64,000 bases of DNA from Halobacterium hubeiense (GTDB lineage Archaea; Halobacteriota; Halobacteria; Halobacteriales; Halobacteriaceae). The stretch covers positions 124,001 through 188,000 of the forward strand of contig NZ_LN831302.1 in the NCBI RefSeq assembly GCF_001488575.1, read 5' to 3'. The first letter of the stretch is position 1, and each line of letters begins with the position of its first letter. The notes under the pieces were generated by a model. It had not been told where the DNA came from. It did not search any database and saw only the letters and a program-made list of their open reading frames with translations. The position numbers were made by a program, and so were the translations under genes. Positions 1 to 64,000 of this stretch are shown here, piece by piece.

Positions 1-933
1 GAGGGGCCGTCGCTGGACGTGTCGTTCCCGCTGCGGGTCGTCGGCGAGCAGCCCGCGACCGTCTCCGGCACCACGGACGCCGAGGAGGTCGTCGTGAGCG
101 CGCTCGGCGACACCCGCAGCGTCCCCGTCGAGGACGGAGCCTTCGAGACGACCGTCGAACTGCCGGACGGCGAGACCCGCATCACCGTGGTCGCCGCGGA
201 CGGCGGCGACGTCGCGGAGGCGGGGACGACGGTCGCCCGGAAGACTGTCGCGTACGCCGACGTCGGCGACCCCATCGCGGAGTTCGACGACGCCACCGGC
301 GACGACCACGGCCCCGGCGACTACACGCACCCGACCGCGGACGTCTTCCAGGACGGTGTCTTCGACATCGACACCTTCGGCGTCTACGAGACCGACACGA
401 CCGTCCAGTTCCTCGTCTCGCTGGCCGGCCCGCTCACGAACCCGTGGGGCGGCAACGGGTTCAGCCTCCAGACCGTGCAGGTGTACGTCAGCGACCCCGC
501 CGCCGACGACGGCACCGTCGAGGCCCGCGAGGGCGTCAACGCCACCTTCGAGGCGCCCTACCAGCAGCGGGTGTTCGTCGAGGGGTGGAACCCACCGCAA
601 GTCGAGGCCGCCGACGGCACGACGGTCACCAGCGACGTGTCCGTCTCCGCGTACCAGTCGCTGGACGCGATAAAGATCGAGGTGCCGAAGAGCGCGTTCG
701 GCGGGTCGCTCGCCGACAAGCGCATCGCGCCCCTCCTGCTCTCCCAGGAGGGAAGCGTCCCGGGCCGCGTCCGGCAGGTGCAGGCGTCGAACTCCGGCTA
801 CTACTTCGGCGGCGCGCGCAACGACAACGCGCCGAACGTCCTCGACCTCGTGACGCCCGAGGGCGTGACGAACGCCGACGCGCTCGCGTACACCGACGCG
901 GAGACGGCGACAATTCCCTACGTCGACCTCTGA
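1..933 (+). CDS. Glucodextranase-like glucan hydrolase, C-terminal part (5' truncated by window)
   Basis: The reading frame is open from the first base, so the gene starts outside the window and only its last 310 or so codons are seen. A short Ig-like stretch (VVGEQPATVSG..., about residues 10 to 75) is followed by a domain of about 220 residues. That domain has the pattern of the glucodextranase C-terminal carbohydrate-binding module: a PIAEFDDATGDDHGPGDYTHP segment with acidic calcium-binding-like residues, the FGVYETD strand, and a late GGARNDNAPNVLDL segment. In haloarchaea this module ends secreted GH15 glucoamylases or pullulanases. The catalytic domain is outside the window, so the enzyme class is inferred. 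The start cannot be placed; the GTG at 19 is internal. It converges on the HAD gene with one base between stops. Confidence 0.75.
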   Translation, partial: EGPSLDVSFPLRVVGEQPATVSGTTDAEEVVVSALGDTRSVPVEDGAFETTVELPDGETRITVVAADGGDVAEAGTTVARKTVAYADVGDPIAEFDDATGDDHGPGDYTHPTADVFQDGVFDIDTFGVYETDTTVQFLVSLAGPLTNPWGGNGFSLQTVQVYVSDPAADDGTVEAREGVNATFEAPYQQRVFVEGWNPPQVEAADGTTVTSDVSVSAYQSLDAIKIEVPKSAFGGSLADKRIAPLLLSQEGSVPGRVRQVQASNSGYYFGGARNDNAPNVLDLVTPEGVTNADALAYTDAETATIPYVDL

Positions 934-934
934 G

Positions 935-1816
935 CTACTCGCCGCGCGGCTCGACGGCCTCGGGGAGGTCGTTGACGGAGTCGAGCACGCCGTCCGCGCC
1001 CGCGTCCTCGTACTTCCGGCGGCCCTCCGGCCCTGTCAGCCCCCCGGTCAGCACGCCGAACGCGTAGTACGACCGTTCCGGGTCCGCTTCGCTCGCGTTC
1101 ACCGCCGTCTCGACGTCGTCGAGGGTGTCCCCGACGAACGCCACGCTGTCGGCGCCCGTGCGCTCGGCGAGCGCGACGAGCGCTCGCGGGTGGGGCTTGC
1201 CCTCCTCCCAGTCGTCCATCGTGAACCGGCGCTCAGCGGGCACGTCGAGGCCCACGCGCTCTAACGCGATTTCGGCTTCCGCCTCCGGCCGGCCGGTCAG
1301 CACGCCGACGGGGAACTCGCTGGTGAGCGCGTCGATTGTCTCGGGCGTCACGATGACCGGCTCGTCGTTGATGTACCCCTCCTCAGCGGGGAGGTCGGCC
1401 TCCTCGCCCTCCAGTTCCTCGTAGAGGTCGCTGCCGAGGTACAGTTGCTGGAACACCTCGCGGAGCCGGTCGGGGCGCCAGTCCTCGCGCACGCGCTCGA
1501 CGCCCTCGGGGTCCAGGTGCGACTCCACGACTTCCTCCGCGCCCGCCAGCCCGCCGCCGTGCGCGGCGACCTGGTCGGTGAACTCGCCGACGTCGCCCTC
1601 GTAGCCCTCGCGTCGGGCGAGCACGAACAGCGCCGCCGCGTCCGTCAGCGTCCAGTCGTTGTTGAACCCGCCCGCGTCCTTGAACTGCTGGACGGCGGCC
1701 TTCTCGATGGTGTCCCCGTAGACGTACTGGACCGACTCTACGATGGCGCGCCGGTAGGAGTCCGCGACGTCCACGAGCACGCCGTCGACGTCGAGCACGA
1801 CCGCGTCCACTTCCAT
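935..1816 (-). CDS. HAD-superfamily hydrolase (TIGR01548-like)
   Basis: 293-residue HAD phosphatase. Motif I is the N-terminal [19 protein letters not shown] with the nucleophilic Asp and acid/base Asp. A motif II-type threonine follows ([20 protein letters not shown]). A Lys-containing [11 protein letters not shown] segment and the motif III acidic pair ([12 protein letters not shown]) complete the site, leaving a long helical cap between motifs I and II. This arrangement matches the subfamily IA group found in haloarchaea and cyanobacteria. The substrate is unknown; a small phosphorylated metabolite is the family norm. I chose the ATG at 1816 because it places motif I at residues 4 to 12. 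A longer reading to 1969 would run through the neighbouring UPF0146 gene. Confidence 0.85.
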
Positions 1817-1848
1817 GTCTCGACCGACGCGGCCCGCCGAAAAGACAG

Positions 1849-2259
1849 TTACGTCCCCGGACGCCCCGACTCGCCGCGCTCCCGCGCGACGTACAGCGTC
1901 CCCGAGGCGACGGGCCGCCGCTCGACGGGAACTGCGGGCTGGTCGCCGCCCAGCGTCGTGAACAGGCACGCCGCGTCCGCGGCCTCCGCCACGGCGACGA
2001 GCGGCCGGTGGAGTTCCGGCGGGCAGTTCAGCGCGTACACGGCGTCGGCGTCGGCGTACACCGACGCGTCGGGGTCGGTCACGTCGTCGCGCACGAACGT
2101 CACTCCCTCGGGCACCTCGCGCTCGTGGACGTCTGTCGCCGTCACGTCTCGACCGCGAGCCGCTAGCTCGGCCGCCATGTCCGGCCGCCGGCCCACGCCG
2201 ACCTCCACCAGCCGCTGGTGGTCGGCGAGCATCGCCACGGCCTCGGGTGGGTTTCCCAC
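1849..2259 (-). CDS. UPF0146 family protein
   Basis: Small Rossmann-like protein of about 136 residues. The [13 protein letters not shown] segment near the N terminus resembles a methyltransferase motif I. Further on come [32 protein letters not shown] and [13 protein letters not shown], all hallmarks of UPF0146. The biochemical role is unknown; the fold suggests SAM or nucleotide binding. The start is uncertain. GTG at 2259 gives the usual 15 to 20 residues before the VEVGVG motif, whereas ATG at 2232 would be closer to a leaderless start from the AT-rich box at 2268. The gene is divergent from archaemetzincin, and its upstream region is only about 40 bases long. Confidence 0.75.
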
Positions 2260-2267
2260 GCCGGGAT

Positions 2268-2275
2268 GTTTATAT
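2268..2275 (+). promoter_or_regulatory. TATA-like box for archaemetzincin
   Basis: GTTTATAT lies about 27 bases before the ATG at 2300, the spacing expected for a leaderless haloarchaeal transcript. The box is nearly self-complementary, so it may also serve the divergent UPF0146 gene. Confidence 0.55.
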
Positions 2276-2299
2276 CTCGCGGCGCTTAACGTCGTCCCA

Positions 2300-2821
2300 A
2301 TGCGGGTCGACATCGTGCCCGTCGGCGACGTTCCCGCGAACGTCAAACGCGAGGCCTCTGCGAGCCTTCGGAGCATCTACGACTGCGACGTCGTCGTCGC
2401 GACAGAACAGCCCGTCCCCGAGAGCGCGTACGACGACGCCCGCGGCCAGTACCGCGCCGCCGAACTCATCGACGTTGCCACCCGCGCCGGCAACGGCGAC
2501 AAGACCATCGCCATCACGCCCGAGGACCTCTACTACCGTCGCCGCAACTACGTCTTCGGACTCGCATACCTCGACGGCCAGGGGTGTGTCGTCTCCACGT
2601 ACCGCCTCCAGACCTCCAGCGACGGTGGCTTCTCCGAGCGTCCCGCCAGCGACGTCTTCGCGGACCGCGTGCGCAAGGAGGTCGTCCACGAAGTCGGGCA
2701 CACGCTCGGCCTCGAACACTGCGACAACAACCGCTGCGCGATGAACTTCTCCCCGACCGTCCGCGAAGTCGACCGCAAGGAACAGCACCTCTGCGGCAGC
2801 TGCCAGCGCACGGTCTTCTAA
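2300..2821 (+). CDS. amzA: Archaemetzincin (metzincin-type zinc metalloprotease)
   Basis: 173 residues. The C-terminal half carries the full archaemetzincin signature: HEVGHTLGLEHC (three zinc-binding His and the catalytic Glu), then NNRCAM with the Met-turn, and a later CxxC (LCGSC). The two latter cysteines with the earlier pair form the structural zinc site. A conserved RRRNYVFGLAY segment lies upstream. Family members are cytosolic proteases of archaea and vertebrates with poorly known substrates. The ATG at 2300 starts at the usual MRVDIVPVGDV and sits 27 bases after a TATA-like box. Confidence 0.95.
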   Translation: MRVDIVPVGDVPANVKREASASLRSIYDCDVVVATEQPVPESAYDDARGQYRAAELIDVATRAGNGDKTIAITPEDLYYRRRNYVFGLAYLDGQGCVVSTYRLQTSSDGGFSERPASDVFADRVRKEVVHEVGHTLGLEHCDNNRCAMNFSPTVREVDRKEQHLCGSCQRTVF

Positions 2822-2842
2822 GGGCGCTTTTGCGCTGCGCTC

Positions 2843-2857
2843 GGCGGCTTCGCCGCC
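2843..2857. repeat. Inverted repeat in the amzA 3' intergenic region
   Basis: GGCGGC-TTC-GCCGCC forms a 6-bp stem about 20 bases past the amzA stop. Genes converge here, and the gap to 3063 otherwise shows no gene. Archaeal termination normally uses U-tracts, and none is obvious next to it, so a terminator role is only possible. Confidence 0.35.
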
Positions 2858-3062
2858 TCGCTCGGCAAAACCGACACCAAAAGCACTCCTCGCGCCCTAC
2901 GGTCACTCGTCGGCCCGCGCTCACTGCGTTCGCGCGGTGAACCGCTCGCCTCGGGTCTTTCAGACCACTCGGCTCGCGGATGCTCGCTATCGGCTGGTTC
3001 GCTCTGCCGTATCTGTGTTCGGTGAATCCCGCGACGAAGAACTGACTGCGACCGTACCGCGA

Positions 3063-4058
3063 TTAGGGGAGCAGCGCGGCGAGCGCGTTCCAGTCGACCA
3101 GCGAGCGACCGGGCGAGTCGTTCCCGTTGCCCGCGTCGTCGGGCGGGCCCGCGTTGCCGTCGCCACCGCTGCCGGCGCCACCAGTGTCAGAGTCGCCGCT
3201 GTCGGCGTCGCCGTCGCTCGTCTCGGTCGTGTTCGCGTCGGCGTCGTTACCGGGCGCGTCCACGCCAGGGCCGGCGGTGTCGTCGTCCGTCGCGTTGCCG
3301 GCGTCACTGTCGTTGCCGGGATTGGTTGGCGCGTTCCCAGGCGCACCGGGCGCGTTCCCCGGGCCGCTGTCGGTCTCGTTGTCCTCGCCGCCGCCGGGCA
3401 CGTCAGTCGGCGGGCCGCCCATGCCGTTGCCGAACGGCGGCCCCGCGCTGCGGTTCCCGGGCGGGCCGGCGATGTCGCGGGCGATGGCCGCGACCTCGGG
3501 GCCCGAGAGGTTGCTCGCGGACGTCCGCAGCCGGTCGAGCGCCGAGACGTTCACGCCGTGGGCTTCGAGCTCGTTGTCGGGCAGGCTACGGGCGGTGTCG
3601 GCGGTCTCGTTGCTCATCGCCTGTAGCGTCGAAATCCGGGCCGCGAGCCCCGCCACCTCGCCGCGGTAGCGCCCCGGGGGGATGGTCCCGTTGTCGCGGG
3701 CCGCTTCCAGCTCCTGCTTGCGCTCGCGGAGCTCTTCGAGGCGCTGGTCGAGGGTCCGCGTCTGGTTGGCGACCACCGACGCCTTCGAGGCGTTCGAGTT
3801 CGCGGCCCTGAGCCGTTCTCTCAGCGACCGCTGCTCGACTTCGCCCTCGACTTCGGCGCCCTGCACGCCGACGACGCCGGCGAGCCTGGCGCCGGGCGCC
3901 GTCTCGGTCTCGTTGTCGGTCCCGTTCGCTGCGTCCTCCTCCTGCGTCACCACGGCGTCGGCCGCCGCCGACCCGTCGGCCGCTGACGCGGCGACCGCCA
4001 TCGGCGCCGCGGCGCCGACGACGAGGAGCGCAGTCACGAGCAGTACGGTCGCTTTCAT
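3063..4058 (-). CDS. Secreted coiled-coil protein with Gly/Pro/Asp/Asn-rich tail
   Basis: 331 residues. A Sec-type signal peptide (residues 1 to about 25: MKATVLLVTALLVVGAAAP) is followed by an acidic linker. A helical segment at about residues 75 to 190 is rich in Arg, Glu, Gln and Leu (RTLDQRLEELRERKQELEAA) and looks coiled-coil. A long low-complexity tail (about 195 to 310) is made of Gly, Pro, Asp, Asn and Thr. There are many N-x-S/T sites, consistent with an exported glycoprotein. No catalytic motif is visible and I do not recognise a specific function. Start ATG at 4058 has a TATA-like box about 30 bases upstream. The tail's bias toward GGN and GAC codons makes the complementary strand look deceptively open. 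Confidence 0.7.
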   Translation of the reverse strand: MKATVLLVTALLVVGAAAPMAVAASAADGSAAADAVVTQEEDAANGTDNETETAPGARLAGVVGVQGAEVEGEVEQRSLRERLRAANSNASKASVVANQTRTLDQRLEELRERKQELEAARDNGTIPPGRYRGEVAGLAARISTLQAMSNETADTARSLPDNELEAHGVNVSALDRLRTSASNLSGPEVAAIARDIAGPPGNRSAGPPFGNGMGGPPTDVPGGGEDNETDSGPGNAPGAPGNAPTNPGNDSDAGNATDDDTAGPGVDAPGNDADANTTETSDGDADSGDSDTGGAGSGGDGNAGPPDDAGNGNDSPGRSLVDWNALAALLP

Positions 4059-4085
4059 CTCGACCGGTCGTTGGGCGTCCCGGGG

Positions 4086-4092
4086 CTTATAC
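4086..4092 (-). promoter_or_regulatory. TATA-like box for the secreted coiled-coil gene
   Basis: On the minus strand this reads TATAAGC, roughly 28 to 34 bases before the ATG at 4058. That is the expected position for a leaderless or short-leader promoter. Confidence 0.45.
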
Positions 4093-4229
4093 CCGCGGGA
4101 CCGTGGACGCGACTTCCGTACAATTAACGCCGATTAAGTCGGGTTAAGCGGCTCTCCGGGCGGAACAGCTGTCTCGGGCGATGGGTCACGAGAATCTGCT
4201 CGAAAAACCGCGAGTGGCGCGTCGGCGCG

Positions 4230-6065
4230 CTACTCGGTCGTGTAGTAGTACTCGCCGTCGCGCTTCTGCTGTTTGTCGAGTTGGCTGCCGGGCTTGTTGA
4301 TGCGCGGGCGGCCGAGGTTCTCGTCGCGGCGGAAGGTGACGTCGAGGTTCGCGAGGAACTCGTTCATGCCCGAGCGCATCGGCTGCGGCGTCGAGGCGCG
4401 GCCGTGTTCGGCGGGCTCGCCATCGAACACCATCAGCCGGTCGCTCACGAGGTCGATCATGTAGATGTCGTGGTCGATGACCATCACGGTGGTCTCGCGG
4501 TTCTCCGCGAACCGCCGGATGGCGCGGGTCGCGAGCACGCGCTGCTCGACGTCGAGGTGCGCGCTCGGCTCGTCCAGCAGGTAGAGGTCGGCGTCCTTCG
4601 ACAGCGTCGCGGCGATGGCGACGCGCTGGCGCTCCCCGCCCGAGAGGTCCGTCAGATTCTGTTCGAGGATGGGGTCCAGCTGCAGCGGGTCGCCGATTTC
4701 GGTGTTCCAGTAGCTTGTCCCGAAGTCGTCGGTAATCGAGGAGAGGAACGCGTCCACGCGGATGTGCTGGTCGGCCTCGACGTACTGGGGCTTGTACGCG
4801 ATGTCCAGCCCGACATCGAGGTCCGCGCCCGCCTCGCCGGCGACGCTCGTCGCGTCGAGGTCGCCAGCGAGGAGTTGGGCGAACGTGGACTTCCCGATGC
4901 CGTTCGGGCCGACCACGCCCAGCACCTCGTTGCGGTTGATGTCGCCGCCGTCGACGGACAGCGTGAACTCGCCGTCGCCGTAGGACTTCGTAAGGTCCGG
5001 GTACGAGACCAGCGTCTCCGCCGTCGAGGTCTCCCGGGGCGCGTGCTCCTCGAACGTAATGGCCTCCGGCCGGATGCGCATGTTCTCGTTGTCGAGGTAG
5101 CCGCGCAGGTACTCGTTGATGCCGTTGCGCACGCTCTTCGGTGGCGTGACGACACCATATACGGAGGGTTCACCGTACGCGACGTGGATGGAGTCCGCGA
5201 GCAGGTCCAGCACCGCGAGGTCGTGTTCGACGACCAGCACGGCCTTGTCCTCCTCCTCGGCGAGTTCGCGGACGATGCGCGCGGCGGTGACGCGCTGGCC
5301 GATGTCGAGGTACGGCGTGAGCTCGTCCACGAAGTAGAAGTCCGCGTCGCGGGTCAGCGTCGCCGCCAGCGCCACGCGCTGGAGCTCGCCGCCCGACAGC
5401 GAGTCGATGGATTGGTCGATGACCGGGCGAATCGACAGCCGGTCCACGAGGTCGTCGAGGACGCCCCGTTCGTCCGTGCGTTCGAGCAGTTCCCGCGTGG
5501 TGCCGTCGAACTGGTCGGGAATCTGGTCGACGTACTGGGGCTTGCGCGCGACGTCGACGTCGCCGGCGCGCACGGCTTCGAGGTAGTCCTGGAGCTCGGT
5601 GCCGCGGTACTCATCGACGACCTCGTCCCACGACGGTTCGTCCTCGTGGCGGCCGAGATTCGGCGTGATTTCGCCGGCGAGAATCTTCACCGCCGTCGAC
5701 TTCCCGATGCCGTTCGGGCCGAGCAGGCCGGTCACCTTCCCGGACTCCGGAACGGGGAGGCCGTACAGCGAGAACGCGTTCTCGCCGTAGCGGTGCGTGG
5801 GCTCGTCGTCGAGTTCCTGCGGGAGGTTGATGATTTCGATGGCGTCGAACGGGCACTTCTCGACGCAGATGCCGCAGCTCTCCCCGAGACAGATTTCCTC
5901 GGAGATGCGGACCTGGTCGGGGTCGCCGTCCTCGGCCTCCTCGCCGCGCAGCGTGATGCACTCCTTGCCCGTCCGGTTCGGCGGGCAGTAGTTCGAGCAC
6001 TCGTAGTTACATCGGTCGGGCTGACACCTGTCGAGGTCCACGACCGCGATGCTGTCGTCGGCCAT
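4230..6065 (-). CDS. abce1: ABCE1/Rli1 ribosome-recycling ATPase
   Basis: 611 residues. An N-terminal two-cluster ferredoxin-like domain has cysteine groups at C-x4-C-x3-C-x3-C and C-x4-C-x2-C-x3-CP (LGESCGICVEKCPFDAI). It is followed by two ABC ATPase domains. Walker A motifs are GPNGIGKST in both halves, the signature loops are LSGGELQRV and LSGGERQRV, and the second Walker B is DLYLLDEPSAHLD. This is the standard ABCE1 order. The protein splits terminated ribosomes into subunits and acts in the cytosol. Start ATG at 6065 (MADDSIAVVD) is preferred over 6104, because the EMC6-like gene stops at 6068, only two bases upstream, making a two-gene operon. Confidence 0.97.
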   Translation of the reverse strand: MADDSIAVVDLDRCQPDRCNYECSNYCPPNRTGKECITLRGEEAEDGDPDQVRISEEICLGESCGICVEKCPFDAIEIINLPQELDDEPTHRYGENAFSLYGLPVPESGKVTGLLGPNGIGKSTAVKILAGEITPNLGRHEDEPSWDEVVDEYRGTELQDYLEAVRAGDVDVARKPQYVDQIPDQFDGTTRELLERTDERGVLDDLVDRLSIRPVIDQSIDSLSGGELQRVALAATLTRDADFYFVDELTPYLDIGQRVTAARIVRELAEEEDKAVLVVEHDLAVLDLLADSIHVAYGEPSVYGVVTPPKSVRNGINEYLRGYLDNENMRIRPEAITFEEHAPRETSTAETLVSYPDLTKSYGDGEFTLSVDGGDINRNEVLGVVGPNGIGKSTFAQLLAGDLDATSVAGEAGADLDVGLDIAYKPQYVEADQHIRVDAFLSSITDDFGTSYWNTEIGDPLQLDPILEQNLTDLSGGERQRVAIAATLSKDADLYLLDEPSAHLDVEQRVLATRAIRRFAENRETTVMVIDHDIYMIDLVSDRLMVFDGEPAEHGRASTPQPMRSGMNEFLANLDVTFRRDENLGRPRINKPGSQLDKQQKRDGEYYYTTE

Positions 6066-6067
6066 CG

Positions 6068-6367
6068 TTAGAAGGTGATGCCTTCCGAGAGCAGTACGCC
6101 CCACGTGATGAACCAGAGGGCGAACGACATGAAGCCGACGTAGAGGTGGTCTTTCGCTGAGAAGTCGGTGACGTCGACGCCGGTGGCGCGCATCAGCCCG
6201 AGTTCGACGGCGACCACGCCGAGCAACACGAGCAGCCCCGTGCGGCTGGTCGCGTCGGCGACGACCGCCTCCGAGGCGAACGCCGCGGCGACGCCGCCTA
6301 GAGTGGCGATTGTGGTCACCTTCAGGCTGCGCCGGTGGGCAGCCGTCGGGTCCACTGTTTCTGTCAT
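6068..6367 (-). CDS. EMC6-like small membrane protein
   Basis: 99 residues with three predicted membrane helices (about 18 to 37, 42 to 59 and 75 to 95). The central segment TSRTGLLVLLGVVAVELGLMRATGVDVTDFSAKDHLYVGFMSFALWFITWGV fits the haloarchaeal proteins annotated as EMC6-like. The relation to eukaryotic EMC6 is remote. If it holds, the protein would help membrane-protein insertion. It is the first gene of an operon with ABCE1 (2-base gap), a pairing that ties membrane biogenesis to translation only by context. Confidence 0.75.
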   Translation of the reverse strand: MTETVDPTAAHRRSLKVTTIATLGGVAAAFASEAVVADATSRTGLLVLLGVVAVELGLMRATGVDVTDFSAKDHLYVGFMSFALWFITWGVLLSEGITF

Positions 6368-6458
6368 ACCTACATCTCAGGGAGCCGCGCTCAAAAGGTG
6401 TTCGCTTGCAGAACGGCGGGTTTCGTCCACGGTCGAACCGTGTGAGGGGGTCCCGCAG

Positions 6459-6485
6459 TTTTAAGCGCGTGGAGTGTTTCGAAAC
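6459..6485 (+). promoter_or_regulatory. TATA-like box and 10-bp palindrome before HTH gene
   Basis: TTTTAAG (6459 to 6465) lies 27 to 33 bases before the ATG at 6492. GTTTCGAAAC (6476 to 6485) is a perfect palindrome in the predicted start-site region, a suitable place for autoregulation by the encoded HTH protein. Confidence 0.5.
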
Positions 6486-6491
6486 GTAACG

Positions 6492-6761
6492 ATGGCTGAA
6501 GACGACAGTGTGCTGGAGGACCTCCCGCCGAGCGCCAAGCTCGTCTACAAGGTACTCGAGTACGACGGCCCCCTCACCCAGAAGCGAATCGTCGAGGAAA
6601 CGATGCTGTCGGCGCGCACCGTCCGGTACGCGCTCGAACGGCTCGAAGACCGCGGCGTCGTCGACGAGGACATCTACTTCGCCGATGCCCGCCAGAGCCT
6701 CTACCAGTTGACCAGCGAGACGGAAAACGAGGACGCGTCCGCCGACGCCGAAGCCGCCTGA
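6492..6761 (+). CDS. Small winged-helix (MarR/TrmB-like) regulator
   Basis: 89 residues. A single winged HTH spans about residues 9 to 75 (LPPSAKLVYKVLEYDGPLTQKRIVEETMLSARTVRYALERLEDRGVV), then an acidic tail. No ligand domain is present, so it probably acts as a dimeric DNA-binding protein. A paralogue lies at 62862 to 63104 and shares the LPPSAKLV, RTVRYAL and DAR segments. The ATG at 6492 is used because a TATA-like box sits 27 to 33 bases upstream. The stop abuts that of PINA, which converges on it with no gap. Confidence 0.85.
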   Translation: MAEDDSVLEDLPPSAKLVYKVLEYDGPLTQKRIVEETMLSARTVRYALERLEDRGVVDEDIYFADARQSLYQLTSETENEDASADAEAA

Positions 6762-8606
6762 TTACTCGTTCGGCACGACCGTAATCGTGCGCTCGCGATC
6801 GATGGCGCGCTCTAACTCCTCCGCGATGGCCGAGCCTCGGGAGACCTGGATGTCGCCGCCGCGGCCGACCGTCGCCGTGAACAGGTACTCGCCGTCCGCC
6901 TGCACTTCCACGGTCTCGCCCGCGCGGTCGCCCGACAGCGGGAGGATGATGTGCCGGGACGTGACCTCCGGGGTCACGACCTGGCCGGCCGTCGTCGCGC
7001 CGCCGCCGCCCGCGGTCTCGGTGGTGCGCTCGTCGAGCGTGCGCACGTCGATGTTGATGCCGAGGCGCTCCTCGATGTCCGAGATGCGGCCGCCGCCCTT
7101 CCCGATGACGTGGCTGATCTCGTCCTCGGAGACGTACACCACGGCCTCGTTCGGGCCGCGGATGTCCACCTCCACGGGGCCGCGGGTCGCCGCCTGAATC
7201 TCGCGTTCGACCTCCTGCTTCGCGAGCTTGTCCACGCCCGACTCCGGGGCCTCGTCGGTCTCCTCGAGGGGGACCGTGACGACCTGGCGGTTGAACGTGT
7301 AAATCTCGTAGGCGGGCGTCCCGGTCGCGAAGTCCTTCACCTGGATGACCGGGCGCGCGAGGTCCTCCTCCATCAGGCCCTCGGGCACCTTCACCTCGGT
7401 CGTCACGTCGTAGACGGTCTCGACGTCGCCCTCCTCGATGTAGACGACGGTGTCCACGATTTGCGGAATCATCCCGAGTTCGACGCGGCCGACGAGCCGC
7501 TGGAGCGCGTCGATGGGCCGCGTGGCGTGGACGACGCCGACCATCCCGACGCCCGCCAGCCGCATGTCCGCGAACACCTCGAAGTCGTCGGTCTTGCGCA
7601 CCTCGTCGTAGATGGTGTAGTCCGGCCGCACCATCAGCAGGGAGTCGGCGGTCTTGGACATCTCGCCGCCCAATTCGGTGTACTGGGTGACCTCCTTGCC
7701 GACCTGCAGGTCGCGGGGCTTCTCCATCGTCTTCACGACGTTGTCGTGCTCGGAGAGGAACTCCGCGACCGCCTGCGCGAACGTCGACTTCCCGGCGCCC
7801 GGCGCGCCCGCGATGAGCACGCCGCGGTCCCGCTTCAGCAGTCGCTCGCGGAGCTCGTCGGCGTGCTCGTAGTCGTCCATCGTCGTCTTCACGATGGGGC
7901 GGACGGCCGTGATTTCGACGGCCTCCGAGAACGGCGGCCGCGAGACGGCGATGCGCATGTCCCGCACCTGCGCGATGGTCATCCCCTCCTCGGAGAGCTC
8001 GACGAACGCGTCGTCGTCGCGCTTCGCGGTCGTGATTACTTCGTTGGCGTACTCCTCGATGGTCTCGCGGTCGAGTTCCTCCTCGCCCGCGGGCTGGTAC
8101 TCGATGTCGCCAACCTCGCCGCGCTTGACCATCGGCACCATCCCCTCCTTCAGGTGGACGCTCATTGTGAGTTCGTCGAAGTACTGCTCTAAGCCGAGCT
8201 CGCCGAGTTCGCGTTCGAGCGGTTCGAGGTACTCCACGTCGATGCCCTTCCCCTTCGCGACTTCCGCCTGCACGATGTCGCTGGTGAGCAGGCGTGCGTC
8301 GTGCTCCATCGCCACGTCGCGGATGATGGCGTCGATGGCGCCCGCCGCGGCGCGCTGGATGTCCTCCTCGCCGGCGCGCTCGCCGACGTACTTGATGCTA
8401 ATCTTCCCGTCGTCCGCGAGTTCGACGAGTCGCTGGAGCTCTTCGAGGGCGTCCCAGCCGGTCTGTCGGCCGCTGTTCGCCTGCGCTTCGACCTCGCCGA
8501 CGACCGCCTCCGGAATGTAGACAGTGTCGCCGTCGTATTCGCCGTCCTCGACCCGCTTGGAGATGCGGCCGTCGACGACGACGCTCGTGTCGGGCACGAT
8601 GTTCAT
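6762..8606 (-). CDS. PINA-type PIN domain, AAA-like ATPase, KH protein
   Basis: 614 residues. An N-terminal PIN domain (about 1 to 140) has acidic residues in PDTSVVVDGRI and LLTSDIVQAEVA. A linker leads to a secretion-ATPase-type core with Walker A GAPGAGKSTFAQAV (about 267 to 280) and a Walker B-like segment VRPDYTIYDEVRKTDDF. A KH-like module with IGKGGGRISDIEERL follows near residue 500. The order matches archaeal PINA, reported to be a hexameric ATPase working on Holliday junctions. It is present throughout archaea, so it is core rather than accessory. Confidence 0.92.
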   Translation of the reverse strand: MNIVPDTSVVVDGRISKRVEDGEYDGDTVYIPEAVVGEVEAQANSGRQTGWDALEELQRLVELADDGKISIKYVGERAGEEDIQRAAAGAIDAIIRDVAMEHDARLLTSDIVQAEVAKGKGIDVEYLEPLERELGELGLEQYFDELTMSVHLKEGMVPMVKRGEVGDIEYQPAGEEELDRETIEEYANEVITTAKRDDDAFVELSEEGMTIAQVRDMRIAVSRPPFSEAVEITAVRPIVKTTMDDYEHADELRERLLKRDRGVLIAGAPGAGKSTFAQAVAEFLSEHDNVVKTMEKPRDLQVGKEVTQYTELGGEMSKTADSLLMVRPDYTIYDEVRKTDDFEVFADMRLAGVGMVGVVHATRPIDALQRLVGRVELGMIPQIVDTVVYIEEGDVETVYDVTTEVKVPEGLMEEDLARPVIQVKDFATGTPAYEIYTFNRQVVTVPLEETDEAPESGVDKLAKQEVEREIQAATRGPVEVDIRGPNEAVVYVSEDEISHVIGKGGGRISDIEERLGINIDVRTLDERTTETAGGGGATTAGQVVTPEVTSRHIILPLSGDRAGETVEVQADGEYLFTATVGRGGDIQVSRGSAIAEELERAIDRERTITVVPNE

Positions 8607-8741
8607 GTTGGCTCCAGATACGCGTCGCCGGGTTGATAAGGCGTGTGACCGGGGGCGGCGTCACAGCGCGGTGGCGTCCTCGGCGGTTCCATTGCCACCG
8701 CGCTGCCGACCAACTAAGGGCGCGGCGGCCGACGTGCCGAC

Positions 8742-9833
8742 GTGTCCGAACTCCGCGACCTCACCGAGCGCCTCGTCTCGATTCCGAGCCACGACGACGA
8801 GACTGCCGCTGGCGACGCCATCGCATCGTGGCTCCGCGAGCACACCGCCGCCGACGTGACCCGCGACGACGCCGGGAACGTCATCGCGTGGCGAAACCGG
8901 GATGCCGACGGCGACAGCCTCGCGCTCGTCGGCCACCACGACGTCGTGCCGCCGGACGAGACACAGGTAGAAGACGGCGACTACGTCGTCTACGAGGACG
9001 AGAGCCGGATCTACGGCCGCGGCACGGCGGACATGAAGGGTGCGGTCGCGGCGATGCTGCTGGCGTTCCGGGACGCTGACCCCGACGGCCCGCTGGCGTT
9101 CGCGTCGTTCGCCGGCGAGGAGCTGGGCGGCGTGGGCGTCCAGCAGGCCATCGACGAGGGGTTCGCGCCCGACTACGCGGTCGTCGGCGAGGGCTCGACC
9201 GGATACTCCGCGGATGGCACCTTGGACGTCGCGGTCGCGCACAAGGGCCGTCGCGCGAGCACTGTCACGGCCGCCGGCGAGGCCGCACACGCCAGCGAGG
9301 TCGAATCCGGGGAGAATGCGGTCTACCGTGCGTGCGACGCGGTGGACGTGCTCCGCGACCTCGACGCGCCCGAGGCGGACGTGCTCGGCCAGCACCTCGC
9401 GGGGAGCGTCGCCGTCACGGAAATCGAGGGCGGCTCCGCGTGGAACGTGATTCCCGAGTCCTGCGAGGTCACGGTGGACGAGCGCACCGTCCCGGGCGAG
9501 CGTGCGGACGTCGGCGCGGTCGAAGCCGTCGAGGGCGTCTCGTGGACGGTCGAGCAGGACCTCCCGCCGATGGCCTGCGACGACGCCGCGTTCGCCGACG
9601 GCGTGCTCGACGCCGTGCGGGAGGTCCAAGACGGCGCCGGCGAGCACGTCGCCAAGCCCCACGCGACGGACGCTGGCTGGCTCGCGGCCGCGGGGACGAC
9701 CTGTCTGGTCTGTGGACCGGCCGAACAGGGGGAGGCGCACACCGCTGACGAGAGCGTGTCGCTGGACGTGCTCGAACGCTGCAAGGGCGTTTATCGGCGT
9801 GCTGCGGACGCAGTTCCGGGAGGGCAATCCTGA
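8742..9833 (+). CDS. M20 family metallopeptidase / deacylase
   Basis: 363 residues, GTG start. The M20 metal site is present. VGHHDVVPP provides the first His and Asp, YGRGTADMKGAVAAML the bridging Asp, ASFAGEELGGVGV the catalytic Glu and the next Glu, and PAEQGEAHTADESVSL the last His. The dimerisation domain lies between (about 165 to 275, AHKGRRASTVTAAGEAAHAS). Substrates in the family include N-acyl amino acids and succinyl-diaminopimelate, and this sequence does not single one out. GTG at 8742 follows the PINA start divergently by about 135 bases. Confidence 0.9.
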   Translation: MSELRDLTERLVSIPSHDDETAAGDAIASWLREHTAADVTRDDAGNVIAWRNRDADGDSLALVGHHDVVPPDETQVEDGDYVVYEDESRIYGRGTADMKGAVAAMLLAFRDADPDGPLAFASFAGEELGGVGVQQAIDEGFAPDYAVVGEGSTGYSADGTLDVAVAHKGRRASTVTAAGEAAHASEVESGENAVYRACDAVDVLRDLDAPEADVLGQHLAGSVAVTEIEGGSAWNVIPESCEVTVDERTVPGERADVGAVEAVEGVSWTVEQDLPPMACDDAAFADGVLDAVREVQDGAGEHVAKPHATDAGWLAAAGTTCLVCGPAEQGEAHTADESVSLDVLERCKGVYRRAADAVPGGQS

Positions 9834-9859
9834 TAGGCCGCGGTGCGCACGCCTAGGGT

Positions 9860-11371
9860 ATGTCGTCGCAGGCCACCGAGGAGACCCCCGACGCGTACGA
9901 GGCGCTCCTCGACCACTACGAGCAGATATCGAACGTCAACGCCGCCGGCAGCATCCTCCAGTGGGACCAGGAAGTGATGATGCCGGAGGGCGGTACGCCC
10001 GCTCGCTCCCAGCAGAAGTCTGCGCTCTCCTCGCTGTCCCACGACCTCCTCACCGAAGAGAAGGTCGGGGAGTGGCTGGACGAACTCGACGACGCCGACC
10101 TCACCGACGAGCAGGAAGCGGTCGTCCGCGAGATTCGACGCGAGTACGAGCGCGCCGACCGCGTGCCCAGCGACCTCGTCGCCGAGATTTCGGAGACGAC
10201 GTCCGAGGCGCTCCCGAAGTGGAAGGAGGCCAAGGCTGAGGACGACTTCTCCATCTTCGCGCCGGTCCTGGAGAACCTCATCGAACTGAAGAAGGAGTAC
10301 GCCGAGCACATCGACCCCGACAAGCCCGCCTACGAGGTGCTGTTCGCCGACTACGAGCCGTACCTCGACCTCGACACCGCCGAGCGCGTGCTCGAACGGC
10401 TCCGCGAGGAGCTCGTGCCGCTCATCGAGGACGTCCGCGCCAGCGACGTGGAACTCGCGGACCCCTTCGAGGGCGACTTCGATGTGGACACGCAGGAGGA
10501 CCTCGCGCGGGACGTGCTGGACACGCTCGGCTACGACTTCGAGCACGGCCGCGTCGACACCGCGCCCCACCCGTTCTCCACGGGGAATCAGTTCGACGCG
10601 CGCGTCACCACGCGCTTCAGCGAGGACGACCCCGTGGGCGCCCTGATGAGTACGATTCACGAGTTCGGGCACGCGCGCTACACGCTCGGCCTGCCTCGCG
10701 AGCAGTACGGGAACCCGCTCGGCGAGTCGCGGGACCTCACCGTCCATGAGTCCCAGAGCCGCCTCTGGGAGAACCACGTCGGGCGCTCCCGCGTCTTCTG
10801 GGAGAAGTTCCTGCCCGCGATGAAAGAGCGCTTCCCCCAACTCGAAGACGTCACCCCCGAGGAGGCCTACGAGGCCGCCAACGAGGTGTACGAGGACAAC
10901 CTCATCCGGGTCGAAGCGGACGAGCTCACCTACCACATGCACATCATCGTGCGCTTCGAAATCGAGCGCGAGCTCATCGAGGGCGACCTCGACGTCGAGG
11001 ACGTGCCCCAGCGCTGGAACGACAAGTACGAGGAGTACCTCGGCATCCGCCCGGACACCGACGCGGAGGGCTGCCTGCAGGACATCCACTGGAGCCACGG
11101 CTCCTTCGGCTACTTCCCGACGTACTCGCTGGGGAGCGTGCTCGCCGCCCAGATTTACGACGCCCTCGAAGCCGACGTCGGCGACGTCGACGAGAAGGTC
11201 CGGAACGGGAACTTCGATGTCATCGCCGACTGGCTCGAAGAGCACGTCCACCAGCACGGCGCGCGCTACACCACGCCCGAACTCGTCGAGGAGGCTACCG
11301 GCGAGGCGTACAACGCCGACCACTTCGTCGACTACGTCACCGAGAAGTACACCGACCTCTACGACCTCTGA
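9860..11371 (+). CDS. M32 family carboxypeptidase (carboxypeptidase Taq type)
   Basis: 503 residues, mostly helical. The zinc motif HEFGH is in MSTIHEFGHARYTLGL (about residues 270 to 275), and a downstream ESQSRLWENHVGRS supplies the third ligand Glu. SHGSFGYFPTYSLGS is another M32 hallmark. Family enzymes trim C-terminal residues from peptides in the cytosol with broad specificity. The ATG at 9860 is 26 bases after the M20 gene, so the two peptidases may share a transcript. The size equals that of the family. Confidence 0.95.
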   Translation: MSSQATEETPDAYEALLDHYEQISNVNAAGSILQWDQEVMMPEGGTPARSQQKSALSSLSHDLLTEEKVGEWLDELDDADLTDEQEAVVREIRREYERADRVPSDLVAEISETTSEALPKWKEAKAEDDFSIFAPVLENLIELKKEYAEHIDPDKPAYEVLFADYEPYLDLDTAERVLERLREELVPLIEDVRASDVELADPFEGDFDVDTQEDLARDVLDTLGYDFEHGRVDTAPHPFSTGNQFDARVTTRFSEDDPVGALMSTIHEFGHARYTLGLPREQYGNPLGESRDLTVHESQSRLWENHVGRSRVFWEKFLPAMKERFPQLEDVTPEEAYEAANEVYEDNLIRVEADELTYHMHIIVRFEIERELIEGDLDVEDVPQRWNDKYEEYLGIRPDTDAEGCLQDIHWSHGSFGYFPTYSLGSVLAAQIYDALEADVGDVDEKVRNGNFDVIADWLEEHVHQHGARYTTPELVEEATGEAYNADHFVDYVTEKYTDLYDL

Positions 11372-11444
11372 GGTCGCTCGCCTGATTCCGGCGAGACCGT
11401 CGCCGGCCGGGTGGCTTTTTCCGCGCTCCGCACGCAGTGAGCGT

Positions 11445-12485
11445 ATGCGCGCAGCAACCTATCAGGGTCCCGGCGAGATTACCGTCGAGGACGTCCCGAA
11501 GCCGGAAGTTGAATCGCCCGAGGACGCGGTCATCCGCGTCACGCACACCGCGGTCTGTGGGTCGGACCTCTGGTTCTACCGGGGGGAGAGCGACCGCGAG
11601 GAGGGGTCGCGGGTCGGCCACGAGCCGATGGGCATCGTCGAGGAAGTCGGCGACGACGTGACCTCCGTCGAGCCCGGCGACCGCGTGCTTGCGCCGTTCG
11701 CCATCTCTTGCGGGGAGTGCGAGTTCTGTCGGAAGGGCCTGTACACCTCCTGCGTGAAAGACGAGTCGTGGAGCGGCGAGAACGGCGGCGGGCAGGGCGA
11801 GTACGTGAAGTGCCCGCACGCGGACGGCACGCTCGTCCGGGTGCCCGACCGCTACGCCGACGACGAGGACACGCTCGAATCGCTGCTGCCGCTGACGGAC
11901 GTGATGGGGACGGGCCACCACGCGGCGGTCAGCGCTGGCGTCGGCGAGGGCGACACCGCCGTCGTCATCGGGGACGGCGCGGTCGGGCTCTGTGGCGTGC
12001 TCGCCGCCCAGCGCCTCGGCGCCGAGCGCGTCATCGCGATGGGCCACCACGAGGAGCGCCTCGAACTCGCCGAGGAGTTCGGCGCGACCGACACCATCGC
12101 CGCCCGGGGTGACGAAGCCATCGAGCGCGCGAGAGAACTCACGCACGGCGGCGCGAACCACGTCATGGAGTGCGTGGGCGCGGCGTCCGCGATGGACACC
12201 GCCATTGCCATCGCGCGGCCGGGCGGGACGGTCGGCTACGTTGGCGTCCCGTACGGCGTCACCGAGGAGGGGCTGGACGTGTTCACGATGTTCAGCGACA
12301 ACATTACGCTGAACGGCGGCGTCGCACCCGTGCGAGCGTACGCGGAGGAGCTGATGGACGACGTCCTGCAGGGGACGCTGGACCCGTCGCCCATCTTCAC
12401 GAAGACCGTCGGGCTCGACGACATCGACGAGGGCTACCGCGCGATGGACGAGCGAGAGGCCATCAAGGTGCTCGTCAAGCCCTGA
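11445..12485 (+). CDS. Zinc-dependent alcohol dehydrogenase family protein
   Basis: 346-residue medium-chain dehydrogenase. Catalytic zinc ligands are Cys in VCGSDLW and the GHEPMG His/Glu. The structural zinc site is partly present (CGECEFCRKGLYTSC). The Rossmann nucleotide site is VVIGDGAVGLCGVLAAQRLGA. The substrate is not predictable. Start ATG at 11445 (MRAATYQGPGEI) gives the canonical N terminus, and a longer reading upstream would overlap the carboxypeptidase. Confidence 0.92.
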   Translation: MRAATYQGPGEITVEDVPKPEVESPEDAVIRVTHTAVCGSDLWFYRGESDREEGSRVGHEPMGIVEEVGDDVTSVEPGDRVLAPFAISCGECEFCRKGLYTSCVKDESWSGENGGGQGEYVKCPHADGTLVRVPDRYADDEDTLESLLPLTDVMGTGHHAAVSAGVGEGDTAVVIGDGAVGLCGVLAAQRLGAERVIAMGHHEERLELAEEFGATDTIAARGDEAIERARELTHGGANHVMECVGAASAMDTAIAIARPGGTVGYVGVPYGVTEEGLDVFTMFSDNITLNGGVAPVRAYAEELMDDVLQGTLDPSPIFTKTVGLDDIDEGYRAMDEREAIKVLVKP

Positions 12486-12521
12486 CGTTGTAGCTGGCTG
12501 TCACCCCGATAGATTCAAGTA

Positions 12522-12543
12522 GTGGTATGGCATAGCGTACCAC
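12522..12543. repeat. Inverted repeat before the zinc-ribbon gene
   Basis: GTGGTA and TACCAC flank a 10-base spacer just before the ATG at 12549. It could be an operator or a 5' hairpin; nothing else supports either choice. Confidence 0.3.
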
Positions 12544-12548
12544 GTATC

Positions 12549-12725
12549 ATGTCGAGCGCATCGACCCCGGACGACGACTCGCTTCTGGACGAGTTCCTCG
12601 AAGACCGCGGCCACGAGACACAGACGTGGGAAGAGAGCTATAACAAGAAGCAGTGTCCGGAGTGCGGTGGGCTCCACGACGGCAACGCGCGAACCTGCAC
12701 GGTGTGTGGCTGGTCGCCCGCGTAG
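12549..12725 (+). CDS. HVO_0416-type small zinc-ribbon protein
   Basis: 58 residues. An acidic N-terminal half (DDDSLLDEFLEDRGHETQTW) is followed by CPECGG and CTVCGW, a CPxCG-type zinc ribbon spaced 15 residues apart. This arrangement matches the haloarchaeal HVO_0416 zinc-finger family as I remember it. The role is unknown. The ATG at 12549 is preferred over the GTG-type start at 12522 because the latter would include the inverted repeat. Confidence 0.75.
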   Translation: MSSASTPDDDSLLDEFLEDRGHETQTWEESYNKKQCPECGGLHDGNARTCTVCGWSPA

Positions 12726-12793
12726 TCGGGCATCGTCTTCCTTCGACGGCCAGCACACCTAAGACGAACCCCGAGAAAGGTTGGCGTGAATTC

Positions 12794-12952
12794 ATGCCGG
12801 AGTGCCAGAACTGTGGGTCGTTCGTGACCGACGCGTACGCGAGAGTGTTCACGCCGAACGAACAGGGCGCCCCGCGCGTGTGTCCTAACTGCGAGGACAA
12901 GATTCGCGACGGCGCGGAAGTCCGGGAGGCGAGGTCTACGCGGCGGACGTAG
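12794..12952 (+). CDS. Small CxxC zinc-ribbon protein (DUF7563-like)
   Basis: 52 residues: MPECQNCGSFVT at the start and VCPNCEDKI in the middle give two CxxC knuckles, joined by a conserved YARVFTPNEQG segment. The short basic tail ends REARS. I recall this as a haloarchaea-specific family without known function; the DUF number is from memory. It lies 68 bases after another mini zinc-ribbon gene. Confidence 0.7.
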   Translation: MPECQNCGSFVTDAYARVFTPNEQGAPRVCPNCEDKIRDGAEVREARSTRRT

Positions 12953-12987
12953 GCCTTCCTGTCTGCGTATCGGAGAATTTCAAGCGG

Positions 12988-12993
12988 TTTATA
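12988..12993 (+). promoter_or_regulatory. TATA-like box for the helicase gene
   Basis: TTTATA is 26 to 31 bases before the ATG at 13019, consistent with a leaderless transcript. Confidence 0.5.
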
Positions 12994-13018
12994 CCGTCTC
13001 GGTTCCTCTAGTTGTCTA

Positions 13019-14848
13019 ATGACGGACTCGGAGCCGGAAGTCACGCGGCTGTTCGGTGGTCCGGGGAGCGGGAAGACGACCGCGCTCCTCGACCACGTCG
13101 AGGAAATTCTCGAAGACGACGACGTGGACGTACGCGACATCCTCGTCGTCTCGTACACGCGTGCCGCAGCGGCCGAGGTCCGCGAACGGCTCGCCGAGCG
13201 GCTCGACGTCAACCCGCGCTCGCTGCGCGGGAACGTCGCCACGATGCACGCGAAAGCCTACGAGCTGCTCGGGCTGTCCCGCGGCGACGTCGTCGGCGAG
13301 GACGACAAAGAGGAGTTCTGCGAGGAGTACGGCATCCCCTTCGAGGACGAGTACTCCTCGGGGTCGCGGCGCACCGCGCGCTCGACCACGCTCGGGAACA
13401 AGGTCATCGCGACCTCCCAGTGGCTCCAGCGAACCAGCCGCGACGTCGCCGACTGGTACGACGTCCCGTTCCGCTGGAACGACGAGGAAGTCCGACTCCC
13501 ACCGGAAATCGACGAGAACGCGCAGGTCGGCAACAAGTACACGCCGACGTGGCCGTCCAGCGACGAGCGCTACGACATCCCGGAGGCGATTCGGGCGTGG
13601 CGTGCGTACAAGGGCGAGAACGAGCTCGTCGGGTTCGCGGACATGCTCGAACGCGTCCAGCAGCGCTCGCTGCTCCCCGATGTCGACTACCTCGTCATCG
13701 ACGAGTTCCAGGACATCACCAGCCTCCAGTACGACGTCTACGAGGAGTGGCGCCCGCACATGGAGCGCGTGCTCATCGCGGGTGACGACGACCAGGTCGT
13801 CTACGCGTGGCAGGGCGCCGACCCCGAACTCCTCCTGAACACGAAGGTGACCGACGACGTCGTCCTCCCGAACTCCTACCGACTGCCCTCTGAAGTGCTG
13901 AAGGTCGTCCAGCAGGAGATCAGCCACATCGACACCCGCCAGGAGAAGGACCTCGAACCCCGCAAGGAGGGCGGGAGCGTCGAGGCCGTCGAGAGCCCGT
14001 CGATGCTGGACCTCGTGCGGAACGTCCGCCGCACCATCGAGGACTCCGAGGACGAGACCGTGATGGTGCTGTTCCGCGCGCGCTACCAGCTGTTCGACTT
14101 CGTCGACGAGTTCATCGGCGAAGGTATCCCGTTCAAGGCGCTGACCGACCAGCGGCTGTGGACGGACCGCCTCCAGCAGTACATCTCCGCCGTCGAGGCC
14201 CTGGAGAACGACGACCCCATCGACGGCCTGCAGGCCCGCCGCCTGATGGACATGCTCCAGGACTCGGCGTTCGGCACCCGCGAGCGCAACGACCTCCGGG
14301 AGGCCATCGACGAGGCCCAGGGCGAGGACACCGACCTCACCGAGCTGACGTTCACCGCGGAGTTCATCCGCAACTACGTGCCGTTCGTGCCCGGCCCGTC
14401 GGCCGCCGCGGACATGCTCCGGAAGGTCACGCGCTACCAGCGCCGCAGCATCGACGCGTACTTCCAGGGCGACTACCGCGGGATGGACCCCGACCGCGTG
14501 CGCGTCGGCACCATCCACTCCGCGAAGGGCCGCGAGGCCGACCACGTCTTCGTCTCGACGGACCTCACCGAGAAGGTCGTCGAGCAGATGGCGGCGACCG
14601 CCGACCCCGAGGACATCCCGGAGGGCGTTGAGTTCACCTCCAAGACGAGTCCCGTCCCGATTCTGACGGACAACGAGCGCCGCGTGTTCTACGTCGGCAT
14701 GAGCCGGGCGCGCGAGCGCCTCGTCCTCCTCCAGAACCTCATCAACGGCGCCCCGACGCTGCCCATCGACGTGCTGCTGTACGGCGAGCAGACCGGGCAG
14801 ACCCTCGACGAGGCGCTGGAAGCCGACACCCCCGTCCACCTCCCGTGA
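13019..14848 (+). CDS. UvrD/Rep-like superfamily I DNA helicase
   Basis: 609 residues. Motif I is GGPGSGKTTALLDHV (about 14 to 28), motif Ia VVSYTRAAAAEVRERL, motif II DYLVIDEFQDITSLQ (about 223 to 237), motif III ADDDQVVYAWQGA-type (GDDDQVVYAWQGA), motif V TIHSAKGREADHVFVS and motif VI FYVGMSRARERL. It is shorter than bacterial UvrD (about 720 residues), typical of the haloarchaeal group. It should be a 3'-to-5' ATP-dependent helicase in repair or restart. Its stop directly abuts the next ATG (TGA then ATG), indicating translational coupling. Confidence 0.93.
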   Translation: MTDSEPEVTRLFGGPGSGKTTALLDHVEEILEDDDVDVRDILVVSYTRAAAAEVRERLAERLDVNPRSLRGNVATMHAKAYELLGLSRGDVVGEDDKEEFCEEYGIPFEDEYSSGSRRTARSTTLGNKVIATSQWLQRTSRDVADWYDVPFRWNDEEVRLPPEIDENAQVGNKYTPTWPSSDERYDIPEAIRAWRAYKGENELVGFADMLERVQQRSLLPDVDYLVIDEFQDITSLQYDVYEEWRPHMERVLIAGDDDQVVYAWQGADPELLLNTKVTDDVVLPNSYRLPSEVLKVVQQEISHIDTRQEKDLEPRKEGGSVEAVESPSMLDLVRNVRRTIEDSEDETVMVLFRARYQLFDFVDEFIGEGIPFKALTDQRLWTDRLQQYISAVEALENDDPIDGLQARRLMDMLQDSAFGTRERNDLREAIDEAQGEDTDLTELTFTAEFIRNYVPFVPGPSAAADMLRKVTRYQRRSIDAYFQGDYRGMDPDRVRVGTIHSAKGREADHVFVSTDLTEKVVEQMAATADPEDIPEGVEFTSKTSPVPILTDNERRVFYVGMSRARERLVLLQNLINGAPTLPIDVLLYGEQTGQTLDEALEADTPVHLP

Positions 14849-15874
14849 ATGCGGCCCGCGGTGCTGGACAGCGCGCTCGCCGACGCGGGCGCTGACGCCT
14901 TCGTTTTCGTCGGTCCGGCCGGCGACCCGCTCGTTCGCGCGCTGAGCGGCGCGACTCTCCCGTGCCGCGCGGCCGTCGTCTACGCGGGCCGTGTCGCCGT
15001 CGTCCCCGAGCGCCCGCTCCCCGACTACGTCTCCGTCCACGACGATGCGCGCGTCCTCGACCCCGCAGCGACGCCCGCCGAACGCCTCCCCGACCTCGTC
15101 GGGGAGTCGGTGCTGGCGCCGCGAACGCTTCCCCACGACGCCGCGCTCTACCTCGACAACGCTGGCGTGGACGTCGCCTCGACGGACGCTCACCTGCGCG
15201 CACGGGAGCGGAAGACCGACGGCGAACTGGAGGCGCTCCGGGACGCGCAGGCGGCCGCCGAGGACGGGATGGCGGCTGCCGCCGCACTCCTCGCGAACGC
15301 CGACGGCGACCCGCTCGCGGACGACGCGGGCGACGTGACCGCCGAGCGCGTGCGTCGCACCGCGAACGCGGCGATGGCGAACGTGGGCGCGGACCCCGAA
15401 ACCGTCGTCGCCGCGGAGGGAGCGATTGCCGCCAGCGACCCCGTGCCGATTCGCGTCACCCCGCGCGTGGACGGCTATCACGGCTGGCTCGCGCGCACGT
15501 TCGTCGCGGACAGCGACGGCGGCTGGGAGCGCCGCGCGACGCTCGCCAGCGAGTACGCCGTCGACGCCGGCATCGACATCGTGGACGTCGGCGAGACGAC
15601 TGTCGACGCTGCTGCCGACGAAGTCACCGCGGAACTCGGCTCGTACGGCTTCCCGCCGACTGCCGGTACTGGAACTGTTCACGGCGCCGGCCTCGAACGC
15701 CGCGAACGCCCTGCCGGCGACGATATTATCGAGCCGGGCGCGACGCTGGCGGTGCGGGCGGAACTGGACGCCGAGAAGACGGTGTGGGTCGCGGATCTCG
15801 CGGTCGCTACCGAGGAGGGCGTCGAGCGAATCGGCGCGTTTCCGCGGTCGGTCGTTCCGAAGCCCGACTACTGA
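14849..15874 (+). CDS. M24 (Xaa-Pro aminopeptidase-like) family protein, metal site degenerate
   Basis: 341 residues. The N-terminal half looks like a creatinase-type domain and the second half like the pita-bread fold: ERKTDGELEALRDAQAAAEDGM, then GYHGWLARTF, then TVHGAGLERRERP and EPGATLAVRAEL. In active enzymes the GY segment is followed by S-D-x-T-R. Here it reads WLAR, so a metal-binding Asp is missing. The His in VHGAGL is kept, but the final Glu appears replaced (VWVADLAV). It may be a non-catalytic homologue. It follows the helicase without a gap. Confidence 0.75.
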   Translation: MRPAVLDSALADAGADAFVFVGPAGDPLVRALSGATLPCRAAVVYAGRVAVVPERPLPDYVSVHDDARVLDPAATPAERLPDLVGESVLAPRTLPHDAALYLDNAGVDVASTDAHLRARERKTDGELEALRDAQAAAEDGMAAAAALLANADGDPLADDAGDVTAERVRRTANAAMANVGADPETVVAAEGAIAASDPVPIRVTPRVDGYHGWLARTFVADSDGGWERRATLASEYAVDAGIDIVDVGETTVDAAADEVTAELGSYGFPPTAGTGTVHGAGLERRERPAGDDIIEPGATLAVRAELDAEKTVWVADLAVATEEGVERIGAFPRSVVPKPDY

Positions 15875-16104
15875 TTGTCGTCGTCCGGTTCTTCGACGAC
15901 GGCGTCCGTGGCTTTCTGCGCGGCGAGAATCGGGACGTCCGTCGGCATCGTCACGTACTGCTCGAAGGCGATGATGCCGGCGGCGAACCCGAGGAACACC
16001 CAGCCCGTGGGGTCGCCCGCGAGCAGCGTTTCGACGCCGAACAGCGCGGCTGGCGCGGCGAACGCCACCGCGACGGCCAGCGAGACGGCGTCGAGCAGTC
16101 GCAT
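15868..16104 (-). CDS. Small two-helix membrane protein (DUF7533-like)
   Basis: 78 residues. A hydrophobic helix at about 5 to 25 and another at about 32 to 48 precede a polar C-terminal tail (TDAVVEEPDDDNQ). A YVTMPTDVP segment after the second helix is typical of a haloarchaeal family I associate with DUF7533. No function is known. ATG at 16104 is chosen; a reading to 16290 would overlap the divergent riboflavin synthase promoter. It converges on the M24 gene with a 7-base overlap. Confidence 0.6.
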   Translation of the reverse strand: MRLLDAVSLAVAVAFAAPAALFGVETLLAGDPTGWVFLGFAAGIIAFEQYVTMPTDVPILAAQKATDAVVEEPDDDNQ

Positions 16105-16182
16105 ACCCGTCCGTGGGCGCTCGGGACAGATAAGCCCGTCCGAAACCACAGCGTTTTCGTTACGGATAACGAATCTGATAGC

Positions 16183-16773
16183 GTGTTCACCGGCATCATC
16201 GAGGAGACCGGCACCGTCGAGGACGTCGTCGACGAGCCCGACGGCCGTCGCATCCACATTGCGACCGACGACCTGAGCGGCTTCGGCCACGGCGACAGTA
16301 TCAGCGTCGGCGGCGTCTGCCTCACCGTCGAGGAATACGGGGACGACTGGTTCACCGCCTTCACCGCCACGGAGACCCTCGACGCAACCACCTTAGACTC
16401 GGTCCGCGAGGGCGACGCGGTCAACCTCGAACGTGCGCTCCCCGCGGAGGGCCGCCTCGACGGCCACATCGTGCAGGGCCACGTCGACACCACCACGGAA
16501 GTCATCGCCGTCGAGGAAGTCGGCGAGGACTGGACGTACACGTTCGCGCTCCCCGAGGGTCACGAGCAGTACGTCGCGCAGAAGGGCTCGATTACGCTCG
16601 ACGGCATCAGCCTCACCGTCGCTGACGTGGACGACAGCGAGGGGACGTTCTCGGTCGCGGTGGTGCCGACGACCTACGACCTCACGACGCTCTCCGAGCG
16701 TTCGCCCGGCGACCGCGTGAACGTCGAGGTCGACGTCGTCGCGAAGTATGTCGAACGCCTCGACGCCTACTGA
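16183..16773 (+). CDS. ribE: Riboflavin synthase, alpha-chain type
   Basis: 196 residues formed by two lumazine-binding repeats. Repeat 1 begins VFTGIIEETGTV and has GDSISVGGVCLTV. Repeat 2 has GHIVQGHVDTTTEV and GSITLDGISLTVADV. The N-terminal MFTGIIE-type sequence is the diagnostic feature, here with a GTG start at 16183. The enzyme makes riboflavin by dismutation of two lumazines. Haloarchaea use this bacterial-type synthase. It overlaps the convergent PrsW gene by 7 bases. Confidence 0.95.
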   Translation: MFTGIIEETGTVEDVVDEPDGRRIHIATDDLSGFGHGDSISVGGVCLTVEEYGDDWFTAFTATETLDATTLDSVREGDAVNLERALPAEGRLDGHIVQGHVDTTTEVIAVEEVGEDWTYTFALPEGHEQYVAQKGSITLDGISLTVADVDDSEGTFSVAVVPTTYDLTTLSERSPGDRVNVEVDVVAKYVERLDAY

Positions 16774-17843
16774 CGGTCCTCGTCGTCGAGGCCGATGAGG
16801 AACTCCGCGTCCTCGTGCTTGTACTGCTGTTGGCTCTGCTCGAACATGCTGGCGCCCGTGCGTTCGTAGGCCGCGCGGTACCTCACGAGCTTCCGGTAGA
16901 GCACGTAGAACAGCGTGCCGTCGTAGACGACGACGAACCCGAGGAAGACGAGGCCGGGCGCGACGCCGAGCGTGTTCGTCACCACGCCGAGGTTCGTCAC
17001 GACCGTGTTGTACGTCGCGTGGATGACCGCCGCGATGACCAGCCCCTTCACGATGATGGGGCCGGCGTCGTCTGGGTTGAACTTCGCCAGCCCCAGGTAG
17101 TAGCCCGCGAACGCCGAGTAGATGACGTGGCCGGGACCGGCGAGCGTGCGTACGGCAGCGGTCTGGAGGCCGACGTCGATGGCGGCGGCGCTGCCTGCGG
17201 CGCTGGCGGCCATCACCACCTCGCGGCCGATGTAGATGGCGTTCTCGATGGTGGCGAACCCGAGGCCGGCGACCGCGCCGTACACCGCGCCGTCGACGAC
17301 CGCGTCAAAGCGGTCGCTGCGGAACGCGTACAACCGAATCGCGAGCCACTTCACGGTCTCCTCGACGGGACCGACAATCAGGAAGTAGTAGAGCGCGGGC
17401 GCCAGCACGGCGATCCACAGCGGCGCGTCCGCGGTCACCGACCCGAGGAACAGCCCCGAGAAGACGGTGTTGAGGATGGCGGCGAACCCCGCGAACAGGA
17501 ACCCGAACGCGAACGTCACCACGAGCAGTTCCAGCGGCTCCTGCTTGGTCACGTCCGCCTTCCAGACGAACGCCGCCATTCCGAGCGCGGGCACCACCGA
17601 CAGCAACACGTAGAGGCCGACGACCGGCCGGTCGACGAACACCAGCCCGAGCGCCGCCGCGAACTGCGCGAGGACGATGAGCACCGCGAGCACGACGACG
17701 CCCGCCCGCGCGCTCGTCACGATGCTCCCGTAGAGCCACGTCGAGACGCGGTCCAGCGCCGTGCGCGGCTCCCACGTCGCCACGTCGTAGAGGTCCTCGT
17801 CGCCCTCGCTCGCGCGCTGGACTGGGTCCCGTTCGGCCGACAT
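16767..17843 (-). CDS. PrsW family intramembrane metalloprotease
   Basis: 358 residues with about eight membrane helices. The PrsW motifs are present: GPVEETVKWLAIRL (Glu-Glu), FATIENAIY, GHVIYSAFAGYYLG and a late IHATYNTVV, giving the putative Glu and His metal ligands. N- and C-terminal segments are soluble and acidic. Bacterial PrsW cleaves an anti-sigma factor; archaeal substrates are unknown. The start (MSAERDPVQ) is the first ATG of the frame and has no close upstream gene. Confidence 0.88.
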   Translation of the reverse strand: MSAERDPVQRASEGDEDLYDVATWEPRTALDRVSTWLYGSIVTSARAGVVVLAVLIVLAQFAAALGLVFVDRPVVGLYVLLSVVPALGMAAFVWKADVTKQEPLELLVVTFAFGFLFAGFAAILNTVFSGLFLGSVTADAPLWIAVLAPALYYFLIVGPVEETVKWLAIRLYAFRSDRFDAVVDGAVYGAVAGLGFATIENAIYIGREVVMAASAAGSAAAIDVGLQTAAVRTLAGPGHVIYSAFAGYYLGLAKFNPDDAGPIIVKGLVIAAVIHATYNTVVTNLGVVTNTLGVAPGLVFLGFVVVYDGTLFYVLYRKLVRYRAAYERTGASMFEQSQQQYKHEDAEFLIGLDDEDRQ

Positions 17844-17962
17844 GGTCGTCTCGTTTCTCGGCCTCCCTCTTGAGTGTGTTCGCGGTGCCGCGGCCCGCGC
17901 CTTCCATTGTACCCGGTTCCTTAAGGAGCAACCTTATCCGTTCGTCAGGAATCCTCGTGGGT

Positions 17963-18094
17963 ATGCCACACAGTCCCAGCCGCGGCCTGCTGTACTCCGC
18001 GCCGCCGACGCCCGAATCGAACCGACGAGACGACGCCGACGCCGAGGAACCCGAGGCGAGCGCCGAACCGACGCCCGCCGCCGCCGACGACTGA
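17963..18094 (+). CDS. Short acidic protein of unknown function
   Basis: 43 residues, beginning MPHSPSRGLLYSAPPTPES, then an Asp/Glu/Ala-rich tail. It has no domain I recognise. Support comes from an AT-containing stretch (AACCTTATCC, about 30 bases before the ATG) and the acidic composition. It lies alone in the gap between PrsW and the DUF7532-like gene. It could be a spurious frame in GC-rich DNA. Confidence 0.35.
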   Translation: MPHSPSRGLLYSAPPTPESNRRDDADAEEPEASAEPTPAAADD

Positions 18095-18185
18095 CGCAAC
18101 ATTCTCTTCCGCGCGTTCGACGGTCGGCAGCGACAGCGCTACCCGAGGCGACAACGCTGAAAACCCCGCGCGTCGAAAGAGGAGT

Positions 18186-18578
18186 ATGCTCTTCGACCAG
18201 CGGACCCGGGCGGCGCTCCGGGACGCCGGCCTTTCGCAGGACGACATCGCCGACATCGAGGACGACGTGGCCGAACAGGCCCGCGCGGACGCCCGCCGCG
18301 TCGAGGCCTTCTTCGACGGCCGCGACGTCGTCTACTCGGACATGGACCTCACGCACTCGCGTTCGGACTACCCCGAGCACGACTTCAACTACGTGGACCT
18401 GTTCACGCACAGCGAGGATGTCAGGGGATTCGTGCGTTTCGAGACGTGGGGCGCGTACGTCGAGGGCGCGCGCGTGCTGGAAGAGGCCGAGGGCGAGCCG
18501 GCGGTGGTGGAGTTGGCGCTCGGGCCGACCGTTGACGCCCGCGTGCGCTTCGCCGGCGACCGGAGCCAGCTGGAATGA
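18186..18578 (+). CDS. Conserved haloarchaeal protein (DUF7532-like)
   Basis: 130 residues, acidic and soluble. It starts MLFDQRTRAALRDAGLSQDDIADIEDDVAEQARADARRVEAFF (a helical part), followed by a beta-rich half with SDMDLTHSRSDYPEHDFNYVDLFTHSEDVRGFVRFETWGAYVEG. I recall it only as a haloarchaea-specific family; the DUF number is from memory. A GAGGAG sequence stands just before the ATG. The stop overlaps the start of the FAU-1 gene by four bases (ATGA), so it is likely co-translated with that RNA-binding protein. Confidence 0.7.
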   Translation: MLFDQRTRAALRDAGLSQDDIADIEDDVAEQARADARRVEAFFDGRDVVYSDMDLTHSRSDYPEHDFNYVDLFTHSEDVRGFVRFETWGAYVEGARVLEEAEGEPAVVELALGPTVDARVRFAGDRSQLE

Positions 18579-20002
18579 CTCGGGTTCGCGTCCGCGGCAT
18601 CTACAGCACCGCGCTCACCCGCAGACTGCTGGACGCCGGCTTCGACGTGGTGGACGCCTCACCGCCGATTCGCGAGCGCTTCGACGCCGACTTCCACACC
18701 GAGCCGTACGACGTCGATGTCTGGATGACGCCCGACCGGCAGGGCGTCGGCGTCTCGGGGCGGCCCGACGCCGCCGACGACGTGCTGGACGTGGTCGGGG
18801 ACACCGGTATCGACACGTTCGTCTGGCCGGACCGCGCGGCCCGCGGCGCGGTCTTCAACGCCGTCGTCGAGCGCACCGTCCGCGGCGGCGCGGTGGTCGC
18901 GCTCGCGGGCGACCACGAGGGCTACCTGCCGTTCGACGCCGCCGACGAGCACGTCGAGGAGGGCGACCACCTCCGCGTGCAGGTCCGCGAGCCGAACCCG
19001 TGGTGGGCCGACGACCGCCCCGTCGTCGGCACGGATCTGCGCGCCATCGGCGGGCTGACGAGCCTCGAACGCGGCGTGGACGCGCTCGTCGCCGGGACGC
19101 CGGACGGCTCACGGAATCACGAACTCGCGCGCACGACGGAACTGCTCACGCCCGACGTCCCCGACCGGTGGGGCGTCCAGTGGCACTACGCCGCCGACGG
19201 CGCGAGCATGGACGCGCTCGGCGACGCCCTCGACGACGCCGTCTCGCTGGCGAACCGGCTGGAGGAAGCGATTTCGAACGCGCCCGCCCCGAGTGACACC
19301 GCACCGTACCGTGTCGCCGCGCCCGAGCGCACCGTCTGGGCCTGGTTCGGCCGCGACTCGCGGTTCGCGCTCGACGACGCACGCGGTGCGGTCACGTCGA
19401 CGATGGACGGTCACCACCGCATCAAGGCGGGCAGCGAGGCCGCCAGCGGCGCGGTCGACTTCGCGGAGGCGCTGGGTGCGAGCACGGACGGCTTCCCGTT
19501 CGGCGCCGTCACCGACCAGTTCGGGCCGACCGAGGGCGACCTCGTCGCCATCGAGCACGGCAAGCCCGACGGCCGCCTCATCACGCTCGGGCGCGGCGAG
19601 GTCACGGACCGCGACCGCGACGCCGGCCGCGTCACCGTCCGCCGCGAGATGAGTCCCGGCGGCGCCTACGACGAGCTTGGCGTCGAACGCGAGGAGGGCG
19701 ACGTCGCCACCACGCGGTTCACTGAGGGGAACTGGTGGTATCCAACCGTCTACAAGGGGACGGACGGCCACGTCAAGGGGACGTACCTGAACGTCTCCAC
19801 GCCCGTGGAGGTGTTCCCGGACGCGGTGCGCTACGTCGACCTCCACGTCGACGTCGTGAAACACGCCGACGGCACGGTCGAAGTCGTCGACGAGGACGAA
19901 CTCCGTGAGTGCGTGGACGCGGGACTGGTCAGCGAAGAACTCTCGGAGAAAGCGCTCTCGGTCGCCGAACGCGTGCGGGCCGCGGTCAGCGACGACGACT
20001 AG
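18575..20002 (+). CDS. FAU-1 family RNA-binding protein / RNase E/G-like
   Basis: 475 residues. The N-terminal two thirds correspond to the AU-1/RNase E-like part (MTRVRVRGIYSTALTRRLLDAGFDVVDASPPIRERF, with GTDLRAIGGLTSLERGVDALVAG). The last third is a DUF402 domain (REMSPGGAYDELGVEREEGD, NWWYPTVYKGTDG, YVDLHVDVVKHADG). FAU-1 from Pyrococcus binds AU-rich RNA and has been linked to rRNA processing. It begins inside the last codons of the upstream gene and its stop overlaps the convergent NifU gene by four bases. Confidence 0.88.
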   Translation: MTRVRVRGIYSTALTRRLLDAGFDVVDASPPIRERFDADFHTEPYDVDVWMTPDRQGVGVSGRPDAADDVLDVVGDTGIDTFVWPDRAARGAVFNAVVERTVRGGAVVALAGDHEGYLPFDAADEHVEEGDHLRVQVREPNPWWADDRPVVGTDLRAIGGLTSLERGVDALVAGTPDGSRNHELARTTELLTPDVPDRWGVQWHYAADGASMDALGDALDDAVSLANRLEEAISNAPAPSDTAPYRVAAPERTVWAWFGRDSRFALDDARGAVTSTMDGHHRIKAGSEAASGAVDFAEALGASTDGFPFGAVTDQFGPTEGDLVAIEHGKPDGRLITLGRGEVTDRDRDAGRVTVRREMSPGGAYDELGVEREEGDVATTRFTEGNWWYPTVYKGTDGHVKGTYLNVSTPVEVFPDAVRYVDLHVDVVKHADGTVEVVDEDELRECVDAGLVSEELSEKALSVAERVRAAVSDDD

Positions 20003-20370
20003 AAGTGCGAGTCGGAGTTCGGGCTACCCTCGCCGCGGCCGCCGCGGCCGCCCTCGTTGCGGTCGACGCCCATGTAGCTCTCGGGCTGGTCGCCGCCCCA
20101 GCCGCCGCCATCGCCGTCCGTGAACCGGACGACCACGTCCTCGACCTCGTCGAACTCCGCGGCGAGGTCCATCTTGATGCGCTGGGCGGTCCGCGGGCTG
20201 ATGCCGCAGCCCGAACACGCGCCCCCGAGTTCGACGACGACCTCGCCGTCGGCGGGGTCGGCCTTCCGGACGGCGCTGGTGCCCCCGTGACTCCGGATGA
20301 TGGGCATCTGGGCGGTGAGCCACGTCTCGACGCGCTCGTGGAAGCTCCCCGCTCCCGCTGTCTCGCTCAT
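19999..20370 (-). CDS. NifU C-terminal domain protein (Fe-S scaffold-like)
   Basis: 123 residues. The NifU-like domain spans about 10 to 85 with IIRSHGGTSAVRKAD and the cluster-binding CxxC in GGACSGCGISPRTAQRIKMDL. A Gly-rich tail follows (GGGWGGDQPESYMG). Such proteins carry or transfer Fe-S clusters in the cytosol. The ATG at 20370 (MSETAGAG) is preferred; the frame runs on to 20424, but that part lacks conservation. Confidence 0.85.
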   Translation of the reverse strand: MSETAGAGSFHERVETWLTAQMPIIRSHGGTSAVRKADPADGEVVVELGGACSGCGISPRTAQRIKMDLAAEFDEVEDVVVRFTDGDGGGWGGDQPESYMGVDRNEGGRGGRGEGSPNSDSHF

Positions 20371-20487
20371 GTCCTCTCTTTGGGCGGCCGCGGTTGATGT
20401 AGTTTCGGTTGCAACGCTAGGCATCGTTCGTGTTGGACGCCACCGTTTCGACTGGAACCCGGACGCCTGCTGTTCGACGCGCGCGTC

Positions 20488-21918
20488 TCAGTCGTTGTTC
20501 CGCCACGCCGCCAGCGCGGCTGCCGACGCGCCCGCGAGCGCAGCGAGCGCGCCGAACCCGGGTGCGCCGCCGCCTGACTCGTCGCTCGCCTCGGCCGCCG
20601 TCGGCGTCTCAGTGGTCGTGGTTTCGGCGGCCGTGGTCTCCGTCGCCGTGCTCGTCGCAACTGCCGTCGTCTGGAGTTCGGGCGGGTCGGGCTGCTCGCC
20701 AGCGCGGTTCGGGAACGTGTAGACGCCCGCGTCGTACGTCTGGCCGCCCATGTCCCCCGCGACGAACGCCTCCTCGGTGGCGTACCGCGCCGTCCAGAAC
20801 CGTGCCTCGTCGGGGTTCCGCCACCACGCCAACTCCTCAGGGCTGGCGGGGTCGCTGACGTCATGAATCTTCACGCCGCCCTGGTACCACGACGTGTAGA
20901 GGCGGTCGCCGCGGAACTCGAAGTTGTGGCTGGTCGTCCACGTCCCGTTCCGCGTGCCGTTCGGCGTCGGCGGCGGCGCGATGAACGATAGCTTCTCGGG
21001 GTTCTGCGGGTCGCTGACATCCCAGAGGTCGATGCCGCCCTGTCCCGGGTCGCCGTCGTCCGTGTCGACATCCCACGACTCCGCGCCCGACGCGAGCACG
21101 GACGCGTCCTCGTTCACCGCGACGTAGTGGGAGTTGCCGGGAACGGAGAGGCTCTCCGCGCCCGCCTCGCCGGTCGGGATGTCCCGTAGCTCCTCGACGC
21201 TGTAGTGCCCGAAGTGGTTGACGTACTCGGGGTTTGCGGGGTCGCTGATGTCCACCAGCCACGTCCCCGCGTCCCAGTGCGCGACGTACAGCGTGTCCTC
21301 GTGGACGTAGACGTCGTGGCACGAGCGCAGTCCCGCATAGACGTCCCGCCAGCGCTCATCGTGGTCGACGCTCGACCACCGCCCGACCTCCTCGGCGGTG
21401 TCCCCCGAGACGTCGACCATCACGATGGGGTTTTTCGCGCCGTCGTTCGCCGTGAGGTACGCCACGCCGTCCTGCAAGTAGGCGTTGTGAACCGCGAAGT
21501 CGGTCTCGTGGAACCCGGTCTGCTCGGGGTCGGCGGGGTCACTGACGTCGAAGACGACCACGCCCTGCACGGTCTCGCCCTGCGTCGGGTTCGCCGGCCC
21601 GACCGCGATGAGCGTCTCCCCGTCCAGTTTCACGTCGTAAACCATCCGCATCGGCCCGTCCTCGCGGTCGGCCAGCAGTGGCGCCACGCTGGCGAGTTGC
21701 TGGGGGTTCGAGGGGTCGGAGATGTCGACGGTTGCGATACCGTCGGTCGTCGCCACGTACGCCGTCTCGCCGGCGTCGCCGACCACGACCTCCTTGGTGC
21801 CGTCGAGGTCGAGGACGCCCAGCGGCTCGAACGCCGACTGCTGGGCGCTGGCGGTCGTCGCGGCGAACGGGAGGGCGGCGGCAGCGGCACTCGCGCGGAG
21901 TACGTCTCGTCGTCGCAT
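20488..21918 (-). CDS. Tat-exported LVIVD-repeat surface protein with PGF-CTERM
   Basis: 476 residues. A twin-arginine signal (MRRRDVLRASAAAAALPFAA) leads to several LVIVD-type repeats such as GIATVDISDPSNPQQLASV, GVVVFDVSDPADPEQTG, TWLVDISDPANPEYVNHF and GIDLWDVSDPQNPEKLSF, about 45 to 60 residues apart, which should form a beta-propeller. A Thr-rich stalk and a C-terminal APGFGALAALAGASAAALAAW segment match PGF-CTERM, used by archaeosortase A for lipid anchoring. The function of the propeller is unknown. ATG at 21918 places the RR pair at positions 2 to 4. Confidence 0.9.
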   Translation of the reverse strand: MRRRDVLRASAAAAALPFAATTASAQQSAFEPLGVLDLDGTKEVVVGDAGETAYVATTDGIATVDISDPSNPQQLASVAPLLADREDGPMRMVYDVKLDGETLIAVGPANPTQGETVQGVVVFDVSDPADPEQTGFHETDFAVHNAYLQDGVAYLTANDGAKNPIVMVDVSGDTAEEVGRWSSVDHDERWRDVYAGLRSCHDVYVHEDTLYVAHWDAGTWLVDISDPANPEYVNHFGHYSVEELRDIPTGEAGAESLSVPGNSHYVAVNEDASVLASGAESWDVDTDDGDPGQGGIDLWDVSDPQNPEKLSFIAPPPTPNGTRNGTWTTSHNFEFRGDRLYTSWYQGGVKIHDVSDPASPEELAWWRNPDEARFWTARYATEEAFVAGDMGGQTYDAGVYTFPNRAGEQPDPPELQTTAVATSTATETTAAETTTTETPTAAEASDESGGGAPGFGALAALAGASAAALAAWRNND

Positions 21919-22089
21919 ACCGCTCCCTCCGCCGGTTGCGTGGAAAAGTCCTGCGGGGATTCGCTCTACCTGAGTTCTCGTCGCGCTCGGGCTCGCGTCC
22001 CCCGCCGGCACCGCCCCTGCCGGTCTACGCCGCTCTGGGGCGAGTCGCTGGCAACCGAATTTATCCCGGCGCAGGGCGAGACGACGAGT

Positions 22090-23001
22090 ATGGATTACCG
22101 CGAGCTGTTGCTGCTGCGGGCCGCCCGGGAGACGGGCGTGCTGGACGCGCTCGTCTCGAACGCGTACACGGTCGACGACGTGGCGCGCGAGGCGGGCGTC
22201 ACCGAGCGCGCCGCGCGCGTGACCGTCGACGCCCTGTTGGACATGGGGTTACTGGAGGCGGTCGAGGCGGGCGTGGAGCCGACGAATCGAATGCTGGGGT
22301 TCGTCACGAAGACCGACGTGCGCTCGATCGGCCGGCTCCCCCACGAATTGGACACCGTGGAGGCGCTGGTCGCCCTCCCGGAGACGATGCAGACCGGCGA
22401 ATTACCGGAGCGAACGGGAGACTGGACGCGGAACCGGCTCGGCGCGCGCGCCGCCGAAGACGACGCCAGCGTCCGCGCGGCCGTCACGGCGGCCGTCCGC
22501 GAGCATCCTGATGCCGAGGACGTGCTCGTGGTCGCAGATGGGGCGGGCCAGCACGCCGTCGAGTTCGCGCGCCGCGGGTTCGACGCGACGCTGTTGGACA
22601 CGCAGGCGGTCATCGAGGCGGTCGACCCGCTGTTGGAGCGCGAGCGCGTGGACCTCGTCGCCGGCGACCCCCTGGCGGGCGTGGACGGCGAGTTCGACGT
22701 CGTCTTCCACGCGGGCGTTGCCCGCGAGTACGGCCCGGACGACAACCGCCGGCTGCTGTCCGCCGCCAGCGACGCCACGGCGGCCGACGGGCTCGCGATT
22801 CACGTCGACGCGTTCCGCGACGGGACGCCCGACGCCGCGGTCGCCGCCGAACTGCTCGCGACGACCGAGCAGGGCGCGTGCTACGAGGAGGGCGCGGTCG
22901 GCGAGTGGTTCGCGGACGCCGGGTTCGCGGACGTCCGCGCGGGCGACGTGCCCGGCACCGACTACCAGTTCGTCGCCGGCCGCAGGCGCGCAACTGAATA
23001 G
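22090..23001 (+). CDS. SAM-dependent methyltransferase with N-terminal HTH/dimerisation domain
   Basis: 303 residues. The first 80 residues (RAARETGVLDALVSNAYTVDDVAREAGVTERAARVTVDALLDMGLLEAV) resemble the dimerisation winged helix of small-molecule O-methyltransferases. The second part has a Rossmann core (VLVVADGAGQHAVEFARRGFDATLLDT), but motif I is altered: ADGAGQ instead of DxGxGxG. The substrate is unknown. A TTTAT stretch lies about 30 bases before the ATG at 22090. The next methyltransferase starts 21 bases downstream, suggesting one operon. Confidence 0.75.
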   Translation: MDYRELLLLRAARETGVLDALVSNAYTVDDVAREAGVTERAARVTVDALLDMGLLEAVEAGVEPTNRMLGFVTKTDVRSIGRLPHELDTVEALVALPETMQTGELPERTGDWTRNRLGARAAEDDASVRAAVTAAVREHPDAEDVLVVADGAGQHAVEFARRGFDATLLDTQAVIEAVDPLLERERVDLVAGDPLAGVDGEFDVVFHAGVAREYGPDDNRRLLSAASDATAADGLAIHVDAFRDGTPDAAVAAELLATTEQGACYEEGAVGEWFADAGFADVRAGDVPGTDYQFVAGRRRATE

Positions 23002-23022
23002 GCTGGGCGGCGAATCCGGGGT

Positions 23023-23754
23023 ATGGAGTTCGCGGCGTTCCGGGCGGAGATGGTCGACAGCCTCGAACACGACACGAAGGCTGCCGTCCAAGCGAGAGCG
23101 ACCGCGCGAGCGATGCGCGAGGTGCCCCGCCACGAGTTCGTCGAGGAGGGGCGGCGCGCGTACACCGACCAGTCGCTGGAACACCGCGGCACGCGCGTGC
23201 TCGCGCCGTCGACCGTGGGTCGGCTGGTGGACGCGCTCGCGGCCGCCGAGGACGACGACGTGCTCGTCGTCGGTGCGGGCGTCGGCTACACGGCGGCGGT
23301 GCTCGCGGAAATCGTCGGCGCCGAGCGCGTCCACGCCGTCGACATCGACCGGCAGGTCGTCTACGACGCGCGCTCGAACCTCGCGGACGCCGGCTACGGC
23401 GACGTGCTCGTGGACTGCCGGGACGGCGCGCGCGGCCTCCCCGAGTACGCGCCGTTCGACCGCGTGCTCGTGGAGGCGGCGGCCGTCGACCCACCGACGG
23501 CATTACTCGACCAGCTCGCGGACGGCGGGCGGCTCGTCTACCCGGAGGGAACGACCGACCAGCGCCTCGTCGCAATCGAGGACCGGGAGACGGCCTCCGT
23601 CCACGGCCCGGTGGCGTTCGCGCCGCTGCTCGTGGACGGCGAGCAGGCCAGCGCCCTCGAACAGAACCGGACGGTGCGCGAGGACCGCGAGCGCGCGGCC
23701 AAGGAAGCCCAGTCCCGGAAGGGCTGGGAGCAGGACTGGATCGACTGGGAGTAG
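23023..23754 (+). CDS. pcm: Protein-L-isoaspartate O-methyltransferase family protein
   Basis: 243 residues. PCMT features are the RHEFVEEGRRAYTDQSLEHRGTRVLAPSTVGRLVDAL region and motif I VLVVGAGVGYTAAVLAEIVGA, followed by VHAVDIDRQVVYDARSNL and DGARGLPEYAPFDRVLVEAA. The usual PIGxGQTIS substrate segment is replaced by a RGTRVLAPSTV type, typical of the second haloarchaeal paralogue. It may be a divergent repair enzyme or have another substrate. It is the last gene of the core block. Confidence 0.8.
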   Translation: MEFAAFRAEMVDSLEHDTKAAVQARATARAMREVPRHEFVEEGRRAYTDQSLEHRGTRVLAPSTVGRLVDALAAAEDDDVLVVGAGVGYTAAVLAEIVGAERVHAVDIDRQVVYDARSNLADAGYGDVLVDCRDGARGLPEYAPFDRVLVEAAAVDPPTALLDQLADGGRLVYPEGTTDQRLVAIEDRETASVHGPVAFAPLLVDGEQASALEQNRTVREDRERAAKEAQSRKGWEQDWIDWE

Positions 23755-23853
23755 CAGTCGCGCCGGCACGAGTTCTTCGCTCAGGTGGGACTGACTTCGG
23801 TGGCCGACTCGTGGTGTCGCGACGCGCGTTTCCGTGTGGGATTCGGGGTTGTG

Positions 23854-23938
23854 TTACTGTTCTCGGATGTAGTGTTCGCCGGCGGCGATGACGCCGATGA
23901 CGACGAGGAAGACCGGCCAGACGCCGAAGTAGAGTGAC
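23854..23938 (-). pseudogene. C-terminal fragment of a small membrane protein, cut by TnpB element
   Basis: Read on the minus strand, the bases next to the element give SLYFGVWPVFLVVIGVIAAG then EHYIREQ and a stop. This looks like the last membrane helix and tail of a small protein. The fragment begins exactly at the element's edge. Joining across the element keeps an open frame for about 20 codons upstream, but those codons are not convincing protein, so the original 5' part may be lost. Confidence 0.5.
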
Positions 23939-25332
23939 GTCAGCGACCCACCGCTGAAGCGGTGGGCTTGTCGGTGGACTCCCGTTCAAACTCCAAGCTG
24001 GAGTGGACGTTGGACACGTCGCTCACGTTCAACGTCCCCGACTTCAGGGCAAGCTGACCGTTGCCCAACCCATCGGGACGTTTGCCCGGTGGTAAAGCTA
24101 ACAGACGGAGGCCGACGTTTTTCGCCGCGTTGTAGTCGCCGTCCACCTCGTACCCACACTCGTTGCACGCGAACCAGCCCGTCTCGCTGTCGCGGTTCGT
24201 GCTGGACTGGTGGCCGCACTTCGAGCACGTCTGCGAGGAAAACGCCGGGTTGACCGACTCGACGCGAATCCCGTACTCTGCGGCCTTGTACGCGATTTGT
24301 TCTTGCAGTTCGCGGAACGCCCAGTTGTGCATCTGCCGTTTCAGCTGGTCGTCGCGGGCATCCATTCGCTCGCGGATGTGGGTTAGGTCTTCGACGGCGA
24401 TGTACGAACAGCCGTGTCGCAGGGCTTCCTCCACGATTCCACGCGAAATGTTGTGCAGGCGGTTCAGGACGAAGCGGTTTTCCCGTCCCGACAGTCGCCG
24501 TAACGCCTGCCGAGCGGAACGGGTGCCTTTGTCCTGAAGGCTCCGTCTCACGCGGAAATAGTGATTCTGGCCCCACAGCAGTTCACCGCCGTCGAAGAAC
24601 CGTCCCGTACTCGTCACAGCGACGTTCTTCAGGTTCAAATCCACGCCAAGCACGCGGTCGCCGTCACGCTGGTCTACCTGCTTTTGGATGACGACGTGGA
24701 GGTAGAACGCATCCTCGCCGGGACGGTAATGAAGTGTCCCCATCCGTTTCTCGTAGTCGTCGTCTTCAAGGTACGACCGCTGGTACTCACCAAGCACGAA
24801 GTCGGCTTCGACGCGCCCGTTGACCGTCGAGAGCGTGGCGTACTCGTCCTTGATAGTCAGGGTGCGTTTATCGTAGACGGCAGACGGTTCATCGAACGAG
24901 GGGAGCGGTCTGCTGTTGCCGTTCTCCCACTCCGCGACGGTGGATTTCATCGCTTCGACGGCTTTCGAGTAGGCGCGTACCACGAGGTTTGCGGGCAGGT
25001 CGGTTCTGTCCCGCAAGTCGTGGTACACTTCGTCGTGGATGGTGGACTTGTTGAGAATCAGGTCGCCGTCGTCGTCTCTGCCGTGGTCGATGGTGTAGTT
25101 GGCGGCAGTGTTGAACTGCTGGATGGTCTGATGGAGGTCGTCGCGCCGCTCCTTGGGTACGTCGAGTTTGACGGGAACGGTGCGTTTGACCTCCATCGCA
25201 TATTCACATACGGATGTTTTATTTATACATTCTGTGCCGGCGTTGGGGAGTCGGTCCTGTCGTCGTCGGTGGGTTGTCGCACGGAGTGTACGCGCTTCCT
25301 CCCACTCCTAAAGGGGTGGGCTTCCGCGCTGT
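23939..25332 (-). mobile_element. TnpB-only (IS1341-type, IS200/IS605 superfamily) element, copy 1
   Basis: Comparison with the copy at 60309 to 61702 defines a 1,394-bp unit. On the plus strand it starts GTCAGC with the hairpin CCACCGC-TGAA-GCGGTGG, and ends at a second hairpin CCACTCC-TAAA-GGGGTGG plus GCTTCCGCGCTGT. It has no tnpA, no inverted terminal repeats and no obvious target duplication, as expected for IS605-like elements needing a TnpA in trans. The 3'-end hairpin overlaps the tnpB stop region, where the guide (omega) RNA scaffold should lie. The guide would be the flanking bases at 23938 and below. Confidence 0.9.
23940..25196 (-). CDS. tnpB: TnpB RNA-guided endonuclease (IS1341-type), copy 1
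   Basis: 418 residues. RuvC acidic residues are visible in VLGVDLNLKNVAV (first Asp), YIAVEDLTHIRERM (Glu) and VDGDYNAAKNVG (last Asp). The zinc finger CSKCGHQSS...CNECG lies between the last two. The N-terminal wedge part starts MEVKRTVPVKLDVPKERRDD. The catalytic set is intact, so the protein may be an active RNA-guided nuclease. TnpBs help an element persist by cutting the empty donor site. About 23 of 418 residues differ from the copy at 60310. An AT-rich TATA-like stretch (TTTTATTTATACA) lies upstream of the ATG. Confidence 0.93.
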   Translation of the reverse strand: MEVKRTVPVKLDVPKERRDDLHQTIQQFNTAANYTIDHGRDDDGDLILNKSTIHDEVYHDLRDRTDLPANLVVRAYSKAVEAMKSTVAEWENGNSRPLPSFDEPSAVYDKRTLTIKDEYATLSTVNGRVEADFVLGEYQRSYLEDDDYEKRMGTLHYRPGEDAFYLHVVIQKQVDQRDGDRVLGVDLNLKNVAVTSTGRFFDGGELLWGQNHYFRVRRSLQDKGTRSARQALRRLSGRENRFVLNRLHNISRGIVEEALRHGCSYIAVEDLTHIRERMDARDDQLKRQMHNWAFRELQEQIAYKAAEYGIRVESVNPAFSSQTCSKCGHQSSTNRDSETGWFACNECGYEVDGDYNAAKNVGLRLLALPPGKRPDGLGNGQLALKSGTLNVSDVSNVHSSLEFERESTDKPTASAVGR

Positions 25333-25405
25333 ACCTCGAGTGAGTCGCGCCCCGCCGGCGCGGTCCTCGCAGTCCTTATGAGTGAGCCGCTGGATGGAGG
25401 AGATA

Positions 25406-26146
25406 ATGGGCGTGCGTGATCTCCTTGCCGGCGCCAAGATCGACCTCAGGCGGCTGCTGAGCGCTTGGCGTACCATCGTGTTCTCTCGGCAGACCGATGA
25501 GTACTCGGTTCAAGACCGGTGGCATCCTGGATCGCCCGGAGCGAAACTTGCGTTCTGGGCATGGAGCATTCTGGGGGTCGTCCTCATCGGTGTCGTTTAT
25601 CCGTTCGCTGCGCTCGGCTTCTGGACGCGCTACGTCGGCCGGCAAATCGACCGCATCGTAGCTGGCCTCGGCGTCCTCGTCATTATCGCTGCGATGGCCG
25701 TCCTCTGGGGTGGCCTCACGGCGCTCGCCTGGGACCGCCTCCCAACAACTGGCTTCCGCGCCGTGCTCGCTGCAAGCGTCGTGGCGACAGCGTCGGTTGG
25801 CCTCAGCTGGGTGTTCGCCCGCTACGGGTCGCGCCGCCTCACGCTCGTCTTCGCGTACCCGTTCGCCGTCGCAGCTATCTTCGTCCCGCCGGTCACCGCC
25901 GCGCTGTTCTCGCCAACCATCGGCGCCGGCCTGCTCTCAGAGAGCGAGCTGTTCGCCGAATGGCTCCTCAACAACGTCGTCATCGGCGGCCTCAGCACGA
26001 CCATCCGTCAACAGTTCGAACTGGCAGGGCTCGCCTTCATCGGCATGTGGTTCGGTTTTGCCGTCCCCGTCGGCTGGGCGCTCGCGCTCCTCGTCTCGCT
26101 CGCGAATCTGATCCGGCCGCGTACTCGCAGGAACCCCCAGCAGTAG
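25406..26146 (+). CDS. Polytopic membrane protein of unknown function
   Basis: 246 residues with five or so membrane helices (about 47 to 72, 88 to 112, 120 to 140, 148 to 170 and 205 to 230). The cytosolic N terminus (MGVRDLLAGAKIDLRRLLSAW) is basic. I recognise no family. The ATG at 25406 has a GGAGG ribosome-binding sequence 5 to 6 bases upstream, unlike most genes here, which supports this start over 25382. It converges on the CetZ-like pair 148 bases away and is just inside the accessory region next to the TnpB element. Confidence 0.65.
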   Translation: MGVRDLLAGAKIDLRRLLSAWRTIVFSRQTDEYSVQDRWHPGSPGAKLAFWAWSILGVVLIGVVYPFAALGFWTRYVGRQIDRIVAGLGVLVIIAAMAVLWGGLTALAWDRLPTTGFRAVLAASVVATASVGLSWVFARYGSRRLTLVFAYPFAVAAIFVPPVTAALFSPTIGAGLLSESELFAEWLLNNVVIGGLSTTIRQQFELAGLAFIGMWFGFAVPVGWALALLVSLANLIRPRTRRNPQQ

Positions 26147-26294
26147 CGGCCCCCACGCGAACGTGCGCCGTCGCAGTTTGGCTTCCGTTGGTCTTCCGAT
26201 CACACCACGGGTGCGGCCGGGCAGCCGAACACGGCACACACACGAGTGCGGCTTCTGTACCGCCAACACACTGTTTGGCGCGCGTCCACCGACG

Positions 26295-27440
26295 CTAGTC
26301 CGGGTTTTCGGGCGGCACCGCTTCCTCGCTGGGTTCGTCACTCTGGTCGGCTTGGTAGTCGACGGCCTGTTGCTGGAGGGCGTCGATCCGTGGGACGTCG
26401 GTCACATTCGAGAAGAGGACGACCGCTTCGAGGGTCTCGGAGTCGGTCCGGGGGTCGTCACCGGCGAGGATTTCGACGGTGTCGGTCTCCTGTTCGAGCC
26501 ACTGGCGTGCGCTTTCGAAGCCACGCCGCGAGAGCTCCTGTGGCGGGCCTGAGAGCACGACTAGCGCGCGTTCCGCGCTCGCAATGTCACAGGGGAGGGT
26601 GAGCCGGGAGTTGGCGGCCCGCCGGACGAGCGATTTGACTTTCGCGGCGTCAGTTGTTTGTGGCTCCGTCTCGTCGCGAACGCCGAGCCACGAGAGCAAC
26701 CGAGCGAGGACGCCGGACGGCGTCGACTCGAGTTCGGTTGCGGCGTGCCCGATCGACGAGAGGCCACCAGGTGCGAGCGTGCGAATCATGTCGCTGGAGT
26801 CAACCGCGTTCTCCGCGACCGTCGAGGCGTCGAGTTCGCCCGCCGCGAACAGCGTCACGACGCGCGTTGCGAGCGCCTGTGTTGCCTCGTCGTGGCCAGC
26901 ATCGTCCAAGCGGGGCTGCCAGGTTTCGCGGTCGAACGTGAGCATGCTGTCTGCTGCGGGCACGATCGAGCGGAGCGCGCGGCCCGCGTTGACGGCCGCT
27001 TGGCCGCCCTCGGATTCGGCGGGCAGGACGCCCAGTGCATACACCGGCTCGTCGTACGTCGCCTGCAGCTCCTCGATGAGCACCGACCCGGCGCCGCTGC
27101 CAGTGGCACTGCCGAGCCCGGTGACGACGAGGATGCCGTCGCAGTCGTGGATGGGCAGCGAGTCGAACGCACGCCGGATCTCGGGCAGGTCGTTCCGCGT
27201 GACGTCGACGGCGAGGTCCGGATCGTCGACGCCCTGCTCGTCCACTGCCTGGTGGGTGTCGCCGATCAGGAACCGCTGTGCCTCGGACACCATCTCTAGG
27301 TCGTCGGGGACAGTTTGGGAGATCTCGCAGACGAGCGCGTTGCCGTGGCTGAACGTCCGCTCCGTCTCCGCTTCCACTGCGAGGATGCGATCGACGATCC
27401 GACTCCCGGTCTCGCCGACCCCAACGAGTGCGAGTTCCAT
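26295..27440 (-). CDS. CetZ-like tubulin-superfamily protein with divergent GTP-binding motifs
   Basis: 381 residues, clearly homologous to the adjacent CetZ over its whole length (GVGETGSRIVDRIL, EIRRAFDSLPIHDCDGILVV, DEPVYALGVLPAE, ARQWLEQETDTVEIL). The tubulin signature loop reads GLGSATGSGAGS instead of GGGTGSG. The KGHGVGGD-type segment is replaced by VDEQGVDDPDL, and the FDNDAWR residues are changed to FDRETWQ. GTP binding or hydrolysis may be impaired. Its start overlaps the stop of the upstream CetZ by one base (TAATG-type), so the two are co-translated. It could be a partner subunit or regulator of the first protein. Confidence 0.8.
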   Translation of the reverse strand: MELALVGVGETGSRIVDRILAVEAETERTFSHGNALVCEISQTVPDDLEMVSEAQRFLIGDTHQAVDEQGVDDPDLAVDVTRNDLPEIRRAFDSLPIHDCDGILVVTGLGSATGSGAGSVLIEELQATYDEPVYALGVLPAESEGGQAAVNAGRALRSIVPAADSMLTFDRETWQPRLDDAGHDEATQALATRVVTLFAAGELDASTVAENAVDSSDMIRTLAPGGLSSIGHAATELESTPSGVLARLLSWLGVRDETEPQTTDAAKVKSLVRRAANSRLTLPCDIASAERALVVLSGPPQELSRRGFESARQWLEQETDTVEILAGDDPRTDSETLEAVVLFSNVTDVPRIDALQQQAVDYQADQSDEPSEEAVPPENPD

Positions 27441-28618
27441 TAGACAACCGGGTCGAGGTCGTCGTTCTCGTCGGTGATCAGGTCGTTAATCTCCTCCTCG
27501 CGGACGGCTTCCTGCTCGGCGATCTTCTCTTGGGCGTCGACGGCCTGGTTCTGGATTTCCTCGATCCGCGGGGTTTCCGTGACGTTCGAGAGCAGCACCG
27601 CCGCAGCGAGCTGTGGGGACTGCTTACGCGGGTCGTCACCCACGAGCACTTCCACCGTGTCAGCCTCCTGTTCGAGCCACTGGCGGGCGCTCTCGATGCC
27701 TTTCCGCGAGAACTCGCTGGGCGGCCCCGAGACCACGACGAGAACGCGGTCGGCGCTGGAGATCTCCGCGGGCACCGTGAGCCGGGAGTTGACCGCGCGA
27801 CGCACGAGCCCCTGAATCTTCGTTGCGTTGCTCCCGTCGTCCTGTTGGGTGGTCTGGTCGCCGCTCCACCGGTCGAGAAGCCCCTCGCCTGCCTCGTTAT
27901 CCACTTGGGTTGCGGCGTACCCGATGGTTGAGACCCCGCCCGTGTCGAGGGTGCGAATGATGTCGCTGGAGTCCATGGCGTTCTCCGCGACTTCCGAGTC
28001 GTCCGTTTCGCCGGCCGCCAGCAGCGTCACCAGCCGGGCCGCCAGCTCGCGGTTCATCTGCTCGTAGCCTTCCTCGATGGTCTGCTCGCGAGCCCGCCAG
28101 GCGTCGTTGTCGAAGCCGATGAAGTTGTCGACCTTCGTGACGAACGACTGCAGCGACCGCGCGGCGTTCAGCGCCGGTCGGCCGCCTTCGAACTCGCCGG
28201 GCAGCACGCCGAGGCCGTACACGGGCTCGTCGTACATCTCCTGGAGCGCGTCGATGACGACCGGGCCGCCACCGCTGCCGGTGCCGCCGCCGAGGCCGGC
28301 GACGACGAGCATCGCGTCGACCTCGTGAATTTCGATGTCGTCGAACGCGCGACGAATCTCCTCGATATCGGCCGAGGCGACTTCGGCGCCGACTTCGACG
28401 TCACCGCCAACGCCGTGGCCTTTCGCCTTCTGGTTCGTGTCACCGATGAGGATCCGCCGCTCTTCGGGGATGTAGTCGGGCTTGGCAAGGTCCGTTCGCG
28501 CGGTGTTGATGGCGTGGACGTGTTGGCAGAGGTTTCGATCCGTTCGGGATTCGAACTCGAGCATTCGATCGACGATTTTGCTGCCGGCGTTCCCAACGCC
28601 GATCGTTGCGAGTTTCAT
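27440..28618 (-). CDS. cetZ: CetZ family tubulin-like GTPase
   Basis: 392 residues. Motifs are GVGNAGSKIVDRM (nucleotide loop), KGHGVGGDVEVGAEVA, the tubulin signature GLGGGTGSGGGPVV, GLGVLPGEFEGGRPALNAARS, NFIGFDNDAWR and GGVSTIGYAA. The acidic tail after about 345 is helical and Glu-rich. CetZ proteins form filaments that control cell shape and motility in haloarchaea. Start ATG at 28618 with a TATA-like box about 25 to 35 bases upstream. It is the first gene of a two-gene operon with the divergent paralogue. Confidence 0.93.
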   Translation of the reverse strand: MKLATIGVGNAGSKIVDRMLEFESRTDRNLCQHVHAINTARTDLAKPDYIPEERRILIGDTNQKAKGHGVGGDVEVGAEVASADIEEIRRAFDDIEIHEVDAMLVVAGLGGGTGSGGGPVVIDALQEMYDEPVYGLGVLPGEFEGGRPALNAARSLQSFVTKVDNFIGFDNDAWRAREQTIEEGYEQMNRELAARLVTLLAAGETDDSEVAENAMDSSDIIRTLDTGGVSTIGYAATQVDNEAGEGLLDRWSGDQTTQQDDGSNATKIQGLVRRAVNSRLTVPAEISSADRVLVVVSGPPSEFSRKGIESARQWLEQEADTVEVLVGDDPRKQSPQLAAAVLLSNVTETPRIEEIQNQAVDAQEKIAEQEAVREEEINDLITDENDDLDPVV

Positions 28619-28642
28619 TGTGGTGGGTCTATCCCGTCATGG

Positions 28643-28653
28643 ATATTTAAAAC
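28643..28653 (-). promoter_or_regulatory. TATA-like box for the cetZ pair
   Basis: On the minus strand TTTTAAATATC lies 25 to 35 bases before the ATG at 28618, a standard haloarchaeal leaderless promoter. Confidence 0.55.
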
Positions 28654-28659
28654 CCGCGA

Positions 28660-28985
28660 GTATTGAAACATCAATGACGGGTTTCCTGTGGGTGGTTCTT
28701 CACAGGCGGCCCAAGGCGGATGCCCTGACCCTTGAGGTCGGGTAGGAAGCCGACAGCAGAATACACAAACCACCGGTCTCAAACACGTGCGTTCTCGCGG
28801 GACTCGCCGTTCCGAGTCCCACTGCTAGGCACTGGTGTAGGAAAGCTTGGAAGAACCGATGACGCCGCCCTCAACAGCGTCTATGTCCCTCTTCCAAGGT
28901 CGGTCGGGCTCAACGGCTCCAACCAACAAGAACACATTCTGTATCGGTCCAATTAAACCTATCGGGCGGTCCGATACGCCCCAGT
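28660..28985. other. Gene-free stretch with insertion-element remnants
   Basis: No convincing gene is present. The segment 28705 to 28745 (GGATGCCCTGACCCTTGAGGTCGGG, then AGGAAGCC) resembles the hairpin-rich ends of haloarchaeal TnpB elements. A frame on the plus strand up to 28956 is open but matches nothing I know; it might be the decayed tail of a transposon gene. It is less GC-rich than the core. Confidence 0.35.
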
Positions 28986-29011
28986 TTGCACATGTTTGTA
29001 TTTGAAAGCCT

Positions 29012-29359
29012 TCACTTCTCTCTTGGCGGTCGGGTAATGGCCCATGTTACCCCATCCGAACTTCCGCCCCATCGCTCAAACTCGAACGCTGTCGTCCGCG
29101 CTTCGAGATCTGTCATTGCAACCCCAACGCGTTTTACCGATGCGTCGAGAGCGGTTGCAATGTGGCGGCTTTTGACAAATAGCCGTCCATCTGTGGCCTC
29201 GGCGTCCAAGTACTGGAGGATTCTGTCCTGTAACGCGGGTTGGCTTGCTTCAGACACATCTATGCTGGCCACATTATCGTTATCAACTTTTCGCGAACCA
29301 GTTACTGTCTCGTCTGCGAGACAGCGGGTTCCGTTTGTCCTCCGGTTCGGGGTGGTCAC
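29012..29359 (-). CDS. DUF7123-like small winged-helix protein
   Basis: Up to 115 residues, of which the C-terminal 80 are convincing: LQDRILQYLDAEATDGRLFVKSRHIATALDASVKRVGVAMTDLEA and a final strand WGGSSDGVTWAITR. This is a winged-helix fold of a haloarchaeal family I know as DUF7123, probably DNA-binding. GTG at 29359 gives the longest protein. The poorly conserved first 30 residues mean that a GTG in KVDNDNVASID may be the true start, with AAAGTTGATAACG upstream. Confidence 0.6.
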   Translation of the reverse strand: MTTPNRRTNGTRCLADETVTGSRKVDNDNVASIDVSEASQPALQDRILQYLDAEATDGRLFVKSRHIATALDASVKRVGVAMTDLEARTTAFEFERWGGSSDGVTWAITRPPREK

Positions 29360-29436
29360 GCCAAGTGGCCGGTTCTCCGCTTACACGGCGAGTGCGACGC
29401 CGAATTCACGGCCACACCCCTCTTCGAGCGAGCGCG

Positions 29437-29859
29437 TCAGGTTTCCGAGGTTGTATACAGTGCGAGGCTGCAGACGACGAACAGGGCTTCAGCGAGCTTT
29501 GCTCCCAGCGCGTTCCAATTGAGCGACCCCTGCATGTAGAACGCCGAGAGGAATCCCTCAAACCCGCCGTAGAAGAAAAACGAGAGGATGGTGACGAACG
29601 CGTAGGCGGCCGCCACGAGGTAGAGCTCGCGCCGCCAGTACCGTGTCAGGTATAGTCCGACGCCGCCCAAGAAGCCGAGACCGTTGAGCGCGAACAGGAT
29701 GCCCAGCGTCTGACTGAAGCCGTAGAACTGTGGCGCCAACAGCAGGTGGATAATGCCGGTGATGACCGCGAGGTCGTTGGCGAGATAGCCAATGAGGCTG
29801 TCTGGGAGGCTGATGAGGTCGCTACTGCGCCCCGTCGTATTGGTACCGAGATCTGACAT
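29437..29859 (-). CDS. Four-helix membrane protein (DUF7475-like)
   Basis: 140 residues with four membrane helices (about 25 to 45, 50 to 70, 80 to 103 and 115 to 135). Features include LAVITGIIHLLLAP, GILFALNGLGFLGGVGLYLTRYWRRELYLVAAAYAF and a late YGGFEGFLSAFYMQGSLNWNALGAKLAEALFV. Similar haloarchaeal proteins are known only as a DUF (7475 from memory). ATG at 29859 begins MSDLGTNTTG. It follows the TetR gene on the same strand, 118 bases away. Confidence 0.65.
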   Translation of the reverse strand: MSDLGTNTTGRSSDLISLPDSLIGYLANDLAVITGIIHLLLAPQFYGFSQTLGILFALNGLGFLGGVGLYLTRYWRRELYLVAAAYAFVTILSFFFYGGFEGFLSAFYMQGSLNWNALGAKLAEALFVVCSLALYTTSET

Positions 29860-29977
29860 ATTCCCCACTACTGAACACACCGCAATAGCTTTGGGGGGTA
29901 ACCCGTGAGCAAGGGCGAGTACGGTTGCCTCAGACCGCCGACGACAGCTATCTTTCCCGAGGAGCGAATCCCGCCGT

Positions 29978-30589
29978 TTACGACTCTTCGACGGCCAAGA
30001 GTCGGTCTTCAATATAGTCATCGAGCTCTGTACGGACGGTTCGATGCCTATCCACTGTAATCCGGTCAAATATTTCCCCACTAACCAGTGCGAGGATGAA
30101 ATCTGCAACGGAATCAGGGTCAACCTCTCTGAAATCACCGGACTCGATGCCAGCCACGATGATCTCTCGCACCGACTCCCGGAAACCCATTTGTGACCGA
30201 TTAAAACATTCTCGGTAGTCCTCATTGTGGATTGCTCGTGTTCGTAATTCGACCAGCACCTTCTCGTAGTCGCGTTTTTGGTGTTCATCACCGGTCGGGA
30301 GAATGTTGTCAAGCAGTGCTCGAAGTCGTGTTTCCGGATCTACATCGTCAGCGATGGGTAGTCTGCCCTTCTGAACGCGTTCAAGCAGGTACTTAAGAAG
30401 CTCAAGGAGTATCTCGTCTTTCCCGTCATAGTGGTAGAAAATCAGGCCTTCCGACTTGGCGAACCGCTGGCTCACCTGATTAATTGTGAGGTCACTGTAC
30501 CCGTGTTCAGCCAGCGCATCAAATGTCGCCTCCATGATGGCTGCCCGAGTGTCGTCAGGGTCCTCCGGGAAGAGCGGGTTATTCGCCAT
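29978..30589 (-). CDS. TetR family transcriptional regulator
   Basis: 203 residues. The N-terminal HTH (about 12 to 60) reads RAAIMEATFDALAEHGYSDLTINQVSQRFAKSEGLIFYHYDGKDEIL, the standard TetR DNA-binding domain. A helical ligand domain follows with the EYRECF and ESVREIIVAGIESGDFREVDP segments. The divergent operon at 30942 encodes an exported protein and an MMPL transporter, and a perfect palindrome stands in its promoter. This regulator is therefore the likely repressor of that efflux operon. Ligand unknown. Confidence 0.9.
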   Translation of the reverse strand: MANNPLFPEDPDDTRAAIMEATFDALAEHGYSDLTINQVSQRFAKSEGLIFYHYDGKDEILLELLKYLLERVQKGRLPIADDVDPETRLRALLDNILPTGDEHQKRDYEKVLVELRTRAIHNEDYRECFNRSQMGFRESVREIIVAGIESGDFREVDPDSVADFILALVSGEIFDRITVDRHRTVRTELDDYIEDRLLAVEES

Positions 30590-30655
30590 ACTTTGTATTG
30601 TCCTTGCTCATAGTTAGCCGTTGCTTCCCAATCAAAGGGGTTGTCTTGGTCCAAC

Positions 30656-30699
30656 CTCACCCACGGAGGAATCCCCCCTTCAGGGTGGGAGGAAGCCAA
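30656..30699. repeat. Solo TnpB-element end remnant
   Basis: The bases CACCCACGGAGGAATCC then CCCCTTCAGGGTGGGAGGAAGCC resemble the 5' end of the TnpB elements (CCACCCCTTTAGGAGTGGG, then AGGAAGC on the minus strand). No tnpB is attached. It sits in the TetR/efflux intergenic region. Confidence 0.45.
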
Positions 30700-30793
30700 G
30701 TCGTTGAAATTGGGGCAGCGCGCCTGGGTTCGCTGTGTTTCTTCCTGGCGGTCGGTTCGGTGTTCTGTATCTCTGCTCCGTTGATTCCGGTAG

Positions 30794-30832
30794 GGTAATA
30801 TACCCGGGGCAAAAACTGAGTGAGCACTCAGT
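30794..30832 (+). promoter_or_regulatory. TATA-like box and TetR-type operator of the efflux operon
   Basis: GGGTAATATACCC (about 30793 to 30805) is a TATA-containing near-palindrome. It is followed by the perfect 8-2-8 palindrome ACTGAGTG-AG-CACTCAGT (30815 to 30832) in the predicted start-site region. That layout fits repression by the divergent TetR protein. Confidence 0.65.
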
Positions 30833-30837
30833 CAAAT

Positions 30838-30945
30838 ATGGCTGCTCGGACGGAAACCGGCCACCCAGGGAACCAGGTCGTCGATGACCTCCAGCCATTT
30901 CGCGCAGCACAGAACCGAGCAACCGTAGCAGAACGTAACTCATGA
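30838..30945 (+). CDS. 35-residue leader ORF, coupled to the exported protein gene
   Basis: ATG at 30838 opens a frame starting MAARTETGHPGNQVVDDL and ending VAERNS, with its TGA overlapping the next gene's ATG (ATGA at 30942 to 30945). It starts 5 bases past the operator and so would be the first codon region of the transcript. It has no membrane segment or known domain. It may be a real small protein, or a leader that couples translation to the downstream gene. Confidence 0.4.
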   Translation: MAARTETGHPGNQVVDDLQPFRAAQNRATVAERNS

Positions 30946-32603
30946 CTCAGAAAACGCCAGAACACACGCACAACTCGAAGGTATTGCACCTCCTCATACT
31001 ATCCGTCCTGATAACCGGGTCAGTGGTCGGCGGTGTCGCCGTTACAGCGACGGCTCAAGCCGGCTCTTCTGGCCAAGTAATTGGCGCCCCAGATATCTCG
31101 TTTGCGACCGGTTCGGGCACGTTTTCGGCCGGGACCACCGGTGAACTAACGGTCTCGATCGTTAACCGTGGCCAGATTCTGAGAGCCGGTCCGTCCCAGT
31201 ATGAAGACCGGGTCACCACCGCGGAAGCATTAACCTTTGAACCGCAAGATGATGACGTTCCGATCAAGATCCAAACCGAACGAGTGACGGTCGGTAATTT
31301 CCCGGTTGGAGGGGCGGAACAACCGATTTCGGTCACTGTGCCGGACGATACTGAACCCGGGACATACGACATTCCGATTACGGCCGAATATACGTACACC
31401 CGATTCATCGATTATACCGCCAACGGGGTCGATGAGATAACGGAATCCACGAAAGAGAAAACCGACTCGATAACCATCCATGTCAATGAAAATGCGCAGT
31501 TCGAGATCGTCGACTCAAATGCGTCAGCACAAATCGGCGATGAGAACGATATCTCAGTTGCGCTCCGCAACACGGGCTCCGAGATTGCTAGTGGGGCGAG
31601 TGTAACGGCTGAGTCCAGAAGCAGCTCGGTAACGTTCGAATCTGCCGATACGTCTTCATCCACCTTCGTTGGCGATTGGGAACCGGGTGAGGTTCGAACC
31701 GCTACCTACAACGTTCGACTCGAGTCTGATGCCGTCCTCCGTGGCTATCCGCTTGATTTGACGGTGAACTACGAGGACAGTGACGGGTTCGACCAGACGT
31801 CCAACCCACTGACTTCCGTGGTCCAGTCGACTCCGGAACAGTCCTTCGCCGTTACCGATGTCTCGTCGTCGCTCCGTGTTGGCGAAAGTGGGGCGATTAC
31901 GGGGACGATTGAGAACACCGGCCCCACTCCGGTGGAGAGTGTGGCGGTCCGTCCGAATGAGAACCTCTCGTCGGTCGTCCCGGGTGAGAAATCTGTCGTT
32001 GTTGGGTCGCTTGCCCCCAGTGAGTCCACGTCGTTCCGACTTCCGATGGAAGTCACCAGCGAGGGTGAACCAGGCGAGAAATTGATCGGGCTTGACGTGC
32101 AGTACCGGGACAGCGACGGCGATCAGCGAACGTACAGCAAACACGACATTTCAGCGTCTGTTGGACCGGAGCGGGACGCGTTCAAACTAGCGGCCACGGA
32201 TCAAACGATTTCTGTGGGGAGTTCGCGGACGCTCGCAGTTGAAGTGACAAACAATCTCGACGAGACCGTGACTGACGTCGATGCACGGCTGTTCGCAGAT
32301 GACCCACTCGCCACCGGTGACACGGATACCAGCTACATCGAATCACTAGAACCCGGTGAGTCCACGACGCTTGACTTCGACGTGTCGGCTACAGCCGCCG
32401 CGACAGCCGGGAACACGTATCCGATTTCCTTTGACTTCCGGTACACGGACCGCCGTGGCGACACCCACCTCTCAGATACGTTCCGGTATCCGCTTAACGC
32501 AGCTCAATCGACGAACGGCGGCGGGCCACCGCTCGTCCTTATTGGCGGGGCAGCAGTAATTGTCCTCGGGGGTGCAGCAGTCGTCTATCGGAGGTATAAC
32601 TGA
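30942..32603 (+). CDS. Exported S-layer/CARDB-like (COG1361-type) protein with C-terminal anchor
   Basis: 553 residues. A signal peptide (about 15 to 40, LHLLILSVLITGSVVGGVAVTATAQA) precedes four Ig-like NEW3/CARDB repeats (around 50 to 175, 185 to 290, 297 to 400 and 410 to 515). Each has patterns such as NTGSEIASGASVT, GTIENTGPTPVESVAV and VEVTNNLDETVTDV. A C-terminal hydrophobic helix (about 527 to 548) and basic YRRYN anchor it. In archaea this family is often paired with MMPL/RND transporters, as here: its stop overlaps the transporter's ATG (TGATG). It may be the transporter's external partner. Confidence 0.85.
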   Translation: MTQKTPEHTHNSKVLHLLILSVLITGSVVGGVAVTATAQAGSSGQVIGAPDISFATGSGTFSAGTTGELTVSIVNRGQILRAGPSQYEDRVTTAEALTFEPQDDDVPIKIQTERVTVGNFPVGGAEQPISVTVPDDTEPGTYDIPITAEYTYTRFIDYTANGVDEITESTKEKTDSITIHVNENAQFEIVDSNASAQIGDENDISVALRNTGSEIASGASVTAESRSSSVTFESADTSSSTFVGDWEPGEVRTATYNVRLESDAVLRGYPLDLTVNYEDSDGFDQTSNPLTSVVQSTPEQSFAVTDVSSSLRVGESGAITGTIENTGPTPVESVAVRPNENLSSVVPGEKSVVVGSLAPSESTSFRLPMEVTSEGEPGEKLIGLDVQYRDSDGDQRTYSKHDISASVGPERDAFKLAATDQTISVGSSRTLAVEVTNNLDETVTDVDARLFADDPLATGDTDTSYIESLEPGESTTLDFDVSATAAATAGNTYPISFDFRYTDRRGDTHLSDTFRYPLNAAQSTNGGGPPLVLIGGAAVIVLGGAAVVYRRYN

Positions 32604-35077
32604 TGGCAGTCGCGGAGGCGGTTGAAGCGGCGATAAAACGCCTTAACAACGGTATCGTAGACCGACCCCGCGCCATAATTATTGCATTCCTGCTTCTGAC
32701 AGGCGTGTTTGCGGGAGGCCTCGGCTCTGTCTCGATGGGGGAAGGAGGCCTTGATGCGTTTACCGAGGGACTCCCAGAGCAGAACGCGCTCGACGATGTC
32801 AACGAGAACTTCCAACAGCCATTTGCGCCGAACACGGAGACGACACAGCTCATCCGAACGGATGATAATGTTCTCACGAAAGAGTCGCTGATTCGCGAAG
32901 CACGCGTTCTTGAACAGATCGAATCACGAGACGATCTCTGGATGGACGCAGCGAGTGGGCCGGTCCCACTCATCGCGCAGCAGCTGAATCCGTCGGCGTC
33001 GACACCGACGGCGTATCGGGAGACGCTCGAACGGGCAAGCCCGACTGAAATCCGGCAGACCGTTCGCGATCTCAAAGGGAACGCTCAGTTCACTGGCTCG
33101 CTCGCCGATAACTTTAATCCAACCAGTGTTTCGGCTTCGGCGTCGATTACGACGGTCTCGCATACGCTCTCGAAGAGTTTGGGAAGCGACGAATTGACCA
33201 CCGTTCAGACGGAGATCCAGTCGATCGCTGAGAACGCACCCAGTGATCTTCGCGCGTTCGGATCGGGGACGACACAGGCTGAGATCACCCAGTCGATGAC
33301 CGACTCGCTCACTATCGTGATGCCGATCGTGATCCTGTTGTTGCTGTTCTTCCTGGTCGTCGCCTACCGTGACCCCATTGACGTCGCGCTCGGACTGATC
33401 TCGCTGGTGATGACGATCATCTGGACGTTTGGCTTCCTCGGGTATGCCGGCATTCCGTTCAGCCAGCAGATGATCTCCGTGCCGGTGTTACTGCTTGCTG
33501 TCGGCGTCGACTTCGGCATCCACATCATTAACCGCTACCGCGAAGAGACGGAACGCGGATTTGAGGGAATTGAGGCGATGCGGGCAGCAAATGGCCAACT
33601 GATGGTCGCGTTCATCATCGTCACCGTGACCGCCGTGTTCGGGTTCGGCGCGAACGTCATTTCCGACCTCTCCCCGATCCGGAACTTAGGGATTGCCTCC
33701 GCGCTGGGAATCATCTTCACGTACCTGATCTTCGGGCTGTTTTTACCGGCCGCGAAGCTGGCTACCGACGACGTCCGGACCCGGCTTGGCGTCCCGGAGT
33801 TCAACTCGAAACCGATCGCCTCGGAAGACTCGGCTCTCGGGCGCGTACTCGCATTCCCAGCACAGGTAAGCCAATACGCCCCAACAGCGATTGTCGTTGC
33901 GCTACTTCTGTCCGGTGCTGTCATGGGTGCGTACGGGTCTGGCGTCGGCACCTCCTTCGAGAACGAGGACTTTCTGCCACCTGAGGAACTCCCGGATTAC
34001 CTCGAGGTCTTACCGGCTCAGTTCAGCCCCGGGGAGTATACGATTACGGAGACGATGAATCTGCTCGACAATAAGTTTGGTCAGCGTGATTCGATTAAAA
34101 TCTATCTCGAGGGGAACTTCGAAGAAGATCACGCACTCGAAGCCATGGCTGCCTCCGACGAGAGCCCACCAGAGCCACTTGCCGTTGGTGCAGGCGGCCA
34201 AGCAGAAGCCCAGAGTATCGTGACGGTGATTCAGTCCCATGCCGACCAGAATCCGGAGTTCGCGTCCTTAGTCGCTCGCAACGACCAAAACGACAACGGG
34301 ATTCCGGACCAGAATCTGGAACGCATCTACGACGTGTTGTTTGCCTCGTCAGCAAGTGGGCAAGCCGAGCAATATCTGACGGAAGACCACCGAACCGCAC
34401 AGATCGAGTATACGGTTGATTCGGACGCAACCCCGTCAGAAGCTTCGTCTGCAGCAAGCGAACTCGCCGAGCGATTCCCAACTGAAGCAACCGGAACGGG
34501 GAATACCGTCGTGATGTCCGCAGTGATGGACCGAATCTTCCAGTCGGCGATTCAAGGGCTGGCGATCGCGGTCGTGTTGACGGCGTCGTTCCTGGTGGTT
34601 GTGTACGGGGTGCTCGAACGGAAGCCGCTGTTAGGCGTCGTGAACGTGTTCCCGATCCTGATCTCGATTGCGTTCCTCTTGGGAACGATGCGATATCTGG
34701 GAATGACGTTGAATGCGTTGACAGCGACGATTCTCTCGATCTCAGTCGGCGTTGGGATTGCCTACTCGGTGCACACGACCCACCGGTTCATCGACGAGTA
34801 CGATCAGGCAACGGGCGCGCATGAAGCGATGGTCGTGACACTCTCGGGGACTGGCGGTGCGTTGTTCGGCAGCATGCTCACCACAACGCTCGGGACCGGG
34901 GCGCTCGCATTAGCGATTACCCCACTGCTCGGCAACTTCGGGACCTTGATCGCACTCAGCGTCTCCTACTCGTTCCTGATGTCGATCATCGCACTGCCCC
35001 CCGCAGTGTTGCTCTGGGAACGAGTCCGCCAGTGGGAGCTTCAGCCGCTCGCACGGCTCCGGCCAACGACCGACTAG
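32603..35077 (+). CDS. MMPL/RND superfamily transporter
   Basis: 824 residues with the two-repeat RND layout: one helix, an external domain, then five to six helices, twice. The first core has VPVLLLAVGVDFGIHIINRYREETERG and the second ISVGVGIAYSVHTTHRFIDEY, both with the small-residue/acidic pattern of sterol-sensing/MMPL cores. External loops occupy about 50 to 225 and 455 to 630. The likely role is export of lipids or hydrophobic compounds. It is co-translated with the exported CARDB-like protein and probably regulated by the TetR protein. Confidence 0.92.
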   Translation: MAVAEAVEAAIKRLNNGIVDRPRAIIIAFLLLTGVFAGGLGSVSMGEGGLDAFTEGLPEQNALDDVNENFQQPFAPNTETTQLIRTDDNVLTKESLIREARVLEQIESRDDLWMDAASGPVPLIAQQLNPSASTPTAYRETLERASPTEIRQTVRDLKGNAQFTGSLADNFNPTSVSASASITTVSHTLSKSLGSDELTTVQTEIQSIAENAPSDLRAFGSGTTQAEITQSMTDSLTIVMPIVILLLLFFLVVAYRDPIDVALGLISLVMTIIWTFGFLGYAGIPFSQQMISVPVLLLAVGVDFGIHIINRYREETERGFEGIEAMRAANGQLMVAFIIVTVTAVFGFGANVISDLSPIRNLGIASALGIIFTYLIFGLFLPAAKLATDDVRTRLGVPEFNSKPIASEDSALGRVLAFPAQVSQYAPTAIVVALLLSGAVMGAYGSGVGTSFENEDFLPPEELPDYLEVLPAQFSPGEYTITETMNLLDNKFGQRDSIKIYLEGNFEEDHALEAMAASDESPPEPLAVGAGGQAEAQSIVTVIQSHADQNPEFASLVARNDQNDNGIPDQNLERIYDVLFASSASGQAEQYLTEDHRTAQIEYTVDSDATPSEASSAASELAERFPTEATGTGNTVVMSAVMDRIFQSAIQGLAIAVVLTASFLVVVYGVLERKPLLGVVNVFPILISIAFLLGTMRYLGMTLNALTATILSISVGVGIAYSVHTTHRFIDEYDQATGAHEAMVVTLSGTGGALFGSMLTTTLGTGALALAITPLLGNFGTLIALSVSYSFLMSIIALPPAVLLWERVRQWELQPLARLRPTTD

Positions 35078-35135
35078 AACACGCCCACCGAGTCAGCTAC
35101 CCACTCTGAGACAGCCCATCGTCTCTCGAAAAGAA

Positions 35136-35142
35136 CTTTATA
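35136..35142 (+). promoter_or_regulatory. TATA-like box for the DUF3892 gene
   Basis: CTTTATA lies 25 to 31 bases before the ATG at 35167, as for a leaderless transcript. Confidence 0.5.
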
Positions 35143-35166
35143 CGCCGTGTCGACGTACGCTGCGAC

Positions 35167-35466
35167 ATGAGCAAATGGCCGGATTACGTCATTACTGCCG
35201 TTCGATACGATGGGGACACGATTGAACGAGTGCGGGTCTATGAGGGCGATGGAGAGCAGCTGACTGATCGGCAGACGAGATCTCGCACGGCAGTCATGCT
35301 TAGCTTATTCGTGCAACGAGATTACTGTACGGCGTATCAGGATGGCAATGGGGAGTGGAGGAAGGGGGCTGACGTGGAGACCGTAGACGTTGACGGGACA
35401 ACATACATTCGGACTGATGGCAACGACATCGCGAGCGACGACCTGGGCGAATTACCGGACTTTTAG
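35167..35466 (+). CDS. DUF3892-like protein
   Basis: 99 residues, beta-rich: DYVITAVRYDGDTIERVRVYEGDG, then a short helix (DRQTRSRTAVMLSLFVQRDYCTAYQDGNGEWRKG) and a strand ending DVDGTTYIRTDGND. The Y-x-I-x-x-V-R-Y opening is the DUF3892 hallmark. No function is known; family members are frequent on mobile DNA. It precedes a block of decayed mobile genes. Confidence 0.7.
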   Translation: MSKWPDYVITAVRYDGDTIERVRVYEGDGEQLTDRQTRSRTAVMLSLFVQRDYCTAYQDGNGEWRKGADVETVDVDGTTYIRTDGNDIASDDLGELPDF

Positions 35467-35479
35467 CTGAATACAGGCG

Positions 35480-35530
35480 CTAAGCCCCCCCGTCTTCACG
35501 GCGCGAACGAAGTGAGCGAGGAGGTCGGGG
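35480..35530. repeat. TnpB-type element end remnant
   Basis: AAGCCCCCCCGTCTTCACGGC followed by GAGGTCGGGG resembles the 3' hairpin ends of haloarchaeal TnpB elements. It borders the VirB4 fragment. Confidence 0.35.
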
Positions 35531-35545
35531 ATACCGCGCCGTCAT

Positions 35546-35812
35546 CATATAATCACTTTCTCGTCGCGAATGTCGAACGCCGAGGGCTGCCCGAGATTCG
35601 AATGCCGCCCATTTTCTTCGAATGGACGGAGCTGGTTGAGCAGCCACGTCGCATCCCCGGCGAGCTTCCCAGCCTCCTCGTCAGTCCGCACAACGAACTC
35701 CTCCGGTTCGTTGACCATCCCTTCAAGCATGTCCATCACGTCCCGGATTGTCGTGGGTCGCGATGTCGTCGGTAATCCCACGTTCGTGGTACGCTCGCAT
35801 GAGCGTCAGTTG
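35546..35812 (-). pseudogene. VirB4-like ATPase internal fragment
   Basis: The minus-strand translation TIRDVMDMLEGMVNEPEEFV, RTDEEAGKLAGDATWLLNQL and SNLGQPSAFDIRDEKVI is nearly identical to about residues 423 to 512 of the intact VirB4 homologue at 50931 to 53045. The flanking DNA at 35762 to 35812 continues the match. Both the Walker A half and the C-terminal part are missing. It is a relic of a second copy of the conjugation module. Confidence 0.85.
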
Positions 35813-35813
35813 T

Positions 35814-35909
35814 GTGGAGACCGCTGCCACGACGTACAGTGACGATTGGTACGCGCAAAACGAGGGCTGGGAAGACGAGTACCCCGACCTGAGCAGCGAG
35901 GCAGAGTAG
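35814..35909 (+). pseudogene. Putative antitoxin C-terminal fragment
   Basis: A frame ends ATTYSDDWYAQNEGWEDEYP then DLSSEAE and a stop, three bases before a PemK-like ATG. Its acidic, Trp-rich tail and position are those of an antitoxin that precedes a PemK/MazF toxin. The 5' end is replaced by the VirB4 fragment. Confidence 0.45.
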
Positions 35910-35912
35910 CTG

Positions 35913-35978
35913 ATGCCGTATCCGCAAGGAGCAGTCGTCGTCGCGACAGACATCTTCGGGAACAACCCGTCGCGCTAA
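35913..35978 (+). pseudogene. PemK/MazF-type toxin, N-terminal fragment
   Basis: The 21 residues run from MPYPQGAVVVATDIF to GNNPSR and then hit a TAA. This matches the start of PemK/MazF toxins (first strand plus a DxFGxxNPSRP-like segment). The rest of the gene is absent, and other element DNA follows at once. Confidence 0.55.
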
Positions 35979-35982
35979 CCCG

Positions 35983-36117
35983 TGGGGAGAGAGCGTCCGT
36001 TGGGAACCCGGACGCGATGACTTGCTACAGGACGGGAGCGTCTGTGACAGCGCCACAGTCCACCGCAAGACGAGCGGGGACCCCTCGCAGATGACGCTCG
36101 CGGCCTACTCGGACTGA
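35983..36117 (+). pseudogene. TnpB C-terminal tail fragment
   Basis: The frame from WGESVRWEPGRDDLLQDG on to ATVHRKTSGDPSQMTLAAYSD and a stop has the look of the tail of a haloarchaeal TnpB. It is followed after about 35 bases by a perfect element-end hairpin, as in intact elements. Confidence 0.5.
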
Positions 36118-36151
36118 AACCTGCCACCGCGGATTCCTCTCGTAGGGGAAG

Positions 36152-36171
36152 CCCCGCCGTTCACGGCGGGG
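36152..36171. repeat. Perfect hairpin at a TnpB element 3' end
   Basis: CCCCGCCG-TTCA-CGGCGGGG is an 8-bp perfect stem with a 4-base loop, followed by AGGTTGTCA. This is the typical 3' (omega-RNA) end of many haloarchaeal IS200/IS605 elements. Confidence 0.7.
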
Positions 36172-36184
36172 AGGTTGTCACCCG

Positions 36185-36505
36185 ATGTCAAACGCGTCTG
36201 CTCCACCGTTCATAACTATATACAAGGCCGATATACAGGCCCGAGTCTGGGCGGAATCTGGATCACCTCGCGGCAACGAAACCGTGTTTCTCGTTAATGG
36301 CGCACCCACACTGAAAGACGCTTGTCAGCGACACGGCCTCCGATTCCAGTATGAAACACATGGGAATCGGAACAGCGTCGAACGTATTTTTCGTGAAGTA
36401 AAACGTCGGACAAACCAGTTCTAAAACTGTTTCAGCCACGCCGAAGCAAATACTGTCGAAAATTGGCTTCAAGCGTTCGCCTTCGCATGGAACCAGCTTA
36501 TCTGA
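36185..36505 (+). pseudogene. IS6-family transposase fragment with nonsense codon
   Basis: The translation contains VFLVNGAPTLKDACQRHGLR, then YETHGNRNSVERIFREVKRR (the region around the catalytic Glu), then TNQF, a TAA at 36422, and in the same frame NCFSHAEANTVENWLQAFAF and a final stop. This is the C-terminal half of a haloarchaeal IS6-type DDE transposase. The N-terminal half with the first two Asp residues is missing. Confidence 0.75.
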
Positions 36506-36562
36506 ACACTACTGTGGCGGCAAGGAGAGATTTTAAGCGGGTGAGTAGCGTCGTGCTGGATA

Positions 36563-39517
36563 ATGAGTGACGTCCGGGATGCAACGGACGAGATTCTCGC
36601 TGACCGTCCCTCCATCGAAGACGGCCTCCAAGAGCTACTTGACATTGATGCGAACGCGGAGACGTGGACGTTCGACGATGTCCCCGTTGATTCAGGAGCG
36701 TTCGGCGAACTCGTGTCGAACGGAATCGTCGAGGCGGATGGTGATGAGTACCGGCTCGCCGACCGTGCCGCCGTCCAGGCAGCGCTCGACGGCGACACCC
36801 CTGTCGAGGAGGAAACGACGACCGACACCGGGCCGTCAGTCGATGATCGGCTCCGCGCAGTCGATCCGGGCCTCGCGGCAAGCCTGGTAGCGCTGCTCGG
36901 GCTCGTCGTCGTGATGCGGACCGCGTTCTCGTGGCCGGCGGTCTTCCGCGGGAACGACGTCGTGCTGTCGGGGAACGACGCGTACTTCTACCGGTACTGG
37001 CTCGAAGAGCTGTTCCGGACCGGGACGTCGGTGACGTCGCTGCCGCCAGCCCTCCAGGACCACGACGTCGCGATGATTGCCGCCACGCACACGATGGCAT
37101 CCCTGCTTGGAGGCGGGCAGGACGCCGTCAGTCTCGTCCTGGCGTGGTATCCCGTCGTCGCGGCGGTCGTCGTCGGCGGGCTCGTCTACGTGGTCGCGAT
37201 GGTCGCGTTCGACGACCAGCGCGTGGCACTCGCGAGCGTCGCCTTCTACGCGATTACGCCCATCGTGGCGTACCGGTCCGCGCTCGGGTTCGGCGACCAC
37301 CACGCCTTCGACTACCTGCTGGTCGCGCTCGCCATTACTGGGTTGCTCGTCCTCGTCGACGAGCGCGCGGACTGGCGGACGGTCACGCGACGACGCTTAC
37401 TGGGGCTCGCGGTGTTCGCGGTCGCCGTCGGGACACAAGTCCATGCGTGGCGTGGCGGCCCACTATTGATCCTTCCAGTCGCGGCGTACGTCTTCCTGCG
37501 CGTCGGCTCGGACGTCCGAGCGGGCGAGTCACCACTCGAGGCAAACGCGTGGACGCTCGCCGCGCTCGCCGTCTCTGCCGTGCTGGCACTCCTCCCGCAC
37601 GTCGCGTTCGACTGGTCGGGCGCGTACCGCGCGTTCGCCCCGGCCTTGTTGTTTGCGGGGAGCCTCGTCGTCGTCGGCATCGGCGAACTCGCGGTCCGAC
37701 GGGGAATTAGAGCGCGGACGGTGTTGGGGTTGGAAGTCGTGGGCAGTCTCGTTGCTGGTGTTGTTGCGTGGGTGGCTATGCCGGGTGTCCGGAGCGCGGC
37801 CCAGCGCGGGATTGGGTATTTCACGCGGACTGGCCAGACATCGATTACGGAGACGTACTCGTTGTTGAGTCCGGAGTATGGTGTGATCACGACGCCCATC
37901 TTCTACCTCGGGTTTGCGTTCTTCCTCGCGGTCGCCGCCCTCGTGTGGGCGGCGTGGCGGGTAAACCGCGAGCATCGCCCGACGTGGCTGGCGCTCACCG
38001 TCTACACGGGCGGATTCTTCCTCGCGGCGCTCGTGCAGCTCCGATTCGCCGGCCACCTCGCCATACTCTTTGCAGTCTTTGCCGGGCTCGGGTTCGTGTA
38101 CTTGGTGGCAGCCGTGGATGCGACCGCCCTCCCGCGGCCGTTCGTCGACGCGGGCGACTCCGAGACCGTTCCACCCCGATTCCGTGAAACTGACGCCGAA
38201 TCGAGTGGACTGTCGTTCCCGGACCGCGAGTCGACGTTCGCGGTCGTCGCACTGTTCCTGCTCGTCGGGAGTCTCGGCGTGTTCCAGACGGTCGGTGGCA
38301 CGAACGACCTGACGATCGAGGGCGCGACCTACGACGCAGCGAACGCGATCGATGATCACGCCGCCGCGGCGAACGTCTCGTGGCCCGACAACTACGTGTT
38401 CAGTGACTGGGACCGAAATCGCGTCTACAACTACTACGTCAACAATCAGTCCCGGTCGTACGCGTACGCGCAGGACCACTACAACGAGTTCGTGACGTCG
38501 AGTAATGCCAGCGCGTGGTACGACCAGTTGACGGCGAACTTGACGGGGTACGTCGTCGTTGAGGACCTCGACGAGAACTTCTCTCAGACGTCGCTACAGT
38601 CCCGGCTCTGGCAGAACTGGGGCAGTTACAGTGATGGCGTCGAGGGGCTTGGCCACTATCGCGCCGTGTACGCCAACGACGGCCGGAAGGTCTTCGACCT
38701 CGTGCAGGGTGCGATGTTAGTCGGGCAGGGTGAGCCTGGTGAGACGCAAACCGTGAGTACGGCGTTCAATGCGGGCGGCGACTCGCACACGTACGAGCGA
38801 CAGGTGACGCCGACTGCGAACGGTTGGTACGCCGTCCGAGTGCCGCACAACGGAACGTACGAGGGCACGGCGGGGACTTCTGTATCGGACGAAGCGATAG
38901 AGAACGGGTCGTTCGTCGGCCCGAACAGCGAACAGCCTGGAATGTCGTACTGGCCGCTGAACGCGAGCAGTGGTGAGGTCGCGTTCGACGTCACGGGCGG
39001 AAACCATGGCTGGATCGATGGCGCGACGTGGACTGATTCTGGACTAGCATTTGATGGAAACGATGTCGTAACCGTTCCGAACACGAGTGACCTGTCCAGC
39101 AATCAGGACGTCTCGATCTCCGTTACGTTCCGGACGGACAACAGCACGGACTACGTCAATAACGTCTCGTTCCCACGGCTCGTTGGTACGGCAGCTCCAT
39201 CGCAATTCGCGAACACGAGTGGCGTCCAAATCGCGCTGGCAAATGGACAGATTCTCGGCGCACTTGGCAACGGAGAGCAGGCAGCCGTCCTAGAGGGGCC
39301 ACGCGTTGACGACGGCCAAGTACACACAGCGACACTCGTTCGTGACGGAAACACCATACAGTTACAGGTCGATGGTGAGGTGAGGGCAGAGCGGAGCTAT
39401 TCAGGAGAGATCAAAGCATCAGACACGTTCTCCATCGGGTCTATCTCGACGGGGTCGCGAGGATTCGTCGGCGAAGTATTAGCCGTCGACGCCTCCGGTA
39501 ACGCGAGCAGCTCGTAA
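36563..39517 (+). CDS. AglB/STT3-like oligosaccharyltransferase paralogue with LamG-like tail
   Basis: 984 residues. An N-terminal winged-helix-like cytosolic segment (about 5 to 85) precedes around 12 membrane helices (about 102 to 575). STT3-type features are GNDAYFYRYWLEEL (first acidic loop, about 137), GFGDHHAFDY (about 243) and TSITETYSLLSPEYG (TIxE-like, about 426). The invariant WWDYG motif is not seen; its place is taken by SDWDRNRVYNYYVNN (about 614). The C-terminal 190 residues form a LamG/concanavalin-like beta domain (SYWPLN, LAFDGNDVVTVPN, ISVTFRTD, VHTATLVRDGN, IQLQVDGEVRAERSYSG). It probably transfers glycans to, or binds, surface proteins. A TTTTAAGC box is about 28 bases before the ATG. 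Confidence 0.82.
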   Translation: MSDVRDATDEILADRPSIEDGLQELLDIDANAETWTFDDVPVDSGAFGELVSNGIVEADGDEYRLADRAAVQAALDGDTPVEEETTTDTGPSVDDRLRAVDPGLAASLVALLGLVVVMRTAFSWPAVFRGNDVVLSGNDAYFYRYWLEELFRTGTSVTSLPPALQDHDVAMIAATHTMASLLGGGQDAVSLVLAWYPVVAAVVVGGLVYVVAMVAFDDQRVALASVAFYAITPIVAYRSALGFGDHHAFDYLLVALAITGLLVLVDERADWRTVTRRRLLGLAVFAVAVGTQVHAWRGGPLLILPVAAYVFLRVGSDVRAGESPLEANAWTLAALAVSAVLALLPHVAFDWSGAYRAFAPALLFAGSLVVVGIGELAVRRGIRARTVLGLEVVGSLVAGVVAWVAMPGVRSAAQRGIGYFTRTGQTSITETYSLLSPEYGVITTPIFYLGFAFFLAVAALVWAAWRVNREHRPTWLALTVYTGGFFLAALVQLRFAGHLAILFAVFAGLGFVYLVAAVDATALPRPFVDAGDSETVPPRFRETDAESSGLSFPDRESTFAVVALFLLVGSLGVFQTVGGTNDLTIEGATYDAANAIDDHAAAANVSWPDNYVFSDWDRNRVYNYYVNNQSRSYAYAQDHYNEFVTSSNASAWYDQLTANLTGYVVVEDLDENFSQTSLQSRLWQNWGSYSDGVEGLGHYRAVYANDGRKVFDLVQGAMLVGQGEPGETQTVSTAFNAGGDSHTYERQVTPTANGWYAVRVPHNGTYEGTAGTSVSDEAIENGSFVGPNSEQPGMSYWPLNASSGEVAFDVTGGNHGWIDGATWTDSGLAFDGNDVVTVPNTSDLSSNQDVSISVTFRTDNSTDYVNNVSFPRLVGTAAPSQFANTSGVQIALANGQILGALGNGEQAAVLEGPRVDDGQVHTATLVRDGNTIQLQVDGEVRAERSYSGEIKASDTFSIGSISTGSRGFVGEVLAVDASGNASSS

Positions 39518-39526
39518 CTGGACGAG

Positions 39527-39767
39527 TCACCCCCACGTATTTTCAATAGCGGCCCGGTACGCTTCTGCTGCGTTCGTAGCAACGTTATCCCAGTCGAACT
39601 GCTGAGCAGCTCCTTTCGGATCGCAAGGCGGGGCTGCTCCGTGAAGCGCTTGTTCAAGCGTTGCGGCGAGCGCGTCGGTGGCCGGTTCGACGAGTCGCGT
39701 CGCGATTTCGTGGATGCGCTTCTCGGCGCCCCCATCACGAACGGATAGACAGCGTTCGAGACCTCGG
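39527..39767 (-). pseudogene. GT4 glycosyltransferase deletion derivative
   Basis: Minus-strand pieces match both ends of the intact GT4 at 42084. The N-terminal part (SNAVYPFVMG, then after a frameshift GAEKRIHEIATRLVE) is joined directly to the C-terminal part (TDALAATLEQALHGAAPP, AQQFDWDNVATNAAEAYRAA). About 290 internal codons are gone. The two are paralogues or alleles, not identical. Confidence 0.8.
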
Positions 39768-40031
39768 ACAGCCTGATTTGGAGCGTTGGGTCGCTCAAGA
39801 CGGGACGAACCTGACGTCGGGGCCGGCGTGTGATGATGGCGAAACGTGGACGAGTCTTGCCGATGGGACGACGTACACACCCTATTGCAGGGCGGCTATC
39901 ATCACTGTACTTCCGAGGCAGCAAAATCTGATGAACCCACTGCTCAGCAAGTTACTCGTGGAGGGCGTGAAAACGGGTTAGAAAAGACTATTTGTCGTTC
40001 CTTAGAATCCCTATCCGACTTCGTTTACCGT
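39768..40031. other. Unresolved stretch before the AT-rich island
   Basis: A plus-strand frame (39746 to 39981: DLGQPDLERWVAQDGTNL, DDGETWTSLADGTTYTPYC) is open but matches nothing I recognise. It may be a broken coding fragment. No clear promoter is seen for the gene at 40032 other than the AT-rich bases just before it. Confidence 0.3.
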
Positions 40032-41639
40032 ATGAACATTTTGCCAAACCGAGCACAAATTAAAAGTGCCCGTCGACAACTCCAAATCAGGATTCAAGAG
40101 TACCGTTATGCTCTTGCTGCAATTCTACTTTTTTCAGCAGCGCCGCTGACGCCATTGATATTTAGCCGTGGGTTTCTCGCCAGTGGCGACACAGTCGCGA
40201 ATCTTGTACCTGTTGTTCATGTTCGGAATAATCCAGTAAATCTTCTGTACGTAGAGAACTGGTACAACGGGTATAGCCCACTTATACACCCATATTCGAA
40301 AATTTTCTATCCATTTTGGTGGCCGATGTACCTTTCATGGATTCCTGTGAATGTTATATATCGAGTGGTTCTGTATGGGCATCTTGTCGCCTCTGCGGTG
40401 GTTTCGTGGTATTATGCTCACAAACACCTTAATGGAATACTTCCAGTCGCGATTGGTGTCCAAACAGCACTCGTAGCAAACATTTTCTGGATGCACACCT
40501 GGAAGGTACTCGCTTGGCCGTGGCTAGTTCTTCTCACGTGGCAGGTTGCTCCTCCGCACGTCAAAAACTGGGATAGACGGACTGGAGCCTTGTGTGGGCT
40601 ATGCGTCACTGCGATGATTTTGACCGGGGGTGGTATCTACTATGCTTTTTATGGGTTGGCGATACTGACCCCATTCATCATACAATACGGCTCTCGTGAG
40701 TACTTGGTCGGTTTAATCGCCGGCGGTAGTGTTTCCCTTTTGAAAGCACCAGCATATCTTAATAGCCTCGGAAATCCGCGCCCTCCTGTTGGATACAGAA
40801 TTGACGCGTTTAACATATTTTTAGGCTCGTCTGGCTTGGCTAACGAACTATTGCGTGCTGCCTTTGAAATTGATCTTGGGACCGTGTTTGATTCGCCCTA
40901 TGAAGGATTTGCTGTGGTCGGACTCCCTATTGTATTCTTGGCTGCCGGAGTGTTCGTGCTCTGGTTTGTAAACTACGGACCGTCGAAACACTGGTATACG
41001 GCCCTTGTGGGTTCATGTTCCTTCTTAGTGCTTTTCGCAACTGGGGCAGCTCAGGACTTCCTAAGCGTCGGCATCCTTCGAACAGCAGCTCGAGCGAATC
41101 ACGCAATCGCCATGATTGTGATTATAAGTAGTGTTATAGTCGCTCACTGGGTCCACAGGAGATACGGTCATGTAGGGAAAGTAGTGATTATAACGCTAGT
41201 AGTGCTGAGTGTGATCCAATCCGGGCTTGTTGTCGGCAGCTTTCTCCCTCATCAAGGAGTAACATTGGAGGAGGAGTCGGAAGTAGCAGAGGTCATTGAT
41301 TCAGCCGGGGGCGGACCAGTCTGGATCCAAGATCAGCCACATGATCCAGGAGAACATTCACTTGTTCAATATGCACTGGCGGAGCACGGTATCCATGCTA
41401 TTAACCCACGCTACCCTGAAGGATTAGTTACATTCAGTGCATTCAACGATGGCCAACCACGATTTCAGTTCTTAGTCAGCAACCAGAAGGTGACCAATCA
41501 AAAGATATCGCTACATCCACTATTCATGTCCGGGTCCGGTGGAGAAATAGACCGCGAATCACTTACATTACATAAGAAGGTCACATCCTCAGATACAGAT
41601 TGGTACATTTACCGTGTCTCACAGAATGATACGAATTAA
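40032..41639 (+). CDS. GT-C-like polytopic membrane protein
   Basis: 535 residues with about 11 membrane helices. The first external loop holds FLASGDTVANLVPVVHVRNN, with an acidic residue in the usual GT-C position, and YVENWYNGYSPLIHPYSKIFYPFWWPMY. The C-terminal 110 residues are soluble and external (EVAEVIDSAGGGPVWIQDQPHDPGEHSLV). This is the layout of archaeal polysaccharide or dolichol-linked sugar transferases. The sugar and acceptor are unknown. Base composition is much AT-richer than the core, suggesting transfer. The ATG at 40032 is chosen because an upstream extension to 39846 has no membrane or domain character. Confidence 0.7.
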   Translation: MNILPNRAQIKSARRQLQIRIQEYRYALAAILLFSAAPLTPLIFSRGFLASGDTVANLVPVVHVRNNPVNLLYVENWYNGYSPLIHPYSKIFYPFWWPMYLSWIPVNVIYRVVLYGHLVASAVVSWYYAHKHLNGILPVAIGVQTALVANIFWMHTWKVLAWPWLVLLTWQVAPPHVKNWDRRTGALCGLCVTAMILTGGGIYYAFYGLAILTPFIIQYGSREYLVGLIAGGSVSLLKAPAYLNSLGNPRPPVGYRIDAFNIFLGSSGLANELLRAAFEIDLGTVFDSPYEGFAVVGLPIVFLAAGVFVLWFVNYGPSKHWYTALVGSCSFLVLFATGAAQDFLSVGILRTAARANHAIAMIVIISSVIVAHWVHRRYGHVGKVVIITLVVLSVIQSGLVVGSFLPHQGVTLEEESEVAEVIDSAGGGPVWIQDQPHDPGEHSLVQYALAEHGIHAINPRYPEGLVTFSAFNDGQPRFQFLVSNQKVTNQKISLHPLFMSGSGGEIDRESLTLHKKVTSSDTDWYIYRVSQNDTN

Positions 41640-41858
41640 ATAGCGTATCCCCTTACCAACCGGGTGCATCACCATAAATAGTACCTGAATGATAGAATTT
41701 TAACAGAGCCAGTTTGCAGTGTTTCAACGACCCTTTGGGCGAAGTAGAATTGAAACAGGGATGAGGTGTCGGCGCAGGGAGGGAGTGCCTCGATTCCAAT
41801 CAAGCTATACTGCACCCACTATGCTGCCCGACGGAGGTTTGGCGGGCGGTTCGGTTTA

Positions 41859-42023
41859 TTAGGAGACTGAGATGAGTTCACTATGTTCGCCTTCGTAGCC
41901 ACAGTGATGGCATTTGTACGAGTGGTCAGCGAGTTCATCGTAATCGGTGTTATTGAAATGGGCAGGTTGGTTTCGGCATACCAGTGGGTCATGGGACGTT
42001 GCTAATACTTGAGCCTGCTTCAA
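41859..42023 (-). CDS. Possible zinc-finger protein fragment
   Basis: A 54-residue frame (TTG start at 42023) includes SHDPLVCRNQPAHF and ADHSYKCHHCGYEGEHSELI. The KCHHCGY knuckle is typical of small zinc ribbons, but the first knuckle has only one Cys. It may be the decayed 3' end of a longer gene; an in-frame stop precedes the TTG. The rest of 41640 to 42083 shows nothing else. Confidence 0.35.
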   Translation of the reverse strand: MKQAQVLATSHDPLVCRNQPAHFNNTDYDELADHSYKCHHCGYEGEHSELISVS

Positions 42024-42083
42024 GCTTCCAACTATTCACTCACTATCTCTGAATTGAATAGAGTGTTATCCACAGCCAATACG

Positions 42084-43223
42084 TCATATTCCACCCCACT
42101 TACGTCGAATTGCCGCTTGATATGCTTCTTCGGCGTCGGTAGCAACGTTACCCCAGTCGAACTGCTGAGCAACCATTTTCGGATCCGAAGGCGGAGCTGC
42201 TCCGTGAAGGGCTCGCATGAGTGTTGTCGCAAGCGCATCGGCGTTCGGGGCCACGAGAAAACCACCGTCCTGAATGACTTCATCGGCCGCCGAATCTGGA
42301 TGCTCCGCACCAATAACAGTACAGCCGGCGGCCATCGCCTCCGCGTACGTGATGCCGAACCCCTCGCGGGTCGAGGGTGACGCGAACACGCGGGCGCCGC
42401 GCATGTGCGCGAGCACGTCCTCGTAGTCGTCGAGGAAGCCGAGGAAGGTGACGCGGTCGGCGCTGTCGAGCGCGGCGGCCTGCCGTTCGAGACCGTCGCG
42501 CTGGGGGCCGTCGCCGATGATGCCGAGCGTCGCGTCGGTGTCGACGGCGTCGAAGGCGTCGAGGAGTACGTCGACGCGCTTGTCCTCGATGAGCCGGCCC
42601 GCGAACAGCACGTCGAAGGCGTCGGGGGCCGGTTCGACGCGTCGAATCTGGTCGTAGTCGATGCCGTTGGGTACCGTCCGAATGCGTTCGCGGGGCTGTC
42701 CGCGGGCCGCGAGCCGGTCCGCGGTGACGCCCGAGACCGCAATCGGATACTGGGGGACGCGAGCAGTCGCGTGTTCGACGGCCTTCCCGAACGGCCCCAG
42801 CGTGCCGAGGTACTCGTTCCAGTAGTCGCCCCAGACCTCGTGCCACGTCGTCACGAGCGGCGTTCCGGTCCCCGCGAGTGCGAGCTTCGCGGCGAGCACG
42901 GGGAAGTACGGGAACACGGAGGCGACGACAACGTCGTGGTTGGCGGCGTTCCGCCGCAGCGGGCGAACGATGTCTTTCGCGAACTCCAGCGCCTCGCCGA
43001 TGGAGCGCTGGCCGTCCTCGCCGTAGAGGTCGCGTTCGGGGCTGACCGCGCGCAGCGTCATTCCCTCGTGGGTGGTTTCGCGTGGGCCGTCCCAGAAGTG
43101 CCGGCCGTAGACAGTCACGTCGTGGTCGCGCTCGACGAGTCGCGTCCCGATTTCGTGGATGCGCTTCTCGGCCCCGCCGGTCACGAACGGGTAGACGACA
43201 TTCGAGACGAACGCGACGTCCAT
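42084..43223 (-). CDS. GT4 family glycosyltransferase
   Basis: 379 residues with the GT-B fold. The N-terminal FVSNVVYPFVTGGAEKRIHEI is the acceptor-side loop. The C-terminal half has VPNGIDYDQI, FAGRLIEDKRVDVLLDAF, IGDGPQRDGLE and the E-x7-E donor site (SPSTREGFGITYAEAMAAG). It is a retaining sugar transferase on the cytosolic face. GC-rich, unlike the neighbouring island genes. ATG at 43223 (MDVAFVSN) gives the family start. A truncated paralogue lies at 39527. Confidence 0.9.
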   Translation of the reverse strand: MDVAFVSNVVYPFVTGGAEKRIHEIGTRLVERDHDVTVYGRHFWDGPRETTHEGMTLRAVSPERDLYGEDGQRSIGEALEFAKDIVRPLRRNAANHDVVVASVFPYFPVLAAKLALAGTGTPLVTTWHEVWGDYWNEYLGTLGPFGKAVEHATARVPQYPIAVSGVTADRLAARGQPRERIRTVPNGIDYDQIRRVEPAPDAFDVLFAGRLIEDKRVDVLLDAFDAVDTDATLGIIGDGPQRDGLERQAAALDSADRVTFLGFLDDYEDVLAHMRGARVFASPSTREGFGITYAEAMAAGCTVIGAEHPDSAADEVIQDGGFLVAPNADALATTLMRALHGAAPPSDPKMVAQQFDWGNVATDAEEAYQAAIRRKWGGI

Positions 43224-43322
43224 TATGGAACCATACAGACTGAACGAGTAACTCCCTTGCGGTAGCCCGTTCAAATCGGATAACATAAAGTCATAACTTT
43301 GCTCGTGCCATCCGGACACTCA

Positions 43323-44585
43323 ATGAGTGACTGGGAACACATCATACTCCTTTCTGCCGACGCACTCCGAGCTGACCATCTCTCTTGTTATGGATATCAT
43401 CGAAACACATCGCCGGAGATTGACGAGTTAGCAGCTGACAGTATCCAGTTCTCTAATGCGTATAGTGCGAGCTCTCATACGCGCGAAGCAGTCCCGTCGT
43501 TGCTTACCGGCCGCTATCCGGAAAATGCCGTAGACGAGAACTATCACTTAGCTGCGAAGCCCATCTCCTCGATTGCTTCCCAAGCTGGCTTCGAGACAGC
43601 TGGCTTCCACTCGAACCCCTTCCTATCACGCTCCTACGGTTTCGGTCGGGGATTCGATGAGTTCGACGATGATCTTCATCTCGGGCAGCACAAGTTGGTT
43701 GCGCTGGCGCAACGAGCTATCGACAAGCTTCGAAACCGGCACTATGCTCGCGCCGACGAAATCAACAAACGCGCGCTCAATTGGATTGACTCTCTGAACG
43801 AAGGGGAGTCATTCTTCCTCTGGAACCACTATATGGACACACACGGGCCGTACGAGCCCCCGGGCGAATATGGGACTGTATTTCGCGAAGAACGTGTCTC
43901 CGATAGTGAGGCGCAGGCACTATACCAGCGTGCGATAGACGATCCGCAATCCATCACCGAAGGCGAACGACAACTGCTCGTTGACTATTACGACGGCGAG
44001 ATTCGATATAACGACGAGAAAATCGGGTCGTTCCTCGATGCACTCGCGGAGCGAGGGCTCTTGGAGGATTCGCTCGTCATATTCACAGCAGACCACGGGG
44101 ACGCGTTCGGTGAACGTGGCTACTATGAGCACCCGCGGTTTCTACATGAAGAACTAACACATGTCCCACTACTGGTGCGGTCGCCGGGTGGCACGACAGG
44201 AGAAGTCACGACTCCGGTAAGTACGCTCGACATCACTGCAACGATCGAGGCCGAAATCAGTCCGAAGGAGTGGTCTACTGGCAAATCTCTGCTCACTATC
44301 TCCGAGGGTGACCGAGCTGTCTTCTCTCAAGCACAAGGAGAGAACGATGAAAGCCACCTCCGTCGGTACGGAGTACAAACCAAACAGAACACCTGTTTCT
44401 GTGAATACAACCGTGAAACAGGTGACATTGACTTTGGCGAATGTACTGACCGTTCGCTCCGTGATGAATTACGAACTCATATTGATGAAGATCGCGGCCA
44501 TGGTGAAGATGAAGACGGAATAGAATCGGAAGATGTCGACCCTGAGATAGAGCGACGACTAGACGCCTTGGGGTACAAGGACTAG
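43323..44585 (+). CDS. Sulfatase / alkaline-phosphatase-superfamily enzyme
   Basis: 420 residues. The metal-binding start IILLSADALRADHLSCYGYHRNTSPEIDELA, the nucleophile region ASSHTREAVPSLLTGRYPE, the His segment YMDTHGPYEPP and the second metal site VIFTADHGDAFGERGYYEHP are typical. The usual C/S-x-P-x-R box reads SSHTREAVPS, so the nucleophile is probably the Thr or Ser and the protein may act as a phospho- or phosphoglycerol-type hydrolase or transferase rather than a sulfatase. Island context suggests modification of surface glycans. No signal peptide is seen. Confidence 0.85.
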   Translation: MSDWEHIILLSADALRADHLSCYGYHRNTSPEIDELAADSIQFSNAYSASSHTREAVPSLLTGRYPENAVDENYHLAAKPISSIASQAGFETAGFHSNPFLSRSYGFGRGFDEFDDDLHLGQHKLVALAQRAIDKLRNRHYARADEINKRALNWIDSLNEGESFFLWNHYMDTHGPYEPPGEYGTVFREERVSDSEAQALYQRAIDDPQSITEGERQLLVDYYDGEIRYNDEKIGSFLDALAERGLLEDSLVIFTADHGDAFGERGYYEHPRFLHEELTHVPLLVRSPGGTTGEVTTPVSTLDITATIEAEISPKEWSTGKSLLTISEGDRAVFSQAQGENDESHLRRYGVQTKQNTCFCEYNRETGDIDFGECTDRSLRDELRTHIDEDRGHGEDEDGIESEDVDPEIERRLDALGYKD

Positions 44586-44594
44586 TAGCTACTA

Positions 44595-45671
44595 ATGGTG
44601 GAACGAATATCAGCCGTCGTCGTTCAAGACCGGCTCAATACATACGGTGGTGGTGAACGTGTTGTTCACCAACTCACAGAAACGATACCAGGAAACGTTG
44701 ACATTGTTACGGGCGAATACGAACCGGAATCGACGTACGACTTCGATGACTCTTCCGTCACAGAGATACGGTCGAATTCGTTCGGTTCGTTTATCGCGTC
44801 ACGATTGACCATCGACTGGAACGAGTACGACGTGGCGATCCTAAGCGGGAATCGTCCACAGTTTATACAATGGCTGAATCTCCCAATTCCGGTTATCAGG
44901 TACTGTCATTCCCCGACGCGCACATTCTGGTCGTTACGAGATCGTTCTTTCCGAGAATCTAATTTGGCTGAGAAGGTTGTTCGAGCGGGAATTGCACCGG
45001 CCTATCGGAGAATCGATACAGTCCTAAACCGAAGACATAGTCACATTGTCGCGAATAGTCACAATATTCGATCCCAGGTAGACCGATTCTATGGCTTAGA
45101 TGCGACAGTAGCGTATCCACCAGTTGATGTTGAGAGCTTCGAATACGCGGCACACGAGGATTACTGGTTGAGCGTGAACAGGTTAGTCCCGAAGAAACGA
45201 GTTGATTTGCAGATTGATGCGTTCGCTGGGACTGACGAGAACCTCGTAATAGTTGGATCAGTAGACGAGCACTTCGACGAGTTTGGGTCCCAAATGAAGT
45301 CGCGAATCGACTCGACGCCGAACGTGGAACTCGAAGAATTTGCTACTGAAGACCACCTTCGTTCTCTCTACTCGCGCGCGAAGGGCGTCGTATACACTCC
45401 GTATTACGAGGACTTCGGTATCGTTCCTGTCGAAGCGATGGCTAGCGGAAAGCCCGTAGTAGCGGTAGCTGAGGGTGGACCAATTGAGACGGTGCACGAC
45501 GAACGAACCGGATGGCACGTTTCGCCGGACGTAGTAGAGATACGGGAACGCGTCACGTCGGACTTCGACCCTGACGAATTCCGAGCGCAGTGCCTTGAGC
45601 GCGTTCGCCGGTTCGATAGACGAGAATTCAAGGACACTATTAACGAGGTCATCTCCGAATACGCTGTGTGA
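44595..45671 (+). CDS. GT4 family glycosyltransferase
   Basis: 358 residues. The N-terminal loop LNTYGGGERVVHQL and the middle IVANSHNIRSQVDRFYGLDATVAYPPVD are typical of GT4 mannosyl-type transferases (WbaZ-like). The donor site is VVYTPYYEDFGIVPVEAMASGKPVVA. RYCHSPTRTFW is another group feature. It starts 9 bases after the sulfatase-like gene, and both are intermediate in GC content. It probably adds a hexose to a lipid-linked glycan. Confidence 0.9.
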   Translation: MVERISAVVVQDRLNTYGGGERVVHQLTETIPGNVDIVTGEYEPESTYDFDDSSVTEIRSNSFGSFIASRLTIDWNEYDVAILSGNRPQFIQWLNLPIPVIRYCHSPTRTFWSLRDRSFRESNLAEKVVRAGIAPAYRRIDTVLNRRHSHIVANSHNIRSQVDRFYGLDATVAYPPVDVESFEYAAHEDYWLSVNRLVPKKRVDLQIDAFAGTDENLVIVGSVDEHFDEFGSQMKSRIDSTPNVELEEFATEDHLRSLYSRAKGVVYTPYYEDFGIVPVEAMASGKPVVAVAEGGPIETVHDERTGWHVSPDVVEIRERVTSDFDPDEFRAQCLERVRRFDRREFKDTINEVISEYAV

Positions 45672-45707
45672 TGGGGTCCCTCGGAGACGACCGGGTTTAG
45701 CGTTCAG

Positions 45708-47330
45708 CTACGCCGTCTCGCTACTGTTGCAGGCTGTAACCTCATACAGCGCCATGTCCGCGTTCTCATACTCAACTTCGAGGTACGGTTGGTCGAAGTG
45801 CTGCGGGACGCGGACGTTCTCAGGATTATTCCAGTACTGCCCGAAGTAATCACGCTTGTCGACGAAAACCCAGTCAACGCCCAACTCACGTAACTGTTGA
45901 CAGTTGGCTGGATCTTCCCACCATGCCCACGCTTTCGCTTGCGTCTGTCTTTCTCTGTCGGGAATCGTGAAGTCCCGCGGGTACGTCCGCAATACTTCAC
46001 CGTCGTGATAGTAGTTAACCAACTCGTTAGTTAACGGCGGCGCTAGTATTTTCCCATCAACATTTATCTTCTCCATGCCATCGGTGAGTTCGGAGTCAGG
46101 ATGAACAACGTATCCTGCACCACCGAACGGTGCTACTTGATACGCTAACATTGGAATAGAGAGAACGACGGCGATGGCGAGGAGGACTCCTCGAATATCT
46201 AGATCATCAAGAATGCGTGGCAGCTCCAGCCGCTGCTTTGCTGTAGATACCACGACTTCGAACCCTACTCCAAAAACCATCGCGAACGGAATGAATAGGT
46301 GCCTGATGGCCCGCTCTGTTCCTTGAGGCTGGACGAAATGCGTAAATAATATCATCGAGAGCTGTGCGAGCACCCATGCGAGAAGGATGCGTAGGGCAAT
46401 ATTCCCTCTCTCACGTGGCTTGGTCAAACCATATATGAATCCGATACTCCCCGTCAGAATTACAAATGGATTCAACATCGACAATTGTGAAACGAGGTTG
46501 ATGAATGTGGAGTCGGAAAACTGCTCTATTGACCCAGAATTGCCGTTATTTGATTGAGGGGGTGGACTACTCCCTGTAGATGATGGAGGGTCGGAACTAG
46601 TAGGCGACGACGTACCCTGGTCGAGGGATAGGAATTCTAAGACCCGATCTGTTATTGAACCTAGGAGACCGACTCCACGCTCGAACAGATACTGACCGTA
46701 GTTTTGCCACATTAACCCGATATTGAGAACGATGGCTGGTGCATACAATATGACGCGAATATCAACTAGGAAAAATGCGAAACCGAGGAGTGCGATTACC
46801 TCCAGGAAGACTAGGTGATGGAACCCGCCGATGAGTAATAGTAGGATAGATCCAGTCAGTAAATGAGTTAGATCCTCAGTGCGCTTCCACTGGAACAATG
46901 TAAGTAAAAATAGCGGGAGGAAGACATAGGCGCTAATGTAGCTATTTATCGTCCAACTATACGTCGCCTTGAATGGAATAGTAGACATTACGACTAGTGC
47001 AAAAGCAGCGTATAACCCCGCTTTCTGCCCAAAGAATTCCGCAGTAACGTAGCAGACTGTAGTAATTCCGAGAGCGGCAACGAATATTGTCGCAATACTA
47101 AAAAACCAAAGTGGGTCAACGGGTAGGTGGAAAGCTAGGCTACCGAGCTGGTAGAATAACTCCGGATTCAAGCTCTGTATGTATGGTCGTCCAGCTGCAA
47201 TGTCCTTCATTACCGACACACGCTGGAAGAAGTCCGGACGAAGAGGAAAGCCGTTGACAACCTGGAATAGGAGGCGATAGGAGAGTGTTACGAGAAATAC
47301 TATGACGAGATTTTTTCGGGACACACTCAT
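45708..47330 (-). CDS. GT-C-like polytopic membrane protein
   Basis: 540 residues, about 12 helices. The first external loop has NGFPLRPDFFQRVSVMKDIAAGRPYIQS with an acidic residue, in the style of GT-C transferases. An unusual low-complexity Ser/Pro/Asn loop (SSPTSSDPPSSTGSSPPP) lies near residues 240 to 265. The C-terminal 120 residues form a soluble external part (GKILAPPLTNELVNYYHDGEVLRT, DWVFVDKRDYFGQYW). It overlaps nothing and abuts the flippase gene (stop/start adjacent), implying one operon. AT-rich. Confidence 0.7.
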   Translation of the reverse strand: MSVSRKNLVIVFLVTLSYRLLFQVVNGFPLRPDFFQRVSVMKDIAAGRPYIQSLNPELFYQLGSLAFHLPVDPLWFFSIATIFVAALGITTVCYVTAEFFGQKAGLYAAFALVVMSTIPFKATYSWTINSYISAYVFLPLFLLTLFQWKRTEDLTHLLTGSILLLLIGGFHHLVFLEVIALLGFAFFLVDIRVILYAPAIVLNIGLMWQNYGQYLFERGVGLLGSITDRVLEFLSLDQGTSSPTSSDPPSSTGSSPPPQSNNGNSGSIEQFSDSTFINLVSQLSMLNPFVILTGSIGFIYGLTKPRERGNIALRILLAWVLAQLSMILFTHFVQPQGTERAIRHLFIPFAMVFGVGFEVVVSTAKQRLELPRILDDLDIRGVLLAIAVVLSIPMLAYQVAPFGGAGYVVHPDSELTDGMEKINVDGKILAPPLTNELVNYYHDGEVLRTYPRDFTIPDRERQTQAKAWAWWEDPANCQQLRELGVDWVFVDKRDYFGQYWNNPENVRVPQHFDQPYLEVEYENADMALYEVTACNSSETA

Positions 47331-48542
47331 CTACGCCCGTCCCTGCGCCGTGAGTTTATAGCTACCTATTCCGACGAGAATGAGATAATGGCCAATGGCC
47401 AGAATCCAGATGATTTGGGACAACGTAGACGCTATTGCCGTCGACAAATAAAGCACAGAGACGACTACAAAGAGAATAGTACCTTGTCGGGGATTCCCGG
47501 AGCCAAATGAATGAATTCCGAAAAGCGCAATTGCAGGGTAAGGGAGCATCATCAGCATGTACTCTGGTAGAAGCCCAACCATAGACGAATACTTCTGCCC
47601 GAAGAGAGTTACAATCCAGAAGTCGGAAAAAAGAATCCCTATGGCGGCTCCACCGATGCCAAGTACAGAACAGAGTATTACCGATTCAATAATAGAATCC
47701 TCACTCTCTGTCGTCGAGTCCGGGAACATTACTCGACTCACCGCTCGGGTAATGATTGTATACGCCTTCCCAAACACGGTTAGAACTCCCCAGAAACCGA
47801 CAATTGCGCCCGTGAACCTCGCAGAAACTATCAACATGTCGAAGGTTGTCGGGATGAGCAGGAGACTGTTGATGCCGATAGAGTTTGGAAGGTCGGAGAA
47901 GGTTCGCTTGATACCCGAAAGAGTGGGCTGGAGTTTCGGGCGTGGTGAGTTCGGTAGTATTGCGATTGTACTGACTAGGCTGGCGAGAGGGAACAACAGG
48001 ACCGCGATAAGAAGCGATACATCCCCCTGGAGAAAGATTATCCCTGAGACGGCCAACAGAAATACTGCTTCAAATATCTCTGAAACTGCAACCTTTCGAA
48101 AGTTCCTGGCCTTCTGATGGAACCCAAGTATTGGCTGATATATTGATAGGATTGGCACTCTCATTAAGATTGGAACGAGAAGAACGATGGCCGTTAGTTC
48201 GAGGTGCGTTAACAATATTGGCTGGAGTAGGAGTACGGTACACGCGAAGCCAGCGGCGAGGATCAAACACGCGACAGTAAGGTCAATGAGATTGACCTCT
48301 TCAAGAATTTTTGTGGCAGTATAGCCGATTGCTCCGACCAGAAACCCCATAATCATTAGTATGGATGCAACTGTCGAAAATTGCCCATACTGTGTCGGGC
48401 TTAATGTCCTCCCGAGTACGATACGAAGTAGGTAGAGCCCGGCGCCGCCAAGTACTGATGCGGTTAGAATTAATATATTATCCTGTATAAATTCCAAGCT
48501 TGGCCATAACGAGGATATACCTTGTTCCGATATCCTGCCCAT
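47331..48542 (-). CDS. Wzx-type oligosaccharide flippase
   Basis: 403 residues, about 12 helices, no large loops. The N-terminal GGAGLYLLRIVLGRTLSPTQYGQFSTVASILMI is the usual start of Wzx/polysaccharide-transport proteins of the MOP superfamily. It should flip a lipid-linked glycan across the membrane, as AglR does in Haloferax. It is slightly shorter than typical (about 480), lacking the last helices. It is translated directly before the GT-C-like gene. AT-rich. Confidence 0.85.
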   Translation of the reverse strand: MGRISEQGISSLWPSLEFIQDNILILTASVLGGAGLYLLRIVLGRTLSPTQYGQFSTVASILMIMGFLVGAIGYTATKILEEVNLIDLTVACLILAAGFACTVLLLQPILLTHLELTAIVLLVPILMRVPILSIYQPILGFHQKARNFRKVAVSEIFEAVFLLAVSGIIFLQGDVSLLIAVLLFPLASLVSTIAILPNSPRPKLQPTLSGIKRTFSDLPNSIGINSLLLIPTTFDMLIVSARFTGAIVGFWGVLTVFGKAYTIITRAVSRVMFPDSTTESEDSIIESVILCSVLGIGGAAIGILFSDFWIVTLFGQKYSSMVGLLPEYMLMMLPYPAIALFGIHSFGSGNPRQGTILFVVVSVLYLSTAIASTLSQIIWILAIGHYLILVGIGSYKLTAQGRA

Positions 48543-48582
48543 ATTATCGAATTCGATTATCCATGTCTACGATTAGTTAGAG

Positions 48583-49836
48583 TTATCTCTCAATTAGAAT
48601 ACCGGCGAAGAACGCGCCGAACATCGTCTGCAAGCCGAGCACGATGGCGGTGAACGCGACGATATCACCCGTAATCGAGGGAAGCGTCGTAAACCCGCTG
48701 GCGGCCCACTGATAGAGCAGGCCGAGCGCAGTCAGCGACCCGAACGCGAACAGGCCGAGGCCGAGGAGGACGCCGCGTTCGAGCGTGAAGTGCTCGTTGA
48801 GCCACTGCGTTATCACCCCATCAGGCCGCTGGATGGGGTCGCTGGCGACGTCCGTGAGGAACCCGAAGCTCCCAACTTGGTAGCCGGCTAGCGTCAGCAG
48901 ACTGCCCGCGATGAGGGAATGGACGCCAATGCTTTGCCCCATCACTTCGACGTTGAACACGCTAAGCGCCATTACGACGACGCCGACCGCGCCCATGATG
49001 GAGCCGGGGAGCGAGAACAAGTATCCCGGCGCGTTCACGAGCATGAATTTGACGTGGCGCCACCCGTCGTGGAAACTCTCTAATTTTGCCTCGCCCTCAC
49101 GCTCATGGTACGTAATCGGGACCTCCTCAATGGTGAGGTCTTTCGCGCCAGCGTCCATGATCATCTCGCTGGCGAACTCCATCCCATCCGACCCCAACTC
49201 TAGCGCTTCTAGCGCTTCTTGGGAGAACACGCGGAACCCGCTGTGGGCGTCACTAACTCCTGCGTCGTAGAACGCGTTGAGGAACTTCGTCAGGAGCGGG
49301 TTGCCGATGTGTTCGTGCAGCGGCGGCATCGCCCCATCCTTGATTTCGCCCTCTAGCCGGCTGCCCATCACAATGTCGGCATCACCGTACGCGACGAGTT
49401 CGAGGAGCTTCGGAATCTCCTCGAAGTCGTAGGTTGTGTCAGCGTCGCCCATAACGATGTAGCTGCCGCGGGCGTGGTCGAACGCGTACCGGTACGCATA
49501 CCCGTAGCCTGGCTTGTCAGGTTCGACGACGATCGCACCCATCGACTCAGCGATGTCCGGGGTGCGATCTGTTGAGGCGTCACTGATGATGATCTCGCCG
49601 GTGACTCCCAGCTCTTCGAGTGCGTTCGTCGCGCGCTCGATGCACTCGCGGATCCCTTCCTCCTCGTTCATCGTCGGCATGACGATGCTGATCGCCGGCG
49701 TCGACTCACTGTCTGCGGGCAACAGCTGGCCTGCCTGGGGCGTGGTCATATCGAGTGACTCCGAGAGCGTCGAGTTGACCGGCTCGCCCTCATGCCCTCC
49801 ATCGGGTGGTTTCGAAGACGTAGTTTCAGACGACAT
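48583..49836 (-). CDS. GT2 family glycosyltransferase (DPM1/AglJ-like) with membrane tail
   Basis: 417 residues. A GT-A domain (about 50 to 280) has IVMPTMNEEEGIRECIE, the D-x-D site in GDADTTYDF and GSRLEGEIKDGAMPPLHEHIGNPLLTKFLNAFY. Then come four helices (about 290 to 405). This is the layout of the haloarchaeal transferases that charge dolichol phosphate, such as AglJ. It probably starts glycan assembly on the lipid carrier. ATG at 49836 (MSSETTSSKPP) is used because the conserved domain begins well downstream; 38 more codons upstream are possible. GC content returns to the core level here. Confidence 0.9.
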   Translation of the reverse strand: MSSETTSSKPPDGGHEGEPVNSTLSESLDMTTPQAGQLLPADSESTPAISIVMPTMNEEEGIRECIERATNALEELGVTGEIIISDASTDRTPDIAESMGAIVVEPDKPGYGYAYRYAFDHARGSYIVMGDADTTYDFEEIPKLLELVAYGDADIVMGSRLEGEIKDGAMPPLHEHIGNPLLTKFLNAFYDAGVSDAHSGFRVFSQEALEALELGSDGMEFASEMIMDAGAKDLTIEEVPITYHEREGEAKLESFHDGWRHVKFMLVNAPGYLFSLPGSIMGAVGVVVMALSVFNVEVMGQSIGVHSLIAGSLLTLAGYQVGSFGFLTDVASDPIQRPDGVITQWLNEHFTLERGVLLGLGLFAFGSLTALGLLYQWAASGFTTLPSITGDIVAFTAIVLGLQTMFGAFFAGILIER

Positions 49837-50019
49837 ATATTTGGTGGCCCATTCGGTTGTTACGTAGCTATCTGACGTTACAACATTATAAAGACTGTGA
49901 GGCGGGTTCGTGACCTGTGACAGGCAGCGAACGTTCAAAAGCCTCACCACAGCAGGTATTTTGAACGTGGCTGCCAGACTACCTAGTTCGACCCCGTAGT
50001 TCAGAAAGATACGCTGTAG

Positions 50020-50300
50020 TCACGCGGACGCCCGGCGCACCACACTCAAATCCCCCGTCAACAGCCCAAGGAAAACCTCAGGTCCAAGGTCGGCAATCGT
50101 GTGTGTGTGTGTGAGATAGCCGATGCCAAACGCTACCCACGCCTGGGGACGATCGAACCGACGACTGAGCCACGCCACGCCAGCGATAAGAACGAAGGCA
50201 GTGAACAGCGAGTGTGCGAACAACCGTCCTGACGGCAACACTGTGACGGTCCACGCAAGTGGTTTATCGATGAGGTCTGGGAGCTGGCTACCGATTACCC
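50020..50300 (-). pseudogene. DUF457/YdjM-like membrane hydrolase fragment
   Basis: The frame IGSQLPDLIDKPLAW, LPSGRLFAHSLFTAFVLIAG and VAFGIGYLTHTHTIADLG resembles the haloarchaeal LexA-binding/YdjM membrane-bound metal-dependent hydrolases (DLIDKP, SGRxxAHS, GYLxHxxxD). N-terminal helices are missing, and the C-terminal part is altered after a (GT)7 tract at 50099 to 50112. It is joined to a HicA-like fragment in opposite orientation at about 50295. Confidence 0.65.
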
Positions 50301-50567
50301 AAGGAACTCGTTGCAGCACTCACAGAGTTGGGGTACCAGCCGGTCGACCGGGCCGGCAGCCATCTCAAACTTCGATATGTGCATCCGGAGACCGACGAGA
50401 TTCGAAATGTGACGGTTCCGATGGGCAAAGAGATCAGCGGCGATACACTCCGCAATATTGCCAGCCAGTGTGGCGCGGACGATTTCCAAGCGTGGTGCAA
50501 CTGGATCGACGACCTTCTGTCCTGCTTCAGTTGCAACAGTGGTGTGTCTCGTCACCTGAACCATTGA
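50295..50567 (+). pseudogene. HicA-like mRNA interferase lacking its start
   Basis: LPKELVAALTELGYQPVDRA then GSHLKLRYVHPETDEIRNVT and GDTLRNIASQCGADDFQAWC match HicA toxins (dsRBD-like fold, catalytic His in GSH). No ATG precedes it in frame; the frame comes straight from the broken hydrolase DNA. No HicB antitoxin is adjacent. An element end follows immediately at 50568. Confidence 0.7.
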
Positions 50568-50600
50568 CATCCTCCTGCGCCTGAAGGCGCGGGTATTCTT
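50565..50600. repeat. IS200-type element end (hairpin)
   Basis: TGACATCCTCCTGCGCC-TGAA-GGCGCGGG is a recurring haloarchaeal IS200/IS605 end hairpin. It sits exactly between the two broken toxin genes. Confidence 0.55.
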
Positions 50601-50601
50601 C

Positions 50602-50856
50602 TTGATTTCCCTTCCATTCCACGGACAAGAGTACGTTACAGCGGCCGTGACAACGACCGCCAGGCCGCCAGCGGTCGAGCTCACCAGCGACCGAATCGAG
50701 AAGGGCGGCTTGCCGAGGATGTCGTATATCTCACCGTGGACAGTTGTGACACTGAAGGACTCGATGATTAGCCGCCAGCCCGCGAAGGTCACTGACGCGA
50801 CGGTAGACACGGTTTGGAACGAACTGAACGGCTATCTTCAGACGTGGAGAAATTGA
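50602..50856 (+). pseudogene. PemK/MazF-type toxin, C-terminal part
   Basis: From LPFHGQEYVTAAVTTTARP on through SPWTVVTLKDSMISRQPAKV the sequence matches the C-terminal two thirds of haloarchaeal PemK/MazF toxins. The N-terminal 35 or so residues (first strand and the active-site Arg region) are missing, cut off by the element end at 50600. Together with the N-terminal piece at 35913 it shows two separate decayed copies of this toxin family. Confidence 0.7.
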
Positions 50857-50861
50857 CACCA

Positions 50862-50892
50862 TTCCACTCCTGAAGGGGTGGGCTTCCGCTCG
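50862..50892. repeat. Solo TnpB-element end
   Basis: CCACTCCTGAAGGGGTGGGC followed by TTCCGC is nearly identical to the 5' (tnpB-start) ends of the two intact 1,394-bp elements. No tnpB is present beside it, so it is a solo end left after loss. Confidence 0.65.
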
Positions 50893-50930
50893 CTACGTGT
50901 CAAAGCATGCTGGGAGCGCGCTTCGGTCAG

Positions 50931-53045
50931 CTACCCGTTTCCGGAGTCAGTCCGACCGGTCTCACTACGTTCTTCGTCGGCGCCGGGCAGCGACGACCGT
51001 TCCTGCTCAGTCGGGTCGAAGTCAATCACTTGCTTCTCCTTCGGCATCGCCTCCACTGTAATCCCACGCCACTCCCCGTCAACACCAACTAACGCCTCCG
51101 CAAATCCAGCATCCTCGTTCCCCGGCACTGCATCCTGCACGAACCGCATCTGGGCGTAGTTCAACCCGAACTCCTCAGCCCACTGTTCGTCCATCCCGTC
51201 CAACCGGTGGAACTGCTTGACCGCACACTGATCCAGAATCGCCTCACTCTCAGCGTGCTCGAAGAACTCATCAACCGTCTGCGTCACCAACCGAATCGAG
51301 AGGTCGTGGTGGCGATGATGGCGAAACACCGTCTCGAGGAACGCGAGACTCGCGGCGTCCTGCATGAGATAGCGGGCCTCGTCGATGTAGAACACGACCT
51401 CCTGCTCTGAGACTTTCGCGCGCTCGTACACCAGCGAGATCAACAACTGCATCGTTAACGCCGTCGAGCTATCCACGCTCCCCTCCTGCTGGGCGAGATC
51501 AAGATAGATCACTTTCTCGTTGCGAATGTCGAACGCCGAGGGCTGCCCGAGATTCGAATGCCGCCCACTCTCTTCGAACGGCCGGAGCTGGTCGAGCAGC
51601 CACGTCGCATCCCCAGCGAGCTTCCCAGCCTCCTCATCAGTACGCACAACAAATTCCTCAGGCTCCTCGACCATCTCCTCGAGCACGTCCATCACGTCCC
51701 GGATCGTCGGGCTGGGATTGTCGTGGGTCGAAATATCATCAGTAATCCCACGTTCGTTGTACGCTCGCGTGAGCGCGAGCTCCAGCGTCGTCCGCCGATC
51801 GCCAAGCGAAACCCCGCGTAACGCGAAGAAGTTAGTAAGAAAGCTCATCGCGTCATCGAGCTTCTCGTTGAACGGACTGGCGTCCTCGCCCATCGCTCGC
51901 TGGACGCGCGCCGGCGTTTCCCGCAGCTCCAGGGGATTCAACCCGAGCGTCCCACCGACCGTGATGCGTTTCGCGTCCAACGCCTCAGCAACGCCTGCCC
52001 AGTCGTTCAACGGCTCGAGAATCACGCCAATCCGATCACTGCTCTGTTCGATCGAGCGGATGAAGTTCTGCTTGGAGCTGAACGACTTCCCCGAACCTGG
52101 GTCCCCAATTGTGAACATCGCGTAGCCGTTCTCCCTGCTGAACGGGTCGATGACGACCGGACTGCGCGTGTCCTTGTGGATCCCGAACTCCACCCCGCCT
52201 TCCTCGAGAATCGTCGCCTGCTGTGGAGACGCCAACAACGCACCCACGGCACCCCCGAGGGCAATCGACGCCCGCCCGAATTCGTTGCTCCCGATGGGGG
52301 CGGCCGACTGGACGGCGAGGTCCTGCCGACAGATCGCGGTCTTCGGTGTGAGGTTCGCAGGGTCGTCCCGGAGCGCACTCTTCACCGTCTGGACGGCATC
52401 CCGCAGCTCGTCTTTGTCGTCGGCGCGCACCGTCACAAAGAGGCTCTGGTCGAACACCTGGGCGCCGTTTTCGACGGCCGTGTACGTCGCCGCCGCCTCG
52501 TTGGCGCGCTCCTGCAAGTACGCGCCCCGCACGCTCTGCTCGAGATCCGCATCCACCTGGAGGTCGTCCGCGATATCCTGCAACTCGTCGCGGGCACGCT
52601 CCTGATTCCGCGGCGTGACGTGCGCCGTTACGTCGAACTGCACGTCGGTGAGTTCGAACAGCTCGCTGAGATACCCGTCACTCGGATAATCTGGATAATC
52701 AGCGATGTACAGCGTCGACGTCCACTGTTCGCCAACGCGGGCGGCACGCGTCTCCCACTCGATCGCATCTGGGGCCGTCACGGTCTGCTGGGACTCCGCC
52801 ACGTCATCCAGCAGCTCTCCCTCCACGCGTCCCTTCTCAAGCGTCGCCTCGTCGAGGACAGCCGCGAACGCGACCTGCTCCTCGTCGTCCTCGGTGTACC
52901 ACCGCCAGAGCCCGACTCCGACGAGGACGGCTCCCACGGCAAGGGCTGCGTACAGGACAGCGCCCGCGAGCGACGCCGGGTCAGGTAGCCACTGGCCGAG
53001 CTGGCGATCGAGCCCGCTGGCCTGAAAAAGAGCATTATGTATCAT
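50931..53045 (-). CDS. VirB4-like type IV secretion ATPase
   Basis: 704 residues. An N-terminal hydrophobic segment (about 25 to 48) is followed by a VirB4 N-like domain (about 60 to 290). The ATPase core has Walker A GDPGSGKSFSSKQ (about 314 to 326) and Walker B VVFYIDEARYLM (about 550 to 561), typical of the HerA/FtsK group. A late AVKQFHRLD segment is also usual in VirB4. It would power DNA or protein transfer through the membrane complex encoded upstream. Its start overlaps the upstream gene by 11 bases. A homologous fragment at 35546 shows a second, lost copy. Confidence 0.85.
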   Translation of the reverse strand: MIHNALFQASGLDRQLGQWLPDPASLAGAVLYAALAVGAVLVGVGLWRWYTEDDEEQVAFAAVLDEATLEKGRVEGELLDDVAESQQTVTAPDAIEWETRAARVGEQWTSTLYIADYPDYPSDGYLSELFELTDVQFDVTAHVTPRNQERARDELQDIADDLQVDADLEQSVRGAYLQERANEAAATYTAVENGAQVFDQSLFVTVRADDKDELRDAVQTVKSALRDDPANLTPKTAICRQDLAVQSAAPIGSNEFGRASIALGGAVGALLASPQQATILEEGGVEFGIHKDTRSPVVIDPFSRENGYAMFTIGDPGSGKSFSSKQNFIRSIEQSSDRIGVILEPLNDWAGVAEALDAKRITVGGTLGLNPLELRETPARVQRAMGEDASPFNEKLDDAMSFLTNFFALRGVSLGDRRTTLELALTRAYNERGITDDISTHDNPSPTIRDVMDVLEEMVEEPEEFVVRTDEEAGKLAGDATWLLDQLRPFEESGRHSNLGQPSAFDIRNEKVIYLDLAQQEGSVDSSTALTMQLLISLVYERAKVSEQEVVFYIDEARYLMQDAASLAFLETVFRHHRHHDLSIRLVTQTVDEFFEHAESEAILDQCAVKQFHRLDGMDEQWAEEFGLNYAQMRFVQDAVPGNEDAGFAEALVGVDGEWRGITVEAMPKEKQVIDFDPTEQERSSLPGADEERSETGRTDSGNG

Positions 53046-54150
53046 GGTCGCCCTCCCGACGCGAGCGGCCCATGATTGGGTGGTCGCGGACGACGCGCCC
53101 CGCGTCGCCGTAGTCGTGCTCGCGGCCGTTCCAGAACGCCAGATTCAGGACGAACAGCTCGACCGTGCTGAGTCGCCGCGCGGACCACCCGGAGGCCTGC
53201 TGGATGAACTCCGCGCGAACGTCGTTGATTCGCTCATCGAGTTTCTCGAACATCTTGGCGCGACGCTCAACCTCGGTCAGATCCTCACGGCGCGTCACGA
53301 ACGGCCGGAACAGGAACCCAACAATCGGGAACTGCGTCAGCTTCTCCGCTGGCGTCGCTTCGTCGCGGTAGCGGTCGTAGATCTCCAGTGGCGCGACTTC
53401 GACGCCGATGTAGTAGTGCAGCTGCTGGCTGCCCCGGTCGCGCATCTCCTGCGGGCGGGTCTCCCGGTATTCCTCGAGGAGTGCCCGGAAGATTGGGTTC
53501 TGTTTGACGTCCTCGTCGTTCAGCCGGTCTTCGATGGTCTCGGTGATCTGTTCCACGGGAAACGACCGGGTCGTCGCGTGGAACTTCAGGGGCCAGTCTA
53601 GCTCCCGGTTGGCGAACGCTGCGCCCGCTTCCTGGAGCTGCGCCCAGTCGTCTGACATCGCGAAATCCATGTTCCCCGGCTGCACCTCGACGAACGCCGC
53701 CATCGCACCATCCTGGCGCTGGATCGCACCTGCGCCTGGCCACGCGCGTTCGACGTTCGTGAGGTCTTGCGTGCGTTCGTCGGGTTTGAACGGCGTGTAG
53801 TTCGCGAGCCCGCCCTCGTTACGTGTCGTTTCAGTGGCTCCATCCTCGTCTGCGGGCGCGTTGAACGTGACTCGCGGTCGCTTGGCGTATCGGTAGACGT
53901 CTTTGGTCCACGTCCACGCGTTCAGGTGATCCGGTGACACGTAGAGGACCGCGACGCCAAACCCGAAGCCGCCAGCAACGAGCGGGAGCGCCAGCGACTC
54001 GACACCCGTGAATCCCGCAATCAGTAGACCAACGATGGGGAAGGCGATGAGGACGCCAACGTCGCCCTCGTCGATGTTGAGGACGGGGATGCGGCCTTCC
54101 TCGCCGAACTGGTCCATAATGCGCCGTGCCGCCGCGTTCTGGTCGACCAT
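53035..54150 (-). CDS. PrgI/VirB4-N-like secretion component
   Basis: 371 residues. Two membrane helices (about 30 to 47 and 52 to 70, DVGVLIAFPIVGLLIAGF and ALPLVAGGFGFGVAVLY) resemble PrgI-type (VirB3) subunits. A soluble domain (about 140 to 345) resembles the N-terminal part of VirB4/TraC proteins (AFVEVQPGNMDFAMSDDWAQLQEAG, LKFHATTRSFPVEQI, QQLHYYIGVEVAP). It has no Walker motif. It would be the membrane partner of the VirB4 ATPase encoded next. It overlaps the genes on both sides (11 bases and TGATG). Confidence 0.75.
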   Translation of the reverse strand: MVDQNAAARRIMDQFGEEGRIPVLNIDEGDVGVLIAFPIVGLLIAGFTGVESLALPLVAGGFGFGVAVLYVSPDHLNAWTWTKDVYRYAKRPRVTFNAPADEDGATETTRNEGGLANYTPFKPDERTQDLTNVERAWPGAGAIQRQDGAMAAFVEVQPGNMDFAMSDDWAQLQEAGAAFANRELDWPLKFHATTRSFPVEQITETIEDRLNDEDVKQNPIFRALLEEYRETRPQEMRDRGSQQLHYYIGVEVAPLEIYDRYRDEATPAEKLTQFPIVGFLFRPFVTRREDLTEVERRAKMFEKLDERINDVRAEFIQQASGWSARRLSTVELFVLNLAFWNGREHDYGDAGRVVRDHPIMGRSRREGDHDT

Positions 54151-55259
54151 CAGTGGATCCCCCGGTCGAAGTCCATCCCATGGTCGTCACTCGACGCCGT
54201 CTCCTCACTGGGGTCGTTTTCGGTCCGCCGATACGACGGGGATGAATCGCCATCATCGGTGTGTCCGCCACGCGCTGCGGCTTTCTGCGCGACGGCGTGG
54301 CCAGCCGCCGCTTTCGGCCCCCAACGTGCGGCTGTCGTTGCGAGGCCAGCCCCACCAATGTACGCGCCAGCAGCGACGCCACCGATGAGGGCGGCGCTTT
54401 TCGTCGCCCCGCCAAGCACTTTTGCCGTGAGTGGCGTCGCGAACGCGAACGTCTTCCACGTGACGTAGAGTGCGATTAGCGGGAGGGAAGCAGCAACCAA
54501 GTATCGGAGAAACGGGCTACTTGGTGAGAGCGAGTTCTGTGCGGAAAGAAGACTGTAGCCTTTGAATACGACTGCAGCAGGTAGTGGAAGGATCGCCAGA
54601 GGCACGAATCGCTTACTAAATCCTATCGCGATATCAGAAAGAACTGGGACGTTACCGTACGCGACCGCGAATGAGATAGGCATCCCGTATACGTAGACGA
54701 GGAGCAGGACCTCGCGGATATAGTAGAGAGCTTCGAGTGCCCACATGGAAATTCCGCCAATAAGAGCGAAAACCAAGGACAGTCCGGGATTCATCACAGA
54801 GACATTTAGGAGGTTTAGCATCGTGTCACCGAGAGAGTTCAGACTGGGTATCAACGCAATTGTGAACCCGTCAATGAGGTAGAGGGCGAGAATACTAACC
54901 CAATACCAGGTAATTATCAGAACAGCCCCGACCCAGGCCGTCTTCTTCGCCCGTCGAGCTTCATACGCGCTTCCAATATTGAAGATTCGAATAGTGTGTC
55001 TGGCTTGAACGCACAGCACTAGAATGAGAAGCGAGATTAGCATGATCTCGCCACCAACAAGTGCATCTTGGATAGCCGGCCATGGATCATTCGTAGGGGT
55101 GCCAAAGACAAACGCACCATCGGTTTCCGGCGTGGGAGTCCCAAACATCTCCTCCGCGAGCGATTCATAGCCAGAACGAAGGCCGTTGAGGAAGAGCTCG
55201 ATAATCCAGTCAACGACGTCTTTGAACCCCTCCAAAACGACATCAATTAGGTCAACCAT
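54150..55259 (-). CDS. VirB6/TrbL-like polytopic membrane protein
   Basis: 369 residues with about eight membrane helices between 60 and 300, followed by a polar, low-complexity cytosolic tail (KAAARGGHTDDGDSSPSYRRTEND). The N-terminal 50 residues are amphipathic. The length and helix layout fit VirB6/TrbL channel subunits of type IV secretion systems, but primary sequence identity is weak, so this is mainly by position between the PrgI-like and lipoprotein genes. Confidence 0.65.
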   Translation of the reverse strand: MVDLIDVVLEGFKDVVDWIIELFLNGLRSGYESLAEEMFGTPTPETDGAFVFGTPTNDPWPAIQDALVGGEIMLISLLILVLCVQARHTIRIFNIGSAYEARRAKKTAWVGAVLIITWYWVSILALYLIDGFTIALIPSLNSLGDTMLNLLNVSVMNPGLSLVFALIGGISMWALEALYYIREVLLLVYVYGMPISFAVAYGNVPVLSDIAIGFSKRFVPLAILPLPAAVVFKGYSLLSAQNSLSPSSPFLRYLVAASLPLIALYVTWKTFAFATPLTAKVLGGATKSAALIGGVAAGAYIGGAGLATTAARWGPKAAAGHAVAQKAAARGGHTDDGDSSPSYRRTENDPSEETASSDDHGMDFDRGIH

Positions 55260-55261
55260 CG

Positions 55262-56107
55262 TTACACCTCACTGATAGTGATGGCACAGTCTTCCTGCTC
55301 ATTCGACGCTGAATACCGAATATTGTAAGATTTCGAAACGCGGTCTCCGCCGACCCGCGTTTCGAGAATCAGGTCGAACTTGCCGGTCTGTTCCTCGTTA
55401 GTACAGGAAGTTCCACCACCGGGAACGAAGGCAAATGGCGAGCGCGAGCTGTAAATCGTGAGCTGCTCGTCTGCGGGAAGCAAGACTTCACCAACTTCCG
55501 AGTCTGTTTCTGAATCGTATATCCCACTAACGTCCTCAGCACCCGCGTAGTTTGTCCCTTGTTCGTCGGAGGGATACGGAACATCGCCGATGAACAGTAG
55601 TTTTGTGATTGCCTCTGGCCCAGTTCCTTGATTGCTAACGGTGATGAACGCCTCCTCACTGATTTCGTCTTCCGCTCCGGTCCACATCTCCTCAGGCTGA
55701 TTTCTCCCAATACCCATCTCCACAATTTCCAGAGTTGGTTCGATTGGGATCGTCGTCTCGACAATAGTTTCATCTTCACGAAGTGCAACGATGTCGTACT
55801 CGCCTGGCGGGTAGGTCGTGCCAATCTCGAACGAGACCTGCTGGACGCCAGCCGCGACCGATTGCTGCGCGAAGAGTTCGCCGTTCGGCTGGATGAGATT
55901 GAGGCGGTCGACGTCCGCCTCCGAGACGAGAGCAACAATAACTGTGGTCCCATCCACGGCGACTCGCTGGAGCGGGCCACCAGCAGCAGTCGTGCCATCG
56001 CTGGCAGGCGAATTCTGGGAGAGGCAGCCCGCGAGACTCGCGACTGCAGCACTGGCAACTGTTTGGAGGGCGGTGCGGCGATCGATACGTTGGACGTTTC
56101 TGGGCAT
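55262..56107 (-). CDS. Tat-exported lipoprotein of the secretion-like operon
   Basis: 281 residues. The signal IDRRTALQTVASAAVASLAGC has the twin arginine and a lipobox (LAGC), so the protein is anchored by a lipid outside the cell. Two beta-rich domains follow: a CARDB-like one (about 45 to 125) and a second (about 130 to 275) with SNQGTGPEAITKLLF and FAFVPGGGTSCTNEEQTGKFDLIL. It could be the external assembly factor, in the place of VirB7 or VirB9. Spacing to both neighbours is 2 to 3 bases. Confidence 0.7.
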   Translation of the reverse strand: MPRNVQRIDRRTALQTVASAAVASLAGCLSQNSPASDGTTAAGGPLQRVAVDGTTVIVALVSEADVDRLNLIQPNGELFAQQSVAAGVQQVSFEIGTTYPPGEYDIVALREDETIVETTIPIEPTLEIVEMGIGRNQPEEMWTGAEDEISEEAFITVSNQGTGPEAITKLLFIGDVPYPSDEQGTNYAGAEDVSGIYDSETDSEVGEVLLPADEQLTIYSSRSPFAFVPGGGTSCTNEEQTGKFDLILETRVGGDRVSKSYNIRYSASNEQEDCAITISEV

Positions 56108-56110
56108 GGG

Positions 56111-57826
56111 TTACTGGAAGCGGGTGTTGAAGCCGAGCAGTCGGAGCAGTCGCGTGCCGGCGTAGAACACGACGGCGAACGGGAGTAGCCGCCAGCCGAC
56201 GCCGACAAGCAGCGCAAACCAGCCATCGATCGAGCCGAGTGGATGCCACCGTGCCGTCGCCGTTGCGGGGGCGTACGCGGGGTCGTGGCTGAGCCACGAG
56301 CCAGGCTGATAGCGCGCCGTGTACACGCCGGGCTCGTCGACGGTGACGGTCGCAACCCCAGAGCGATTCGTTTCGATGCGCTGGCCGTTGATGGTGATTG
56401 TGCCGGTTCGCGTCTCGCCACCAATCAGATGCAGGCGGTCACGGTCGGCCAACTGAATTGGCGCACCCGTTCGCGCATCGCGGAGTTCGACGCGGAGCAC
56501 GGCCGCCGTTTGGTTCTGCCGCAGGACGGCAACGGAGAGCGCACTCCGGCGCAGCTGTCGGTCGGCGCCATCCCCCAACGCGACAGTCTCGTTGACGCCG
56601 CGTACGATTCCGGTGACGTGGAGTGACTCCCGCTCAATACGATCGGTGCGAGCAGCGAGCCCGTACGTCGCCTGATAGGATTGGTTCACGACGTCGACGG
56701 AGACGTTCTCCCCGATCGTCCCGGCGGGCGTTGCTTGGTCGCCACCCCACGTCGAGAGCAACTCGGGGCCATCCTGGACTGGCTCGACGCGCGGCCCGAT
56801 CCGGGACGGATAGGCGTGGACGCCCACCGGGAGCGCGGGTGAGTCAACCACCGACCGCCCCGTCGCGGTCGCAGTGACGAGCGTATCCCAGTCCGGGTTC
56901 CGGGCGGTGTAGAACCGCCAGATGCCACGCACTCGTGCGCCGCGTTCGGGGAGCGTAAAGCCCTGCCAGGGCCGCGTCTGGAAGACTGCGACGCCAGCAT
57001 CCCCGTTCGGATACGACGCTGAGTGAGCGGTCGCCGACAGATTGTACACCGCCACGGGGAGCGTGTCCGACACGTTCACGGACTCCTCGTGATAGGTGAC
57101 GTCGACGCTGGTCGTGTTGCCGCGATCGATACGCGTCGTCTGCCGCAAGCGAACGTCGATCTCGGCGGTGAACGTGAGCGTCGCACTGCCATTCCGCCCC
57201 ATCTGGTAGGCAAGAATGGGCGTGTGGGCGCCGTCCCGTTCGACGAGCGACTCACCGTCGGCCTGCAGCTCGACGGTATCGATCTCGTGGCTGACCAGCG
57301 ACCAGTCGACAGTCGTCGATCCCGAGGCGTCTCCGGGAGGGACGCGAACGCGGTAATCGACGAACCCACGCAGCGTGCCGTTCGGCGCAATATACAGTGG
57401 TGTCGTCCCAGCTGCGAGGTGGGCGCGCGTCGACGGCTGCACCGCAAATATCGTCGCGTGGGCGTCCGCGATGAACGCGCCATCTGTGAGCTTTGCGTGC
57501 GGTGGGTGGATGGACGTGTTCGGGCCGCCACCGTCCAAATCCTGGAAGTCGTTGCGCGTCCACGTCGCGGCCGTCGAGGGCGGCCGCGTGAACGTGACGT
57601 CCGTCCCGTTGGCGACCTGCTGGACGGCCGTCCGATTCTCGCCGTACCGCTCCCGGTACGCCGACTGGTTGATGTAGGTGTCCGGGTCGCGCGACCACAG
57701 CGTTGCCGACTCGTTCTCCGTGAGTCCATTATCCTCGGTGCCGGGCCGTGGCGGGTCGGCGGCGACGACGCTGGTGATGCCGCCGGCGACGACCAGCGCA
57801 GCCACGACGACGCGCGCTCGCTGCAT
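56111..57826 (-). CDS. Large exported surface protein with C-terminal anchor
   Basis: 571 residues. A signal peptide (MQRARVVVAALVVAGGITSVVAA) precedes a large external beta-rich part with many N-x-S/T sites. Distinct segments include TLWSRDPDTYINQSAYRERY and VNQSYQATYGLAARTDRIE. An Ig-like domain near 480 to 525 ends TVTVDEPGVYTARYQPGSW. A C-terminal hydrophobic helix (about 535 to 560) follows. No family is recognised. It probably builds the outer part of the apparatus or mediates cell contact. ATG at 57826 is preferred over 57856 to avoid a longer pre-signal arm. Confidence 0.6.
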   Translation of the reverse strand: MQRARVVVAALVVAGGITSVVAADPPRPGTEDNGLTENESATLWSRDPDTYINQSAYRERYGENRTAVQQVANGTDVTFTRPPSTAATWTRNDFQDLDGGGPNTSIHPPHAKLTDGAFIADAHATIFAVQPSTRAHLAAGTTPLYIAPNGTLRGFVDYRVRVPPGDASGSTTVDWSLVSHEIDTVELQADGESLVERDGAHTPILAYQMGRNGSATLTFTAEIDVRLRQTTRIDRGNTTSVDVTYHEESVNVSDTLPVAVYNLSATAHSASYPNGDAGVAVFQTRPWQGFTLPERGARVRGIWRFYTARNPDWDTLVTATATGRSVVDSPALPVGVHAYPSRIGPRVEPVQDGPELLSTWGGDQATPAGTIGENVSVDVVNQSYQATYGLAARTDRIERESLHVTGIVRGVNETVALGDGADRQLRRSALSVAVLRQNQTAAVLRVELRDARTGAPIQLADRDRLHLIGGETRTGTITINGQRIETNRSGVATVTVDEPGVYTARYQPGSWLSHDPAYAPATATARWHPLGSIDGWFALLVGVGWRLLPFAVVFYAGTRLLRLLGFNTRFQ

Positions 57827-57831
57827 GACGG

Positions 57832-58239
57832 CTACCAGGGGACGAGGTCGACGCACGTCGCTAGTGGCAGGTTCATCATTGAGCCGGCGACCGTGTACAG
57901 CGGGCCGAGGACGACGAGGACGACCGCGGACTTCATCGCGGAGCGCTTGTGCACTTTCAACCCCTTCTTGCGGTCGGGGCTGAGCGTGAACATCTCCATG
58001 AGGGAGTCGGCCTGCCAGACGACGGCAAGCCCGACGATGCCCAGCGCGGTGGTGAGCTGGAAGAACCCCTCGATCATACTCGGGAGGTTGTCCGCGCTAC
58101 AGACTGCGCTGCTCTGGGCGGCCGCTGGCTGCACCAGAAGCAAACTGGCGAGGACGATGGTGGTGGCGGCCGTGCGCGGGAGATGGCTGGCTAATGGTGC
58201 GTCTGGACTAGTGGACTCGGAGGGCGTGTGGTGAGCCAT
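57832..58239 (-). CDS. VirB2/TrbC-like small membrane protein
   Basis: 135 residues. A long signal-like N terminus (about 20 to 42, TAATTIVLASLLLVQPAAAQS) is followed by two helices (about 58 to 75 and 100 to 125) joined by a short basic loop (SPDRKKGLKVHKRSAMK). Two Cys flank the helices (VCSADN and TCVDL). This is the layout of VirB2-type pilin subunits: cleaved leader, two helices, basic loop inside. It is the first gene of the six-gene operon. The assignment is by architecture only. Confidence 0.55.
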   Translation of the reverse strand: MAHHTPSESTSPDAPLASHLPRTAATTIVLASLLLVQPAAAQSSAVCSADNLPSMIEGFFQLTTALGIVGLAVVWQADSLMEMFTLSPDRKKGLKVHKRSAMKSAVVLVVLGPLYTVAGSMMNLPLATCVDLVPW

Positions 58240-58543
58240 GGTGCGGTGGTGGCGTGCTAGCTGGGGGACGGTACCGAGAGCGCGACTGTATGTTATATGT
58301 CAACACATAGTAGGAATGTAATTGGGGAGTGTGTATATATTTTCTCCTAGTATACAGAAAATAACCTAGAACCGACCAGTCAGTCTCTAAGGTAGTTGTA
58401 GCAACCTCCCTTCACAGCAGGTCCACCGCCGCCCGTCCGTCGACCTGACAGGCAGCGAACGCACCGACAATATGTTATATTGTTGGCTGGTCTGAGCGGG
58501 CGGCTTAACAAGAATTATACAATATGGCGGTTTCATTCGGAAT
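58240..58543. promoter_or_regulatory. Divergent control region of the secretion-like operon and PadR regulator
   Basis: AT-rich for this region. It contains the perfect inverted repeat ACAATAT-GTT-ATATTGT (58467 to 58483), and the 9-mer ATGTTATAT occurs again at 58290 to 58298. TATA-like boxes include GTGTATATATTTTC (58331 to 58344) and AATTATACAATATGG (58511 to 58525, about 25 bases before the PadR ATG). The repeat is the likely operator of the regulator at 58544, able to control both directions. No gene is seen inside. Confidence 0.6.
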
Positions 58544-58825
58544 ATGCACGATCTCACTGGCTTCCAGCGAGACTTGCTGTACGTAGTTGCTGGCCTCGAT
58601 GAGCCACACGGCCTCGCCGTCAAAGACGAACTCGAGGAGTACTACGAGTCCGAAATCCATCATGGACGCCTCTACCCCAACCTCGACACGCTCGTCGACA
58701 AGGGCCTCGTCGACAAAGGCCAGCTCGACCAGCGCACCAACTACTACACGCTCACGAGTCGTGGCAGTCGGGAAATCGCCGCGCGACGGGAATGGGAACA
58801 GCAGTACGTCGACCTCGAAGCGTAA
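58544..58825 (+). CDS. PadR-type regulator (phage phiH1 repressor-like)
   Basis: 93 residues. One winged HTH: HDLTGFQRDLLYVVAGLDEPHGLAVKDELEEYYESEIHHGRLYPNLDTLVDKGLVDK, then QLDQRTNYYTLTSRGSREI. This matches haloarchaeal PadR proteins related to the repressor of phage phiH. It should bind as a dimer to an inverted repeat; one stands 60 to 76 bases upstream. It is divergent from the secretion-like operon and so probably controls it. Confidence 0.88.
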   Translation: MHDLTGFQRDLLYVVAGLDEPHGLAVKDELEEYYESEIHHGRLYPNLDTLVDKGLVDKGQLDQRTNYYTLTSRGSREIAARREWEQQYVDLEA

Positions 58826-58859
58826 GCAGAATAGCCGTCTCCGAGTGAGCGAGCAGGCG

Positions 58860-59162
58860 TTAGCCGTCCGGGGTGACCGGTCCTTTGTACGCGGAATGGA
58901 CGTGCTCGCCGTCCCGCCACTGCCAGTAGTAGTAGCGGTTGTCGTTGATCTCCTTGACCGTGATTGTCGCCTTCGCAGGGACTGCATCCGGCCGGTCGTC
59001 AGCTTCCGGTTCCGCAACCGTCTCCGTGGGTTCTTCGTCTCGATACGTCGCGAGTTCATCGGCGTACGTCGCAACCTGCCGTAGCTGTTCGGGCGAGCAC
59101 GCCTCCAACGAATCGACGAGCTCGTCGGGCAGTCCTGTCGGTGGCGTTGGTGGCTCTGGCAT
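58860..59162 (-). CDS. Small protein with basic YYYWQWR motif (DUF6788-like)
   Basis: 100 residues. A Pro-rich start (MPEPPTPPTGLPDELVD), a helix (CSPEQLRQVATYADELATYRD), an acidic linker, and a C-terminal beta part ITVKEINDNRYYYWQWRDGEHVHSAYKGPV. I associate this last motif with a mobile-element family (DUF6788) of unknown role; the number is from memory. It lies next to the SWIM-domain gene on the same strand (31-base gap). Confidence 0.6.
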   Translation of the reverse strand: MPEPPTPPTGLPDELVDSLEACSPEQLRQVATYADELATYRDEEPTETVAEPEADDRPDAVPAKATITVKEINDNRYYYWQWRDGEHVHSAYKGPVTPDG

Positions 59163-59193
59163 GGGAAGGTCAGTTTAACCAACAGCAGCTCGC

Positions 59194-59538
59194 TCACGGG
59201 GAGCGTTGTTGGTTAAGGCTCGTGCGCGCCTGGTCCGGGAGTCGACCATCGGGCCGCGGAACCCGGCCAAGTTTGAGTTCGACGTCCACGCGCCGCAGAT
59301 GCTTACAGCCGCCCTCCGGTGTGCGATACTCCCAATCCGGGCACGTGCACGTCTCCTCGGCGACGTCGACTTCGTACCAGTTTCCGGACGCGGACTGCAC
59401 CTCGTAGCAGCCGCCTTTTTCAAGGAGGGAGACGGCCATCGCCTCCTCAAGCGCTCGCTTCGTCCGTGGTTCGAGATCCGCTCGTGCGATGCCCTGTGGA
59501 ACCGTTTCAGGAACCGCGCTGAGTTGCTGGGAAGACAT
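59194..59538 (-). CDS. SWIM zinc-finger protein
   Basis: 114 residues. The SWIM motif C-x-C-x(n)-C-x-H is visible as CTCPDWEYRTPEGGCKHLRRV (about 68 to 86). It is preceded by beta strands CYEVQSASGNWYEVDVAEE. SWIM fingers bind DNA or proteins, and stand-alone copies are common on haloarchaeal plasmids and integrative elements. ATG at 59538 begins MSSQQLSAVPETV. Confidence 0.85.
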   Translation of the reverse strand: MSSQQLSAVPETVPQGIARADLEPRTKRALEEAMAVSLLEKGGCYEVQSASGNWYEVDVAEETCTCPDWEYRTPEGGCKHLRRVDVELKLGRVPRPDGRLPDQARTSLNQQRSP

Positions 59539-59739
59539 GATTCAGTAGCGGCGCGAGTGCGCCGCCACCGCTCCGCGGGCGCAGACAAACACGACCGCGG
59601 TTGCGGGGTTTGCACAAGAATTTGACGAGGTAGTCGTTATTCCGGCAGCTCACGGCTGCTTCGCCACTATCTACGTATACTACAGCCCCGCTTTGCACGA
59701 GCCAAACGGGTATGTGTACTCCCTCAGTACATGATAGAT

Positions 59740-60060
59740 ATGAGCCCAGGACGAGATGAAGCAGGGCGGTTTGAGGAAACCATCACAGAACAGGATGTTC
59801 TCAAGGTATTTGACTACGAAGACGATCGCGTTCTCACGGCGACAGAGGTGGCAGAGGGGCTACGGCGGTTCGGAAAGCAAATCACTGCGGAGGGAGTTCG
59901 AAACCGGCTCGAAAAGATGAGTGACGAGGGCCTCGTCTCACGCAAAAAGCTTGGAGCAAGAGCGGTCGGTTGGTGGGCCGAAGTTGCGCCAGAACTTGAA
60001 GCCAAGACCGCCAAGACGGTCGAGAAGCGGAACACGACCAGCAACTGGGATCCACTCTAA
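59740..60060 (+). CDS. Winged-helix (MarR-like) protein
   Basis: 106 residues from the second ATG (MSPGRDEAGRFE); an ATG three codons upstream at 59731 is possible. HTH: ITEQDVLKVFDYEDDRVLTATEVAEGLRRFGKQITAEGVRNRLEKMSDEGLVSRKKLGARAVGWW. The tail EKRNTTSNWDPL is polar. It probably regulates genes of the mobile module. It converges on the split RelE gene. Confidence 0.75.
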   Translation: MSPGRDEAGRFEETITEQDVLKVFDYEDDRVLTATEVAEGLRRFGKQITAEGVRNRLEKMSDEGLVSRKKLGARAVGWWAEVAPELEAKTAKTVEKRNTTSNWDPL

Positions 60061-60091
60061 GGCCACGGGCCTCCGCGTGGCACCGACGTGA

Positions 60092-60308
60092 TTAGTCGTC
60101 AGCTGTGTAGGCGCCGCTTCGATGTTCGATTCGGTGGATTTCGAGTGCAAGCTCGTCGTAATCAAGAATGCATGCGAGTCGATACTGTCCAACGCGGAGC
60201 TTCTCGAATGGACCGCCAGTAAGGGGCTCAAGGTAGTCGCTGGGCTCTCGCCATGGGTCATCGACGATTTCATCGAGCTTCGAGACAATCCGATCCTGCA
60301 CGTGGTGT
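60092..60308 (-). pseudogene. relE: RelE-type toxin, C-terminal part (split by TnpB element)
   Basis: HVQDRIVSKLDEIVDDPWRE then LTGGPFEKLRVGQYRLACIL and IHRIEHRSGAYTADD match RelE/ParE-family toxins with the basic GQYR and HRSGAYT active-site region. The reading begins at the element edge and the N-terminal part lies on the other side (61703 to 61779). Any TTG start inside the element end would give a truncated product lacking the first helix. Confidence 0.85.
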
Positions 60309-61702
60309 GTCAGCAATCCACCGCTGAAGCGGTGGGCTTGTCGGTGGACTCCCGTTCAAACTCCAAGCTGGAGTGGACACTAGATGTGTCGCTTACGTTC
60401 AACGTCCCCGACTTCAGGGCAAGCTGACCGTTGCCCAACCCATCGGGGCGTTTGCCCGGTGGTAAAGCTAACAACCGAAGGCCGACGTTCTTCGCCGCGT
60501 TGTAATCACCGTCCACCTCGTACCCACACTCGTTGCACACGAACCAGCCCGTCTCGCTGTCGCGATTCGTGCTGGACTGGTGGCCACACTTCGAGCACGT
60601 CTGCGAGGAAAACGCCGGATTGACCGACTCGACTCGAATCCCATACTCGGCGGCCTTGTATTCGATTTGCTCCTGTAGCTCGCGGAACGCCCAGTTGTGC
60701 ATCTGCCGCTTCAGACGGTCGTCGTGGGCGTCCATCCGCGAGCGGATGTGGGTCAGATCTTCGACGGCGATGTACGAGCAGTCGTGTCGCAGGGCTTCTT
60801 CCACAATTCCGCGCGAGATGGTGTGCAGGCGGTTCAGGACGAAGCGATTTTCACGCCCCGACAGTCGCCGTAACACCTGCTTGGCGGAGCGTGTGCCTTT
60901 GTTCTGAAGGCTCCGTCGCACGCGGAAGTAGTGGTTCTGCCCCCACAGCAGCTCGCCGCCGTCAAAGAACCGTCCCGTGCTGGTCACGGCGACGTTCTTG
61001 AGGTTCAAATCCACGCCAAGCACGCGCTCGCCGTCGCGCTGGTCTACCTCTTTCTGGATGACGACGTGAAGGTAGAACGCCTCCTCGTCGGGACGGTAAT
61101 GGAGCGTTCCCATCCGGCGCTCGTAGTCGTCGTCTTCAAGGTACGACCGCTGGTACTCACCAAGCACGAAGTCGGCTTCGACGCGCCCGTTGACCGTCGA
61201 GAGTGTGGCGTACTCGTCCTTGATAGTCAGGGTGCGTTTATCGTAGACGGCAGACGGTTCATCGAACGAGGGGAGCGGTCTGCTGTTGCCGTTCTCCCAG
61301 TCCGCGACGGTGGATTTCATCGCTTCGACGGCTTTCGAGTAGGCGCGTACCACGAGGTTTGCGGGCAGGTCGGTTCTGTCCCGCAAGTCGTGGTACACTT
61401 CGTCGTGGATGGTGGACTTGTTGAGAATCAGGTCGCCGTCGTCGTCTCTGCCGTGGTCGATGGTGTAGTTGGCGGCAGTGTTGAACTGCTGGATGGTCTG
61501 ATGGAGGTCGTCGCGCCGCTCCTCGGGTACGCCGAGTTTGATGGGAACGGTACGTTTGACCTCCATCGCAGTCTCACATGCGGCCGCTTTGTTTATGTAT
61601 TCTGTGTCTGTGTTGGGGAGTCGGCCCCGCCATCATCGGTGGGTTGGCCCACGGAGCTTACGCGCTTCCTCCCACCCCTAAAGGGGTGGGCTTCCGCGCT
61701 GT
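60309..61702 (-). mobile_element. TnpB-only (IS1341-type) element, copy 2, inside relE
   Basis: Same length (1,394 bp), same ends and same gene order as the copy at 23939. It contains the 3'-end hairpin CCACCGC-TGAA-GCGGTGG overlapping the tnpB stop, and the 5' hairpin CCACCCC-TAAA-GGGGTGG. It splits a RelE toxin gene into two in-frame pieces. The predicted guide for this copy is the toxin sequence read on the minus strand from 60308 downward. Confidence 0.9.
60310..61566 (-). CDS. tnpB: TnpB RNA-guided endonuclease (IS1341-type), copy 2
   Basis: 418 residues. RuvC residues VLGVDLNLKNVAV, YIAVEDLTHIRSRM and VDGDYNAAKNVG are all kept, as is the CSKCG/CNECG zinc finger. Roughly 23 residues differ from copy 1 (for example VPIKLGVPEERRDD versus VPVKLDVPKERRDD), so the two copies are related but not a recent duplicate pair. 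The reading frame is intact and the product could be active. Confidence 0.93.
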   Translation of the reverse strand: MEVKRTVPIKLGVPEERRDDLHQTIQQFNTAANYTIDHGRDDDGDLILNKSTIHDEVYHDLRDRTDLPANLVVRAYSKAVEAMKSTVADWENGNSRPLPSFDEPSAVYDKRTLTIKDEYATLSTVNGRVEADFVLGEYQRSYLEDDDYERRMGTLHYRPDEEAFYLHVVIQKEVDQRDGERVLGVDLNLKNVAVTSTGRFFDGGELLWGQNHYFRVRRSLQNKGTRSAKQVLRRLSGRENRFVLNRLHTISRGIVEEALRHDCSYIAVEDLTHIRSRMDAHDDRLKRQMHNWAFRELQEQIEYKAAEYGIRVESVNPAFSSQTCSKCGHQSSTNRDSETGWFVCNECGYEVDGDYNAAKNVGLRLLALPPGKRPDGLGNGQLALKSGTLNVSDTSSVHSSLEFERESTDKPTASAVDC

Positions 61703-61779
61703 CCCGCTGTGAGATCCTCGAACTGCGTGGCCGCACGAGGCGCGAACATCCACTCCCACTCGTCGTTGTTACTCGCCAT
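61703..61779 (-). pseudogene. relE: RelE-type toxin, N-terminal part
   Basis: Start ATG at 61779 overlaps the antitoxin stop (11-base overlap). The translation MASNNDEWEWMFAPRAATQF then EDLTAG leads into the TnpB element. It joins in frame with the HVQDRIVSKL piece at 60308 if the element is removed, giving a normal RelE length of about 98 residues. Confidence 0.8.
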
Positions 61780-62065
61780 CCGTGTCGTCGTCCATCATCG
61801 TCAGAACGTCTTCACGGGAGACAAGTTCGGCCTCACCGGTCCGGAGGTCGTGTTCACTCGCAGCAATCTGCTTCCAGCCCTCGCGTGAGAATTCGGGGTG
61901 CTTGATCGCGTCCCGTGCCGCGTACCGCAGGAACTCACTGCGCGAGTTGAACCCCTGTTCCTCCCAGGTCGTGTCGATATCGTCGAGGAACGCCTGTGTG
62001 AGTCGGAGATTGATCTGGACGGTTTCCGGGCCGTCGTCACCCGTCGAGGTCTCGGCGTCGGACAT
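61769..62065 (-). CDS. Ribbon-helix-helix antitoxin of the split RelE locus
   Basis: 98 residues. The N-terminal RHH part is TVQINLRLTQAFLDDIDTTWEEQGFNSRSEFLRYAARDAI. The C-terminal half is acidic and contains the toxin-binding part (SEHDLRTGEAELVSREDVLTMMDDD). Its stop overlaps the RelE ATG, the normal order and coupling for RHH-RelE pairs. A TTTATTT box (about 62094 to 62100) is about 30 bases before the ATG. It is intact although its toxin is broken. Confidence 0.85.
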   Translation of the reverse strand: MSDAETSTGDDGPETVQINLRLTQAFLDDIDTTWEEQGFNSRSEFLRYAARDAIKHPEFSREGWKQIAASEHDLRTGEAELVSREDVLTMMDDDTDGE

Positions 62066-62155
62066 GATATACTAATGCTTTACGCGTGCATAGCAAATAA
62101 ATGTTCGCCGCGGAGCCGTGTTGTCGTGTATTCTACAGGCTGAGCAGGCCGAGTG

Positions 62156-62176
62156 CCTCGGGGCTTGACCCCGAGG
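62156..62176. repeat. Element-end hairpin
   Basis: CCTCGGGG-cttga-CCCCGAGG is a perfect 8-bp stem followed by GTGAAGGCC, a form seen at the 3' ends of haloarchaeal TnpB elements. No matching tnpB is attached. Confidence 0.55.
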
Positions 62177-62534
62177 GTGAAGGCCGTACGCTCTGCCCAG
62201 AACAGGCCACACCTCGTGCCATCACTGCCGTAGCCGACAGTTACAGAATTTCAACGATGAATGCCCACCGGCTTTCCCGTGGGAGACAGTCCATCTTGGC
62301 GGTGTTGAGTTGCCTTTTGAGGCGACAGCTTGGCGACCACGGAGAACTACGAGTTCCGGTCGATCCACGCTTTGAATTCTTGAACGTTCTTCATCCCTAA
62401 CTTCAGCGGTTTTACCATCCTTCTCGATACCTGCGGTGGGCGAAGTGAGCCAGACAACGATTTCATAACACATTCGAGGCGAAAACCCACGGCTGTAGTC
62501 GTTGGAGGAAGCCGACCATGGGGAGCTAAACCAC

Positions 62535-62639
62535 ACTGGGGCAGACCCATTCCCAATCATCGCAGGTATCGCCGCCGTTGCCATCGCTGCCATCGCGCTC
62601 CGTCGTCGGCGAGCAGACGACACCCTCCCCGAGAACTGA
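62535..62639 (+). pseudogene. C-terminal anchor of a lost surface protein
   Basis: The frame TGADPFPIIAGIAAVAIAAI then ALRRRRADDTLPEN and a stop is a C-terminal hydrophobic helix with a basic cytosolic end, as at the end of haloarchaeal secreted proteins. Everything upstream is element DNA, so it is a truncated remnant. Confidence 0.5.
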
Positions 62640-62828
62640 ACGACCTGACGGACGCACGACAGCCTCGACTCGTTGCTGGACTCTTGTTGCCTTCCAGTCT
62701 GCGCGTCGCACCGGCTAGATCTTGTGCGAGACCTGGCGCGTCCCGGTCAGCACACAACTGAACCCGCCGACAAATTACGCATCTGTTGTAATTAGGCCGT
62801 ATAATGATGTAGAATATGGACAATCGTC

Positions 62829-62837
62829 GATATTAAG
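62829..62837 (+). promoter_or_regulatory. TATA-like box for HTH paralogue
   Basis: GATATTAAG lies 25 to 33 bases before the ATG at 62862, as expected for a leaderless start. Confidence 0.4.
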
Positions 62838-62861
62838 GCGGTTCGCACGAATAGAACGAGT

Positions 62862-63104
62862 ATGAGTACCAGACACATGGATGAGGCGACCGCTGAGGCG
62901 ATCGAAGATCTGCCGCCGAGCGCGAAGCTCGTCGCGAAAGTCCTCGAACACAATGACGGCCTCACGCAGCGCGAACTTGCGGAAGAAACGCTGCTCCCCG
63001 ACCGTACCGTCCGGTACGCGCTCACTCGTCTCGAAGAGCAGGACGCCGTCACCGCCCGCTTCTCCTTCACTGACGCTCGGAAACGCGTCTACTCGCTTAA
63101 CTGA
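62862..63104 (+). CDS. Small winged-helix regulator, paralogue of the core HTH at 6492
   Basis: 80 residues. ATAEAIEDLPPSAKLVAKVLEHNDGLTQRELAEETLLPDRTVRYALTRLEEQDAV, then FSFTDARKRVYSLN. The shared LPPSAKLV, LTQ, EET, RTVRYAL and DAR segments show it is the paralogue of the 89-residue protein at 6492, without the acidic tail. The core copy stands beside ABCE1 and PINA; this one is in mobile DNA. An ATG five codons downstream (MDEATAEA) is a possible alternative start. Confidence 0.85.
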   Translation: MSTRHMDEATAEAIEDLPPSAKLVAKVLEHNDGLTQRELAEETLLPDRTVRYALTRLEEQDAVTARFSFTDARKRVYSLN

Positions 63105-63323
63105 GCGCTGGTCGTACGTCGCGGGAGGCGAAGCGCGTGTAGCAGGCCGCCCGCGACACGTTGATGGCGATTGGCTGTCTCTCCATTCGGCCGCTACGCC
63201 GTGTCGTCCTGCTCCGCGAGGCTGTCCGCCGCGACATTCGTGCCGTGCTGTTGGTGAGTCCCTGCCACGCCAGCGGTCTGTACTGCTTTGGGGGGACGTT
63301 CGACGACTGTGTTGGGGACGGAC

Positions 63324-63827
63324 TCACGCTAGTGAGCTGGTATCCAATCCAACTGGTCTGCCCTGCTCCCACTTGACCGCGCGGACGGCGTCTCCAAGTG
63401 AGGCGAGTCTGTGCTCGACAACAGCCAGCGGGTGTGCGTCGATGAACTGCGCAGACTGGTGGACAACAGTTGTCGTGCCGTTGTTCACCTGCAGGTGGAC
63501 TGGCCCGAGAGCATCGTGTGTCTCGTCCTGATGCCAGCCCACCAGCAGACTCCGGTCTGGCTCGACCCAATTGATCCAGTAATACTCGTGGGCTGCCTCC
63601 GTCTGCAGCTGTACCCCGATCTCAACCCGTGCACTCGGCACCGGATACGCGGCGTCCTCCAGGAACTGCCGCGGGTTCACGTCCCCAACGACACGATACG
63701 GGCCGGCTTCGCGTGGTTCGGCACGTCGCCGCCGAACGTCGTCAAACGAACCACTGAGGCGGTTCCGAATGCGGTCGTGGAGCCGCTTGCTCTGCAAGTT
63801 CGCCCGGTTTGCGAGAAAGACAACCAT
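63324..63827 (-). CDS. Conserved haloarchaeal protein of unknown function
   Basis: 167 residues. A basic helix at the start (MVVFLANRANLQSKRLHDRI), then a beta-rich part: VGDVNPRQFLEDAAYPVPSARVEIGVQLQTEAAHEYYWINWVEPDRSLLVGWHQDETH and GPVHLQVNNGTTTVVHQSAQFIDAHPLAVVEHRLASL. The YYWINWVEPDR and GWHQDE stretches look like a conserved family that I have seen on haloarchaeal mobile DNA, but I cannot name it with confidence. It converges on the HTH paralogue at 62862; small HTH genes seem to accompany this family. ATG at 63827 is chosen because the upstream part crosses an element hairpin. Confidence 0.6.
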   Translation of the reverse strand: MVVFLANRANLQSKRLHDRIRNRLSGSFDDVRRRRAEPREAGPYRVVGDVNPRQFLEDAAYPVPSARVEIGVQLQTEAAHEYYWINWVEPDRSLLVGWHQDETHDALGPVHLQVNNGTTTVVHQSAQFIDAHPLAVVEHRLASLGDAVRAVKWEQGRPVGLDTSSLA

Positions 63828-63847
63828 CCTTAAACAGCGAGGGAATC

Positions 63848-63865
63848 CCCGGCCTTTAGGCCGGG
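63848..63865. repeat. Element-end hairpin
   Basis: CCCGGCC-TTTA-GGCCGGG is a perfect 7-bp stem with GAATC on both sides, again like the ends of haloarchaeal TnpB elements. It lies in the promoter region of the gene at 63324. Confidence 0.5.
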
Positions 63866-63901
63866 AGGGAATCGCGTAAGCGCTACTACACAGTCCAACG
63901 C

Positions 63902-64000
63902 TCAATCGCCATTATCGGAATCCAACTCCCGTTGCGCGTGGAGTAGCATCCCCTTCCACGTTAGACCGTGACGCTTCTTCGTCTCTTTCAGCGACTCGTA
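63902..64000 (-). CDS. C-terminal end of a gene running off the window
   Basis: The last 32 codons are seen: YESLKETKKRHGLTWKGMLL then HAQRELDSDNGD and a TGA. The helical KETKKRHGLTWKGMLLHA pattern is that of a small haloarchaeal protein often found beside mobile elements (RHH-like or accessory). The 5' end is outside the window. Confidence 0.6.
   Translation of the reverse strand, partial: YESLKETKKRHGLTWKGMLLHAQRELDSDNGD

Follow-up and report, generated by a model that had tools for sequence, protein, structure and literature searches.

A six-gene type IV secretion-type operon in Halobacterium hubeiense as the probable mating-pair formation module of an integrated conjugative-type element

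A compact operon on the chromosome of Halobacterium hubeiense is best explained as the mating-pair formation module (channel, pilus and cell contact) of a chromosomally integrated, conjugative-type mobile element of haloarchaea, a reading to which we give a probability of about 0.78. The operon was found in a window of 64,000 nucleotides (the whole stretch of DNA analysed, NZ_LN831302.1, positions 124,001 to 188,000).

The operon and its conservation

The six intact, close-packed minus-strand ORFs and the divergent PadR gene of an earlier sequence-only reading all lie where that reading had placed them. The features of the locus, in window coordinates, are as follows.

50931..53045, minus strand: VirB4 ATPase, 704 aa, with Walker A (GDPGSGKS) and Walker B (FYIDEA) motifs and profile and PDB matches
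53035..54150, minus strand: 371-aa protein in the PrgI/VirB3 position, a soluble domain after two N-terminal TM helices; putative identity
54150..55259, minus strand: TrbL/VirB6 inner-membrane channel, 369 aa, PF19590 TrbL_3
55262..56107, minus strand: Tat-type lipoprotein, 281 aa, with RR motif, LAGC lipobox and two Ig/Fn3/MG-like domains
56111..57856, minus strand: surface protein, 581 aa, with signal peptide, Ig-like beta-sandwich regions and C-terminal TM anchor
57832..58239, minus strand: VirB2/TrbC-like pilin candidate, 135 aa, from a sub-threshold TrbC/VirB2 match, alignment and conserved position
58240..58543, no strand: shared promoter region between the divergent genes, whose TATA-like element and CTAGG repeats are also kept in the sister species
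58544..58825, plus strand: PadR-family regulator, 93 aa, PF03551 (E=4.4e-16)
58860..59162, minus strand: 100-aa protein of unassigned function adjoining PadR, 87% identical at the equivalent site in the sister species

Successive operon genes are separated by gaps of 3 and 2 bases or overlap by 1 and 11 bases. The junction between the VirB2-like and surface protein genes is a 25-base overlap if the latter starts at a GTG (581 aa), or a 5-base gap if it starts at an internal ATG (571 aa), evidently the start chosen in the sequence-only reading. Debris of transposon-like and toxin genes lies directly downstream of the operon, and fragments of VirB4 are found at other places in the same genome.

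The same gene order was looked for in other haloarchaea; of 72 loci fetched independently, nearly all keep the six genes colinear, with their spacing also conserved. In a second species of the genus all six are intact, with dN/dS of 0.08-0.30. Given this colinearity, spacing and constraint, the six-gene arrangement is beyond chance. The proposal of an archaeal-specific machine is also supported, in that the family is restricted to haloarchaea in the sample searched.

PadR is 92% identical at the equivalent site in the sister species (dN/dS 0.08), and the intergenic region of the window has TTCTAGGTTATTTT..TG.ATACTAGGAGAAAATATATAC and TGTATAATTCTTGTTAA in common with that of locus L111. PadR would probably repress the operon from the shared promoter.

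Products of the six genes

The assignment to type IV secretion is carried by the TrbL/VirB6 and VirB4 proteins. The former matches PF19590 with E=3.1e-134 (448 bits, against a cut-off of 23), as expected of the proposed VirB6-like channel, and would form the passage through the inner membrane. The VirB4 ATPase, already recognised from its Walker motifs, matches the solved VirB4 structure PDB 4ag5 (E=1.5e-11) and the NCBIfam CD1110-type VirB4 model (E=5.5e-38, yet under that model's own cut-off), and is predicted to energise assembly and translocation.

The 135-aa protein is likely the VirB2 pilin, and may build a pilus or the base of one. A signal peptide ending near AAAQ and a basic loop between two hydrophobic helices fit such a role, and cysteines C47 and C129 are conserved (alignment A6). 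The position of its gene is kept in 66 loci, and profile support is below threshold, 15 of 22 members of the family giving weak TrbC/VirB2 matches (E 0.0038 at best). Homology between the N-termini of VirB2 and VirB6, as reported for Ced, gave no signal in alignments that are shallow.

The 371-aa protein, which keeps at least 73% identity in most relatives, had been described as PrgI fused to a VirB4 N-terminal domain. Of that description its position and two N-terminal TM helices stand. The fusion itself was rejected, with an hhalign probability of about 0 and neither a PrgI match nor profile similarity to VirB4; the NCBIfam SCO6880 family match falls on the VirB4 ATPase instead. No family match for the protein was found in Pfam, NCBIfam, PHROGs or PDB.

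Structure prediction was applied to the two proposed external components, the anchored surface protein and the lipoprotein, and models both as Ig-like beta-sandwiches. In the surface protein, which has no sequence match in Pfam or PDB, these regions span about 115-275 and 434-540 (pLDDT 58.5 overall, 80-95 across 155-265). The lipoprotein is modelled with a pLDDT of 80.2, and its match to the TAT motif is weak. Both would lie outside the membrane, where they probably cross or dock on the S-layer and contact the recipient. A fusexin identity for the surface protein is unsupported: there is no PDB sequence match and no fusexin among the structure matches listed for a moderately confident model.

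A distant coupling ATPase and two layouts

The absence of a coupling protein from the window, remarked on earlier, is real, and arises because the window's edge falls short of the gene. A whole-genome search located a VirD4/HerA-like ATPase about 21 kb beyond the operon (C1:203,121-206,759). It scores 25.3 bits against PF10412 (TrwB_AAD_bind) on a fragment, and the full protein scores 20.4 against a cut-off of 20.5. This VirD4/TrwB-HerA-like ATPase, intact in the sister species with a dN/dS of 0.10, would be the substrate motor.

The family has two layouts, contiguous on plasmids and split on chromosomes. On plasmids the operon usually runs straight into the VirD4/HerA-like coupling ATPase, often followed by a primase gene, and exonuclease VII genes often lie upstream. 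At each of the 14 split chromosomal loci analysed, which are of the window's type, the coupling ATPase is 8-49 kb away; for 13 of the 14, the combined chance of such linkage under random placement is about 1e-23. The distant ATPases form one clade (support 1.0), whereas the operon genes of the split type do not, so that the two differ in part in their history.

A stand-alone, domesticated (Ced-like) system was first suspected from chromosomal loci that lack an adjacent coupling ATPase and have dN/dS well below 1, and was dropped because whole-genome searches returned a linked, diverged ATPase for every one of them. The reading that the locus is a domesticated host system kept for DNA exchange or uptake like crenarchaeal Ced/Ted, is unlikely. 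Its chromosomal location, intact genes under purifying selection, retention of PadR and the promoter in the sister species, and lack of a nearby integrase or tRNA gene would fit domestication, but each of the 14 loci has a dedicated coupling ATPase linked to it, where Ced/Ted are described without one (PMC9905601), and the family is patchily distributed, carries ArdC-like anti-restriction genes typical of mobile elements, and in close species has mainly backbone genes in common while the rest differs.

The split layout could instead mark the decaying, non-functional remnant of a plasmid system trapped in the chromosome. The C3 plasmid of the same genome carries a copy with the coupling ATPase, primase and a 507-aa gene downstream and xseAB upstream, none of which adjoins the window operon, and the downstream debris and scattered VirB4 fragments would suit decay. 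This is nonetheless very unlikely, since all six ORFs are intact and constrained against the sister locus (dN/dS 0.08-0.30), as is the coupling ATPase, and 14 chromosomes have this same layout.

Distribution, backbone and mobility

TrbL is present in 122 of 392 genomes and 51 of 95 genera of the order, in a patchy distribution, and on 85 plasmid records. Viral origin was considered and rejected, as TrbL has no relatives in IMG/VR and phages gave only distant VirB4 matches.

Closely related species have in common mainly a backbone amid differing cargo: the type IV secretion genes, coupling ATPase, OB-fold protein, ArdC-like protein and sometimes primase. This was seen in two pairs of genomes (G478 with G538, G425 with G246) that are relatives of the window's copy rather than that copy itself. 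Among the backbone domains are an NrS-1-type primase, OB-fold/SSB-like and ArdC, the OB-fold, ArdC and T4CP matches being near or below curated cut-offs. In the stretch of the window's own island that was examined, no ArdC-like or SSB-like gene was found. The conserved backbone around varying cargo suggests a conjugative element handling ssDNA. Because OB-fold (SSB-like), ArdC-like and primase genes recur, with exonuclease VII on the plasmid form, the mating-pair formation module would move ssDNA that is then converted in the recipient.

The same backbone bears on whether the apparatus delivers proteins rather than DNA, as a contact or secretion machine derived from a type IV system. Ig-like external proteins resembling adhesin and stalk modules and the lack of a linked relaxase would be in keeping with protein delivery, but the DNA-handling genes (primase, OB-fold/SSB-like, ArdC-like, exonuclease VII) and the lack of a conserved candidate effector beside the operon make it most improbable.

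The absence of a relaxase from the window extends to the adjacent sequence, where no canonical relaxase is linked to the secretion genes; of the two MOB families searched, PF08751 is found in 0 of 18 genomes and PF03432 in 2 of 18, far from the secretion genes. An integrase near the operon was sought in vain, no match on C1 to the tyrosine integrase family PF00589, the recombinase family searched, lying closer than about 0.8 Mb. A low-GC island extends over about C1:148-248 kb; no integrase, tRNA gene or empty site marking element boundaries was found, and there are no tRNA genes in C1:104-228 kb. Since neither a tyrosine integrase nor a tRNA gene lies near the operon, excision and mobility of this copy are putative.

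The C-terminal part of the coupling ATPase shows an invariant D...ExE pattern and a stretch resembling a winged helix; a family match was sought there and not found. Judged by its residue pattern, this part might be a nuclease. It is conceivable, if doubtful, that ssDNA conjugation across haloarchaea uses no known relaxase, with DNA prepared by the coupling ATPase, perhaps through that C-terminus, and helped by exonuclease VII and primase on plasmids. If true, this would be a mechanistically different start of conjugation.

Comparison with known systems

How archaea carry out conjugation with no recognisable relaxase is still to be explained (PMC3158045, PMC9905601, PMC12857230). Ced and Ted are described as domesticated crenarchaeal type IV systems that lack VirD4 (PMC9905601); they resemble the present family in having archaeal VirB2, VirB4 and VirB6 homologs and no relaxase, but the haloarchaeal system includes mobile-element genes and has its coupling ATPase linked. 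Integrated haloarchaeal mobile elements carrying fsx1 are likewise large, with VirB4, HerA and TraG/VirD4-like ATPases (Moi et al. 2022, PMC9259645), although the window operon has no nearby integrase, and HAP2/fusexin (PF10699) matched nothing in the 18 genomes of the set, nor in controls. The self-transmissible Thermococcus plasmid pT33-3, as summarised in PMC12857230 from Catchpole et al. 2023, is also euryarchaeal, encodes ATPases like VirB4 and VirD4, and likewise lacks a known relaxase; going by that description, the haloarchaeal core is set apart by adding TrbL_3, the VirB2-like pilin, the lipoprotein and the surface protein.

Three plasmids of the family are labelled MPF_T in PLSDB. 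Archaeal VirB4/T4CP loci of the MPF_FATA group, on plasmids and chromosomes and without known relaxases, were described by Guglielmini et al. 2011 (PMC3158045). The present family is alike in its VirB4 and T4CP homologs, its two locations and its lack of a recognisable relaxase; here it is delimited to a six-gene core, two Ig-like external proteins, a distant coupling ATPase and an ssDNA-processing backbone. It offers a defined, cultivable haloarchaeal system whose coupling ATPase occurs in either layout; roughly one third of the order's sampled genomes have it, among them members of Haloferax and Halobacterium, two genera with good genetics. How conjugation proceeds with no recognisable relaxase thereby becomes directly testable in haloarchaea, with the conserved 507-aa protein, the coupling-ATPase C-terminus and exonuclease VII as candidates for the missing DNA-processing step.

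Operon genes and their products

The host genome (3.13 Mb, four contigs) carries the window at C1:124,001-188,000, and the six ORFs and PadR gene described in a sequence-only reading match exactly in coordinates. Two of the identities proposed there are certain: the channel is assigned to TrbL/VirB6 from its match to PF19590, and the ATPase to VirB4 from its matches to the NCBIfam CD1110 profile (E=5.5e-38, yet under the model's cut-off) and to the solved VirB4 structure 4ag5. The 135-aa protein resembles a VirB2/TrbC pilin in its signal peptide, two hydrophobic helices and basic loop; of 22 relatives, 15 match TrbC, all below threshold. The label of PrgI/VirB4-N for the 371-aa protein agrees with its position and its two N-terminal TM helices, but it is a positional guess, because a search for a family match found none.

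Structure prediction was applied to the external proteins. The AlphaFold2 model of the lipoprotein (mean pLDDT 80) has two Ig/Fn3/MG-like domains, the second of which is similar to the archaeal type IV pilin 8fk7 (Z 9.2, 92 residues, rmsd 2.4), with many Ig-like folds scoring nearly equally. The surface protein, which has a C-terminal membrane anchor, is modeled (AlphaFold2, mean pLDDT 58) with Ig-like regions at about 115-275 and 434-540, and its structure matches (invasin, MG domains) are generic. We infer that both proteins may work outside the membrane, in contact or as scaffold.

The coupling ATPase of chromosomal loci

A sister species has an orthologous locus (L111), with PadR, the promoter motifs, a CopG-type gene and a 100-aa gene in common; compared with it, all six core genes are intact. 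The dN/dS values are 0.19 for VirB2, 0.18 for the surface protein, 0.30 for the lipoprotein, 0.11 for TrbL, 0.09 for the 371-aa protein, 0.08 for VirB4 and 0.08 for PadR. The lipoprotein is the fastest-evolving core part (51% identity), as expected of a part that meets other cells. Several other chromosomal loci without an adjacent ATPase also retain all six genes intact, and their dN/dS is mostly 0.06-0.3. A domesticated, stand-alone system was considered for these loci and was overturned by a whole-genome profile search, which found a diverged coupling ATPase 8-49 kb from the operon on the same chromosome in every such genome. The window's coupling ATPase lies at C1:203,121-206,759 and, against the sister species, has a dN/dS of 0.10 and 87% identity. 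From the intact genes and low dN/dS values it follows that the operon and this ATPase are maintained together.

The ATPase is upstream and divergent in 10 of 14 loci and downstream and co-directional in the other 4, and chance would not be expected to give the operon-ATPase distances seen in 13 genomes. The distant ATPases form one clade (support 1.0, L117 the only addition) and the core genes of the split loci do not, so modules have been exchanged. In the C-terminal part of the ATPase, a D, an E and an E are invariant in 10 of 10 aligned members; a family search with this part gave no match, and a nuclease function is speculation.

The plasmid layout

A second operon in this genome, 61-85% similar to that of the window, is on the 158 kb contig C3. 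Its gene order is:

PadR, divergent
DUF1931 histone-fold-like gene
xseA and xseB, exonuclease VII subunits
92-aa gene, present in related loci and also matched on C3
six core genes, the surface gene being followed by an insertion sequence
1274-aa HerA/VirD4-like ATPase
294-aa archaeal-primase-like gene
507-aa unknown

TrbL is encoded in 85 haloarchaeal plasmid records, with similar gene order in those inspected. The plasmid flanking genes were sought in the window and none was found. The xseA/xseB pair (L010 9712-10946 on C3) is conserved in the T4SS operon of most plasmid loci; XseA is short (350 aa), and its match to the Pfam catalytic model is confined to the first half of that model. A second class of plasmid coupling ATPase, with a different C-terminal domain, occurs at L017 16406-20728, L053 and L094, and where a primase follows it, this is of the NrS-1 polymerase type rather than the small-subunit type.

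Shared backbone and genomic setting

Comparison of close species pairs (G478/G538 and G425/G246) shows that what they share across the region is chiefly the T4SS core, the coupling ATPase, an ArdC-like gene and a ~290-aa protein, plus some genes of toxin-antitoxin-like and other kinds; the rest mostly differ. In Natrialbales, an NrS-1-type primase that follows virB4 is also in common. OB-fold and SSB-like matches of the ~290-aa protein fall below threshold, and the ArdC N-terminal domain matches above its cut-off. Single-stranded DNA binding, anti-restriction and priming are needs of a conjugated single strand on arrival. PF08751 relaxases are absent from 18 genomes, two of which have weak PF03432 matches away from the T4SS. 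The sequence-only reading saw neither relaxase nor coupling protein in the window; sequence beyond it supplies the coupling ATPase. No integrase or tRNA gene was found near the operon in this genome, and mobility of the window's copy is therefore not shown.

The operon is within an island of low GC content, about 100 kb long, which also holds, in window coordinates:

26295-28618, at the left edge, a tandem pair of FtsZ/CetZ-like tubulin-family ORFs
42084-49950, a probable surface-glycan cluster of glycosyltransferase, sulfatase-like and polyprenyl-sugar synthase-like ORFs
50295-50910, downstream of virB4, debris comprising a YdjM-like ORF, a HicA-like reading frame and a stretch whose hairpin-like ends recall IS200/IS605 elements, in the place of the plasmid form's coupling-ATPase gene

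Fragments of virB4 are found at window 35545-35821 (an 84% identical stretch) and at C1:2285167-2285292 (67%; L005/L014). The latter adjoins an ArdC-like gene and a SWIM-domain gene with 89% identity to window 59194-59538. Another coupling ATPase, intact, lies ~25 kb away (C1:2258591-2262178), and this region is a second, broken element. The 350 kb contig C2 carries a third T4SS that is more divergent (L012 14400 - L013 7637), with VirB4 (39%) and homologs of the 371-aa protein (28%) and the surface protein (34%); the surface protein therefore belongs to the core beyond this family. Directly beside it, Cas2-, Cas1-like and several effector-like ORFs (L012 3074-12432) make up what, by sequence alone, is an apparent cas gene cluster.

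Distribution and relation to known systems

In genome contigs, scanning recovered 72 loci; the core is colinear in nearly all of them and its spacing is fixed. TrbL is found in 122 of 392 genomes of the order (51 of 95 genera) and, in a phylum sample of 295 genomes, matches within this order only. An open-access literature search, with most subscription journals outside its coverage, returned no description of the six-gene core, its external proteins or the split layout. Reports of archaeal VirB4/T4CP loci lacking relaxases date from 2011 (PMC3158045), and those of integrated elements in haloarchaea that carry VirB4, HerA and VirD4-like genes from 2022 (PMC9259645). Euryarchaeal conjugation with VirB4/VirD4-like genes was described for Thermococcus in 2023 (cited through PMC12857230).
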